A DNA stretch of 64,000 bases, taken from NCBI GenBank assembly GCA_029204225.1, contig CM055097.1, positions 11,959,346-12,023,345 on the forward strand, written 5' to 3'. The translations under genes and the position numbers were made by a program. The notes below the pieces were generated by a model, which searched no databases, had not been told where the DNA came from, and saw only the letters and a program-made list of their open reading frames with translations. Within the stretch, counting starts at the first letter, position 1, and each line of letters starts with the position of its first letter. This stretch comes from Diphasiastrum complanatum. Taxonomy: Eukaryota; Streptophyta; Lycopodiopsida; Lycopodiales; Lycopodiaceae. This document shows, piece by piece, positions 1 to 64,000 of this stretch.

Positions 1-142
1 ATTTCAAATAAATGTGCTTATGATACACCTCCCATTCACAAATTTTGTGCAAGGAGCAAATAGTATGCAATTGATTGGACTTTTACCATCAAAGCTTTGG
101 ATGGTTCCATGATAAATACAGAACAATCTCAAGAGTCAAAAC

Positions 143-3100
143 TCAGCCAAGTGATTCCATCTCTCCACCTGCGCTTCCAGGTATTCTTAGGCCTGCAAAA
201 GATCCCGGTAAATCGGATTCATATACGTGACCCATCTTTGACCTCTTAGTCTCAAGATACCGCCGATTTTCTCCATTGACTGGAGAGATTACAGGAATCC
301 TTCCTGTCACGGCCAAACCATAGCCCTTCAAACCCAAGTACTTCGACGGATTGTTAGTCATCAGTTTCATTCTCCGGACCCCAACATCTCTCAATATCTG
401 TTCCAATAACGTCCGCTTGCTGATTAAGGGATAACATGAAATTCATGATTGAGAGAGAGAGAGAGAGAGAGAGCACACACACAGACACACACACACACAC
501 AGTTTATACCTGCGCACCAATACCGTATTCTCGTGAATCAATAGGCAATCCAAGCTCCACATTGGCTTCCACTGTGTCCCGACCTAAATCTTGGAGATTG
601 TATGCACGCAATTTGTGGCCCAGTCCAATCCCCCTGCCTTCATGCCCTCGTAGATAGACAAGAACTCCCCTCCCGGCTTTTGCAATGCGTTGCATTGCAA
701 GGGCAAGCTGATTTCCACAATCGCATCGAAAAGAGCTAAATATATCCCCCGTAAGGCATTCTGAGTGCACCCGCACGAGAACATCAAGTCCATCCCCAAT
801 ATCTCCCTGCATGCATGATATCATTCCATAATTGATAAACAAACAGTTGGCAAAATAGTAAGAGTCATAGAAAAGAAGGCAACATTTATGAGGAGGTCAA
901 GTTGGGAAAGACGTACCATCACCATTGCCATGTGCTCAATGCCATCCAGTTTCGATTTATAACTATAAGCTTTAAAAGTGCCCCATTCAGTTGGCAATCT
1001 AGCAACAGCTGTCCTCTCCACTAACGTTTCTCGTTTCCTTCTGTACCTGAAATATCAAAACAGGTGTTTCCTGAGACTTTTTATTAAAAAATAGGCAAGA
1101 AACCTTATAGACGTGCATCTGGAAAAACAAGATAGTAAAAATCTTGAGAATTACAAGCACCCTGCAATAATTAGAAGGAACGCGTTCAAAACTTAGATAG
1201 AATACTTCAAACACTTGGGAGTTGTCAGAGTTCATTCTTACGCATAATAGAGCCCATAGCGCTAGGCAGGGATAGAGTTTTAAGAGAAAAAAGTATGACT
1301 GAAATCAATAAGTTTGGCCTTATTCTAAAAAGATGGGACGAGGGCCTGTGATTACAATAAATTTACGCTCTCTTAGGACCAGCAGGTCTGATGGTATTTA
1401 CAAGAACGGCTCTATTGCAACTACAGAAATTTACTAGACCATAGTCATTACATAGATATACCTGCGACATATTTGAAGTACCAAACTGGCACTAATAGAA
1501 TTGAAACAGAGATGCATGGAATATCTGGTCTAAAAAAAAAGCTTGAATACATCAAACAAAAATCAATCATCCAACCTGACAAGATCTGCAATTGATATGA
1601 TCGGCAGCCCATGCTTTTTTGCAAAATCTCGTAGAGTAGGCAACCGAGACATTGAACCATCTTCATCATTGACTAGCTCACATAAGACGCCTACTGGGGG
1701 AAGCCCTGCCAACACTGTCAAGTCAAGAGAAGCCTCTGTGTGCCCAGCGCGCTTCAGTACACCACCTTCTTTATATCTAAGAGGAAAAATATGACCAGGG
1801 CGCCTGAAGTGCTCTGGCTTTGAATCTAAAGATGATAAAGCTAGAATTGTTTTCGCTCGATCCCGAGCAGACACTCCAGTGGTAGTGCCCACCTTTGCAT
1901 CCTAGAAATCAATAGAATAACAATGTCAAAGAAGGCTATTTATTACTGATGCCATGCGAAAGAACAGCTTCAAAGACAACTGAGAAGCAACAAAACACAG
2001 TAAACAAAAGAAATTAGTATGCATTGTAGAAAGTCCAAATCAAAATACTTTGGATAAAGGATGTAGAAGCTAGAAACATGAATCTCACTGTTAAAAATCA
2101 TAGCACTAAATTGGAGACAAAGTTATTAATTGTTTACCACTGTCACAGCAAACGCAGTCAGAAGGGCTTCTTCGTTGTCACGGTCTTGAACCATCAAAGG
2201 AATTCTGAGCCTGTCTAAATCCTCTCCTTTCATGGAACAGCAGATAATGCCTGTACAATGCCTGACGATGAAAGCAATAGCTTCTGGTGTCACTAAAGAG
2301 CCTGCCATAATTAGATCACCTTCATTCTCCCTGTCCTCGTCATCCACCACAACAACACACTGTACCAGAGATAAAATACACAAGTATAATTTATCAGTTA
2401 AAATTCTGTGTCAACTCTCAACATTCTAAGATAATAGCTTGGCAGAATGACTTTGAAAAGCTGTTTAAATGAAACAAAAAGGCTTAGAAAGGACTCATCT
2501 CCTAAGTTTAAGCAATCAAAATCTTGACACATACAGTATGGTGGCCATAAGGCCGCACAAATGATTTAACAGTAGACCAATCTCCATTAAGTAGATCAAA
2601 CAATGTTTCGGGAACCACAGATTAAACCTAAATAAAGGAGGAAGTTCAATTGATGAGCCTACACAAAAAATAAGCTCGAATAAGAGCCCTCCTCACGTAG
2701 AAATCAAAACCGACTTCTCCTTAGAAAATGATCAATAAACGTATCGTAAGTCAATTTCAAGCAATGTAAGAAATATACTAACCTTCCCCTGGCGTATGGC
2801 CTCCACTGCCTCGTGAATCGATGAAAATCCTTCTGATGGATGATCGGGGTCACTCGGAAAAACATGCTCGGTTTGTCGAGTAATTTGTGCCGAAAGTGTT
2901 GTTAATCCGGTTGTTTCTGAGTCCGTTCTGTTAAAATCAGATTTATTTGCTGATGACGACCTTTCGTCTACAGGAAAACTGATTACAGCTTTGATGGTTG
3001 GATGCCACCTAGACCTGGGCACTGCCACGACCTTACCTCCACCGCAAGGTAAATGAAACCTCTCAGAAAGTGATATAGCATTGCCGCTTGATTGCTGCAA

Positions 3101-3229
3101 TGTTACTGGCAATTGTGGAGAGCGTAAACCATTGAAGCGCCGAACTGTACTCTGCTGACATGAATTATTGGGAAAAGAAATACCTCCTGAAGGCCCCAAA
3201 ATATTAGATCTACTGCACAAGGTCTCCAT
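143..3229 (-). CDS. RIBA: Bifunctional riboflavin biosynthesis protein RIBA (DHBP synthase / GTP cyclohydrolase II), six exons
   Basis: The protein makes the two precursors of plastid riboflavin: DHBP from ribulose 5-phosphate (RibB half) and the pyrimidine intermediate from GTP (RibA half). I infer CDS exons 2783-3229, 2138-2359, 1576-1901, 917-1046, 510-806 and 143-397. All have GT-AG ends and consistent phases, giving about 558 residues, the usual plant RIBA length. The first ~120 residues are Ser/Arg-rich and poor in acidic residues, as in a plastid transit peptide. The RibB half shows [21 protein letters not shown] and GHTEASLDL. The RibA half shows the zinc cysteines in [18 protein letters not shown] and the RGHEGRGIG motif. 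Both halves therefore look catalytically complete, unlike some plant paralogues that lost one activity. The start is the first Met of exon 1. The promoter side faces 3230-4100, where no other gene is visible. Confidence 0.94.
451..501. repeat. Compound (GA)n/(CA)n microsatellite in RIBA intron 5
   Basis: A GA tract (451-473) runs into a CA tract (474-501) with one interruption. On the coding (minus) strand it reads GT repeats then CT repeats, starting only about 8 bases after the intron 5 donor at 508-509. Confidence 0.97.
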
Positions 3230-4100
3230 CTACCAAAACTCACGGCCCAAATTTGTTATTATTGTTTCACCGCAAGTCTCAACGCCCTGATACACTTTAC
3301 AACGTGGTGGAAACGCCTCGCTTCGCCCGTAGCACCCAATTTGATTGGCTTTTTTTTTTTTATTTACGCTTCGGGAGCCTCAAGTCGACGTACGAACTTA
3401 GAGCAACGACTGCATCACCGGTAACATACGAATGATTTCAACTGCTTTTCTTTCTCGATTAAGTGATTTATAAGCAATCTCCTCACGCGACTATTCCACG
3501 AGAGTGAAACCAATAAGGCCTACGATGATTTCCAAAACAAAAGCACAACGGGAGACGACTGACAGAATAAAAGGTATTTAAAACAAAGGCAAAACGGTAC
3601 CCGACAGAGACAACGAATGATTTATAAAAGAAAAGCAAAAATGGTATTGACGACAGACAGATTGATCTTAGCAAACTGCTACACAACAGACAGATTGGTC
3701 TTTAAAACAAAACCAAAACAGTAAACAACAGATAGAACGAACAATTTTCAAACCAAAAGCAAAATGGTAAACAACAGAGAGAGAATGAATGAATGATCTT
3801 TAAAACAAAAGCAAAAATGTATACGACGAATAGATCTTTACAATCACGAGATGATTTTCTTGGCACTGCTCTGCTGGATCGCTACTTTTGTAACCACTGT
3901 TGTAGATCCACCACCGCTATGCCACAATTACAGCTTCTAGAAAGATCCTGTGGCTAAATACACAACACACCTACCCTCCCTACCTCCATCGCTCGCCCTC
4001 GCCTATTTATTATACGACATCTGCAAGCGGAAGAGGTGGGAGATGAATCTGTTGAACGAAAAAGCAAAGAAAATGGGATGAAGAAGAAGAAGAAGCGTGG
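3230..4100. other. RIBA upstream region with degenerate tandem repeats
   Basis: No gene is visible. From about 3530 to 3845 there are five or so degenerate copies of a ~65-bp unit built on aaaacaaaagcaaaa followed by gacagacagat-like sequence. A run of about 13 T lies near 3350. The 3230-3500 part is the expected place of the RIBA promoter and 5' leader, but I do not recognise a convincing TATA box. Confidence 0.6.
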
Positions 4101-4124
4101 CGTTGAATGAAACTGCTCCTACTG

Positions 4125-4425
4125 CGAAGATGCAGCCGCCGCCGCCGGTGGCGCAGCCCTTCTACCCCCGGTTGCACGACCGCAGGGCTTCATTGTTCTC
4201 AGGTTGATGCTACCGCCGCCGGTGGTGTAGCCTTCTGCCGCCGGTTTCACGGTCTCTCCGCTTCATTGTATCTCGGGTTAATGTCACCCCGCCCTTCTGC
4301 CACCGGTTTTACGGCCTCAGGGCTTCATTGTATCTCGGGTTGACGCCACCGCCGCCGGTGGTGCAGCCCTTCCGCCACCGGTGGCACGGGCCCAGCTTTC
4401 ATCGTATCTCGCGTTACTAGGCAAG
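4125..4425. repeat. GC-rich minisatellite (~62-73 bp unit)
   Basis: The phrase cttcattgtatctcgggtt recurs with variation near 4188, 4260, 4323 and 4396, each followed by ccgccgccggtgg-type sequence. This is a short tandem array of about four imperfect units. The reading frames through it are by-products of the repeat composition. Confidence 0.75.
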
Positions 4426-4429
4426 CTAT

Positions 4430-7400
4430 CCGTCGCGGAAGCCGGTGGCACACAACCGACATGGAAGCGTGGACCACTTCCTGAACAAGTGCAAAACGCT
4501 GTTCAATGACGTCTCTCTTACTTGCAAAAAGGGGAGGGGGGCAACCTCCAAGATCAAGATGGCCACTCTAGCTCAATCACATCCACTCAATTTTTTTTTT
4601 AAACATTAATTTTTATTCTCAAAACTCGACCGAATGTTTTTGCCCAAGCTTTGATATGCGTTCTTTTGTCCCATAAATTTTTTACACTACTTACAATTGC
4701 TACGTATATATCGAAACTAAAGTAAGCCTCCCACAATGTTCGGCATGTGGGGATTTGTAGGCCTGACAAAAATTTCTTGGGCTCTCAGTTTTGGCAACTC
4801 TCAAATTTCAAACAACTTATGCTCTGTGGCACTAGTTAAATCATGATGTTTTGGTTTGAAACACACACAAGTTTTAAGAGTTGTGTTGTGAAGTCTCTTA
4901 CTGGCACAAAATTTGCATAATTCTCGCACCGATGACTGTGAGAAATTAATTAGATTCGTGCTAGTAAGCGACACTTTGAGAGCTTGAAATCATTGGGGGG
5001 GTGAACATTGGACTCTGCAAGCTTAATCCGATCCATGCTACTAAGCGACGAGGGTAGGGTTGGTTTGAAACACACACAAGCTTTAAATATCAAATGCCCA
5101 TCCAATGAACAAATGAAAGAGTATAAATAAGTTAAATGAGAGAGTGCTCATCCAATGCTCCAAGTTAAGGGAGAGACAGTTGGTTGGAGCATTGGATGGG
5201 CACTCTCTCACTTAGCTCAAAGGGGGAGAGTACAGATCCAACGCTCCAAGTCATGTGAAAGAATGTAAATTACACTCTCTCACTTGACTTGGAGCATTGG
5301 ATGGGCACCAACATTTAAAGCTTGTTACACTCTCTCACTTGACTTGGAGCGTTGGATGGGCACCTGACATTTAAAGCTTGTTACAATCTCTCACTTAACT
5401 TAAAGCATTAAATAGACACTCGATATTTAAGCTTGTTACTCTCTCACTTGACTTGGAGAGTTGAATGGGCACTTTTGTGACCTAGCTCGAGGCGAGTGTA
5501 ACATACGATTGCATATTACATATCTTTTTGTGCTCAAGGAAAGATTGATGAAAGAGCCTCACCTCACATTTAAAATGTGTGCATGACCTAACTCGAGGCA
5601 TGTGCATTACACATACTATTGCACTAACATATTATTTTGTGCTTGGTGAAAGGTTGATAAAAGAGTCCTAGAGAGTTGACTTGCAGGGTAGAGGTGTTTG
5701 GAAGTGGTAAATGCGGTATGGAGGCGAATGGGAGCGAAATGGTGTGGAGAAAGCTAGTGTTGAGACAAAAGTGCAATTTGGTGTCGTGACTACTCATCAT
5801 TGGCGACAATTTTGAGAGGGCAAGCAATCACAGGTGAGAGGTAGGCATGAGATGTTCGTTATGGGTGGAAAATTCTCATGATCCTCTTTAACTCTTGGGG
5901 TTCGAACCGACCAGAGAGACTCTCATAGGCAAGCTCGGTAGTGGCAATGTCGTATCGAGTGATAGTTGCATCGACACACGCATTTGTAACTTGAAAATTT
6001 CTCGTTCGAGGAAGAGATTGGGGCTAGCTTGGAGGTACACACATTTGGCAGTTACGAGTGATAGAAGTACATGGTGGTGCAAGTTGGAAGCCATTGGATA
6101 GTGAACTTGCATTGGACGAACTATGTGTGAGACACACTGGAGATGAAGAATGGGTCAATGGTCACATTTTGGAGACCCTTGGTGAGTGGTGAGTGTGAGA
6201 ATTTGCGGGTTTTGTAGTTGGTAAGTCAATTTTGATCAAGTCACTATAGCTGTGAAGCAGTGTTGTATCAAGTTTGTCATCAATGAGATACACTTCAAAT
6301 CAAGTTAATTTTTCGTATTAGTATTGCATCAGGGATGCAGATTTCAGTGATGGCCAGGTGCATATCGTTTGGTTTGGACCATGAAAGATCTCAAAATTTT
6401 GTTGGGAGTGATATTGGCATGCATTGTAAGTGAGGGACTTGGTGGTGATGTTGGAGTTTGCATCTTAGTGTATTCTCAAGAATGGTTTGGAATCATTTAT
6501 TGGAGCAGCTTTGGAGCTGGCTTGGGGGAATACAAGAATAGGCATTGTTGATCAAATGCTTGGATTCTTGAGATTAGTGGATGGCATTGGGATACTTGAT
6601 AGGGATTGGACTGCAAGATGACAAGGTGACCATCAGATTCAGCTATTTGTGGATGGACTTGAGGAATTTGATGGACATGGCTTACAGGTGTGATTCATGA
6701 TAGAATCAAGAAGTTGCAAAAGCAAATGGGCAAGGCATGAAGCTTTGTGAGCCAGCTCTAGGTTGGAGAGCATCAGATGGATATCACACACTTGGGTGTG
6801 ATGGAGGTGAACATTGTGGTGAGTAGATCTCTTAGAGGGGACAATGATGGTGAGGACTTCATGATGTATTCTTGGAGAGTACAAGGATGACGATATATCA
6901 AGGCCAATTTTATGGCATTGGCATTGATCGAGTAGCGACTACCATCAAGGGCATTGATGAGCTATCTACTAGCTAGCTTCATTTGGCTATATCTCCAAGA
7001 GTTTAGGCTTGGCACAAGTGCTGAAATCTGCTTGATTTAGATTCTCAATGGGTGAGATTAGGGAGAATCCCTAGAGGAAGCCATTTGGAGCTATATACAT
7101 CAGTAGGATCATTTGGAGCTATATACCTCAGTAGGATCATTTGGAAGACTATGATCTCATGATCCTATGAGCTGTGACTCAGGGATTGCATTGGCATGAT
7201 GTCAAGTGGTACATAGCTAGGGAGAGCGAGCAGATGCTATGAGCTAGGTGAGGCAGGTGATGATTTGATAACATGATGGTGACCAGGATTGGGAGGCATC
7301 AGATGAGCTCAATTTGTGGATGATTATGGAGATGCTACAGATGGCGCTTAGGGAGATGCTATGGATGCTCAGATATGCTACATAACTAGATGTATAGTGA

Positions 7401-8140
7401 TGTTTTTCAGCTATTGCATCAGTTATTGTGTGGTGACCCAGGGACAAGTTAGGCCTATGTGGAGGTAGGTGACATGGATTGTATCACGGGAGATGTGATA
7501 TAGATCTTGATGGCATGGAGTGCATCACGGGGTGGTGTGGATCCAATACGCCTATGGTTGTGAGCTGACAAGGTTGGAGATGGTTACTCAAGGAGTGACT
7601 ACTGATGCTTTGGTGAGTACTCAGGTGAGCTGCATGGTCTTATGCACAAGTTGGTGATCTCTAGTTTGGCGTCACATATGTTGTTTGTTATCCATCATTC
7701 TTCGATAAGCAGGATGTTGCTTTGTTGGTAAGATCCAAGTAGAGTCTAGTTGCACCACATGTTGGTAAGATCCAGATAGAGTCTAGTTGCACCACATGTG
7801 GACAAATTCTTGGGGAGCTATCAATGCATAATGGATACTTGGTGATCAAATGGTGCAAGGTATGAATTTTTTATGGAGCTATCATACCTGATATGCTACA
7901 GGATTGTGGGTGAGTTGATCATCATGCTTAATGGATGTAGTTTACATTTGCTTTGGTTTGGATGGCATGATGGATATGGTGGTGAGACAAGTTTCTTGCT
8001 TTCTGAGGTCATACAAAATTTAGCTTGATCATTTTTCACTTTTATGTATATATGTCCACCATTACCTCGTACATATCTTGAATGTTGATTTTGAAAAGTC
8101 AAAAGGACTCCAACTCGAGTTCTAATGAGATGGTAACATG
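4430..8140. other. Noncoding interval with small direct and inverted repeats
   Basis: I see no convincing gene here. The interval holds two copies of ggtttgaaacacacacaag (near 4851 and 5061), the inverted-repeat cluster listed separately, a direct repeat of ~90 bp (from 5478 and from 5584), and two tandem duplications: 28 bp at 7082-7137 and 37 bp at 7724-7797. Short open frames lack any recognisable domain. Confidence 0.55.
5138..5470. repeat. Inverted and direct copies of a ~30-bp motif, hairpin-forming
   Basis: Bases 5138-5163 and 5184-5209 are reverse complements with one mismatch in 26, separated by 20 bases, so they can form a strong hairpin. The same motif (core ggagcattggatgggcac, often preceded by ctctcacttgact) recurs in direct orientation near 5290 and 5345, and in decayed form up to about 5470. 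A reversed copy (gatccaacgctccaagtca) lies near 5237. It looks like a cluster of MITE-like fragments or a palindromic satellite. Confidence 0.65.
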
Positions 8141-8149
8141 TGTCACAAA

Positions 8150-8630
8150 ATGTAAGGACTGGTATTTTGCTAGTATGCAACCAAATTCACATCTCAACGT
8201 CAAATTTGGCCCAATTAAATTCAGAGGTATAGATCATAAGTGTGAAAGATTTGGGATCAGATCCAAATCTACTAAAGATCTTTGGTTACAAAACAAGCTA
8301 CTCCACCAATCTTGCTATAAGGGAAGCTCCTTAGATCCTGCTTACAAATCCTAAACACAAAAGGATAACACGTCGTGGAGAAATCACCCAACAAGTAGAA
8401 GCATCCAATCAATCTCTAGAAGCCTCACCTTCAAGCCAAGGAACAAGAAGCATGAATGTAGAGTGAGAGTCTGGCAATGAATCAAGAACCATGATGAGGA
8501 GTAGGGCGAGTTTGGACTCCTTATATAGAGCCTAATGCATCTTGGGCACATAGCCATGCATAGCCCTATGTTCCCTATACATAAATTCACCTAGAATAGA
8601 GTCCTATGCATGGACCAACTATTCATAACA
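8150..8630 (-). mobile_element. 3' LTR of a Ty3/Gypsy element (left limit approximate)
   Basis: Read on the minus strand, a purine-rich tract (aaggaggaaagaa, near 8631-8645) precedes TGTTATG at 8630, the usual polypurine tract to LTR transition. Inside the putative LTR is a TATA-like ctatataagg (near 8520-8530). The outer end is uncertain; a tgtaagg at about 8150 would give ~480 bp, close to the 493-bp LTR of the other Gypsy element in this window. Confidence 0.55.
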
Positions 8631-8658
8631 TTCTTTCCTCCTTAAACTGTTTCTATCC

Positions 8659-9205
8659 TTAGAAACTAAAATTCGAAAAATTCTTCTTTATGCTATCAAC
8701 TCTTTCCCACAAATCATCATCCTCAGTACGACCCTTCCACCGAATTAAGCACTCAGAGATAGAATGATTTCTCAATTGTTTATCTCTGGTTTTCAACACT
8801 TTCTCAGGTTCCAAAGGTACACTAAGCGACAAATCTTCCAAATGGGATAAATCCTCACCTGATCCAACTGTATCACCATCATGTAAACTTAGTTTCAAAT
8901 GAGTTACATGAAACACTGGGTGTGTAGTCGATCTTCCTTATCGAGTTCATACGCCAAAGAACCAATTCTACGTACAATCCTGAAAGGTCCACAATAACGG
9001 GTAGACAGCTTATAATGCTTCCCTATACGTAACGTCTTAGAATCTTTTGGAATCCTAAGATATACCTAGTCATCAACTTTAAAATTTCTTGGAGATCTCT
9101 TAATATCGGTATAGTATTTAGCTCTATCCTGAGCACTCCGGATACTATCCTTAGCCACTTGCAACATTTCTTGCAAAATCAGCAACCTTCTGGATCTTAA
9201 CAAAC
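8659..9205 (-). pseudogene. Ty3/Gypsy integrase C-terminus with chromodomain (fragment)
   Basis: The upstream part reads as a Gypsy integrase tail: AQDRAKYYTD, then VYLRIPKDSK, STRYCGPFRIVRRIGSLAYE. One nonsense codon sits before VYLR, and a frameshift lies before the THPVFHVTHLKLSLHDG block. The C-terminus (EPEKVL to LIRWKGRTEDDDLWERVD) matches the chromodomain that chromovirus integrases use to target modified histone tails. The stop is at 8659, directly before the polypurine tract of the adjacent LTR. RT, RNase H and protease are not visible upstream, so this is a 3' fragment. Confidence 0.85.
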
Positions 9206-10500
9206 TTTGTCTCAACATTTGTTTACAGATCCCCTTCTCCAGAGGATCTGTTTACTATTTGTTCTTTTGCTTGCTTCTTCTTCAGAACTGTTTCTGCTTG
9301 TTACTAGGCTTCATGGCATTCATTAGATGTATTCTTGATCTTACAATGCCAAACCAGGCAGAAGGGATAGATTATCTTTGTAGTATTATGTCTAGCCTAT
9401 TAAAGGACATCCGGATGGGTCTCTCTTGAACTGAATGCACATGCATAATCAACTAGAATGCAAGCCAATGCGTTCAACAAATGATCTACGTTACTGCTCA
9501 GTTGAACAACGATGGATTACTACTTCTACTTTGTTGCAAAACGAACTGAAATCATATCCTAAACACTACTACACTTGCATATACTGACAAAACAAGAAAT
9601 AAGAACTAATCTACAGCATTTTAGAAGTCCAAGAATCAAGAATCCAACCAATCTTTTGCTTATTGGACATCCCAAGAACATCAAGAGCTAGAATGTTACA
9701 TGATATGCAAGATTTATGCCACATTTCTAGCCTATTTAGTTTACTTGAATGCTGATTCCTACATTAATCCACAAACAAGAAAAGAAACTAATCCACTCTA
9801 GGAAAGCAGCAAATCTAATCCACTCTACAATCCACCACCACACACAATGAATGGAAGGGCATGATCATAGGGGCATCACTCAAGAAAACCATCATGATCA
9901 AGGAGCTCAATGGATGCATCTAACTCGTGGAGGCTCTTCTTATTTCAGCATGGAGTTGATACAATTCACAAAAAGCTCCTCTTCACAAAGAGGGAGTCTC
10001 TTAAATAAGCAAGAGAGCTCCTTAGATGGCATCCTAGTGGAATTTCCACATCTCACAAATTACAAGTAGAATAATGCTCTCCACTAGAGGTCACCATCAA
10101 AAGGTGGCTCACTCTACTTTCTTTAAGAGGGATCTACTTGCATTTATTACATTTGCCTAGAAATACTAGTTCCTACATGGTCATTCCATCTTCCGGGATT
10201 CACCATGAGGCTTACATAGTTCTTGCTTGTCATTCCTAACTAGCATTTCTCGGCTCTCATACTCGGCTCTCAGTTTTCGTTAGTCTCGTCTTCTCAGAGA
10301 CCTCATCGGTCTAAGGTGAGAGGTATCTTGAGTCGCTCTGTCCGAGTATCTTGGGGATTCATCAGAATCAGCCAACATCATCTCACCCCTAATGTGTTGC
10401 AGGACCCACTGAAACTCATATTGGACGATGTAGTTCTGCTTTTGCATTGGCGTCTTCGATCGTCACTTGAAAAAGCGTAGATCCTTGTTCGCTTGCATAA
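9206..10500. other. Noncoding or unrecognised interval
   Basis: No domain or credible gene structure is recognised. Open frames are short. The sequence may be leader or internal DNA of retroelements, but I cannot support a call. Confidence 0.4.
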
Positions 10501-13027
10501 AACCAAGTGCTTATTGTTGCCAGTCTTTATCAAAAAATTGTTTTTGTAGATTGCCGCAATCTAACCAGAATGCCTTATTGCTATAGGTGGTTGACATTCT
10601 CAAAATTGGAGAGCTCCCAGCAGCTTCACAACTTTGCATGCATGAGTGCTTCCTCATGTCCTTTTTACCACTTGTATCTGCCATTAACGGTTTCATCTCT
10701 GGTTTCTTGGCAGGTACAAACTCCTGGGAGGCTGTATCCTCCATTTTGCTTATGGGTGTTTCCGCAGTTCTTCGCTCAGTTGAAGTTCTAGTCTTGTTGA
10801 TGCCCTTTCCTGATAGATAGCACAAATCTTGGTTATTAGTCTCAAGGGGATAGACTTATCATTAAAAATTTGGTGGTAGAAACAGTTTTGGATGGACGGT
10901 TTGGTAACGGTAAGGAAACATGATGAAGGCCCGGTGGAAGGGTGAAGGAACAAATAGTTCTACAGTTGCAACTTTGGACCCTTGCAATGTCGAGCTTTGA
11001 CCACCACTTGCTGGGTGAGGAGCTCGCTTTATTTTACAGGTTCACGGTTGTCTTCATCTTTCTTTTTCTGCAGCTCTTTCTTTTGATCCGTTACTTTTGG
11101 ATCTCTCTGGGCTTCACACGAGGGGATTCAACTATCATTGCTCTAGAGAGTTTCTTTTGATCAAGATTGATCTGACTCATCTGTTTCTTAAGTTTTGTCC
11201 TTTTCTCCTCGGCTTCTTTGCTTAATTTCTTATGTTTTCTAGTTGCTTCGCCTGTTTCTTAGATCGTCTTTTAGCTGATCAACCATTGTAGGTGGTAGTT
11301 TGTCTCCGCTGGACATTTGCAATGATCTATCAGCTGCTTCGGTAAGACTATAAAAATTTGGAGATTTCTCAGAAGAACAGTGAACTGATGATAAACAAAT
11401 AGATGGAAGGGTGGTGGTGGTAGCAACAGTGGTAGATGGTGTGGGCGATAGGATATTCTTGAAGGCCTTGGTGTGTTTTTTGTGTGAATTCAAACCTGAA
11501 CATCCAGCCTCAGACAGTTCTTTCAAGTCGATGAGATCCTCCTCAAACTTGTTCTTCTCCTCATAGAGAGGTTGGAGAAGTTCAATCTTGAAGGTTTCCT
11601 ACAATGAGATCTGCACTTGCTTCCATTTGGCCACATCAACCTTGATTGTGCCTCCATCTGAAAAGCACTACAGAGTATTGCCGACGCTTATTCTTGCCAA
11701 CTTTTCAGCATCCAACTACTACTACAAATCTTTTGTCTTCTTCTGGTAGAAGTCTACCTTATTATTTAGAGCAATGCGCTCTGAATCAAATGAAGCAATA
11801 TTTTTCTTTGCAGCAGCCAACTCATCTTTATTCTTGTCCAATTTGGACTGAAGAGATAAAGAATAATCGCTCGATTTTCTTAATGTGACCTCGACAATTT
11901 ATTGCTCTGCTCCATGGTGTTGAGGTGAGCCAGGAGCTTAGTCATTTTCTTCTTTAAGTCTTCATTCATTTCCTACATTTTGATTATCTTCAGTTTATAA
12001 CCCCTCTGGACGACATCAGTATTCCTTAGATACATAATCATCTGTTTCACTTCTGGGTTCACTTTCGCCAACCATTCAAGAGTATCTGGCTCTGGCGTCT
12101 GGTCCTTCTACTATGCTTGATCAAATATATTTCTGTATCAGCAACAACAGTGGTGTTGATAGTTGTATCAACACCAACATCATCAACTTGGTCAGCGACA
12201 TCTTGAACCTGCTCGATTCTGAAACTCGCATCATTCTGATTGTCGTCCTCCCCGTTCTCTGCATCTGCCATTGTGGTATCAGCAGCAACATCAGTGGTGT
12301 TAGATACGAAGTCATGTGCAGCTTGACTCGTCCCTACATCATCATCAACTATTTCAGATCCACTTGCTATGGAGCTGCAAGTGTGGTCTTCCTCCTTTCC
12401 AGCAGTGTCAACTCTCTTGACATCAAAACACTGTAATGTAGGCACAAATGGGAGAGGTGGGGTGCATAAGCTGCATACTTGCCATGCTTCATTGACCTGT
12501 GGAAGGCTTTGAAGGCGATGGCAGCTAGTTGATCTGCTCTCCCTTGATGGCCGAGAGCAGATATCCAATATGTTTCACTACAATTGTTGCATCTGCGTCT
12601 GTTGCAAATAGGACTTGGTTGCAATACCTACAGAAATTCCTTAGGGCCCGTCTCTGATCATGGAAATCTTATATCCCTTGCTTGACATATAGAAATTGCC
12701 ATGGAAGATATTTGTCTCATCAACATCCTCCTTGGATAATCCTAGAGGTACAGTTCCTTCAGTAGGCAAATGGAGAGCAGCTACAAAAGTTGCCTCCGAA
12801 ATATCCATCCTCACTCCTTGGACTTGCGATGAAACTGCAACGTCCGTGACCTTAATCAGCCCCTGAACGGACTCATTACTAGCTTCGATCAGAAGTGTAG
12901 ATGGATCAACTATCAGGGTATAGCCAAGTCCACAACGATCGACTAACATTTGAAATTCCTCCGGATTTAGTCTGCTGTGCACTTTCCAATTTACATTGGC
13001 TGGTATAACAGACTGAGAAGATGTCAT
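10500..13027 (-). pseudogene. Decayed gene, probably retroelement-derived gag-like protein
   Basis: The longest clean piece is 12641-13027 (128 codons). It contains LNPEEFQMLVDRCGLGY and a later ISEATFVAALHLPTEG stretch of a kind seen in poorly described plant retroelement gag-like proteins; I recall the pattern only loosely. Downstream pieces in shifted frames (12059-12624, 11239-11526, 10511-10825) are rich in Asp, Ser, Thr, Lys and Gln and look like disordered or coiled-coil protein. Several stops and frameshifts break the reading. I do not assign a function. Confidence 0.4.
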
Positions 13028-13029
13028 TA

Positions 13030-16000
13030 CTCAAGATCGTAAAGATTTTAGCATGATTGATCGCGAAATTGCAACAATTGATCGCAACAGATGGTAGTAG
13101 CGCACCGTGAGCAAGTAAGCAAGCATAAAACTTGGAAACTTGATCACGAGCATTGATGAGGTAAGTGAAAAATGACGCGAAACTTGGAGTAAGTAGCAAA
13201 ACGGTCAAAAAATCAGTAATAAAGGTGGCACATGGTTTTATGTGTACACGTGTCAACAGAAATGACTTTTGTCATCATGCAATAGCTTAGGACAAAAAAT
13301 AAAAATGAACAATTAGATTTAACTTAGTCGATGTATCGGTCAACATTATGATCGAACAATCGGGATGTAACAAACATATAATGAATGAACGAATACAAAA
13401 ATAAAAATAAATAAAATAAATAAATAAAATAAAAATAAAAATATTTACACATAATATTTCTTTACACGAAAACTTCATATAATTATTTTATGCATTTTCA
13501 GTTGACTTTTTAAAATCTTGTCACCTCAAATAAAGTAGATTTCAACCATCACATCATTGTTCTAGCACATGTGTGTCTTGCGAAATGACTAGTTACTTTT
13601 CATTCAATCTTATTTCTTGATATTTATCCTTTAGTGAACATTTACAAAGTCCCACATACCATCATCATTACAAGGCCTAAAAGTGCAAACAACATTACAA
13701 ACTAGATAATGTGTGTTTAGAGGCACATTATGAAGATATAATAGTATCACGGTTGGACAAGAGGACGCACCACTGCATCCTTACAATTTGCCTCTGAACA
13801 CATTATTGAGCATAATCTACATTGTGAAAATTTCACTCTCAAAATATTTGGCCTCACAAATTACTCCAAACGGGTTTTATATTTCTAAAATTCTATCTAT
13901 GAGAGCTACATATTTTAAAGATTTACGCATGAAAGATGGAATGTTAAAGATCCCACGCATGATGGCCCCACATTATAAAAATAAGATCCATTAGAGCTAC
14001 TTATTTTGAGAGCTCAAAATTACACCCAATCAAGATTTCAAAACAAAATCAGTTCTCATTCTTATGCCCTAGGTAATGAGATCCACAAACTCAATGCAAA
14101 GAGTGTTTATTCATGTAAGATTCAAGCTCACACACATCATGTATTTAAGAGTGCATGTACTTTTTGAAAAAATTTAGATGATATCTAAGAAAGTTACCAT
14201 ATTTCTCTTCACACATAAAATATGGTGAGCATCAATTTTATAGAGCTAGCTGATCATGGTGATATTGGCTATGATGGAGAAAGGAAAAAATGCCAGATAG
14301 GAAATTAGCATTGAATAGATGCAACTATTGGGCTCTACAAAATGATCCTTTCTCTTCAATGCATGACTATGCCTATCAATACAAACCACACTATTGTGAC
14401 AAGCGTCATGTTTGATTCTACTTGTTTCTAACTTTGAAATCATCGTAATCTCTGAGATTGATTATGTACACAAATATAAACTGATATAATAGTGCTATGT
14501 AAAAGCGTTCGATAGCTCAGACAACATTAGAATAGAACATAATCAAATTACAATAAATTAGAGAAGAATACATTCATTTTGACATTGTACTAAATGCAAT
14601 AAGACTGTAGGATTGAATCCAGTAAGTAGCAATACAAATCAAATGAATAGCAAGCACGAGACAATAACGAATGCAACCACTTACTCGAAACTAACTTTTG
14701 TCATTGATTGTCTCTATCTAATGCACTTATGTTAATTAGCAGCGCCTTAGCAATACTCTATGATCAACATCAATTAATTGACTCTATCTAACTTGAGAAA
14801 TGATCAACTATTTATACTAGTTAGGAATACCGCATGGGCTTTTACAAATGGTATTAGTCCATGATTGGCCCTTAGATATTGAGATATAGATCGCAATTGG
14901 CACTTATTCATATTGCAAATGTCAGTTATCCAGTTAGGTTACACAACAATGACTTGCTAACAATGGTTAGAGCAAGTAGTCAACTCCAAGACAAGAGATA
15001 GCATGATTTGTTAACACTCGACAAATATTTGCTGACCCTTTAATAGTCTCTCCATTATTATTTGTTGCTGTCGTTGTCGATCCACCTTTTAACTATTCCC
15101 ATGTATTTATGTAGACTATGTGATAATGCGAGTGAATATACAAATATGAATGGATGTAGATTAACAATAGGATTATAGAGAGATAAGGATAATAATCCAA
15201 CATCCCCGCTAAATCTAAATCCATGAATGCCTTGATCTTCAAACTTAGTTTTGCACAAAATCTGTTGTGTGCATCCATTATATATAGAGCATGTGATACT
15301 TGTTGGGGTGATCTTGAATAGACTAGGTGCGCAAGAAGAAACATAGCTCCAACATAGAGAACTTTACAAGATATCTACCAAAACTACAATATTAATATTG
15401 ACTTAGATCGAATGGAGGAATGTCTTGGTAGGTGTCAGAGACAACCATGAAGCAAGCGAATAATTAGGCATCTGAGACAGCCATGCTTCCTTTAGTGTGT
15501 GTCAATAGAGAAAGAAAATTATTAGAAAGCATGCATAGTGTAATACACATAAGAAGAATAAAGAATATGAATTAAGCAGTTGTGAGTACAACAATTAGAT
15601 CACAATCCTGTGCCCAAAAATGGATCACATTAATGGTGCACTATGTGTAGTGATCTTACTTAGCTAGTTACAGATTATTAAATAACTATCTCTATTTTCT
15701 GAATGGCTTTCACTCTCTCTAAGATCTCTAATCCTATGGAATCAGAGAATGTAGGCACAATGGAGTTCGCTCAGGAACTCTGTTTCGCTCTTCTCCACTT
15801 GCATGTGTTCTTCACAGATTGTCTCATCATCATTTATGTGAGTTGTCGTTATGTATATATACATGAAGCAGTTACAATGACTACATAGGCAACGAGCGTG
15901 AAACAATGCAGTTAGTGAAAAGTGCTAAAGTGAACTGTGACATGTTCTGTATTTGGACATGGCAGTGTGGATGACATGGATCTCAAACTCGAAGACTTTG

Positions 16001-16160
16001 AGTTCGTAGGTGATTGAAGAGGATGTAGTCGAAGATCTCAAACTCGAAGAGTTCATCGTCAATCCTGTTTCTGCATTGGCTGATTGATTGCACAGACTTT
16101 CAACTTCAGTAAGTAAGACTGCAATGTTGTTGTAGAGAGAGAGTTCATATTTACATAATA
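13030..16160. other. Noncoding interval with AT-rich tract and dispersed repeat
   Basis: No gene is recognised. An AAAATA/AAATA-rich tract lies at about 13395-13445. From about 13500 to 14270 is a first copy of a repeat that returns at 18200-19290 and in part near 32660-32830; shared phrases include ttctagcacat, gatggccccac and tgatattggct. Frames at 15058-15344 and 15703-15888 show no domain. Confidence 0.5.
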
Positions 16161-16169
16161 TATTGGTGC

Positions 16170-16640
16170 TCAGGATTTGAGATGAACTTGACCGAATTCG
16201 TATTCTGATGACATGCATGCTAATGAGTCGAATCCTGGTGCGTTGGAGTGATGCTTAGTTCTAACAATACTATATTTGAAGAGTTGTCTATGCCTAATTA
16301 TCTTTTTAGCGATTACTCTAGAAAGAGTTAGATCTGAGTGTGTTGATATGATCATTACCCATTTTTTGTATGTAGGTGGCAGACTTGATAACAATGTCAT
16401 GATTGTGTCTTGACTGTTGATAATGGATCCATAGGCTGCCATCTGTAGGAAGACATTCTTAAACAGGTTTATGTGATTATGAAGCAAATCACCATTATAC
16501 ATCTTGAGTGAAAAGAATTTTCTTTTGAGATGCAACTTGGAAGTCACATCCCTCACATCATATAGTGCACTCAAGGTGTCCCATGCTTCTTTCAAAGTTT
16601 GAGCTTTAGATATGTGAACAATTTGAGTATCTGATATATT
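16170..16640 (-). pseudogene. Ty1/Copia gag remnant (UBN2 / Retrotran_gag type)
   Basis: The frame carries KEAWDTLSALYDVRD, LKRKFFSLKMYNGD and LLSSLPPTYKKWV, the classic order of plant Copia gag: EAWdtL, L..kl..lkm.eg, LL.sLP.sy. No protease, integrase or RT follows, so this is an isolated fragment. It differs clearly in sequence from the gag of the two full Copia elements downstream. Confidence 0.8.
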
Positions 16641-16899
16641 GACAATGATCCAAGGAAAATAAAACTTTATGTGAGATCTTCCAACACCAATTTCTAGTAG
16701 GTGCTAATTCACTCCTCATAGATGGTGATAAGTCAACCTCTAACATCAAGACAAGGACTCCTAGGACTCATCTTTGCAAAAAAGAAAAAAGGCCTATAAA
16801 TTGAAGAGAAATTTTTTTGTGAAAGAATGACTCACGCACTGGCACAATCGCATCATATTAGACACTCTTGATTTGTCATGTGTAACATTCCGATCTATG

Positions 16900-18060
16900 C
16901 ATCCATTTTCTTTGCATTATTATATGTTTTGAAAGTGGACATACTTTAGAAAGATTCCACAATAAATGGTTCACTCCACATTGAATTGCATGCATCTTGT
17001 GCTTGTTTATGCCAACTATGAGTTTTTGTTCTGCAACCAAGTTACAGAAGTCCTATAAAAAACAAAGCCACTAAACAAGCTTTGATATTTTTTTCAGCAA
17101 TCCCAAACAATGCTGGTGCTTTTGATGTATTTTCCAAGTTCAATAATTAGGATAAAATTTTCAAAAGGAATTGAATTTGATTACCCATCCAAAAAATAAA
17201 GAGAGACTTGTACTATCTAGTGATGATTTCTCACTTCACAAATATTGCAATATGATTGGGGCCCCATGCAAATTTTTTAAGCTATCCCAACGGGTGGCCT
17301 CTTAAAGCTCAAGAGTAGCTTTAGTCATCTTGCTAATGCAAAACTCATGCATATCAAATATATATATCAAAAAATAAACATGTCACAGTAGTATTTTTTG
17401 AGTAGACAATGATTATGTCGTAATGATTAAGACAATTTGGCACATGAGCAATAAATTGGGCACAAACAATCTCAATGTTATAATTACACACAATAGTATT
17501 TTAACTATCATGGATTGTCGATTACCCTACCATTGCAGTGCAATAAGACACTTATCATGAATAGTTATGCTAATCTTCAAGTGCTTTTCAAACCTTAAGT
17601 TTGTAGCAAGCATATTGTGAAGAGAGCTCATAACTTCAACATAGTGTTGACCAACACAAAGTCAATATCTTCGTTATTGCTACATTGGGGTAGAAGTGAG
17701 CTTACACACATCATGCAATAGTTGACATGAAGATTATGTCCTCAACACGTATCTTTTGAAAATGGAGACTTGGTTACTACGCCTAATATCTTGAAAAATG
17801 CTCAAGGAGTTCACATCTACAAGATCAACTACTAATTTGGGCAGGAGTTAATAATTCTTGCCTCAACAATCTACCCACTTTTTCATCTCTTGGAAATCCA
17901 TTTCAAATGCTACTATGTGCAAGACACAACATTCAATCACATATATTGCACAAATTTTTGTAAAGATTCTACTTACACATTCCACAAACTCGTAGTCCAA
18001 TGTTGGAGAGCATTAATCAGGAATACAAATTAGTATCACGATCTTTACAGTAAAATCAAA
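16900..18060. repeat. Diverged copy of the R repeat unit
   Basis: The segment aligns by eye with 33000-34130. Shared phrases include gttacagaagt near the start, ggggccccatgca in the middle, and an attaccctaccattgcagtgc-like block followed by caagtgct. It is the most diverged member of the family that recurs in tandem from 24.67 to 34.13 kb. No protein coding is evident. Confidence 0.65.
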
Positions 18061-18199
18061 TACTTTAATTTGCATCCATCATATTATTCCTCAACGTTAG
18101 ATATCATGATTTTGTAATGATGAATCAAATACTAGCTTATTATCTCTAATGACATTTGATAAATTTCTTTTATTGCATTTATACAATTATTTTATTCAT

Positions 18200-19290
18200 T
18201 TGTAGTGTCTAGTTTCCATCTCTTCACCTCAAACAAAGTGAATTTCAATCACTACATTGTTCTAGCACATTTGTGTCTTGCAAAATAACTAATTATAACT
18301 TCTCATACAATCTTATTTGACTAGGACATCTTTTACTTATCAAACATTCACAAATTCCCAAAATACCATCATTGTGACAAAGCCTAAAAGTGCAATGTTA
18401 CAACATTACATACTAGGTAATCTGTAAACACACATTATCGAGCATTATAAAATGTGTAATTAAAACTTTATTGTCAAAATATACGAGGCTTACAAAAACC
18501 TTAAGCGAGCTCTTATGCTTAAGATGCATGTTAAAAATTTTAATCCATGAGGGCTACATATTTTTGAAATTTCATGCATGAAGAATAGAATGTTCAAGAT
18601 TCCATGCATGATGGCCCCACTAAAAATGAGGACTACTTATTTTGAGGGTTCAAATTACACCAATCCAAAATTTCAAAACAAAATCGAATTTCATTCTTAT
18701 GCCTTAGGTAATCTCGAAATAAATCTCTTGCGTTTATTATCGACAGATGGAAAACCCATCAATGTACAAAACATGAAAGTACATAGAATGATAATGCCAA
18801 ATGGCAAAAAGTAATGATCATATAAGAACTACTGCAAGGCAAAGAGAGAGTCGGTGGCACGAACGAAGTGAAGGCTCAACCATATAAACAAAATGTTAGA
18901 CAATAGTGAAAAAGCTTGTAGCTTCTTCTGCTTAGAATTAATCCGAGTAGTTATCCTGTTTCGGGTTTCTCTTCAGTTATGCATGTTTTCTCTGTCACCG
19001 CTTATGTAGTTGTTCTGGCATTTTCATCAAAATAATACATAGACTATTGTGCAATATATCATCCTTGGTGTGATCTGCTGCATGTGATTGCGATTTGTAT
19101 CTATGATTCTGTTGAGTGCTGCAAGTCTTCAGAGCGTCTATCTATTCATGCAAGATTTAAGCTCACACGCATGATGTATTTAAGAGGGCATCTACTTTTT
19201 GACAAAGTCTAGATGAGATCTAGGGAAGCTACCATTTCACACATAAAATATGATGAGCATCAACTTTATAGAGCTAGATCACAGTGATAT
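18200..19290. repeat. Second copy of the 13.5-kb dispersed repeat
   Basis: This matches 13500-14270 in order, including the ttctagcacat, catgatggccccac and aaaatatgatgagcatcaa blocks. About 370 bp of unrelated sequence interrupts the match near 18.75-19.13 kb. The two copies flank the Copia gag remnant and the diverged R unit, so they may mark a larger duplicated or inserted segment. Confidence 0.6.
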
Positions 19291-19649
19291 TGGCTCGACT
19301 CAATCTAATGCATGCGCTGCAGGACTACAACAAAGTTATTTGATTGAGTCGCTTCAACATCACCGCAATATATAAAGCCACCAAGGTACCGGGTTTGATT
19401 CTTTGAGACAGAGAATCATGTTGTTGCAGTCTTCGATCTGATGTTATTCAAATCATTTTCAGAAATATTCCACAATAAACGGTTCGCTCCACGTTGAATA
19501 TGTGCATCTTGTGCTTATTTACGTGGTTATCAGTTTTTGTTCTGCAGTCGAGTTACAGAAGTTCTGCAAGAAACGAAAGCCACTAAATGAGACTTTGGTA
19601 CTTGTTCAACAATCCCAAACAATATTGTTGGTGCTTTTGCTGTAGCTTC

Positions 19650-20028
19650 TAATAAATTAATCAAAGTTATGCATGCTAGGATCTAATCAACAACTATAAG
19701 CTATCAGAGCAATTAGAACGTAAGCATAACACAATCATCCATCAGAATCAAGAACACAATGACAAAGACAAGATCATTCCAAAAGACGTGTCAATTCATT
19801 CGCATAGTATGTACATATATCCATGTGTGTCTATCACTCCAAGATCCCAAAATTACTATGCCTACGTGTCACTAACTAACGACTAACTGCCACACCCTTC
19901 ATGCCAAGATGAAGGCATTTTCAATGACTAGAATTGCTATAGTGCATACACATTGATGGGTGCATGACTCCTGTCATGCACCAGGTGCTCGATGCCTAGC
20001 ATCGAGCACCTAATGCCATGCACTATCA
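19650..20028 (-). repeat. 3' LTR of Copia copy 1 (379 bp)
   Basis: It shares most of its sequence with 24341-24670 but has two extra blocks: one around ctaactaacgactaactgc, and one with the 13-bp-arm hairpin at 19983-20011. Its outer terminal dinucleotide is altered relative to the other LTR (taataaat against tgataaat on the plus strand). Confidence 0.88.
19983..20011. repeat. Perfect 13-bp-arm hairpin in the long Copia LTR
   Basis: aggtgctcgatgc and gcatcgagcacct are exact reverse complements separated by cta. The same hairpin is present at 26116-26144 in copy 2, but it is missing from the 330-bp LTRs. Confidence 0.9.
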
Positions 20029-20768
20029 ATAATCCCCATCTCAATTCTATCCATCGTCTCCTTTTGATTCAGCAATCCCATAGCTTCTCTTAGCTGTATG
20101 AATATGTCCATGGCCAATGCCTTTGTCATGGTGTCTGCTACCATATCCCTTGTTGGACAATATGTAAGCACCATCTTTCCTTCTTGTACCAGGTCTTTGA
20201 CGAAGTGATACTGTATGTCAATGTGCTTGCTTCTTTCATGAAGCCCTCCATTCCTGCAAATGAGAATACAACCTTGGTTGTCATTGAACATGACCATTCC
20301 TTCATTGGTGATTCCCAGCTCTGCACAGAAATTTTTGATCCAAACGTGCTCCTTTGCCCCCTAACATAATCCCATCAGCTCAATTTCGGTGGAGGACAGA
20401 ACTACGGATTTTTGTTTAGAGCTTGCCCAACTCACTGCTGCATTTCCCATCAGAAATACATATGCGGATGTAGATTTCCTGTAGGCAGTGTCCCCTGCCC
20501 AATCTAAATCCACATACCCATTGACTCCATTGCAAGGTCCATGGTAACAGAGCCCATGCCTCAAAGTGCCCTTGAGGTATCTCAGCACTCGCTTCGGTGC
20601 TTGCCAATGGCCAGTCCCAGGATTTACCAAAGATTGGCTCAGCTTGCCCGTCGCAGTAGATATGTCCGGCTTCGTGCATATCATGGCGTACATTAACGAT
20701 CCAATGAGACTTCTGTATGGATATCGACACATGTTAGCTTGTTCTTTCTCAAACATTGGTGAGTACAT
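20010..20768 (-). pseudogene. Copia copy 1 RNase H
   Basis: The first part (20361-20768) includes YRSLIGSLMYAMICTKPDI, VLRYLKGTLRHGL, VDLDWAGD and SSTEIELMGLC. After a stop, the final part (20010-20297) has DNQGCILICRNGG, KHIDIQYHFVKD and TKALAMDIF. The last codons run into the 3' LTR. Confidence 0.92.
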
Positions 20769-20849
20769 CTCTGAGTTGAGTTTGATCCCTGGATCTAGTC
20801 ACTGTGACAATGGGAGCTGCATCCATCATGCCATACCTTTTGAGCATAT

Positions 20850-21563
20850 TTATGATATACTCCCTTGGCTAAGTTGGATCCACCTGTCCTTTCTGTTTCT
20901 GCTGAATTGAATGCCCAAGCAATAGTGCAATTTACCTAAGTCCTTTATCTTGAATTCTGCCTTGAGCTCTGCCTTGCACTGATTCAGACTCCTAATGTCA
21001 TTTTCAATTCCAATGATGTCGTCAACATATATTGCCATCACAGTGATCTCTGATCTTGTCCTCCTGAAGAAGATGCTATGGTCCATGTTGGACTTCTTGA
21101 AGCCCCTGCTTTGAAAAAATATTTCCATTCTTTCATACCACAGTCGAGATGCCTGTCTGAGGCCGTAGAGTGCCTTCTTTAGCTTGCATACCAGATTAGT
21201 CCCCTGCTCAAAGCCTTTGGGTTGCTTCATGTACACATCCTCGTTCAGATCCTCATTCAAGAACGCCATCTTGATGTCCAATTGGTGGATTTCCATGTCA
21301 TTTAGTGCTGCCCATGTCAGCAGAATTCTGATTGATTTGATCCTTGCAACTGGTGCAAAATTTGTTTCATCGAAATCTATTCCCTCTGTCTGAGCACATC
21401 CCTTTGCTACTATTCTCGCTTTGTACCTTTCTATCCCTCCATCAGCATCAAACTTTATTTTGAACACCCATTTGCAGTGTATTGCCTTTGGAAGATGTAC
21501 TGATTTCCAAGCATCATTCTGTTGAATGGACTTCATCTCCTCCAGCATTGCTTGGTGCCACAT
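20850..21563 (-). pseudogene. Copia copy 1 reverse transcriptase
   Basis: It has CKWVFKIKFDADG, RYKARIVAKGCAQ, QLDIKMAFLNEDL, KALYGLRQASRLW and the catalytic box AIYVDDIIG, all typical of plant Copia RT. The catalytic residues look intact. Upstream and downstream stops cut the frame off from integrase and RNase H. Confidence 0.94.
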
Positions 21564-21767
21564 GTCAGAGCTTTCAGAATCTTGTGCTTCCTAAAAATTT
21601 GCAGGCTCCGTCACATGCTCCTTGCTCATGAAAACCATATCATCAAATCTGTGAGGAGTCTTTCTTACCCTGGTAGGTCTTCTCTCTTCTTCATGCTCTG
21701 TAGTTGAATGCTCTGACATGTTCTTCTGAGAGGTCCATCCTCTAGTGCTGAACTTGTCCCCATCTTG

Positions 21768-22313
21768 CTACAGATCTTCACCTATCGTCCTTTCCAACGT
21801 GCTCTTTAGGTCCATGCCTTCCTGCTGTTGAGTAGTCTCGCTGTTGTCAGATATCAGAATTGGTTCCTCTGTGACTATTACCATTGAGCTTCCTGAAATT
21901 TTTGGTTTGTTGTTTGCCTGATATCCGACATACCCTACAGAGTCTTCGTCGAATATAACATCCCTACTGATGATGAATGCATTTGTGGCCGGATTGTACA
22001 GCTTGTATCCTTTTGTGCCATCAGGATACCCGACAAAAATGCTTCTCTGTCCTTTGGGGTCCAGTTTTCTCCTCTTCTCCTTTGGCACATGTGCAAATGC
22101 AATGCACCCAAATACTCTGAAGTAGCTGACATTCGGTTTTCTTCCATACCATGCTTCATATGGTGTCTTCCCACTTAATGCTTTTGTTGGCAACCTGTTG
22201 ATTACGTGACATGCTGTCGCCACTACTTTTGCCCAAAGGAACTTCGGGAGGTCTCCTTTGTGCAACATGCACCTGACCATCTCCATGATGGTCCTATTTC
22301 TCCTTTCCGCCAC
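21768..22313 (-). pseudogene. Copia copy 1 integrase core and C-terminus
   Basis: AERRNRTIMEMVRCML contains the third catalytic acidic residue region of the integrase. It is followed by the plant Copia hallmarks VINRLPTKAL, PYEAWYGRKP and FRVFGCIAFAHVP. A stop codon just before AERRNRT separates it from the upstream part. Confidence 0.9.
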
Positions 22314-22490
22314 TCCGTTCTACTGCGGATTGTAGGGAACAGTGAATTATCTCAAAATACCACGATCTCTACAAAAGCTGTCAAATTCTCTGCTTCTGTA
22401 TTCTCCTCCGTTGTCACTTCTGATCCTTTTGATCTTCCTCCCTATTTCACCCTTTGCCACCTGCTTAAAGGCCTTGAAGCTCTCCAGCGC

Positions 22491-23429
22491 CTAACTTTTC
22501 TGCTTAAGAGTCCATATTCTGACTCTTCTCATGCAGTCATTGATAAATGTGATGAAGTATTTGGATCCCCCAATTGATGTGCATTCCATGGGTCCACATA
22601 TGTCACTATGTATCAAATCGATTATTTCAGATGATCTATCCATTCCTCCATTTGAAAATGGCTCTTTGTGCTGCTTTCCAAACACACAGGCTTCACATCT
22701 GTCGATGGTCTCCTCAGGTCTATAATCAAGTCCTCTAAGCATTTTGTCTTTTTCAAGTCTCTGTAGGCTGCGCCCTCCGAGATGTCCTAACCTCCTATGC
22801 CAAAGGTTGTTTACCCTGCTTGAACTAAGCGTTACGCAAGCCATGAATCTTTCCTCAGCTCCCCCTTGGAGTTGATAAAGTCCTCCAATGCGAAAACCAA
22901 TTCCTATTGGATCTCCCTCCCTCTGGATGCCGCATCCGTCTCTTTCAAATAGTACATCCAACCCAATGTCAGTGATTCGTGCTACTAACATCAAGTTTTT
23001 TGCCAGATTCGGGACGAATAGAGCGTCTGTAAGAGTTATGCTCCTTCCCTGACCAAGCCATATACATACGGTTCCTCTTTCAATTGTGTCAACCTTTCCG
23101 CTATCAGCCATCATAATTTCCTTTCCCGCAAGCATTTCGTACGTGATGAATGCTGTCCGATTGTTCTTCATGTGTGATGTCGCCGTAGAGTCCAGGTACC
23201 AGTATGGATTGTCAGTGCTACCTTGCGCTCTGGGTCTTGGTTTTACTTCAACCACATTCACACTTGTGCCCGATGAGTATCCTCCTGACGTGTTGTCAGA
23301 TTCTTCTGTTGAACTCCAATTCTCTTGTGCCATCATTGCAAATGCGTCCGACTTCTCTTCCTCCTCCTCAACAATGTTCGCCTGCTCTGCATCCCTCTTC
23401 GTTATATCTTCCTTCTTCTTGTTGCGCAT
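22491..23429 (-). pseudogene. Copia copy 1 protease, GAG-pre-integrase and N-terminal integrase
   Basis: The aspartic protease motif reads YLDSTATSHM; Copia elements usually have LDSGA, so the conserved Gly is replaced by Thr. Next comes the HHCC zinc region (LWHRRLGHLGG, CEACVFGKQ), and the integrase core begins with LIHSDICGPM. The frame ends at 22491 in a stop that breaks it away from the rest of integrase. Confidence 0.9.
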
Positions 23430-23506
23430 TTTTTGTCTGATCTATCCTACCATCCCTTCTTCTTTCCTTCCTTCCATGGCTGACTGGGCTATCCCTTCTT
23501 TGACGT

Positions 23507-24178
23507 CTATATCTGCTTCGGCTCCTTGATTCCCATCTTCTTGAAGCCTGTCAACAGTGCCACTTCATCCTGAGGTGAGCTAATCTTGAGTCTACCTTCT
23601 TCTTGTATGAGTCTCCTGCTAATGAACTCCATGTCCATCCTATCCTCAAATCCATCCAACATCATTACCAAAGGATCATAGCTTGATGGTAAGCTTGTGA
23701 TCAGAGTGTATATCAACTGCTGCTTATCAATTGTTGCACCAGTTGCTTCCAATTGATGCTCGATGTTCTTGATCTTCTCTATGTGATCTCGTATTGACTC
23801 CCCCTCAATCATCTTTGCGCCTGCCAACTGTCTCTGAAGCATAAGAATGCTTGAGAATCATTTGGCTTGATAGCTCGTCTGTAGCGCATCCCAGACTCCC
23901 TTGGCTGACTCCAGGTCTCTGATGTGAGAGATGGTCGCGTCTCCTAATGACATACAGATCATCATGTGCGCCTTTGCCTCCCGCATCCTCACCACCTCAG
24001 CCTGCGCTTCGCTCTTGACGCGTCCTTCTTGATCCAGCTCAATCGCCTCCGTTCCTACAACCACACCCCACAAGCTTTTTTCCTTTAACAGTATTTTCGT
24101 CTTCCATCTCCACGAGGCGTAGTTCTCCCCTTCCAGCCGATTTACCATCTTTATCTCCATGGTTCCATCCAACGCCAT
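23507..24178 (-). pseudogene. Copia copy 1 gag
   Basis: The frame starts MALDGTMEIKMVNRLEGENY and continues with SWRWKTKILL and VWDALQTSYQAK; a second frame (23507-23842) continues with QLIYTLITSLPSSYDPLV. This is the Copia gag (UBN2-type) order. A stop and frame change near 23850 split it. No intact CCHC zinc knuckle is seen in the remaining sequence. Confidence 0.85.
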
Positions 24179-24340
24179 TCTGGATCCTTCTCAACCACAA
24201 TCTTCCTCCTTGATTCTGGATGCGACGTTGAGTCCGCTAACACGAGCTGCTTCGCATCAAGCGAAGATGATTATATGTCCTGAGTGCAAATTGCAAACAC
24301 GAATTCTTTGATCCTTTCATGTGTGTGGGCCCATAACCTT

Positions 24341-24670
24341 TGATAAATTAATCAAAGTTATGCATGCTAGGATCTAATCAACAACTATCAGCTATCAGAG
24401 CAATCAGAATGTAAGCATAACACAATCATCCATCAGAATCAAGAACACAATGACAAAGACAAGATCATTCCAAAAGACGTGTCGATTCATTCGCATAGTA
24501 CGTACATATATCCGCTTGTGTCTATCACTCCAAGATCCCAAAATTACTATGCCTACATGTGCATGCCAAGATGAAGGCATTTCCGATGACTAGAATTGCT
24601 ATAGTGCATACACATTGATGGGTCCCATCATGCACCCAGTGCTCGATGCACCTCATGCCATGCACGATCA
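24341..24670 (-). repeat. 5' LTR of Copia copy 1 (330 bp)
   Basis: On the minus strand it runs from TGATCG to TTATCA, giving canonical TG...CA ends. The internal sequence starts with aaggttatgggcccaca. I do not recognise this as the standard initiator-Met primer site, so the primer tRNA is unresolved. Confidence 0.88.
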
Positions 24671-24674
24671 ATAG

Positions 24675-25780
24675 CTTCCAAGTTCAATGATCAGAACGGA
24701 AGCTTCAAAAGGAGTCAAATTTAGTTACCTTCCACAAAAAATAGAAAGGCTTATACTTTCTTGAGGCTTGTACTTTCTTTTGATTTCTCGCTTGAGAAGA
24801 TTGCAAAAATTGGGGCCCCATGCAGATATTTGAAGCTATCCCGGAACCAGAAGGTGGCCTCTTATAGTTCAAGAGTCAAGAGCTGTCATCTTGCTATCTG
24901 CGAAACTAATGCATATGATCAGATAGATATATAAAACAATCATGTCTCAGATAGTATTTTTTGAGTAGACAATGATTATGTATCTCTTGAGTCGTAATGA
25001 TTAACACAATTCGGCATAGCAATTAATCTGGCATGAACAAACTCCACGTTGTAATTACACATTCTAGTATTTTAACTATCGTCAAAGCACATGTGCTAAT
25101 TAAGAAGCACTGACATCAATCTACAAATATCACGTCGATGGTATTTCTCCCAACCTATACATAGGCAAGATTGTCAATAATAGGTAATGCGATAAGCTTT
25201 GAAGGCTTTGAAGCAGCCCCACCTGCAAATTGAGCTCATCGAAGAATTTAAAGCACTTATACATTCGTTGACGATAGAAAGTACAATGACGGATGGAAGG
25301 TCTAGCTATTCACGTAAGATTTAATACGTAATGCAATAATTTTTGAAGCAGATGCTCCTGCAAACTGAGCTCATCGAAGATTTTAAAGCACTTGTGCATA
25401 CATCAATAGAGCTAGATCTCGGTGATATTGGCTCGACTCAATCTAATGCCTGCGATGCAGTACTGCAGCAAAGTTATTTGATTGAGTCCACATCACCGCA
25501 ATATATAAAGCCACCAAGGTACTGGGTTTGATTCTTTGAGACAGAGAATCATGTTGTTGCAGTCTCGATCTGATGTTATTCAAATCGTTTTCAGAAATAT
25601 TCCACAATAAGCGGTTCGCTCCCCGTTGAATATCGTGCATCTTGTGCTTATTTACGTGGTTATCAGTTTTTGTTCTACAGTCGAGTTACAGAAGTTCTGC
25701 AAGAAACGAAAGCCACTAAATGAGACTTTGGTACTTGTTCAACAATCCCAAACAATATTGTTGGTGCTTTTGCTGTAGCT
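24675..25780. repeat. R repeat unit between the two Copia copies
   Basis: The unit starts near cttccaagttcaatgatcag and ends near gctgtagcttct. It repeats at 30808-31915, 31918-33160 and 33165-34130 with increasing divergence. No domain is seen in its short frames. Its terminal gctgtagcttc is the insertion site of both Copia copies. Confidence 0.8.
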
Positions 25781-25782
25781 TC

Positions 25783-26161
25783 TAATAAATTAATCAAAGT
25801 TATGCATGCTAGGATCTAATCAACAACTATAAGCTATCAGAGCAATTAGAACGTAAGCATAACACAATCATCCATCAGAATCAAGAACACAATGACAAAG
25901 ACAAGATCATTCCAAAAGACGTGTCAATTCATTCGCATAGTATGTACATATATCCATGTGTGTCTATCACTCCAAGATCCCAAAATTACTATGCCTACGT
26001 GTCACTAACTAACGACTAACTGCCACACCCTTCATGCCAAGATGAAGGCATTTTCAATGACTAGAATTGCTATAGTGCATACACATTGATGGGTGCATGA
26101 CTCCTGTCATGCACCCGGTGCTCGATGCCTAGCATCGAGCACCTAATGCCATGCACTATCA
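25783..26161 (-). repeat. 3' LTR of Copia copy 2 (379 bp)
   Basis: Nearly identical to 19650-20028, including the extra blocks and the hairpin. One visible difference is cacccggtgc against caccaggtgc. Confidence 0.88.
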
Positions 26162-26901
26162 ATAATCCCCATCTCAATTCTATCCATCGTCTCCTTTTGA
26201 TTCAGCAATCCCATAGCTTCTCTTAGCTGTATGAATATGTCCATGGCCAATGCCTTTGTCATGGTGTCTGCTACCATATCCCTTGTTGGACAATATGTAA
26301 GCACCATCTTTCCTTCTTGTACCAGGTCTTTGACGAAGTGATACTGTATGTCAATGTGCTTGCTTCTTTCATGAAGCCCTCCATTCCTGCAAATGAGAAT
26401 ACAACCTTGGTTGTCATTGAACATGACCATTCCTTCATTGGTGATTCCCAGCTCTGCACAAAAATTTTTGATCCAAACGTGCTCCTTTGCCCCCTAACAT
26501 AATCCCATCAGCTCAATTTCGGTGGAGGACAGAACTACGGATTTTTGTTTAGAGCTTGCCCAACTCACTGCTGCATTTCCCATCAGAAATACATATGCGG
26601 ATGTAGATTTCCTGTAGGCAGTGTCCCCTGCCCAATCTAAATCCACATACCCATTGACTCCATTGCAAGGTCCATGGTAACAGAGCCCATGCCTCAAAGT
26701 GCCCTTGAGGTATCTCAGCACTCGCTTCGGTGCTTGCCAATGGCCAGTCCCAGGATTTACCAAAGATTGGCTCAGCTTGCCCGTCGCAGTAGATATGTCC
26801 GGCTTCGTGCATATCATGGCGTACATTAACGATCCAATGAGACTTCTGTATGGATATCGACACATGTTAGCTTGTTCTTTCTCAAACATTGGTGAGTACA
26901 T
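26143..26901 (-). pseudogene. Copia copy 2 RNase H
   Basis: Same two frames, internal stop and 3' LTR overlap as copy 1. Confidence 0.92.
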
Positions 26902-26982
26902 CTCTGAGTTGAGTTTGATCCCTGGATCTAGTCACTGTGACAATGGGAGCTGCATCCATCATGCCATACCTTTTGAGCATAT

Positions 26983-27696
26983 TTATGATATACTCCCTTG
27001 GCTAAGTTGGATCCACCTGTCCTTTCTGTTTCTGCTGAATTGAATGCCCAAGCAATAGTGCAATTTACCTAAGTCCTTTATCTTGAATTCTGCCTTGAGC
27101 TCTGCCTTGCACTGATTCAGACTCCTAATGTCATTTTCAATTCCAATGATGTCGTCAACATATATTGCCATCACAGTGATCTCTGATCTTGTCCTCCTGA
27201 AGAAGATGCTATGGTCCATGTTGGACTTCTTGAAGCCCCTGCTTTGAAAAAATATTTCCATTCTTTCATACCACAGTCGAGATGCCTGTCTGAGGCCGTA
27301 GAGTGCCTTCTTTAGCTTGCATACCAGATTAGTCCCCTGCTCAAAGCCTTTGGGTTGCTTCATGTACACATCCTCGTTCAGATCCTCATTCAAGAACGCC
27401 ATCTTGATGTCCAATTGGTGGATTTCCATGTCATTTAGTGCTGCCCATGTCAGCAGAATTCTGATTGATTTGATCCTTGCAACTGGTGCAAAATTTGTTT
27501 CATCGAAATCTATTCCCTCTGTCTGAGCACATCCCTTTGCTACTATTCTCGCTTTGTACCTTTCTATCCCTCCATCAGCATCAAACTTTATTTTGAACAC
27601 CCATTTGCAGTGTATTGCCTTTGGAAGATGTACTGATTTCCAAGCATCATTCTGTTGAATGGACTTCATCTCCTCCAGCATTGCTTGGTGCCACAT
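26983..27696 (-). pseudogene. Copia copy 2 reverse transcriptase
   Basis: Translated sequence identical to copy 1 by eye, with the AIYVDDIIG box intact. Confidence 0.94.
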
Positions 27697-27900
27697 GTCA
27701 GAGCTTTCAGAATCTTGTGCTTCCTAAAAATTTGCAGGCTCCGTCACATGCTCCTTGCTCATGAAAACCATATCATCAAATCTGTGAGGAGTCTTTCTTA
27801 CCCTGGTAGGTCTTCTCTCTTCTTCATGCTCTGTAGTTGAATGCTCTGACATGTTCTTCTGAGAGGTCCATCCTCTAGTGCTGAACTTGTCCCCATCTTG

Positions 27901-28446
27901 CTACAGATCTTCACCTATCGTCCTTTCCAACGTGCTCTCTAGGTCCATGCCTTCCTGCTGTTGAGTAGTCTCGCTGTTGTCAGATATCAGAATTGGTTCC
28001 TCTGTGACTATTACCATTGAGCTTCCTGAAATTTTTGGTTTGTTGTTTGCCTGATATCCGACATACCCTACAGAGTCTTCGTCGAATATAACATCCCTAC
28101 TGATGATGAAGGCATTTGTGGCCGGATTGTACAGCTTGTATCCTTTTGTGCCATCAGGATACCCGACAAAAATGCTTCTCTGTCCTTTGGGGTCCAGTTT
28201 TCTCCTCTTCTCCTTTGGCACATGTGCAAATGCAATGCACCCAAATACTCTGAAGTAGCTGACATTCGGTTTTCTTCCATACCATGCTTCATATGGTGTC
28301 TTCCCACTTAATGCTTTTGTTGGCAACCTGTTGATTACGTGACATGCTATCGCCACTACTTTTGCCCAAAGGAACTTCGGGAGGTCTCCTTTGTGCAACA
28401 TGCACCTGACCATCTCCATGATGGTCCTATTTCTCCTTTCCGCCAC
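27901..28446 (-). pseudogene. Copia copy 2 integrase core and C-terminus
   Basis: Same frame as copy 1, with VVAIACHVI for VVATACHVI and DLESTLER for DLKSTLER. Confidence 0.9.
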
Positions 28447-28623
28447 TCCGTTCTACTGCGGATTGTAGGGAACAGTGAATTATCTCAAAATACCACGATC
28501 TCTACAAAAGCTGTCAAATTCTCTGCTTCTGTATTCTCCTCCGTTGTCACTTCTGATCCTTTTGATCTTCCTCCCTATTTCACCCTTTGCCACCTGCTTA
28601 AAGGCCTTGAAGCTCTCCAGCGC

Positions 28624-29562
28624 CTAACTTTTCTGCTTAAGAGTCCATATTCTGACTCTTCTCATGCAGTCATTGATAAATGTGATGAAGTATTTGGATC
28701 CCCCAATTGATGTGCATTCCATGGGTCCACATATGTCACTATGTATCAAATCGATTATTTCAGATGATCTATCCGTTCCTCCATTTGAAAATGGCTCTTT
28801 GTGCTGCTTTCCAAACACACAGGCTTCACATCTGTCGATGGTCTCCTCAGGTCTATAATCAAGTCCTCTAAGCATTTTGTCTTTTTCAAGTCTCTGTAGG
28901 CTGCGCCCTCCGAGATGTCCTAACCTCCTATGCCAAAGGTTGTTTACCCTGCTTGAACTAAGCGTTACGCAAGCCATGAATCTTTCCTCAGCTCCCCCTT
29001 GGAGTTGATAAAGTCCTCCAATGCGAAAACCAATTCCTATTGGATCTCCCTCCCTCTGGATGCCGCATCCGTCTCTTTCAAATAGTACATCCAACCCAAT
29101 GTCAGTGATTCGTGCTACTAACATCAAGTTTTTTGCCAGATTCGGGACGAATAGAGCGTCTGTAAGAGTTATGCTCTTTCCCTGACCAAGCCATATACAT
29201 ACGGTTCCTCTTCCAATTGTGTCAACCTTTCCGCTATCAGCCATCATAATTTCCTTTCCCGCAAGCATTTCGTACGTGATGAATGCTGTCCGATTGTTCT
29301 TCATGTGTGATGTCGCCGTAGAGTCCATGTACCAGTATGGATTGTCAGTGCTACCTTGCGCTCTGGGTCTTGGTTTTACTTCAACCACATTCACACTTGT
29401 GCCCGATGAGTATCCTCCTGACGTGTTGTCAGATTCTTCTGTTGAACTCCAATTCTCTTGTGCCATCATTGCAAATGCGTCCGACTTCTCTTCCTCCTCC
29501 TCAACAATGTTCGCCTGCTCTGCATCCCTCTTCGTTATATCTTCCTTCTTCTTGTTGCGCAT
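28624..29562 (-). pseudogene. Copia copy 2 protease, GAG-pre-integrase and N-terminal integrase
   Basis: Same domains and same end-stop as copy 1, with YMDSTATSHM at the protease site and a few other substitutions (IGRG, GQGKS, GGTDRSS). Confidence 0.9.
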
Positions 29563-29639
29563 TTTTTGTCTGATCTATCCTACCATCCCTTCTTCTTTCC
29601 TTCCTTCCATGGCTGACTGGGCTATCCCTTCTTTGACGT

Positions 29640-30311
29640 CTATATCTGCTTCGGCTCCTTGATTCCCATCTTCTTGAAGCCTGTCAACAGTGCCACTTCA
29701 TCCTGAGGTGAGCTAATCTTGAGTCTACCTTCTTCTTGTATGAGTCTCCTGCTAATGAACTCCATGTCCATCCTATCCTCAAATCCATCCAACATCATTA
29801 CCAAAGGATCATAGCTTGATGGTAAGCTTGTGATCAGAGTGTATATCAACTGCTGCTTATCAATTGTTGCACCAGTTGCTTCCAATTGATGCTCGATGTT
29901 CTTGATCTTCTCTATGTGATCTCGTATTGACTCCCCCTCAATCATCTTTGCGCCTGCCAACTGTCTCTGAAGCATAAGAATGCTTGAGAATCATTTGGCT
30001 TGATAGCTCGTCTGTAGCGCATCCCAGACTCCCTTGGCTGACTCCAGGTCTCTGATGTGAGAGATGGTCGCGTCTCCTAATGACATACAGATCATCATGT
30101 GCGCCTTTGCCTCCCGCATCCTCACCACCTCAGCCTGCGCTTCGCTCTTGACGCGTCCTTCTTGATCCAGCTCAATCGCCTCCGTTCCTACAACCACACC
30201 CCACAAGCTTTTTTCCTTTAACAGTATTTTCGTCTTCCATCTCCACGAGGCGTAGTTCTCCCCTTCCAGCCGATTTACCATCTTTATCTCCATGGTTCCA
30301 TCCAACGCCAT
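29640..30311 (-). pseudogene. Copia copy 2 gag
   Basis: Same two frames and same break as copy 1 gag. I see no amino-acid difference between the copies. Confidence 0.85.
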
Positions 30312-30473
30312 TCTGGATCCTTCTCAACCACAATCTTCCTCCTTGATTCTGGATGCGACGTTGAGTCCGCTAACACGAGCTGCTTCGCATCAAGCGAAGA
30401 TGATTATATGTCCTGAGTGCAAATTGCAAACACGAATTCTTTGATCCTTTCATGTGCGTGGGCCCATAACCTT

Positions 30474-30803
30474 TGATAAATTAATCAAAGTTATGCATGC
30501 TAGGATCTAATCAACAACTATCAGCTATCAGAGCAATCAGAATGTAAGCATAACACAATCATCCATCAGAATCAAGAACACAATGACAAAGACAAGATCA
30601 TTCCAAAAGACGTGTCGATTCATTCGCATAGTACGTACATATATCCGCTTGTGTCTATCACTCCAAGATCCCAAAATTACTATGCCTACATGTGCATGCC
30701 AAGATGAAGGCATTTCCGATGACTAGAATTGCTATAGTGCATACACATTGATGGGTCCCATCATGCACCCAGTGCTCGATGCACCTCATGCCATGCACCA
30801 TCA
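30474..30803 (-). repeat. 5' LTR of Copia copy 2 (330 bp)
   Basis: Nearly identical to 24341-24670 and lacking the hairpin block. On the minus strand it runs TGATGG...TTATCA. Confidence 0.88.
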
Positions 30804-30807
30804 ATAG

Positions 30808-33800
30808 CTTCCAAGTTCAATGATCAGCACGGAAGCTTCAAAAGGAGTCAAATTTAGTTACCTTCCACAAAAAATAGAAAGGCTTATACTTTCTTGAGGC
30901 TTGTACTTTCTTTTGATTTCTCGCTTGAGAAGATTGCAAAAATTGGGGCCCCATGCAGATATTTGAAGCTATCCCGGAACCAGAAGGTGGCCTCTTATAG
31001 TTCAAGAGTCAAGAGCTGTCATCTTGCTATCTGCGAAACTAATGCATATGATCAGATAGATATATAAAACAATCATGTCTCAGATAGTATTTTTTGAGTA
31101 GACAATGATTATGTATCTCTTGAGTCGTAATGATTAACACAATTCGGCATAGCAATTAATCTGGCATGAACAAACTCCACGTTGTAATTACACATTCTAG
31201 TATTTTAACTATCGTCAAAGCACATGTGCTAATTAAGAAGCACTGACATCAATCTACAAATATCACGTCGATGGTATTTCTCCCAACCTATACATAGGCA
31301 AGATTGTCAATAATAGGTAATGCGATAAGCTTTGAAGGCTTTGAAGCAGCCCCACCTGCAAACTGAGCTCATCGAAGAATTTAAAGCACTTATACATTCG
31401 TTGACGATAGAAAGTACAATGACGGATGGAAGGTCTAGCTATTCACGTAAGATTTAATACGTAATGCAATAATTTTTGAAGCAGATGCTCCTGCAAACTG
31501 AGCTCATCGAAGATTTTAAAGCACTTGTGCATACATCAATAGAGCTAGATCTCGGTGATATTGGCTCGACTCAATCTAATGCCTGCGATGCAGTACTGCA
31601 GCAAAGTTATTTGATTGAGTCCACATCACCGCAATATATAAAGCCACCAAGGTACTGGGTTTGATTCTTTGAGACAGAGAATCATGTTGTTGCAGTCTCC
31701 GATCTGATGTTATTCAAATCGTTTTCAGAAATATTTCACAATAAGCGGTTCTCTCCCCGTTGAATTCGTGCATCTTGTGCTTATTTACGTTGGTTATCAG
31801 TTTTTGTTCTGCAGTCGAGTTACAGAAGTTCTGCAAGAAACGGAAGCCACTAAATGAGACTTTGGTACTTGTTCAACAATCCCAAACAATTTTGTTGGTG
31901 CTTTTGCTGTAGCTTCCATGTTCAATGATCAGAACGGAAGCTTCGAAAGGAGTCGAATTTAGTTACCTTCCACAAAAAAATAGAAAGGCTTATACTTTCT
32001 TGAGGCTTGTACTTTCTTTCGATTTCTCGCTTGACGAAGCTTGCAAAAATTGGAGCCCCATGCAGATATTTGAAGCTATCTCGGAACCAGAAGGTGGCCT
32101 CTTATAGTTCAAGAGTCAAGAGCTGCACTCATCTTGCTATCTGCGAAACTATTGCATATGATCAGATAGATATATAAAACATGTCTCAGATAGTATTTTT
32201 TGATTAGACAATGATTATATATCTCTTGAGTCGTAATGATTAACACAATTCGGCATAGCAATTAATCTGGCATGAACAAACTCTACGTTGTAATTACACA
32301 TTCTAGTATTTTAACTATCGTCAAAGCACATGTGCTAATTAAGAAGCACTGACATCAATCAAAAAATATCACGTCTATGGTATTTCTCCCAACCTTTACA
32401 TAGGCAAGATTGTCAATAATAGGTAATGCGATAAGCTTTGAAGGCTTTGAAGCAGCCCCTCCTGCAAACTGAGCTCATCAAAGAATTTAAAGCAATTCTG
32501 CATACGTTGGCGATAGAAGGATACAATGACGGAATTGAAGGTCTAGCTATTCACGTAAGATTTAATAAGGTAATGCAATAAGCTTTGAAGGAGCTGCTCC
32601 TTGCAACTGAGCTCATCGAAGAATTTAAAGCACTTGTGCATACATTGAAATGACGGAGGGAAGGTCTATCTATTCATGTAAGATTTAATCTCACACACAT
32701 TATGTATTTAAGCGCATATGTACCTTTTGACAAAGATTTAGATGAGATCTAGGGAAGCTACCATTTCACTCATAAAGTATGATGAGCATCAATTTTATAG
32801 AGCTAGATCTCGGTGATATTGGCTCGACTCAATCTAATGCCTGCGATGCAGTACTGCAGCAAAGTTATTTGATTGAGTCGCTTCAACATCACCGCAATAT
32901 ATAAAGCCACCAAGGTACTGGGTTTGATTCTTTGAGACAGAGAATCATGTTGTTGCAGTCTCCGAATCGTTTTCAGAAATATTTCACAATAAACGGTTCC
33001 CTCCCCGTTGAATTCGTGCATCTTGTGCTTATTTACATTGGTTATCAGTTTTTGTTCTGCAGTCGAGTTACAGAAGTTCTGCAAGAAACGGAAGCCACTA
33101 AATGAGATTTGGTACTTGTTCAACAATCCCAAACAATATTGTTTGTGCTTTTGCTGTAGCTTCCAAGTTCGATGATCAAAACGGAAGCTTCGAAAGGAGT
33201 CGAATTTAGTTACCTTCCACAAAAAATAGAAAGGCTTATACTTTCTTGAGGCTTGTACTTTCTTTTGATTTCTCGCTTGAAGAAGATTGCAAAAATTGGG
33301 GCCCCATGCAGATATTTGAAGCTATCCTGAAACCAGAAGGTGGCCTCTTATAGTTCAAGAGTCAAGAGCTGCAGTCAACTTTCTATCTGCGAAACTAATG
33401 CATATGATCAGATAGATATATAAAACAATCATGTCACCACTCACAGATAGTACTTTTTGAGTATTCAATGATTATGTATCTCTTGAGTCGTAATGATTAA
33501 CACAATTCGGCACAGCAATAAATCTGGCATGAACAAACTCTAAGTTGTAATTTCAAATTCTAGTATTTTAATTATCGTCAAAGCACTTGTGCTAAAAATT
33601 AAGAAACACTGATATCTATCTACAAATATGACGTCGATGGTATTTCTCCACAACTTTCACATAGGCAAGATTGTTGATTGCCCTGCCATTGCAGCGCTAC
33701 GAGACACTTATCGCGAACGGTGATGTCAATTTCAAGTGCTTTCAAAGCTTATAAAGTTTGTAGCAAGCATATCCTGAAGAGAGCTCATAACTTCTGACGT

Positions 33801-34130
33801 AGCGCTGACCTGCCCAAACTCAAGATATTTCGTACTCGTTTTGCTACGTCGTTGGGGTAGAAGTGAGATTACCCAAGTCTTGCAATAGTTGAGAGGAACA
33901 TTCTGTCCTCAGCACATACCTTTATCCCTCTGATATTTTTAAAAACGCTTGGGAGCTCACTTCTACAAGATCAACTACTAATCTGGGCCGGAGCTTATAC
34001 GAATTCTTGTCTTAACAATAAACCACCCACTAATTTTTCTTCTCTTGGAACACTACTTCAAATGCTACTATTGGCAACACACAGCACTCATGACAACGAG
34101 CTGCGCGCATTGCAAAATCGCTGCTGTTAC
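30808..34130. repeat. Three further R repeat units in tandem
   Basis: Units at about 30808-31915, 31918-33160 and 33165-34130 share the order ttccaagttcaatgatcag, ggggccccatgcagat, tgagctcatcgaagaattt and agccaccaaggtactgggt. The site at 31905-31925 reads gctgtagcttccatgttcaa without a Copia element, giving the empty-site reference. The last unit ends in a block that matches 17.5-18.0 kb. No gene is recognised. Confidence 0.75.
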
Positions 34131-34883
34131 TAGTGATAACAGTTGATGAGTGAGTTCATCTACTCCAATCTGCCGTGCATTTATAGATATAGCAGTTGGG
34201 AAATTGGAATCAGAATCTTCGATGCGTCCTTATCCTAAGACGCTCTTTAGTTTAGGATCCTGGCTCCCACAGCTAATGCATGGTGTTCAGTTAGATGCAT
34301 CAGAGACAAGCTCTCGATTTGTGGATTCATCAATAAATTTGAGATGTGGACCAGAGGAGGAATCATAAGGCAAGGCTGCTTCATCAAGGGAGATACGTGT
34401 GGGAATGAAGGCAGCTACATCTAGTTGGGCACTTCAATAGGCAACTCTCTTTCAAGGGTCCTACCTCATACAACCTCATTCAGCCAAACGAAGCAACTCC
34501 CACTACCCTCCACACCCTTGGACACTTTGGCAAAGCAATGGTACCTACCTACAAACATCCATTCCAGTTTTATGGTATGAGCATATGCCCTGAGCATATG
34601 CCCAACTTGCAACCCATACTAGTAGTTGCCATGGCACACATGTCCCATCACCATCCAAGTGTGCCCGCCACCATATAAGGTGGTCCACTGTCCGTAATGC
34701 CAAGTCTTCAATTATTCTTTGTATTTTTGATGCACCTCCACAGGTGGAATTTACTTCATTGTGAAAGCATCAGAGATTCTGTCAAAAACTACTCCAGAAT
34801 TTTCATCCCTGAGTAATAGCATCAGCGATTCTGTTAAAAATGTAGGAGAAATCAAAATTTCAGACGTGTCATTACGCAGGGAA

Positions 34884-34990
34884 AGGCCTCAGCCCCTCGG
34901 GCCTTCCATGCAGGTTGGGCCCTGCCCTCGGGCTCCCGCCCTCGGGCAATGGCCCTCCTGAGCACGGAAGGCCCTCGGGGCAGGGCCTTA
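34884..34990. repeat. GC-rich island with gccctcggg repeats
   Basis: The word ccctcgggc or close variants occurs at least five times in about 105 bases. The left end (ccctcgggccttcc) is nearly the reverse complement of the right end (ggaaggccctcgggg), so the segment is partly palindromic. Its composition is quite unlike the AT-rich surroundings. Confidence 0.75.
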
Positions 34991-37539
34991 TGAATTAAAG
35001 TGATTATGCCTACTTCCACACATGGGAACATGCTTCACACATGTGTGAAATCAATATGTACATACTCATGCCACACATGCCCCGGCAACATCCAAGTGTA
35101 GCCCACCATGATACAAGGATGCAAGAAAGTGGTCCACTGTCCAAAAATGCATATACACAACCATGGTTGCCATGGCACACATGGCCCACCACCATACAAG
35201 GGTACAGAAAGCTGATTGTGGGTGCTTGAGAGATGTTGGTGCAGGAAGCACTCACCAACATTAGACACTGATGGGTCCGTGACCACCATGGTATCTAGAA
35301 CTTGCCCATATACTTATCAGATTTGGTGGAGGATGTTGACCTGTTGGTAGATTATATCAAGTCAAACTCTTGATGTGGAGATGAGAATCAATTAACCGTG
35401 TGGACCAAAGCATTATGCTTCCTTCACGTATGACTCTGTCTTTTGGTTGGTTTACCTTGAACCATGTTCTACCCTTCACTAACATGCTATATTGATTGGT
35501 TTTCCTTGAACTACGTGTCACATTAAAAAGGTTCTCATTGTTCTCTAAATTTCTCCTTAGAAGCTTTGTTGGAATACTTAGAGTAGATGGGTATCATGAC
35601 TCACATTGTTAGACATCCTTAAGGTTATGATTAGATATCATGGTTCTGATTTGGATTGGGCTAAATCTAGCATAGTTATAGCAAATTCACACAAGTCAAG
35701 TCAAAGCTAGTTATTAAGGTACATAGGAATCGTATCTTAGTTCTCATCAGTTCCATGATTATGCAAAGTCAAATTAAGGCTGTGACTACTATTAGAGCTC
35801 TAATCAAGGTAGATTTCCTATATATATTTTTATGCATAAGGCCCTCCTACCCACAATTTCTAGGAAGAGGCATAGTTACAATAGTAATATTGGACATCAT
35901 TCGGGATGCGATCAAGTAATTGTTAAGTTTGAGTTTCCTTGTATAAGCTATTGGTCAATTTTTTGTTTGTTGAAACAATTTGTTTGCTAGGCTAGGGAAA
36001 TTACAATATTCATATGATATTATGCTTGATCATCAGTCTCATGCTTAATTTCTAACATGGTATGAGAGCCCAAAGTGTCTAAGATCTAGTCAAAGGTTCA
36101 GTAATCTAGTGATTTAGTCTATTTACGACCTAAAATTGAGTTACAAGGTTTTGCTAGTTTCAATTGTGGTTTGATACGATGAGGTGTCAATCGAAATTGG
36201 TTCTATTGTTGTGCATGTCAGTGTTACTATGGATTTGCAAACATAAAGACGTTGGAAGACTTCGCATCATTAAAAGGTTGGGTTAGTAATGATTATCGAC
36301 TCAAGTTGCATGTGGTAGAAATCTTATCTTGTTCTTAGGTTTAGCAAGACTGCAATCAATGGAGTAGGTAGTAGCAAATCTAGCTTTCATATCAAAATTA
36401 ACATGCAAACATTACAAAAGAAATTGCGAAAAAAAAAATTTGTAATCAACATTTAATCCCATATTCATGTGTAGAGTTAATGCTTGGGTAGTTCCATGTA
36501 GTATGGGTTGTTAGAAGCTTATAAACAACTATTTATTTTCTATTTGGTACTTATGAAAACTTGTGTAAGATATATTTTTGCCTAAAATTTGGTACTCTAT
36601 ATTATTTTCAAATAACTTCTCTTTTTGTTGTTTGGACCTCATGGAACATTGTACTTCTGGTGTGCAGAAAGTATTGTTGTTTGTTGTTCATTGGTGCTTT
36701 TGATAGTTTTGGTAGTTTTTGAATGTTTTCGATATACTAGCAATTAGCTGTTTGGTGTTTTTTGATATTTCAAGGAACTTTTTGGCATTGAATGTTTGTG
36801 TTGGTACAACTGGAACTTATCGTAAATTTTTTTTGATCATACAGACTACCAAAATAGGTGCTTTAATATCTCGTGTCTCATTTTCATTCTAGAATCATCC
36901 AAATTGGTCTACTGAGATCTATAGTGTGTACCATTTTTATTTTAGAATCTACAACATTTGGTTCTATTTTTTAATTTAGAATTCGTCGTATTTGCAGTTT
37001 GCACACGTCCTGATTCGGTCTTTTTGGTACTGCTTTAGTGTTGTTAGACCAATTGGTAGTATTACTCTAGTAGTCGACTACTAATTTTACAAATTTTGGT
37101 ACTATTTTTTGCGTTGGTAAAACTCTTGAATACAAATAATGTTACTACAATAACTTATCGTGTACCAATTTTGATACTCCTGACTACCTAGTTAGGTTCT
37201 TTTATTGTAAGTGTCTCATATTTATTATAAAATATACCAAATAAGTACTATTTAGACTTATCGTGACCATGGTTCACGCATAAAACTATAAATTTAGGTA
37301 CTTTATCTTTATATTTATGTGTTCGCACCTCGCATACAATCCTTTGTGGTCTTTTTGGTACTATTTTAGTGTTGTTTACAAATTGGTGGAATCCAAGCTT
37401 TAGTTACTACCAATCTTACAAGATTTGAACTATTTTTGTAATGTTTGCTTGTTTATGAAACTTTTGAGTACCAAAGATTGGTACTAATGGAACCTATCGT
37501 GTTAAATTTCCATCCTCCAGACTACCAATTAAGGTACTT

Positions 37540-38080
37540 TAACTTTCTGCATGTGTGGTACTTTGGTACTATTAGATGCTTTGGTACTTTGGTACTACTT
37601 GTATATGATGATTTGGTACTTTCTAGAACTCATGGTACTACCAGTGATTGATACTTTGATACTACATGCATGTACTTTCTACTTGTAACATGATAAGACT
37701 TTTTGAATATAGATCAATGGTAATGAGAATCCTCCTCAAGTTCACCTTGAAGATGTTAACAATGACTTTATTGCAGAAGGAATCTTGATTTTCCAGACTT
37801 CCAATTAAGGTACTTTGTCTTTCCTCATGTATAGTACTTGGTATATAAGATGCTTTGGTACTTTAATACTACCTTTATATGATGCTTTAGCACTACCTGC
37901 TGGTACTTTCTATCTTCCTGGTACTACTTGTGTTTGATGCTTTGGTACTATATGACGGTTTGGAACTACCTACAGGTACTTTCTTTTTTTCTGGTACTAC
38001 CCGTGTATGATACTTTGGTACTACCCGTGTATGATTCTTTGGTACTACTTGATGGTACTTTCTAAAACTCTTGGTGTTAC
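37540..38080. repeat. Degenerate tandem repeat built on ttggtactac
   Basis: Units of roughly 20-35 bases such as tttggtactacctgtatatga are repeated with many changes. The same family appears at 42985-43060 and 44210-44390, on either side of the transposase-like gene. The Gypsy element at 38082 inserted into this repeat. Confidence 0.7.
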
Positions 38081-38081
38081 T

Positions 38082-38574
38082 TGTTATGTCCATGTCCTGT
38101 ACAAGGGAATCGAAAATTATTCCTGACGTGGATAGCCGGTCACTCCAATTGTATGTGGTTATTAGTTATGTTACGTCATTCCGGACGTGGTCGTATTAAA
38201 TAATTAATAATCATATGAGGGCCCAGACCTATAATTGGACATAGGAGCACATGCATGGTGAAGACTGCTTTAATGCAAGAATAGGAGACCAATAGCTCAA
38301 TTTAGGTTGCATGGGGATCCTAAAGGGAATATTCTCTCTCTCTTGAGGAGAATAAGTCTAGTGGAAACTCGCCCATCCTCCTATAGTGAATTGTGATTGA
38401 TCTTGAGCCAGTTCTTCCTCTCCTCTCTTGTGTTCTTCACTGTGGCTTGGGGGTGGATTGGTTAGGGTATTGACTAGCCTCTCCATATTTGGTTGGGTGG
38501 TTCATGCTCTACAGGTGTCCTTTTGGTTTTCATGTGATTGGAATCCTATAGATCTTCACTTGGTGGTTCTTACA
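38082..38574 (+). repeat. 5' LTR of the Gypsy element (493 bp)
   Basis: It is bounded by TG and CA, and followed one base later by the primer-binding site. Its last 40 bases (38535-38574) match 42940-42979 with one mismatch. Confidence 0.88.
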
Positions 38575-38575
38575 G

Positions 38576-38592
38576 TGGTATCAGAGCTTGGA
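38576..38592 (+). other. Primer-binding site (tRNA-Met initiator type)
   Basis: tggtatcagagc is the well-known plant LTR-retroelement primer site complementary to the 3' end of initiator tRNA-Met. It starts two bases after the LTR. Confidence 0.9.
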
Positions 38593-39879
38593 TCACATCT
38601 ACCAGGAGGTGGAGCTTGAGGATCTTGGATTTTGCAGTTCTTTTGGTGTAGCTCTTTGCTTATTCTTCCAGGTTTTGTAATTCAATTTCAAGTAGGTGGA
38701 TTCTCAGATCCTTGGTGTAATCTCAGCCTAATGATCATAATTGTGGATTTGCTCCATGAATTTTGATGGAAATCATAGGATTTTTGATGAATTTAGTGAA
38801 TTTTTCACCTAGAATTGATGGTTTTTGCAAGGAAATGATTAAAGGATCTGGTGTAGTACGTTAATTAGATTGTACTTACTGTTTTACAGTCATTAATTAC
38901 AGAATTTAATGATTGCATGATGTTTGAAAAGTCAAAAGGTTGATTAGATAGTGATTTTGGACCAAAAATTGGGGTTTTGGACATAGATGGGCTATAGAAA
39001 CTATCTTTGACTTGAATCAGAACTTTTAGTGCTTACATGCAATGGAATTATAGGGATTTGGATTTGATTGCACGAATTTGTGGATTTCCCCCACAAATTT
39101 TGGTCAAAATTGGTAAAAAACCAAGGTTTTTTTGATGAATTTTGGACTAATTTTGGGGTAGATCTCAAAATTCTCAGCCAAAAATTGGTATGGACGTTTT
39201 CAGAGATGTAATGGAGCTGTCCCTAATCTGTCATGAAGTTTGGTAGGGATTAGACACCATTAGAGGTCTCAAAACACTAAAAAATAGTGTATTTTTTATG
39301 ATTCTTGAGCATGAGTACATCTCAATTGGGGTCTGAACCTGTTGGTTCTTGTTACAAGCTGAAAGATATGTTGGATTTCCTCTGATTTGAGCCATCATGC
39401 ATCCAATTTGGATAGATGTGCATTAGACACCAACATATTGAAGTTTTACTTGTTGAAAGAGGCCAAAAATGCATTTTTTTGCATGATCTGAGCTTATGAT
39501 TGCTTGCTGGACCTGTTAGAAGCTTCTATGCCTCTCTAATGAACCTTAGTAGAGTGCTTGTAACCTCTGATCCAAGGCTTTTTGGGCTGGGATGTGTTTT
39601 TTGAAGATTCCTCTCCACAAAAGTGTGCCCTCCTACCTGTTTTTCATGCATTTATTGCTCGCACGTGTGAAGCAAGGGGTGCAGAGTGACATGGAAAGTG
39701 CCTTGTAGACCCACTCTCCCTCTGTACTGTGCTTTACAGCGACCAATTCGGTGTCATGTAGAGAAAGTTATGGTCGTCTGAAGTTTGGCAATTTTTGAAC
39801 TAAAATTTGCACAATTTCGGAATTGTTCTGATGCATAGATCATCCGGACCCAGCCAGAAAAAAGGGAAGAAAAGAGTTC
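38593..39879 (+). other. Gypsy leader / eroded 5' gag region
   Basis: About 1.3 kb between the primer site and the first gag frame holds no open frame of note. Full Gypsy elements usually have most of gag here, so the N-terminal gag is either deleted or unrecognisable. Confidence 0.6.
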
Positions 39880-40374
39880 GTGGAAATAAGAAAACAAAAT
39901 ATTTCAACGAATTGGATCAAGCTGCATCTGAATTTAGACAAAAGAAAAAGTTGTCCCGGAAAAAAGGCTAGAAGGACCAATGTTTGTTTCCATTGTGGTC
40001 AGCCTGGACATGTTATGAAATTCTGCCCAGAGCGAAAGAAAGGCATAGCTCAAGTGATTGAGATGCCAGATAAAGAGAATCTTAAGCTGAGAATTAATAA
40101 AATTAATTGTGAGTGTGATTGTTCTTTCGGTACTACTTCATTCTTGCCAAATGATTTATTTCATTTGAAAGGCACTGTGAATGGACATGAAGTTAGTATT
40201 TTAGTGGACAGTGGATCTACTCATAATTTCATTAACTCTGGTCTTGTGCAAAGACTCGAACTCAAAACTGAAGCCAGTAACCATAGATATCGAGTATATC
40301 TAGCTTCAGGAGCGGAGTTGGAGACATGGGATGTGAAAGTTCCAAGGCTCCCAGTTTGGATCCAAGACTACTGA
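39880..40374 (+). pseudogene. Gypsy gag zinc knuckle and protease
   Basis: NVCFHCGQPGHVMKFCPE is a CX2CX4HX4C zinc knuckle. It is followed by the aspartic protease motif ILVDSGSTHNFIN. The frame stops at 40374 in the protease region. Only the C-terminal gag is present. Confidence 0.92.
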
Positions 40375-40599
40375 GAGTTAATTGATTTCCATGTTTTAGA
40401 TTTAGCGCATAGGGACATTATTCTAGGATACGAGTGGTTATTTAATAATCATCCTGAAATAGATTTTGATCATTTGCTAATGTAATGGAAATTTTTGATT
40501 CACAATATGAAGCTTATTCTTTATTTGCTAAGCCAATTTTGGATTTATCTGAAATGCATCTAAGTAGTTGTGAATTGTCAAAAATTCTTAACTTGGTAG

Positions 40600-41460
40600 A
40601 CTTAGACTAGGAGCAAATTGAGAAGAATAAGTTACTGTTTGAATTTAATGATGTATTTCCAGAAGAATTACCTCATGGTATACCGCCGTCCAAATCGATA
40701 GACCATAAGATTGAGTTAATTCCAGGTAGTCACCCTATCTCTAGACAACCTTACAGGTTTTTTCAGAAAGAAGAGGTAGAGATTAACTAAATATGGGTCA
40801 TATTCAGCCAAGTAAGTCGCCTTGGGGCGCTCCTGTTCTTATGAAAGCGAAGAAAGATGGAGGCTTCAAGATGTGTGTGGACTACAAAGAGTTGAATAAA
40901 GTAACTATTAAAAATAAATATCCTTTGCCTCGTATGGATGATCTGGTAGATTGATTAGATGGAGCTAAATACTTCACAAAGATAGTTTTAGAATCGGATA
41001 TCATCAGATTAGAATTCATCCAGATGACGTGCAGAAGACTGATTTTCGGACGAGATTTGGTCACTATGAATCTCTCGTGCTTCCTTTTGGGTTGACGAAT
41101 GCACCAGCTACGTTCCAACAGATGATGAACAATCTTTTTCGTCCATATCTAGGGAAGTTTGTGGTTGATATTCTCATCTACTGTAGAACACTTAAGGAGC
41201 ATTTGAGTCATCTTAAGACTATCTTAGATATTCTCAGACGAGAGAAACTCTACGCTAAGGAATCTAAATGTGAGTTCTTTAAGTATGAGGTGTTGTATCT
41301 CGGTCATAAGATCACTCGTAGTGGGTTGGAGATTGACAAGAGTAAGGTCAAGACAGTGCTTGATTGGTCGATACTGAAGACGGTTAGAGAAGTTAAATCT
41401 TTTTTCGATTTTACAGTTTTCTTTCGTAAGTCAATTGAGGATTATGCTAAAGTAGCAGCA
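40600..41460 (+). pseudogene. Gypsy reverse transcriptase, catalytic box deleted
   Basis: Pieces include [38 protein letters not shown], and then in another frame LPFGLTNAPATFQQMM. The catalytic box reads KFVVDILIYC, whereas Gypsy RTs have a Tyr-x-Asp-Asp core there, so about four residues including one catalytic Asp are missing. Stops lie in the upstream part (near 40787 and 40952). Confidence 0.9.
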
Positions 41461-41559
41461 CCCTTAAATAATTTGACTAAAGGCAGAGTTAATAAAAAGA
41501 AAAAGAGAGGTCAACCTAGCGAGCCTATTAAGTGGAATGATGAATTGAACCAATGCTTT

Positions 41560-41985
41560 GAGAAACTCAAGAAAATGGTTGTTTCAGCTCATGTTTTACA
41601 GATCGCAAATCCTTATTTACCTTACGTCGTGCGAACGGACTCAAGTGATTCAGTGATAGGGGCAGTTCTTCTACAGGAGGATAGGCCGATAGCGTTTGAA
41701 AGCAAGAAACTCACGGGGCCTCAGTTGCGCTATGCAACTTAGGAGAAAGAGTTATTTGCTGTGATACATGCACTTAAAACCTGGAGGCATTATCTTTACA
41801 GTAGTCAATTTATAGTGTATACATATCACCAACCTCTGAAGTACTTTTGTAATCAGAACGATGTAAGGGTCGTAAAGCTCGCTGGGCTGAGCATATGCAG
41901 GAATTTGATCATGAGATCCGATATGTCAAGGGCAGCTCTAACCAAATTGCGGATGCGCTTAGTCGGATTGGTGAATTAAATGAAC
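41560..41985 (+). pseudogene. Gypsy RNase H
   Basis: VRTDSSDSVIGAVLLQ matches the start of Ty3 RNase H (usually TDAS), followed by RPIAFESKKLTGPQ, a stop at the ATxEKELFAV position, then HALKTWRHYLYSSQFIVYT. A frameshift occurs before the QEFDHEIRYVKGSSN segment. Confidence 0.88.
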
Positions 41986-42939
41986 TTTCATTCACCCAGA
42001 TTTCCACTGATCTATATCTTTCATTGAGAGAAAAATGTGAATCAGATTCTCATTTTAGTTCCATATGGAACATGGTGGAGATAGGAAAAAATGAGAATGG
42101 AATAGAAATTTACTTACAGGGGTCTCAGGTTCCTAGGAAAGATAAGAAGATAGCGGAACAGTTCTCTATCCGAGGTGGGTTACTAATTTGGGATGTAAAA
42201 ATTTGTGTACCGACGGATGATGAGTTAAAGAAGAAGATTCTTTATGAGTGTCATGACGTTCCCTGTGTAGGTCATCCAGGCATACACAGGACTTTGGACC
42301 TGGTCAAAAGAGAGTTTCATTGGCCGAAACTCAAGCCATTTGTCGAGTCTTATGTGATTAAGTGTAGACCTTTCCAGTTAGCCAAAGCTTAACGCTTAAA
42401 GACTGGAGGGTTGTTACATCCCGTAGATATCCCTTAGAAACGATGGAAAAATATATCTATGGATTTTGTGGTTGGACTTCCAAAGACCCAACACCAAAAT
42501 GATTCTATTTGGGTTGTGGTGGACAGGTTGACAAAGTTAGCTATTTTTATACCAGTCAAGTCAACTGCTAAGGCTTCAAATTTAGCCCAGATCTTTGTGG
42601 AAAGATTATTTAGGCTTTATGGACTGCCAAGTGATATAATTAGTGATAGAAATCCTAAAATCACTTTTGGTCAGCTGTATTCCATAAGCTTGAAACCTCG
42701 CTTAGTTTTAGTTCTTCTGACGTTGTAGACGAATCATCATCCTCTTTTTGAGCCACTGGTTTGATAGTCCAAGTTACCTGAATCAGATGGCCAGACTGAG
42801 AGAACTAATCAGACTATGAAGGATATGTTGAGAACTTATGTGTCTCACAAGCAATCTTAGTGGGAATATTACATTCCTTTAATTGAGTTTGCTTATAACA
42901 GTAGAAAATATTCTACTACTGGTTATAGTCTGTTTATGC
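41985..42939 (+). pseudogene. Gypsy integrase, C-terminus deleted
   Basis: The zinc region has ECHDVPCVGHPGIHRT and a decayed second Cys pair (IKCRPFQLAK). The core has MDFVVGLPKTQHQND and GLPSDIISDRNPKITF, then broken pieces up to the YNSRKYSTTGYS region at about 42920. The C-terminal domain and any chromodomain are missing because the sequence continues directly into the LTR remnant. Confidence 0.9.
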
Positions 42940-42979
42940 TGATTGGAATCCTATAGATATTCACTTGGTGGTTCTTACA
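42940..42979 (+). repeat. 3' LTR remnant (40 bp)
   Basis: Matches 38535-38574 with a single mismatch and ends in TTACA, so the outer 3' end of the element is kept while about 450 bp of the LTR are gone. Confidence 0.9.
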
Positions 42980-43189
42980 CTACTAGTGATTGATACTTTG
43001 GTACTACCCGTATATGATGCTTTGGTACTACCTGCAGATACTTTCTACTTGTAACACGATAAGACTTCTTGAATATAGATCAATGGTAATGAGAATCCTC
43101 CTCAAGTTCACTTTGAAGATGTTAACAATGACTTAAATGCAGAAGGAATCTTTAAGAATTTCGAGTAAACCAACACTGTATTGAGCTGC

Positions 43190-44160
43190 ACCAGTGTCGG
43201 GTAAGATTCAAACGAGCTCACCCAGAAGTGCAGATATCACTTAGATGCTTTGAGGCGTTGAAGCCTTATTTTGTCCAGAAACTGAAGGAGCGGTACACCT
43301 GTTGCTGTGTGTACCATATGCAAATGATATATTTTAAGGAGGCATTTAATCATATGAGACAAAACAAGTTTGGTCATCATGGAAAGGATCATGCATGCAC
43401 ATGTTCCATCTACTGCAAAATTCAGGAATCGGATATTTGCAAAGCAAACCAATCTGTTTGCCCCAGCATCAGCAATATGTGGGAATCGCTTTTATGTGCA
43501 AAGCCTCCTAATTCAGAATACCATGCAAAAAAATGCTTGTTCGGGGACTGTAGTAAATGCGGCATTTGCATGTTGTCATTATGTCCCTCTAAGACATTAG
43601 TGGACAGCAGGGAGTTGTCTGTGAGGATTTTTACAGACGTTGCATCAGGGTTTGTTGATGAGGGTGGTTCTATCAAGAAGAGAAATGATTTGGTAGTGCA
43701 AAGAATGCGGAGCAGTGCTTTTGTTGACCTGGTTTCACCACATCTAAAAAACTTCATCAAGCATAACTTTGTAATTCGGTGGCAGTCACAGCATTTTAAA
43801 GACTACTTGCTGAAATTTCCTTCGGATGTTGTTGTTTCAATCATTGACTTTGTAGAGAATTATTCGTTCAAGATGCAAAACGAGATACAATCCATGCACT
43901 GGCTGGTCTAATCAGGTCACGATACTTGTGCACATAACGTACGTCAAAAACTCTATAGGTGCAGTTGAGACTCTTCATTTTTACGTATCAGACGATAAGC
44001 TCCATGACACCTTATTCATACAACACTGTCTACTACTACATGACAATTGGTTGAAAGAGAACGGGTATAATCTGAGGTGTCATTGGGTGTGGTCATACGG
44101 TGCGGCGTCCCAATTCAAAGCTCGAAGGCCTTTCTTCTTCATGGCCAGGTATATTTGTTG
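43190..44160 (+). pseudogene. Cysteine-rich, possibly DDE-type transposase-like gene (decayed)
   Basis: The main frame (about 43228-43911) has LKPYFVQKLKERYTCCCVYH, a cysteine cluster CLFGDCSKCGICMLSLC, RWQSQHFKDYLLKFP and IDFVENYSFKMQNEIQSMHW. After a frameshift near 43905 it continues as QVTILVHITYV, YVSDDKLHDTLFIQHC and HWVWSYGAASQFKARRPF. I recall uncharacterised animal and lower-plant proteins with DFAENY, SDDxxHD and SDGxxxQFK blocks, possibly transposases; this is from memory and not checked. The last block has Tyr where I expect Asp (SYG for SDG). A likely intron donor (gccag|gtatat) follows near 44150. GGTAC-rich repeats lie on both sides. Confidence 0.55.
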
Positions 44161-44209
44161 GGGGTTCTCACTATCTCTATTATTATTACTCTGTAGCTTT
44201 TAGGTTTGT

Positions 44210-44390
44210 TACTTCAGATAATACCAAAATTGGTACTGAACTATAAGACTTTAACTACATAGTCCATCTCATAGTACCAAACTACACTGTTCAGGAGTAC
44301 CAATTTTGGTACTATTTTCCTTATAGATATGGTACCAAACTGGAACTATACAGGACACCCAAATATAGTACCAAACTGGTAGTAGACAGG
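44210..44390. repeat. GGTAC-rich repeat downstream of the transposase-like gene
   Basis: Variants of taccaaa(a/c)tggtact recur several times here, matching the family at 37540-38080 in both orientations. If the donor near 44150 is real, they lie in an intron of the transposase-like gene. Confidence 0.6.
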
Positions 44391-44624
44391 ACATTAAGTT
44401 CGTAACCATGGGTATTGTTCACAAGCATTGTGTATCGCAGCCAACATAAAAATAAAAAATCTAACAATTTGTTCGTTTTTTTGTCAGATATTATCACTTG
44501 ACAGGTCTGCAAATGATGCATAATTTCTCCGCCTCAGGCCATGAAAAAGATGAGCACAACGGAGCGAGCGCGGTCATCAAAAAAACTCTTACTCACGAGG
44601 AGTTGAAACTAGACGGTTGGCCCT

Positions 44625-45075
44625 TGTCAGATCAATCATACTAGGTACGACGCATTTCATTTGGCTAATCACAAGTCGACACGTGTTCCTTCACCAGTCC
44701 TCCACACGTGCAAATTTTTTTTTATAAATATGTCTTTTTGGGCTCAGATTTTCACGCAAATTCACGATTGCTTTGCCAGATATCGATATCAAGCATGTCG
44801 CTTGTTCTCATTACATCTCGTTGGCTAATATGCGCCTGGATCCGATACTGCATCGTCCGATATCGCATTCGAGCGCGTCTCGCAAATTTCTTTTTTTTGC
44901 TCGTTTTCCTTGCGCTCAGATCCGATACTCCAACTTCAAATATCTCTCTCGAGCGCATGTTGATTTGACGTGTTTGTCGGACCTGGGGTTTAGGGTTTAG
45001 GGTTCAGTTCTGTTATTTTTGTTTAAAATGTCTAATTTTGAATCCAGTTTGCTTTCTTTTTTTAATGATTTTTTG
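44625..45075 (+). repeat. Promoter/leader repeat, copy a (orphaned)
   Basis: It aligns along its whole length with 45237-45695 (offset about 605-612). Shared blocks include gtacgacgcattt, gtcgacacgtg, ccagtcctccaca, ttttcacgcaaatt, gatccgatactgcatc and tctctctcgagcgca. Copy b leads into a coding frame; copy a ends about where that frame would begin and has no coding sequence after it. Confidence 0.85.
44680..44730 (+). promoter_or_regulatory. G-boxes and TATA box of copy a
   Basis: CACGTG occurs at 44680-44685 and 44705-44710. A TATA-like tataaata starts at 44723, twelve bases after the second box. The same layout recurs at 45294-45345, 48093-48120 and 59875-59898. Confidence 0.6.
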
Positions 45076-45236
45076 CAAATTTTTGCACGTGTGAAAAGAC
45101 GGCCTAGACACGTGACATCAGATGCCTAGACAACGTGGAAATTCCGTACGGATAATGATGACCCAATTATGGGAACACGTGGGCTGAGACACGTAAGCGA
45201 ATCCCTTATCGACGCGTGTCATTCTCGCACGTGACA

Positions 45237-45695
45237 GATGTTAGATCAATCATTCAAGGTACGATGCATTTATTTTGGCCAATCACATGTCGACACGTGT
45301 TTTTTTGCCAGTCCTCCACATGTAGAAATTTTTTTATATAAATAGGTCTTTTCCGGCTCGGATTTTCACGCAAATTTAGGATTGCTTTGCCGGATATCGA
45401 TTTCAAGCGCACCGCTTTCTCTCATTACGTCTCGTTGACTATTATGTGTCTGGATCCGATACTGCATCCTCTGGTATCGCATTCAAGCACATTTTGTATT
45501 TCTTTTCTTTCCTGCTCATTGTTCTTGCGCTCGAATCTGATACTCCAGCTTCCAATATCTCTCTCGAGCGCACGTTGCCTTGACGTGCTTGTCTGACCTG
45601 GGGTTTGCGCCTGAGAGCGATATTTGGAACTTCAGTTCTATTATTTTTGTATAAATTATCTAATTTTGAATCCAGTTTGTTTTTTTTTTTTAATG
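45237..45695 (+). repeat. Promoter/leader repeat, copy b (upstream of gene A1)
   Basis: See copy a. This copy has a CCAAT-like ggccaatcac, CACGTG at 45294-45299, CACATG at 45317-45322 and tatataaata from 45335. It is followed by a long leader and the A1 coding frame. Confidence 0.85.
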
Positions 45696-46204
45696 AATTT
45701 GGTATTACTGATATGTTGGACTATTTCAAATCTCTTTTTCTTTTTATCCTACCTTCTATAACTGAGAGCCCTGGTGTGGAGGCATTCTCTGGGATATATC
45801 TCAGATTTTAGTCCCTACTCAGTACTCCGTTATTCAGGTCTCAGAATAAAAACATGATTCATTATCAGGACCTGGTGGCACTCGACAAGCATATCTACAA
45901 AGCTAAGCTTGGCAGAATGTTTACCAAGTTACATAATGATTTCAAGTTTGTAGATGAGTGCCCAATTCACAATAAAAAATGTAGATTTGTTGATTTTCAG
46001 TCTGTTTTTATTTTATTTTTCCTTTTGTTAAGTATTTTTGACGATTCAGACTTTGTGCCCTCCACTTCTGAAACAGCTTCTTCTAGTGGTACAAAGTCTG
46101 AAAAGTCAAATATTGTAGATATAGATACCTTTTTTATTGACACGAGTGTTCATTTAGATGATTGTTCTGATTCGATCCTGCTCGAAATAGGGCTACTTTT
46201 ATAG
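45605..46204 (+). pseudogene. Gene A1: unknown family with C-x2-[CH]-x3-C motif, copy 1
   Basis: I do not recognise the family. A1 aligns with the minus-strand gene A2 (53.6-55.1 kb): NEFGIT at the start, a ~50-residue block ending GRMFTKLHNDF (A2: DRMFTKLFDLF), then CPIHNKKCRFVDFQS (A2: CPYCNKKCRLVEYQS). The cysteines and one histidine suggest a small metal site. An in-frame stop replaces an Arg of A2 near 45810. The Asp/Ser-rich tail ends at 46204. Between FQS and the acidic tail lies a ~30-base T-rich stretch that is either a hydrophobic segment or a very short intron. It converges with gene C. Confidence 0.5.
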
Positions 46205-46219
46205 GCCCTAGAACACCCA

Positions 46220-47420
46220 CTACCCGTCCACCATCAAAGACTCTATTATTTTACACTTTACATTTGAAATCCTATTGTTCATCATGATACGCTCAGTGGA
46301 TTTGCAAGTCAATATTGTGCCCAATGACATTTCTAGTGAAGCATTGTCTTTAATATTCCGAGGAGCTACTAATGCAGATCTGCAAAAAAAACAAATAGTT
46401 AACAGAATATCACCATAGTTGAAATTAAATCCAAATGTCATTGAAAAACTTACAAAAATCAGAATATGCTTACTTGAATGCACATATCCTTCTATTTCGA
46501 TAACCTCCTTTTGAAAGTGTTTAAATATCCTTGCAACTTTGCGACTTTCGCTTCTCACTTTCAGCCTTCTTCTTTTCCAAATCCACATCCTTCAATAATT
46601 GTAAGTTTTCAATATGAATAGACTGTAAGACTGATTGCATTTGCTCTAGTTCTGATTTGATATTGATTGTTATCTTCTGTAATGATTCATTGTTTTTTTT
46701 TAAGTTGTTCATTTTCTTCTAACGTCTTTTGGAGATGACAATCTCTATTCTGACAATAAGAGGATATCCGAATTAACTCACCTTCTAAAAAGTGAACTTT
46801 ATTCATATAAAGTTGTTTTCCATGGTTCTGCAATCTTTCACAATATCCTAGTAATCCACTATGCCCATTGCATATCCATGTAACTAAATAAGTTATTGAA
46901 GAGAATGTGGGATGTGTCAAAGTGCTTGGATCTTGTGGATATAATGTTCCATCTATCTACAAATCCAAGTTTTTTTTTCCTTCTGTCTTGTAACGAGAAC
47001 GATCCTCAACAGATATTTGAATTCCTTTGCCTCCTCTTCTCTGCAAAGGTGCCAAATCAATAGGGATATCCACATGTAGATGATACAATGTCATCATCAA
47101 AAAAATAATAGAGTAATCAGTTGCATCAAAGTACTATGACCAGATTCTATGAAGCAAAACAAAATACTCATCTTTGACTATATTATATACTATGTACGAT
47201 CAACCCAATCTCCAAGTTTGTATGCTTGATTCAAATTTGGAAATGCCACTCATTTTTTCATTTCAATAGGTAGTTGGCGATCATATTTCCATTCTCGTGG
47301 AAGGAATGCATATGAAAACATTTTGCAATTTTTTCTGATTCAAATTTGGGGATGGCGGTCATATTCTAGATCCAGTGAAAATATTGCTCTTTTCGTAACC
47401 AATGGAGAGAATATTTTTGA
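46220..47420 (-). pseudogene. Gene C: coiled-coil protein of unknown family (broken)
   Basis: In coding order: an exon at about 47180-47420 with FSYAFLPREWKYDRQLPIE and FPNLNQAYKLGDWVDRT, a basic stretch near 47000 (RRGGKGIQISVEDRSRYK), then the 46475-46920 part with FSSITYLVTWICNGHSGLLG and a heptad-like coiled coil from HFLEGELIRI to LEKKKAESEKRKSQS. A last exon at 46220-46381 (SALVAPRNIKDNASLEM) follows a gcag acceptor. Frameshifts occur at A/T runs near 46690 and 46970, and a nonsense codon near 46955. No known domain recognised. It converges with A1 and diverges from U1. Confidence 0.45.
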
Positions 47421-47613
47421 ATTTAGTCAAGTTATATTGCGAACTGTTAACAGTTCTTAACTGTGACTATAGACACTGTGGGTAGATCATTGGAGTTGGG
47501 GAGGCCTTGGGAGTGGTGTGGGCAAGCAAATAAACAATATTGTTTTTTTTTTTATTTTGATATTTTTCTATATCCTACATGGCATTCCTTAAAGGGTCTT
47601 TTTGATATTGAGA

Positions 47614-47620
<7 letters not shown>

Positions 47621-47692
<72 letters not shown>
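47621..47692. repeat. (CT)36 microsatellite
   Basis: Uninterrupted TC dinucleotide repeats over 72 bases, between genes C and U1. Confidence 0.98.
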
Positions 47693-47696
<4 letters not shown>

Positions 47697-47939
47697 CTTC
47701 TTTTCCACACATGAGCTAAAAAAGTTTTAAAAAAATTACCATTTGTCAAAAACGTGAAAATCAAGGAGGTTGCAAGATTTTTAAAATCTAAAAAATTCAA
47801 AGCAATGTGAATTTTTTGGGTAGGCGAGAGGGTTATTATATACAGCTGGGTTGTGTTAAAAACCCACAGTATGCTATGGGATTATGTTAAAAACCCACAT
47901 GTCGTCGTTACACATCAATATATTTCTTCTATACATATA

Positions 47940-48125
47940 TGGTTTTTGGTTCCAAGTGCGAATGACACGCGTCGATTAGGGATTTGCACACGTGTCTCAG
48001 TCCACGTGGCCTTATAATTGGCTCATCATTGTCAGTACAGACATTCCACGTGGTCTAATCGTCTGACGACATGTGTCTCGACCGTCTTTTCACACGTGCA
48101 AAAATTTCGTATATATAAGTCCTCG
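47940..48125 (+). promoter_or_regulatory. G-box-rich promoter of U1 (possibly shared with gene C)
   Basis: Near-palindromic CACGTG or related boxes occur near 47965 (CGCG variant), 47988, 48003, 48047, 48069 (CATG variant) and 48093-48098. The last one stands 13 bases before tatataag at 48112. The interval lies between divergent genes C and U1 and could serve both. The 5' leader that follows has three GATATCG-type motifs (near 48169, 48252, 48331). Confidence 0.55.
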
Positions 48126-48426
48126 GAATTTTCATTTTTTTTTCGCAAAATTTTCGCTTTTAGTTCCTGATATCGCTCTCAAGCGCGCTCTTTCATCTTG
48201 TAAGCTTCCGCCCTCTCACAGTGCGCTCGAGTCCGATACCGCCTGCTGTGCAATATCGCTTTCGAGCGCGCATCTCTTTTTTGCAAATAATCTTTGTAGG
48301 TCTTGCGCTCGAAACCGATATTCAGTGCTGGTATCGATCTCAAGTGCCCTTTCATCACAGATTTTTTTGTTTTGATCCACCTTTGTTTTGTTCAAACTTC
48401 TTTTTGTTAATTTTCTTCTTCCGAGA

Positions 48427-50437
48427 ATGATGGCCAGGACAAAATCCACCACCCGTGCCATCACCACTGTACAGCCATCATGTTTCCATGTTCCCCCTAG
48501 TACTGGCCGTAGGCATGGCAGGAAGCAAGTCTGGCTGAGGGGAATAAAAAAACTCCAGAGATCAACTGAATTGTTGATCCCTAGACTCCTTTCGGCCGAT
48601 CTGTACGAAATGTCACTCTGTCACTTGGGTTGGATGTTCATTTTGCCGTGACAGCCATGTAGGCCTTGCAGGGTGCTGCAGCAGATTTTTTGTCCCAGTT
48701 TTTTGAGGATACTTGTCTTTTGGCAGTGCATGGTAAGCGTGTCACCATCATGCCAAAGGATTTTGTCATTCTCAAAAGGCTTCGGGACAGATATTCTAGT
48801 CTGCATGTTGATAATGCCAGCACCTCCAGAGACCTACCTCTGGATAGAACCAACGTGCCTACTACCTCTAGGAGGAAGAGAAAGCAGGTTGTCCCCAAGA
48901 AGGCTGGATCTCGAAGGCCAGCTGCTTCCCTTCCTCCTAGACGTATCCCGGCCAAGAGACCCCATGTCTTCCTGACCTCTGAGTCAGATGCTGAAAAATT
49001 TGACTCAGATTGAGAATCTTCACCCAGTCCTCCTCCAGTTATTCGTCCAGTTCCTCTGCAGGTTTCATCACCAAAAGTGTTGATTACCCAAGAGGAGCTA
49101 GACAGAATAACAGAGAAATCTGTAAATATTTTTTCCACTTCTGTTTCTGCTCCTGTACATAGTATTTTTGTGAAAATTCCATACGATCCAGCCCAGGTTT
49201 TTTTTTTTATTCTGACCATTATAATCAATACGAGGCCTACCTAGCTAACAAAATTGATCTTCTCGACAATTTTTTTGATTTTTTTCTTCCAGATACACGT
49301 AGAAGCTTTAGATTAGGTCCCAAATTTTGTGCCGAGCTAAAAGATAAGACCTCAGAAATTTCAGATGCAATAGTAGAGGCTGGAGTTTCTTTTTTACAGA
49401 ATAGTATTAGTTTCAATTCTCATGGTACAGTTTTTGTAGTTAGTCCATTTTTCATGGGAGCGGTAAAGGCGAAAGAAGCCAATCTTGGAGAGGCTGTCTA
49501 TTTTATTGAGTGCAGTCCTATGGCAAAATTTTATTTGATTCCATATTTTAACGATATTTGTATCTTGGATGTTGCAGTCGGCATTGGAGCCTAAACATTC
49601 TTTTTATAAAGATAAATAAGGAGGGAGTATCAAATTTTCTATGTGTAAAATTAAACTCAGCTACAAATACACATAGAGAATTTAATTCTCTATTTCATGA
49701 TGTCCTTCGGAAAATATCGACAACGGCAACTTCAATTGGAGATATAACCATTAAATCTCTCAAAGTATATTCAATTTATCTCTGATATGCATGTATTTCT
49801 TTTTTAATTCAAATGTATCGTCATAGCATGAATAAAATCTCTATCATAATATTACTAATTTTCATTTTATATATGCAGTGTGTACAACAAAATGACGCTT
49901 TTAGTTGTGCATGGTTCGTCCTGTACAATACGAAGCTATTTTTTGAATGGTATAATTTACAAACGGATATAGATATTGAAAAGGTAATATTCTATTCATT
50001 TGTAGTTCATTTCATTCTGATTCATATTTTATTACTATCATTGTTTGTAATTTGCTGATTCTCGTGTTTTGTGATGACAGTTCACTCTTGAGCCGTATAC
50101 TCTTGATGATGTATATAGATTTCGGCAAGAGTTGATCAGAACCTTTGCCCAGTACGGTGTAATCATTGCACCTGCAATCAAGGGCCCTCAAAAGGAAGCT
50201 GCTCCTGCCTTAACAGCCTTTCAGGTTGTTCAGGATGCATATCTTATTTTATATGATAAAAAAGGAATAAAAGTCCTTCCTAATACAGAGGAAGGCAATT
50301 TTGTAGCAGATATTCCTCTTGTCTAAAAAGGCATTGAGACCCTTTCTGAAACAGAGGAGGACGAGATTATAAAAGGAGCTATTGCTTTATCAGTTTCTAA
50401 TACTGATATAAAAAAATATAGAAAAAAAATTGATTGA
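48427..50437 (+). pseudogene. Gene U1: histone H3-like fold fused to Ulp1/C48-like protease
   Basis: The N-terminus reads MARTK as in histone H3 (start 48427 or 48430). The H3 core follows: KKLQRSTELLIPR, then after a one-base shift PFGRSVRN, a TAG codon, and ALQGAAADFLSQFFEDT, VHGKRVTIMPKD and RLRDRY. KRVTIMPKD is identical to H3. Where canonical H3 ends, a Lys/Arg/Pro/Ser-rich linker leads to a C48 protease-like domain: ELKDKTSEISDAIVEAGVSF, RHWSLNILFI (catalytic His), CVKLNSATNTHREF, and QQNDAFSCAWFVLYNTKLFF (oxyanion Gln, catalytic Cys). Introns 49765-49878 and 49984-50080 have GT-AG ends and phase 0. Other breaks are a TGA near 49011, a shift at an 11-T run near 49208, and a shift before RHW near 49575. 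If intact, a nuclear chromatin-linked Ubl protease is plausible, as inference. Confidence 0.72.
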
Positions 50438-50620
50438 ATGGAAATCTATTTGTAAGTAGAGAGACATAAAAAAAAAAAAAGATACAATCATTTTACTTGT
50501 AAACAACCCGTTTATGGGTTTTTTTTAATTGATATCACAATAGATTCTTACAATCAGCTAGTGTCCATAGTCTACTATAATGATAAAAAGACATTGGCAT
50601 GTATTTGCTGATAGTGAATC

Positions 50621-51990
50621 TCAATGTTCTTCCATAAATTGGATTGTTTCGTCAATATCTCTGCATTTGATCTCGAGCTCATGTCTTTTACGTACCTGCA
50701 TAAAATTAATACAAAGTTAGTTAGAATTAATGCAGAGTTTGTATTAGAAAGTTTCGATTGAAACTATTCATAAAAGATCGAGTGTTTACAATCACTTATG
50801 AGTTTACCATTGAAAATGAATCTGAAGTCTGAAAGTACATCATCTTGTAGGAGAAATAGTTCCCGCCGGATGTAGTTTAGACTCCAATCTTCTTCCACCT
50901 CAACACATGTCAAAACGATATCATTGTATATAATTTCAATATTTTTTTGTTTTGAATGTCCACTAGCTTCCAAGTCTTGATCGAGTGGCACTCATTTACC
51001 TTTATTTTTTTTTCATCTTTGATAATGGAAGCATAAGCTCAACATTTGTTTTTCAATTTGATAACGGAAGCACATGAAAGACATTTTAATTCTGCATTCT
51101 ATCTCTCCATCTGATCTTTTGTCCCAGCCTTCATCCATAAGTTCAGATAATATCTGATAAATTTTTGCATACAAACATCGTTGGAGTTTTGTGTACATTG
51201 ACACTTGAAAAGAAATCCACAAATATATTCAAGGAAATAAACCAACTCAATCTGACTGTTTTTTTATCTCGTGTTCATTTTTAATAAATTTTTTACATCA
51301 TTATATATCTTGCAACGAAATGATTCTAAAACTATAGCATCTGGTGCAATCCATTCATCACTTTCAAAGCTAGGTAATGGAATTGGTACTATTTGTCCAA
51401 AATTTTCTTTTGTATCTGGAATGTACATTGATTCATAAAAAAAAATTCCACCAACAACTAGATCTTTTACAGTTCTACCTCGATATTGCAGCTGTCCAAT
51501 ATCAGTATGCATAACATCTAACACACATGCTAAAGATCCACTCGGCTCTCATTCATTTATGTTAGATGGATATAAATCTACAAGAGAAAAATGATCAAAT
51601 TGGCAAATTTACTACTAGATATTTATGAATGACAAAAATCAAAGTATCAAAAATATCAATACTCATAGTTGCTTTTTTTGTGATCCTGACGGTTGAATCC
51701 TTGCACATTTATCTCTGAATGCATATATACATGTTGGACTAGAATTTCAGAAATAGATTTTCCTCCTGATGATGTTCTGAAATCCAAAATTCTGGCCTTC
51801 CAATAAGATCAAAATGATAGTTTTGACCTTTTTCTTTTTCGAAATGCTCCTCTTGATGATGGATGCATCAAAACCCAAGAGTTTTTTAAATATTTTCTTG
51901 GCACCCATAATCCATTATCATCTATCTTGTTGAATAGAAGCACAGAGTCGATTGAGGAGCACGGCTTCCTTGATGGCGCGTAATTTGCAT
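50621..51990 (-). pseudogene. Gene B1: unknown protein with C-terminal ubiquitin-like (beta-grasp) segment
   Basis: Homologous along its length to B2 (62.2-63.6 kb). In coding order: SSIDSVLLFNKIDD, SWVLMHPSSRGAF, SISEILVQHVYMHSEI, then an exon with LDVMHTDIGQLQYRGRTVKD and GIFFYESMYIP, an exon with ILSELMDEGWDKR, and the C-terminal IEIIYNDIVLTCVEVEEDW, LNYIRREL, DFRFIFNGKL joined to VRKRHELEIKCRDIDE. This last block has the strand/IR-helix/strand rhythm of ubiquitin-like folds. TGA codons replace a Trp (NE-stop-EP, EWEP in B2) and a Lys-like position. The donor after NGKL reads ATAAGT where B2 has GTAAGT. Function unknown; the position converging on U1 suggests a partnership. Confidence 0.5.
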
Positions 51991-52149
51991 GCAAAAATCT
52001 GAAACAATGAACTATGAATCTGAAAATTTGCATAGACAAAAAGCCATGAATCTGAGAAAAAGTGTTGGCAAAAATTTGAAACACTGATCTATTTGGCGCC
52101 ACAAATCAACTCTGGCTATCCCTGTTGACCATGGTTTGACAATACATAT

Positions 52150-52498
52150 ACATTAATGGTACATCGATTTTCTCATCTCAACCATCTGTCATATTCATTT
52201 TCAATATTTTTGGGTCTCTTCGGACAGTGATGAGCTGGAAGGGCAGGCCTCATCAACCAATAGCATTTCCACATGCTGCCCGATGAAACAACAATATATT
52301 TAAAAAGTTTTTATTTTATTTATATTTAAAAAATTCTTACGTTACGTAGAACCCCGAAGCTAAGGTTTCAGTTGGTCCACATGGCAACGAAAATAAGAAA
52401 AAAAAATAAAAAAGCATCTTTTTCAAAGGCCCTCGTCGGGCTCTAAGTTTCTCTAATGCGGTGCTATATCAAAACGCCCTTGTTTGTACTGCATGAAA
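52150..52498. other. Divergent intergenic region between B1 and D
   Basis: No gene. The segment aaaataaaaaagcatctttttcaaaggccc (around 52410-52435) resembles the end of the B2 upstream region (63965-64000), so it may be a conserved promoter or boundary of the B genes. A gttacgtaga word is also shared (52340s and 63910s). Confidence 0.5.
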
Positions 52499-53420
52499 AT
52501 GGCAAAAGATATAACTAGGAGTACAGGAATTACTAGAGAATATGCAAATTCAAACTGGAAGCCTGTGCTGCCTATCCCCTTAAAAAATGTGCATGTTTGC
52601 ACTCTTCATGCATAAGTTAGATTAATAGAAAGGATCATTTATCTTCATATAGTTTTTGCTTGGAATACTAAGCCAGCATCATTAGCAAAGGAAGCTATCT
52701 CTCGATTAGAAGATGTTTTATCAAAAGCAAGACTCCATAAAGGACATGTCAAAATTCATAAAGATGAAAAGCTTTCAAGAAAGAATGGGAACATGCCAAC
52801 TAAGCCAAGCATAGGAGGAGCAAAAGCACGTCGTTTCCTATCAAATCATACTGGTAAGGCTTCTAATATTTAAGACTCAGTCTAGACAGATATTATTGCT
52901 GTCACTCAGGACTTCGAGAAAGACGGCAAAATCAGAGTACTAAAAAATGATGTATGGAAAAAGCTTGATAGTATGATTGCTATTTTAAGAAAAGAAAAAT
53001 ACTCTGATATTGATAAGAAAGTTGTCCAAAGGACTTGTGTCGAGTTTGTTAATGCAGTATCAAAAGCATGGAGAGAAGATCACATCACTCATTACATGGT
53101 TAGTATAAAATTTTTAAAATGCTTTCAAATTTTCATATATATTTAGATCCAAACATAAGACTAACATTATGATTTTGACATATGCAGCACATACTAAGAG
53201 ATCATACAAATTTTGTGCAAATACATATGGAAGCTTGAGTGTATGGTCATCACAAGGGATGGAGAAGTCACACTGGCAAGCACGAGCATCATTTCATCGA
53301 AATACACAACATCAAGGAACCAATGAAAAATGAAACTACAGTTGTCAATCGTTTCAGTGGTTCTACCGCAGAGTTCAGATTCGACATATAACAAAGTCCA
53401 CACAATACAACAAGTTTAAG
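52499..53420 (+). pseudogene. Gene D: decayed gene with CTLHA and WSSQG-EKSH motifs
   Basis: The start MAKDITRSTG leads to NVHVCTLHA, a TAA, then VRLIERIIYLHIVFAWNTK in the same frame. Next come KGHVKIHKDEKLS, KPSIGGAKARRFL and a helical region ending WREDHITHYM. A GT-AG intron (53099-53187, phase 0) joins this to HILRDHTNFVQIH. After a frameshift the sequence reads YGSLSVWSSQGMEKSHWQAR and FQWFYRRVQIRH. I recall the VWSSQGxEKSH and WFYRRxQ patterns only loosely, from uncharacterised transposon-like proteins. At least two stops and one frameshift. It converges on A2. Confidence 0.5.
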
Positions 53421-53593
53421 AAAACACGCAAGTTTATACAGGAAGAGAAAGTTAGATGATTGTTGAGTAGAAGATCATCATTGTCATCAAATCATGACAT
53501 GTTCATAATTGCTTTGCAAATTCATTGAACAAGAGAGGAGAAATATTCAATGTAAATGTATTGATTGTATTATACCAAAATACAAAGTGTCAG

Positions 53594-55130
53594 CTATTCA
53601 TCATCAGATCTTGTGTCAGATTCTATGGCAGTATTGTCATGAAGAAATTCTCTGCTAGCATATGCATCTAATAGATGTGCATTATCCTTATTTCCACTAA
53701 GCTCAATATAAGTGGAATCCAATGAATAATGGGAGCTCCTTAAAGGAACATTTCCATCAGTAAAGCCTAAAATGTTCATAACATAAGATCTTTTGACAAA
53801 AATGATCCCATTTGTCTTAACAAATTTATGTCCTCCTAGGTAAAATGATAAAGCTTTCACTGCCATTATAAGACTCTCCCCGACTGGGCTCAGCTTGGAA
53901 TGAGCAATATAGATCTCATTCTTCAGGAAATGGCTAAGATAGCGGCCCAGTCCATTGTCCCTCTGGAACGAGGATGCGTGTTGTCTGAAACCACCTCATC
54001 TCGCAGCAAAATCATCTATTATGAGAGCATCCTGCAATAGGAAATATGTTAACAAAAACACATTTAGTGATTAAAAACATTCTAATGCAAGGAAGTTTAA
54101 ACACTTACACATTCTTGATCATCAACAACAATTAAATTAGGATGATCAATATAATGACCACGTACTGAAGGGAAATCATCAGTGAAATGCATTAATGATG
54201 GACGAGGAAAGCCCATCTGGGATTGAAATGCCGTGAATTCTTCATCGGAAGGTCTACCTCGCCCATCCTCACCTATATTTGATAAAGTCTTAGTCAGGCA
54301 TTCTTCACTGGTCATAAGTCCCTCCTCATCATCAAAATCAATACCACCAACAAGGTCATCTGTTTCAAAATTTACAAAGTCGGAGAATTCGAAAATTGTG
54401 CTGGATAATAAACATAGAACCTCGTCTTCACGATAGTCAAAAAATTTACATAAATCAGCAGTAGTAAAATATAATCGTCATTAATATAATGTACAGAAAA
54501 ATTGAAAAGACATTTCGACTCTTCTATAGGGTTGGATTCATCATCAGATGTATTTTGGCCAATAAAGAATCCATCAGATGTATTTTGGCCAATAAAAGAA
54601 TCTCGAAGAACATCAGTATTTACATCAATAAAGTCACTTTCCTTATCAGGAGTGTCGATAAGAAAGTGACTGATATCCTTAATAGCTGATTGAACAGAGG
54701 ATGATGCAAAAGGAGGGTCAGCAACAGAAACTTGCTCATCATCTGAGATCTGAACTAATAGGAAAAGTACGAAACCACTTTGATATTCAACCAATCGACA
54801 TTTCTTGTTGCAATACGGACACATTGAACTGCTTTTGAAAAGATCAAACAATTTGGTGAACATTCTATCCAGTCTATGTCTGAAAGTTGGGAAGAAATGA
54901 ACAAAATCAGTATAATACATGTACTGGAATGGACTTATGGAGAAAACAGGCTTACTAAGTATATCTCTGAATCTAACATAATGTTCATAAAATACATCGA
55001 AATTTGGTTGTGCAATCATGAAAACATGTAGATATGTCCTGAATAGGCTGTGGAAGTAGTCTAGGTTTAGTAATCCCAAATTCACTAAGAAATGAACTCA
55101 AGCCTGAATCTCGTGAGGATCCATGGCAAT
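53594..55130 (-). pseudogene. Gene A2: unknown family, copy 2 (homologous to A1)
   Basis: In coding order: SEFGIT near 55080, a frameshift, DYFHSLFRTYLHVFM, FYEHYVRFRDILSKPVF, DRMFTKLFDLF, CPYCNKKCRLVEYQS, a possible very short intron, then an Asp/Ser-rich region with a 10-residue duplication (IGQNTSD). Further exons hold GEDGRGRPSDEEF and SVRGHYIDHPNLIVVDDQEC (54097-54315), then after an intron DALIIDDFAAR, a stop, and the C-terminal MAVKALSFYLGGHKFVKTNG to the stop at 53594. A1 has only the N-terminal half. Function unknown; the Cys motif may bind a metal. Confidence 0.5.
54542..54601. repeat. 30-bp tandem duplication in A2
   Basis: catcagatgtattttggcca begins at 54542 and again at 54572. 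The second unit has one extra A. It duplicates about ten codons of the acidic region. Confidence 0.92.
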
Positions 55131-55279
55131 AATGTGAATATCGCACTTGTGCGCGAGGGAGAACTGAAACAAAACTAACTATCAAGATGGCACATAAGAG
55201 GGATATGTACGGCAGGCAGATACCGAATATCGCACTTGTGTCTTTATTTTGATGGGGGGTTGGTCTAGCCAAAACGTCC

Positions 55280-56470
55280 TAAAAGAGTCAAGGGGCCCCA
55301 CCTCTAATGACGGTTTGGCCCTACGTGAGCAATAGAGAAATTGCCACTTCCAACCCTGATGGCCTTCTCTATTGCCCCGTGCTCTCCAACCGATGAGAGT
55401 TTTCCAGGCTCTCAGAGATACGGTTGCAAGGAGGGGGTGCTAGTACTTTTGGTTGCAATGATTCACTTTCTAGGGTCACAGTTCCGTAAAACTTCTGATC
55501 ACTAATTCGCGTTAGGATCTTGCTAATATCTCTTTCCCCATTGAATTCGGCTTACAGTTAGTAAAAATCTTACATGGGCTAGAAACCGATTTACTATTTA
55601 TGATGTGCTCGTGGGGTGCAAGTTATATGCACCGCTTTGTTTGCTAAGCGGCAGTATTTTTGCCGACCGTCAGGTCTAGGTATTTCGCTAGACAGTACCG
55701 ACGGCGGGTGTGACTAGTGTGACGCTTTAACCAAGGTGGTGTATTTCAACCACGGATGGTGGACAACCCGCTCTGGTGTTTCACAGAGGTCGGGTCCAGT
55801 TGACACGCTTCATAATTGACAAACCGGAAGAAACGCTTCAAAACTTGACGATTCCTTATAGCCGTTTAATAAATCTAACTCAGCAAAATATAAACTACTC
55901 AATCTACAATTCTCTCCGTACAACACATTCTAAATCAGTACAAAACAGAGTTATTTACGTAACACTTTCACTAGACAAGTTGGAAATAGGCACTCATTGT
56001 TCTAATTAGCCATGCCGCATTTGTTTATAATATATTACAATTCTGAACTGAGTTTGAATTAATGCTAAAACCGATTCACTATAAAAGCTCTCAAGTATTC
56101 ACTTGGTTATATAAATACAACCTCAAAAGGCAATCGTAGCAAAACACAATCTGTATGACTCGTTCTTTTAAATCGATGTACTTGATCCCTTAAAAACTTG
56201 CCTTACTAGAACATCTGCAAAAATCTCACTCCAATCACAAGTGATTAAGGCTATAATATCACACTACGAAGGGATTGACCAACAGAACTTCATGAAACTG
56301 AAATGAATAGACAGTGCAAATAGATTAAGTAAACGCTTACCTCAATGAATAGTTAGGTAGCTGGTTTGCCGTAAGAACCCCTTAGTCATGAATGTCTCAA
56401 AGTCCCGGTCGTTTTGCCTTTACTGTCTCGCATGGCTTCCTGGAAGGCGATGGGTAGGTGCTTGAATGAT
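55280..56470. other. Noncoding interval
   Basis: No gene is recognised. Two atatcgcacttgtg words lie just to the left (near 55139 and 55228), in the plus orientation, resembling those at 59940. Confidence 0.45.
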
Positions 56471-56602
56471 GGCCGAGTATAGAAGAATGCTAAAAATTAG
56501 CAACAACAATGCCTTGGATCTCTGCCTCAAAGGTAAGGCCGAGTATAGAAGAATGCTAAAAATTAGCAACAACAATGCCTTGGATCTCTGCCTCAAAGGT
56601 AA
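56471..56602. repeat. Perfect 66-bp tandem duplication
   Basis: The unit ggccgagtatagaagaatgc... at 56471-56536 is repeated without change at 56537-56602. Confidence 0.97.
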
Positions 56603-56859
56603 GGTGGATTCGCCATAGCGGTGCGCTCAGCTTAGCTGGAAAATAGTACAGGTATTCTGTGATGGTCACTGAATTAGATTCATAGGCTTGACCCAGCATT
56701 GGACAACAGGGTGGAGTTTATGCTCCCTGAGTTTCCATTATGCTCTCTCTGTCAATGATAGGATGCTCTAGGATTCACAACGTTTTGCATAGAAGGGCTC
56801 TCCATAGTGTAATGAATGCCCACTGGGAATGATGTTAGCAGACAGACAATGCACAGGGA

Positions 56860-57330
56860 GAAACAAAAGGTAGATGGCAGGTGGGCACATGACAGCGATG
56901 AGGTAGCGATCAGCTGAGGGCAGCAAGCAGTTGATGGGGCAGCAAGGAGCTATAGTAGTCTGCCAGGAATCCCTCCAGCGAGCACACAGAGGAGTGCAAC
57001 AGACAGTTCGCAGGGCCAGCAGGTGAGGCAGCGAGCAACTGCAGGTAGATCGCAGGTGAAGCAACGGAGGCAGAGGTAGGTGAGGCAGCAAGCACTTGTA
57101 GGAGCAACAAACAGAGGCAGACAGGCAGACATGCAGAAAGACCTCCAGAGAGCACACTGAAGGCAGAGGTAGCGGGGAGATCGCAGGGCCAGCAAGGCAG
57201 ATTGCAGTAAGTGAGGCAGCGAGGAGCTGCAGGTAGAGGTAAGGCAACAAGATCTGCAGGAGCAGCGAACAAAGGCAGGGTAGCGCACAAAGGTAGCCTC
57301 CAACGAGCTGTTCCAAGCTCTCCACAGATG
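56860..57330. repeat. Degenerate GCAG/AGGCAG-rich tandem repeat
   Basis: Words such as aggcagcgagcagctgcaggtaga and cagaggtagg recur with variation. All three minus-strand frames are open for long distances with Leu/Cys/Pro-rich nonsense, which is what a repeat of this composition produces. Confidence 0.7.
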
Positions 57331-57479
57331 CAACGAGGGTACAGGGCCGTAGACAGCAAGTGTGCAAGTCGTCGAGTCATCTTAAATGGAAAACAGGGCT
57401 TGACAGTTCCTTTGCATATTATGAGTAGCGATCAGAGGCCAACGATGGTTCCTTTCATCGCTTGTCGTCTTTGTCTCAT

Positions 57480-59500
57480 TGTTTGATTAAGTAAATGTAC
57501 TAGTGGTGCTCACACAACTACGAAAATGACTTATCATCACATTACACTGCTTCACTCTCCTTCTTCACATCAAAACTCAATAGGTAAACAAGTCTCTCCG
57601 AGTATTTACCTATAAACTCATTCCCTCACACCCTTTTCTTCTCAGGCAAACCAACACTTTCAATCTCGTTCACAAAAACCAATGTCATGACTCTTGTATT
57701 GAAACAAGAATCCTAACAAGAGTCCAACCAAGCGAGAAATAATAGCCTAATCACCCAATAATGACTCTTCAATCAACTAACCAAGTAGGAAACAAGCATT
57801 ACTAAATTTCCATCCACCATCATCCAACTACAAGAATCAAACACCATCAACCTACTTCCATCATTCAACCATTAGCAAAACCTTGGTATCCCTCAATCAA
57901 TCATCAATCAAAAGACTTCCTTCTTACCATGCACAACCAAATCATACAAGCAATCACTCCAACTTCGACGTTACCCACTCAATGCACTCAAAAGTACTCA
58001 CTTTTTTTCTCAATGCAAAATCAAACACTCCATGATGCACTCCTACTAGAGATGAGATTCAAGCAATAACCACCAACTCCCATAGCGAACTCTAACATGG
58101 AGCAACAACATCCACAATCACTAATATCAAAATGGAACTAACTTCCAAGCATCCTCAAGCAAGCAAGTTCTCATCAAAAAGACTCTCAACCAACATCACA
58201 TCAAAACTATCACATCAAATTCATCAAACTCTCCACTCTCAACTTAGCAACTATCAACATCATCCCATTATCCAACTATCATATCATCATCCAACTATCA
58301 AATTATCAAATCACAAAAGCACTAACATCCGAATACACTAACTCACAAAAGCACTAACATCCAAATACACTAACATTTGAAATACAAGGAGTTGGCTCCT
58401 TCTGATAGGAAAATCCAATGCATCCCCTTCACAATGTCATCTTGCCATTCTTCATGTCCTTCAAGCCCTCTTTGCCATTTGTCCTCAACCCATTTGATAG
58501 TACACCTAGTGGCCTCTATAAGAGAGTGGGGGAGTGGTGCATTCAAGGCTCTTTTCCAAAATTAGCCAAGACGCCATTTTTGTCAAAGGCTAGGGAGGCC
58601 ATTCAAGTTTCTCCTTTTGTACACCCTAGAAGCCCAAAATGTCAATGGCTAGTGGGTGTACCTCCCAAACTTTTTAGCCTCCAAGGTGGTTTGGCATTTA
58701 TTATCCAAATTTTGGGTGAGGCCTTTTTTAAATCCCTATTTTTAGTAGGCGACTTTCATTTTTTCTTTGGGTACCTTCATTTTTGGCCTTTCTTCATTTT
58801 TTCAAGGGTCGTGTGCCTACTGCTCATTTGTTTGGGTTTTTGGCATGTTGGGTAACCACTTGGCCCACACATTTCGTTAATTGTCCGTAAATTGTCCAAA
58901 CTTTGTCGTTAGGGTTTCTGTGACTTATTGACACTGAATCCATATTTCCCGGTCCGGTTTTTACCCGAAACTTTTCTTTCTCGATTTTTTCTTCTGTGGT
59001 TGACTTTTCGGCATTCATGACTAGGGCTCCACGACAACACGGTTTCTCTGAAAAATACACTGAGTGATCATATATTAGTAAAAATGGACTCAGTACATGG
59101 TGAGATTTTAGCACGGTCATACCGGCTATTTTTTTACAACTGGCCATTTTTTAGAAAAGCGGTAAAATATTTACCGGCCATTTCTAAGGCCGCAAAATTT
59201 GCTCTAGCCTCATTTAGGACGGGCTGGGACCCAATTCTAGGTGGACCGGCACTTTTGGCTTGGTCTTACAAAACTTGACCACATAATATTTTTGATGGTT
59301 TTTTCGAAAGTCAATTTCTTACTTTTAAACTATGTCTAGCCACTTTAGGATGGGCTGGGACCCAATTTCGAGGCAAATTTGTGACGATTTTTCTCTAATA
59401 ACCGGGTTTTTACATGCCGATTTTTTCAATTATTGCAAACTTAAACTTCAATATTAGCCCGATTTTCGTGCAAAAATATTGGCTAACAGTGCGTAGGTAG
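57480..59500. other. Noncoding interval with simple repeats
   Basis: 57.5-58.4 kb is an A/C-rich low-complexity stretch with a 32-bp tandem duplication (58311-58342, 58343-58374). Two copies of gggctgggacccaatt (near 59222 and 59352) mark a diverged duplication. A 145-codon frame at 58418-58855 has no domain and unlikely composition. Confidence 0.5.
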
Positions 59501-59609
59501 GTATCGTTGCAAGCAAACGGACAACAATGCGCAAGCACAAGAGCGATATGCCACGAATTTTGAGAACGGAAAAGGTAAAAAAATTAATTAGTTTTTGTGC
59601 CATTTATAC

Positions 59610-59900
59610 TAAATTTTTGCACGTGTGGTCAACGGACAAAGGACACGTGTCTACTTTCAATTGGACTACAGGCACTAGCACGTGTGAGGTGACACCTAGA
59701 CACGTGCGAAATGACACTTGGACATGTGTCATGTGTTCATTCGTTTGCTCGACAACACGTGTCGCTCTCGCATTTGCTTGTACAAATCCCACACGAATAA
59801 TGTGACAGGGTGACACATGTTTCTCTCGCATATGTTCATACAACTCCCACACATGTGACAAAATGTTCTTTCGCACGTGCGAACCGCAATATAAAATCAC
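59610..59900 (+). promoter_or_regulatory. G-box cluster and TATA box of U2
   Basis: Six exact CACGTG hexamers occur near 59621, 59645, 59679, 59699, 59757 and 59875, plus CATGTG variants near 59725, 59815 and 59852. The last CACGTG (59875-59880) stands 10 bases before tataaaat at 59891. The leader carries atatcgcacttgtgtgc (59940) and gtattgcacttgtgcg (60032). Confidence 0.6.
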
Positions 59901-60202
59901 AAACTTTGATGAATTTTTCTCACTTTTTTTTTCGCTCCACATATCGCACTTGTGTGCATCCTTCAAATCGATATTCCTCCTACCGCCTTCCATGCACACA
60001 TGTCCGATTACATCTGCCTACGTGTCTCCCCGTATTGCACTTGTGCGTCTTTCTTCAAAACTAATCGCTCTCTCTTATATTCGGCTCGCACAGGTACGAT
60101 ATACCGTACATTTTGTCCGTACATATCGGTCCCCTGCAAGGTCTTTATCATCCCTCCCTGCTCATCCTAACCATCACGCACAAGTCCGCTATCCCATAGT
60201 AC

Positions 60203-61928
60203 ATGTCCATGGATAGGAGAAAGCAGAAAAGGAGGGACTTCTTCTCTCATGGCTCATCCTCAGCCCCTGCGGTTGCCATTACACCACCCGGTAGACCTAG
60301 AACGCGCAACCGCAGCAGGTGGCTCTCTGAGATACGCAAGTATCAGAGATCAACAGCTTTGTTGATCCCAAGAGCTCCATTCTATCGTGCTGTCCAAAAC
60401 ATAACAAGAAATGATCTCAGACAGCTAGTTAAATTCACACCCAGTGCTCTTTAGTGCCTTCAGGAGGCTGCTGAAGATTACATTAGTCTTTTTTTTTGAG
60501 GATTCTCTTTTCCTTGTAATCCATTCCAAGAGAGTCACCATAATGCCCAAGGATTTTCAGCTCCTGATGAGAATGAGGGATAGGTATTGTAGGTTACACA
60601 TATCTCAGCCTGCTGCTCCTAGACCAACTCCTCTAGATAGGATTGATCTACCTACGAAACGTCCTAGGAAGCAGACAGCCCCCAAGAGAGCTCCGAAGAA
60701 AGTAAGGAGGGTAGACACCACAGATTCTGTGAAGCCTAACCCGGAATCCATTGTATGATAATGCTGCTATTGATAATGTTGTAAATATAGCTACATCTGT
60801 TTTGGATACCCCTTTAATTCATGTAGATACTACACATCCACCTCCTCCTCCTCCTCCAAATTTTTATACATATATAGATTCGGATGATTATCTTAAATTT
60901 GAGAAATACATATCTGATGCTATAGATACAATTGGTACTCCTTTTTGTTTTAGACTAGATGAACTTGATTTTAGTATTAATTTTAGAGTTCTAGATTGCT
61001 TGGATCTCAAAGACAGACGGGCTTCTATAAATGATCATGTGATAGAGTCCGGGCTTACACTCTTGGAATATGACATTGCAAGAGATTCATCCAATGAGTT
61101 GCTGGTGCTGAGTAACTTTCTGCTTCAAGCCTTCAAGGAGAATAATGACACAATTGTCACAGTGTCTGACAAGTGGATTCACACCAGCAACAAAGTATCT
61201 ACTCATCCCTTATCATACGAAGTAAGATATATTAAATGCTTCTTGATGTTTTATGCATTAACATGGCATTGTCAATGGAAATAGTTCTCAGAATTGCAGC
61301 TAAGAAATTTCAATCTTATTTTGCAGTGACCATTGGAGTTTAAACTTGATCTCTATTAGAGATCTGTAGATAATATTATTAAAGGTTTTTGTGTCAAGAT
61401 GAATTCGATGAGAAATACACATAGGATGTAGGATATATACCTTCCATATCTAAGTAAATATATTCATACAGATGTTTCCCATCCCGTGGACTGGCAGATT
61501 GTCAGTTTTGGAGGTAAACTCCGTCTTTCTGAACAGCATTTTGAAATCAGTATTCTAATGTAATTGTTTCATTCTAATTCATTTTGTTTCATAATTGATT
61601 TCTTGTGTGCTGAATTATTTTGCAGTCACCCCAGCAAAATGATTCATTCAGCTGTGGGTGGTACACATTATACAATGCAAAGTTATTTTTTGAGTGGTTT
61701 CAACCTTCAAACAAGATGTGATATTTTTAAGATAATAAATTCTATTTATTTTTATTTTGGAATCATGATTAGTTTTCTATTTTGTTGATGTTTTTGGCCA
61801 TTACTAATACATGATTGTTCTATTTTGCAGTTTACACTTCTGAGTACACATCAAGCCAAGTGTACAGATTTAGACAAGAAATTATCTTGAGTATACAAGC
61901 TAGGGCAAGCTTCAGCCTCCGTTATTGA
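60203..61928 (+). pseudogene. Gene U2: histone H3-like fold fused to Ulp1/C48-like protease, second copy
   Basis: Start at 60203 or 60209 (MDRRKQKRR). A basic tail is followed by the H3-like core: SEIRKYQRSTALLIPRAPF, LVKFTPSAL, a TAG codon, CLQEAAEDYISLFF, a one-T excess at 60489-60497, then VIHSKRVTIMPKDFQLLMRM. A Lys/Pro-rich linker ends NPESIV; a small frame shift leads to YDNAAIDNVV, a run of seven prolines, and the protease-like part: CLDLKDRRASINDHVIESGL, DHWSLNLISI (His), CVKMNSMRNTHRM, QQNDSFSCGWYTLYNAKLFF (Gln, Cys) and VYRFRQEII. At least two introns (donors near 61221 and 61514). Both copies share architecture but carry mostly different lesions. Converges on B2. Confidence 0.7.
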
Positions 61929-62161
61929 TGATGGTGCAAGGTTGATGTAGTTATATACTAAATTAAGATCAAAACAAATATAGATAGAATAGAACAAAAG
62001 TACATATATAGAATTCATAGAAAAATATACATTGATATATCAAATGTTGCTCCAGTTTATGAATTTGGGAGCACAAAAATACATGTACTGATGCCAACTT
62101 GGGATTTCATTTATTGAATGAAAGAGTGTATACACATATTTTTACTAAAGTTTATCTGAAA

Positions 62162-63600
62162 CTATTGTCTCTCCCACATTGTGATTGTTGTAGGTAGATC
62201 TTTGCAGCACGTTATCAGCTCATGTCTTTTTTCGGCATCTGTGACATGGCAAATATTAGTGAATGTGCAATTGTAAATGATGGACATTTTCTATGATTTT
62301 GTTCTATTTTTGAAATGGCAATAAATATAAAGTACTTACGAGTCTTCCGTTGATGATAAATCTTGAAATATGTTGATAGATTGGTTTGTAATAGCATGGA
62401 GGCTCTGTTCTGATAAAATCAAACTCCAATGCTCTCTCCACCTCAACCATAGTCAAATATTCCTCATTGTAGATAATGTTTATCTCCATTCGGTTTTTGT
62501 GTGACCATTTAGTTCACAGTCTTGATCCAGTGGTAGCCATGTACTTTTCAATTTCTTGTATCTTTGGTAGCTAAATGTGAGACTGAGCATTTGCTTTTTG
62601 ATATGATAACGAAAGATCATTGAGAACTTTTTAATCTGTATTTTATGTCATTATTTGTTTTTACTATCCCAACCTTGATCCATGAGATCTGACAAAGTCT
62701 CATTTGATAAATCCTTGCAAACAAATAAAGTTGGTGTCCTACAAACACTAGCACTCGAGAAAAAATCAACAAATATATGTAATGAGATAAACCAACTTAG
62801 GTGAACAATTTTCGAGCCTGTGCTTATCTTCATAGCATTTCTAATATCAAAAGAGTAGCGTGCATCTCAAGGATTTAGAAGCAATGCTGTCAAGAGTAGG
62901 CCACTCATCACTTTGGAAAACCAGGCAAAGGATTTGCTTCGAGCTTGCCAAAACTTCCATCTGTGGCATATATATATATTCATAAAAATAGATACCACAA
63001 TCTGCAAGCTCCCTTTGGACTCTTCCTCTGTATTGTAGCTTTCCAACATCAGAGTGGAATCACGTCTAATATTTTTGCAAGTGATTGTGCGGGCTCCCAT
63101 TCACTTATGTCTGATGGGTATAAATCTGAAAGAAAAAAAACAATGTTGAAGCATTTAAGAAAGTCATAATCTGAAGAGCATCAATAAAGAAAATCACCTA
63201 TGATTGTTGTAGAGTGGCATATGTTTTGATATACTTACAATTTACATTTTTTATGATCATGAGGATGGATATCATGTACTTTGATTTCTGAATGCATATA
63301 TACATGTTGTACTAAGACTTCTGATATAGATTGACCTCTCGGGGTAGTCTTAAACTCCAAATTTTTTGCTTTCCAATAAGATTTGTAAGTCATTTTTGCT
63401 CTTTCTTTTGTCGAAAATTGCCCTTTGATGATGGATGCACCAATACCCATGAGTTCTTCGTTATTTTTGTTGGCTTCCAGTTATCAGCTTCATCTTTCTC
63501 ATTGTAAAGAATCACAGACTCGATTGTAGATATGGGTCCTCCTTGCCATTGCTATTTTCAAAAGGCTTGGGCACCAAAAAATCTCTCTAATATGATACTT
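62162..63600 (-). pseudogene. Gene B2: unknown protein with ubiquitin-like C-terminal segment, second copy
   Basis: Aligned with B1: GPISTIESV, NSWVLVHPSSKG, SYWKAKNLEFKTTPRGQSIS, VLVQHVYMHSEIKVHD, then DLYPSDISEWEPAQSLAKIL, GKLQYRGRVQREL, FYEYIYMP, LSDLMDQGWDSK, and MEINIIYNEEYLTMVEVERAL, SRFIINGRL. A GT-AG intron then leads to EKRHELITCCKDLPTT and the stop at 62162. Frameshifts lie near 63000, at the last splice junction and in the first exon. The Trp lost in B1 is kept here. Function unknown. Confidence 0.48.
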
Positions 63601-64000
63601 AATTTCAATTTTTTGTATCACATTTAATCTAATGTGAATGCCAACATAGTCCACAGTTACTGCGTATACCATATTTTATGTAAATGTACATACTATATTT
63701 CTAAAACTGTAACTAGTATAGTTAGAAAATCTCATTATACTAACCAGCATAGTCAAGTAAATTTAACTTGAGGTATTGACATCGGGCAGATTAGCACGTG
63801 TTCGGGGCAGGAAGAAGAAACCAATGGGATACGTCCATGCTGCTCGGACACAAATTTCAAAGTTTTCTATATTGCATTTTTAATTTTTTTAGCTAATTTG
63901 AACTATGTTACGTAGATTTCAAATCTTGCATTTTCATTGGGCCTGGGTGACGGTCGAAACTAAAGAAAAAAATAAAAGTATCTTTACAAAGGGTCTTTTT
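63601..64000. other. B2 upstream region, noncoding
   Basis: No gene. It ends in aaaataaaagtatctttacaaagggtc at the window edge, matching in order the 52410-52435 region upstream of B1. Confidence 0.45.

Follow-up and report, generated by a model that had tools for sequence, protein, structure and literature searches.

A histone H3-like fold fused to a C48-like protease among the cargo of a DNA transposon in Diphasiastrum complanatum

Proteases, DNA demethylases and SET enzymes are known cargo of transposons: excerpts of three papers describe Ulp1/C48 or chromatin-enzyme genes in Ginger1, MULEs and CryptonF/S, together with TET/JBP and SET cargo (PMC2836005, PMC3212892, PMC12730594), and for Ulp1 an action on element proteins or on repair factors during transposition has been proposed (PMC2836005, excerpt). 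The element described here resembles these systems in joining a mobile element to an accessory deconjugase or epigenetic gene; it differs in that its protease is fused to a histone, a kind of cargo that the excerpts do not mention. A further point of reference is the CMCT clade (EnSpm/CACTA, Mirage, Chapaev and Plavaka), for which CA..TG termini, C(2)C and H(3-4)H motifs and target duplications of 2-5 bp are given in an excerpt of PMC12730594.

The locus lies in a window of 64,000 nucleotides of Diphasiastrum complanatum (assembly GCA_029204225.1, contig CM055097.1, positions 11,959,346 to 12,023,345), which holds two copies, U1 and U2, of what we call the U gene. DNA transposons with accessory genes are well known, and we have not seen histone-protease cargo described; we know of no transposon that carries a histone. 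A literature search found no paper on an H3/Ulp1 fusion, although such a search tests absence from print only weakly.

The fusion in U1 and in uninterrupted copies

The initial annotation of U1 placed an H3-like domain and a Ulp1-type protease in a single gene. All of the landmarks that it quoted are present (MARTK at 48430, QRSTELLIPR, FFEDT, KRVTIMPKD, HWSLN at 49582, CVKLNS, and QQNDAFSC at 49885), and the H3-like part, read through its breaks, is a histone fold that matches PF00125 at E=2.5e-14, beyond chance, with CENP-A (63.8 bits) and H3 (62.8 bits) as its best matches in the PDB. U1 itself is a pseudogene: its reading frame shifts and is interrupted by TAG and TGA codons, and the intron before HWSLN is shortened and decayed (Table 1). 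Its protease part, when read through, scored 20.3 bits against PF02902 (E=5.5e-4), just below the cut-off of 20.7, and the unjoined pieces gave no Pfam match. This part is 39% identical to that of L029, a member of the beta family to which U2 belongs, and 31% identical to that of a further subfamily, delta; by sequence, U1 is a member of its own subfamily.

That both domains belong to one gene is supported by single frames crossing the junction in other copies, but by none in U1. In the beta copies L029 and L030, exon 1 is an open frame of 340 amino acids (337 from the Met) that runs from the H3 fold through the linker to the start of the protease domain, and splicing at three GT-AG introns, with sites read from the sequence, yields uninterrupted proteins of 491 and 479 amino acids, respectively. 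When compared with the histone and Peptidase_C48 profiles, the check suggested in the initial annotation, both of these spliced proteins passed both cut-offs (Histone: 1.5e-24, 87.0 bits for L029 and 3.1e-24, 86.0 bits for L030, cut-off 26.4; Peptidase_C48: 7.9e-9, 36.1 bits and 1.3e-7, 32.1 bits, cut-off 20.7). PF00125 was also matched by L024 (99.6 bits) and L043 (83.3 bits; cut-off 26.4), and a single frame joins the H3 fold to the protease domain over 297 amino acids in L024 and over a 363-amino-acid exon 1 in L042. The fusion is likewise present in the divergent delta subfamily (L039, L042, L043 and L044), where the intron before the His is in phase 2 in the three copies examined, as it is in L029 and L030. 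The protease part of L043 is 28-31% identical to those of beta and U1 (E 5e-38 to 2e-33); the L043 protein alone did not reach the Pfam protease family and aligns with beta at 7e-35. Among loci picked by their H3 or H3-linker part alone, protease similarity was found in 8/8 beta and 4/4 delta loci. Read at the level of sequence, an H3 fold and a C48-like protease are indeed fused.

The protease part resembles Ulp1/SENP enzymes (Peptidase C48, PF02902) in its profile score, above the cut-off in the two uninterrupted beta copies, and in carrying His, Gln and Cys in order. The best solved match to an uninterrupted protein was yeast Ulp1 (1EUV, E=0.0026), with these three residues aligned; in an alignment of five copies the His is conserved in all, and Gln and Cys in the four that reach that part (L042 ends earlier). 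It differs from these enzymes in sitting behind an H3 fold and in having Asn for Asp. The His, Gln and Cys named in the initial annotation as Ulp1-type landmarks are borne out, while the remaining one is a conserved Asn (M/L-N-S, 5/5 aligned rows) that pairs with the Ulp1 Asp by motif, at a place where the HMMER alignment is gapped; the catalytic Asp is conserved in none of the rows. Activity is not assured, because Asn stands where Ulp1 has Asp. In L021 and L025 the catalytic Cys is replaced by Tyr. A protein database search with the protease part found no related protein (527 candidates, none at E<=1), and in a search with the whole read-through, histones swamped the result (579 matches, 7,976 candidates scored), with at most 34% of the query covered among the best 120 matches.

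The H3-like part has the full H3 fold and, in U1 and the beta copies compared, is 45-56% identical to host H3.1. An H3-like start was found in 25 of 30 element copies (28 loci, U1 and U2), and the MARTKQTAR start of H3 is intact or almost so in alpha, gamma and delta (alpha and gamma being families described below). Residue 4 is Lys in all 25, in part because the search pattern demanded Lys or Arg at position 4 and Arg at position 8. Position 9 was free in the pattern and is Asp, Asn, Gly, Glu, Leu or Ala, and Lys in 0/25, unlike host H3, which has K9. The same pattern search found no start in L011, L022, L024, L028 and L040; L024 has K4, with Thr at 8 and Asp at 9. In 10 of the 25 copies an open frame connects the start to the histone fold; no such frame does so in 10 of 11 alpha copies, in gamma, in two beta loci and in U1 and U2. 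An in-frame upstream Met is also present in alpha copies, gamma, L042, U1 and U2. Further differences from H3 are the divergent remainder of the tail, a two-residue shortening, with Trp, ahead of helix aN in alpha, beta and U1, and the long C-terminal extension that carries the protease. The loop RVT[IL] is conserved in the element H3 fold.

Some copies carry traits of CENH3. L043 and L044 have a loop-1 insertion and Trp in place of an H3 Phe, L042 has the Trp only, beta has a one-residue insertion without the Trp, and alpha has neither. RW and VTLM occur in the delta copies L042, L043 and L044, and DSMLC in L043 and L044; these motifs and the loop-1 insertion presumably resemble Arabidopsis CENH3, and LIPRAPF in alpha and beta is likewise taken to resemble plant CENH3. 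Delta L042 has its best PDB score with H3. In a 17-row tree, a branch (88/90) separates the element histones from both H3 and CENH3, and the fused histones of beta, delta and U1 group together (92/87); both supports are below the strict mark of the tool, and two plant CENH3 rows are provisional sequences. A CENH3 of the host was sought in the genome, was not found and is absent from the tree.

The carrier transposon, its relatives and its copies

The U gene is the cargo of a high-copy DNA transposon, which also carries a transposase-like gene and two further genes. Comparison of copies placed the right end of the element at ...GATATTGAGAACTCCTCTAATG, and its inverse was found as the left end in two of the three elements extended leftwards (L025 and L030, not L021). 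The termini are CA..TG inverted repeats, and L025 and L030, in which both ends are present, measure 7,755 and 8,009 bases. The gene order is B(+), A(-), U(+), X(-), with gene X not detectable in L030. On contig C1, a terminal pair 9,451 bases apart encloses a match to the catalytic exon. Three further terminal pairs were chosen by terminal pattern and do not count as independent; among them, a target duplication of TCA was seen in one and single bases in the other two. L030 is flanked by AC, and the flanks of L025 show no duplication.

Gene B contains candidate D, D, C(2)C, H(4)H and E residues, the D and E assigned by motif alone; CLYC and HVCTLH in beta, and CIYC and HFCTMH in alpha, lie between the second D and the last E. 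These motifs, together with the CA..TG ends, fit the CMCT clade as set out in the excerpt of PMC12730594, and this placement of the carrier is likely. It differs from CMCT transposons in its histone cargo, in its ill-defined target duplications and in the absence of a Pfam transposase match, no significant one having been found when the gene B pieces were scanned.

Two further families, the sister family alpha and the family gamma, carry H3-like cargo. The alpha members (L009-L012, L014-L017, L019, L020, L022, L023, L027, L028 and L040) encode a second kind of histone cargo, a proline-rich protein that ends in an H3 fold and has no protease, and their genes are related to those of beta (X 30%, B 49% and the H3 domain 49% identical); the gene-A proteins of alpha and beta show no detectable likeness at E 1e-3. 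Protease similarity was found in 0 of 15 alpha loci, L040 being only 3 kb long, and in 0 of 1 gamma (tblastn, E 1e-4), so not all relatives need the protease. Given an H3 fold without protease in alpha, and the groupings of element histones and of fused histones in the tree, the elements may have carried H3 before the fusion arose. In gamma (L013:4117-4806, plus strand), the H3-like domain adjoins the family's own relative of gene A; its start, MARTKQTAREP, does not share one frame with the fold, and another piece resembling H3 occupies about 6694-6935.

The window's own genome (1.74 Gb, 5,176 contigs) was searched for further copies. A 34-base pattern for the catalytic-Cys exon, with two mismatches allowed, gave 1,018 matches, and a pattern for the transposon terminal repeat gave 1,755; the reversed pattern gave 0 in both cases. 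The histone profile returned 153 matches (6,325 candidates, 150 scored), among which, as listed, the first 13 are canonical H3 (163.7-165 bits) and the others score 82.8-109.5 bits; three lower-scoring rows are partial matches, and the two that were read are intron-split host H3.3-like genes. Twenty of the other loci, picked mostly for long open frames, were fetched and comprise 14 alpha, 5 beta and 1 gamma. With a beta query, all 150 copies scored out of 7,528 candidates matched, giving at least 150 copies at 76% identity or more; 37 of these are free of stops and 113 have at least one in-frame stop (136 TAG, 32 TAA and 18 TGA) in the part matched, which spans at most 212 codons. Recoding of TAG was considered and rejected: at the TAG codon common to U1 and U2, L029 has CAA and L030 has CAG (Gln), and among the one-step codons of the first 212, CAG is the commonest (7 and 6, versus 1-2 for CAA and 1 each for CGA and TGG), so that ordinary C-to-T decay suffices. 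When viral contigs were scanned with the L030 protein, five stretches matched by pattern and none of them is a relative.

Between lineages, both domains are under purifying selection. Pooled over seven beta copies, dN/dS was 0.20 for H3, 0.29 for the N-terminal part of the protease, and 0.51 for both the tail and the linker; since several of the seven frames are cut short, L021, L024, L029 and L030 supply most of the protease value, and what is aligned in the 20-codon protease comparison of L026 with L024 is a TA repeat. In delta, comparison of L042 with L043 or L044 shows silent change near saturation, against replacement change of 0.19-0.20 for H3 and 0.33 for the protease part. The excess of silent change is absent between L024 and L025, and in the tail between L043 and L044.

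Possible function of the fusion protein

H3K9 methylation silences plant transposons, and a K9-less histone joined to a deconjugase would therefore oppose silencing. With modest confidence, we lean towards seeing U1 as the decayed accessory gene of a transposon, whose product, an H3-like part with K4 and no K9 followed by a basic linker and a C48/Ulp1-like cysteine protease domain, would enter chromatin, deconjugate and so counter silencing. The H3 part would pair with host H4 and enter nucleosomes, and the protease would thereby be brought onto the chromatin of the element or of its target sites. There it could strip host factors for silencing or repair of SUMO or a ubiquitin-like tag, or trim proteins of the element, which might then escape silencing and move. 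The 'chromatin-tethered Ubl protease' proposed in the initial annotation is upheld as regards the fusion, through profiles, single frames and selection on both sides, but U1 is dead and the gene is the cargo of a transposon; we infer that an uninterrupted fusion protein would cleave a Ubl tag and tether to chromatin. A wider form of this proposal, which we put forward tentatively and think unlikely to hold in full, is that a plant transposon superfamily encodes its own K4-keeping, K9-less H3, to which one lineage added a SUMO-protease-like enzyme, giving nucleosomes that could not be silenced in the usual way and silencing factors stripped of SUMO where they act.

The histone fold might instead only bind DNA or the TIR, and the protease only mature the A, B or X proteins or free the transposase complex, without silencing as a target. 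Ulp1/C48 domains occur in other transposons, where a role in transposition has been suggested (PMC2836005, PMC3212892, excerpts), and the promoter-like stretches of the window share repeats, both of which suit this account; the purifying selection on the H3 fold and its RVT[IL] loop fit H4 pairing, K4 is kept, and we regard the account as doubtful. An origin of the H3 part from centromeric CENH3, which would aim the element at centromeric chromatin, is suggested by RW and VTLM in L042-L044, by the loop-1 insertion and DSMLC in L043 and L044 and by LIPRAPF in alpha and beta, all judged against provisional CENH3 sequences, and by CENP-A being the best PDB match of U1, by 1 bit. It is nevertheless improbable: for U2 and delta L042 the top PDB match is H3, the tree, built without a host CENH3, leaves the element histones unjoined to CENH3, and the copies listed are spread over many contigs. 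A functionless chance capture, with part of a histone and the remains of a protease as passive passengers, would fit the broken state of U1 and U2 and the in-frame stops of 113 of the 150 scored copies. This we find scarcely credible, given that the fusion is conserved in divergent subfamilies whose proteases are 28-31% identical (beta/U1 versus delta L043), that dN/dS is below 1 between lineages and that the same phase-2 intron is present.

An anti-silencing role is, on what the sequences suggest, our preferred reading, and the undisrupted copies suggest a genomic parasite that may alter DNA packaging. If the histone is deposited, this would be a direct case of such a parasite editing the nucleosome to escape H3K9-based silencing, and of a histone that delivers a deSUMOylase. 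Because so many copies lie in one assembled genome, where they sit, how old they are and whether they are expressed can be tested directly.

The window as a nest of broken elements

The region of the window around U1 and U2 is a nest of broken elements (Table 1). U2, a second broken copy at 60.2-61.9 kb, has its parts in the same order as U1, and its H3 part, read through, matches PF00125 at E=3e-26 and has its best PDB score with H3. A TAG at one codon of the H3 fold is common to U1 and U2, and the other breaks of U2 are at different places. A structure model covering part of the U2 histone reached a mean pLDDT of 58, not good enough for use. The U1 element probably ends, as judged from where beta homology resumes, against the transposase-like gene of the U2-bearing beta element.

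Table 1 Features around U1 and U2 in the 64,000-nucleotide window
Feature	Positions	Strand	Remarks
Gene A1, N-terminal part	45692..46204	+	Homology
Inverted left end (TIR side) and 5' part of gene B, beta element	46226..47589	-	Homology, terminal repeat
U1 H3-like part	48430..48815	+	Start MARTKSTTRA; frame change near 48.63 kb; TAG 48660-48662; PF00125
U1 basic linker	48816..49215	+	TGA 49011-49013; frame change at T run near 49.2 kb
U1 Ulp1-like domain, N-terminal part, and decayed first intron	49216..49577	+	Intron compared with other copies
U1 exon 2, HWSLN ... CVKLNS	49578..49764	+	His; Asn at Ulp1 Asp place; ends read from sequence
U1 exon 3, CVQQNDAFSCAW	49879..49983	+	Gln and Cys; ends read from sequence
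U1 exon 4	50081..50326	+	Acceptor read from sequence
Gene X1	50767..51954	-	Homologous to gene X in beta and alpha elements
Probable end of U1 element (...CTCTAATG)	52421..52458	+	Abuts beta transposase-like gene; beta homology resumes at 52459
Gene B2, 3' part of DDE transposase-like gene, beta element	52459..53400	+	Homology
Gene A2, beta element	53594..55128	-	Divergent from U2
U2 exon 1: H3-like domain, linker, Ulp1 N-terminal part	60209..61230	+	TAG 60452-60454; frame changes
U2 exons 2-4: HWSLN, QQNDSFSCGW	61327..61920	+	Stops in exon 2
Gene X2	62215..63600	-	Homology comparison
Right terminal repeat, first bases, beta element	63988..64000	+	Cut by window end

The C-terminal part of gene X shows, by eye, a ubiquitin-like pattern (window 50767-50991 and L010:6922-7194, both minus strand). 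A ubiquitin-like fold there is no more than a lead, which neither model nor profile supported: an AlphaFold model of the window copies reached a mean pLDDT of only 44, and a profile built from six X ends retrieved no PDB chain of the ubiquitin-like kind. An insertion at 55240-59490, absent from the other beta copies compared, lies between gene A2 and U2 and splits the divergent promoter shared by these two genes. Promoter-like stretches holding CACGTG boxes and GATATCG..GAGCGC units are repeated in direct and inverted copies at 44625-45072, 45239-45700 and 45077-45224 / 47960-48107. To their left, a fragment at 43156-44620 (plus strand), without a Pfam match in 43156-43911, contains WSYGAASQFK and SASGHEKDEHNGASA, which presumably belong to another type of transposase. 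At the left edge of the window (504-3229, minus strand) lie RibA-like riboflavin-biosynthesis reading frames, presumably those of a host gene.
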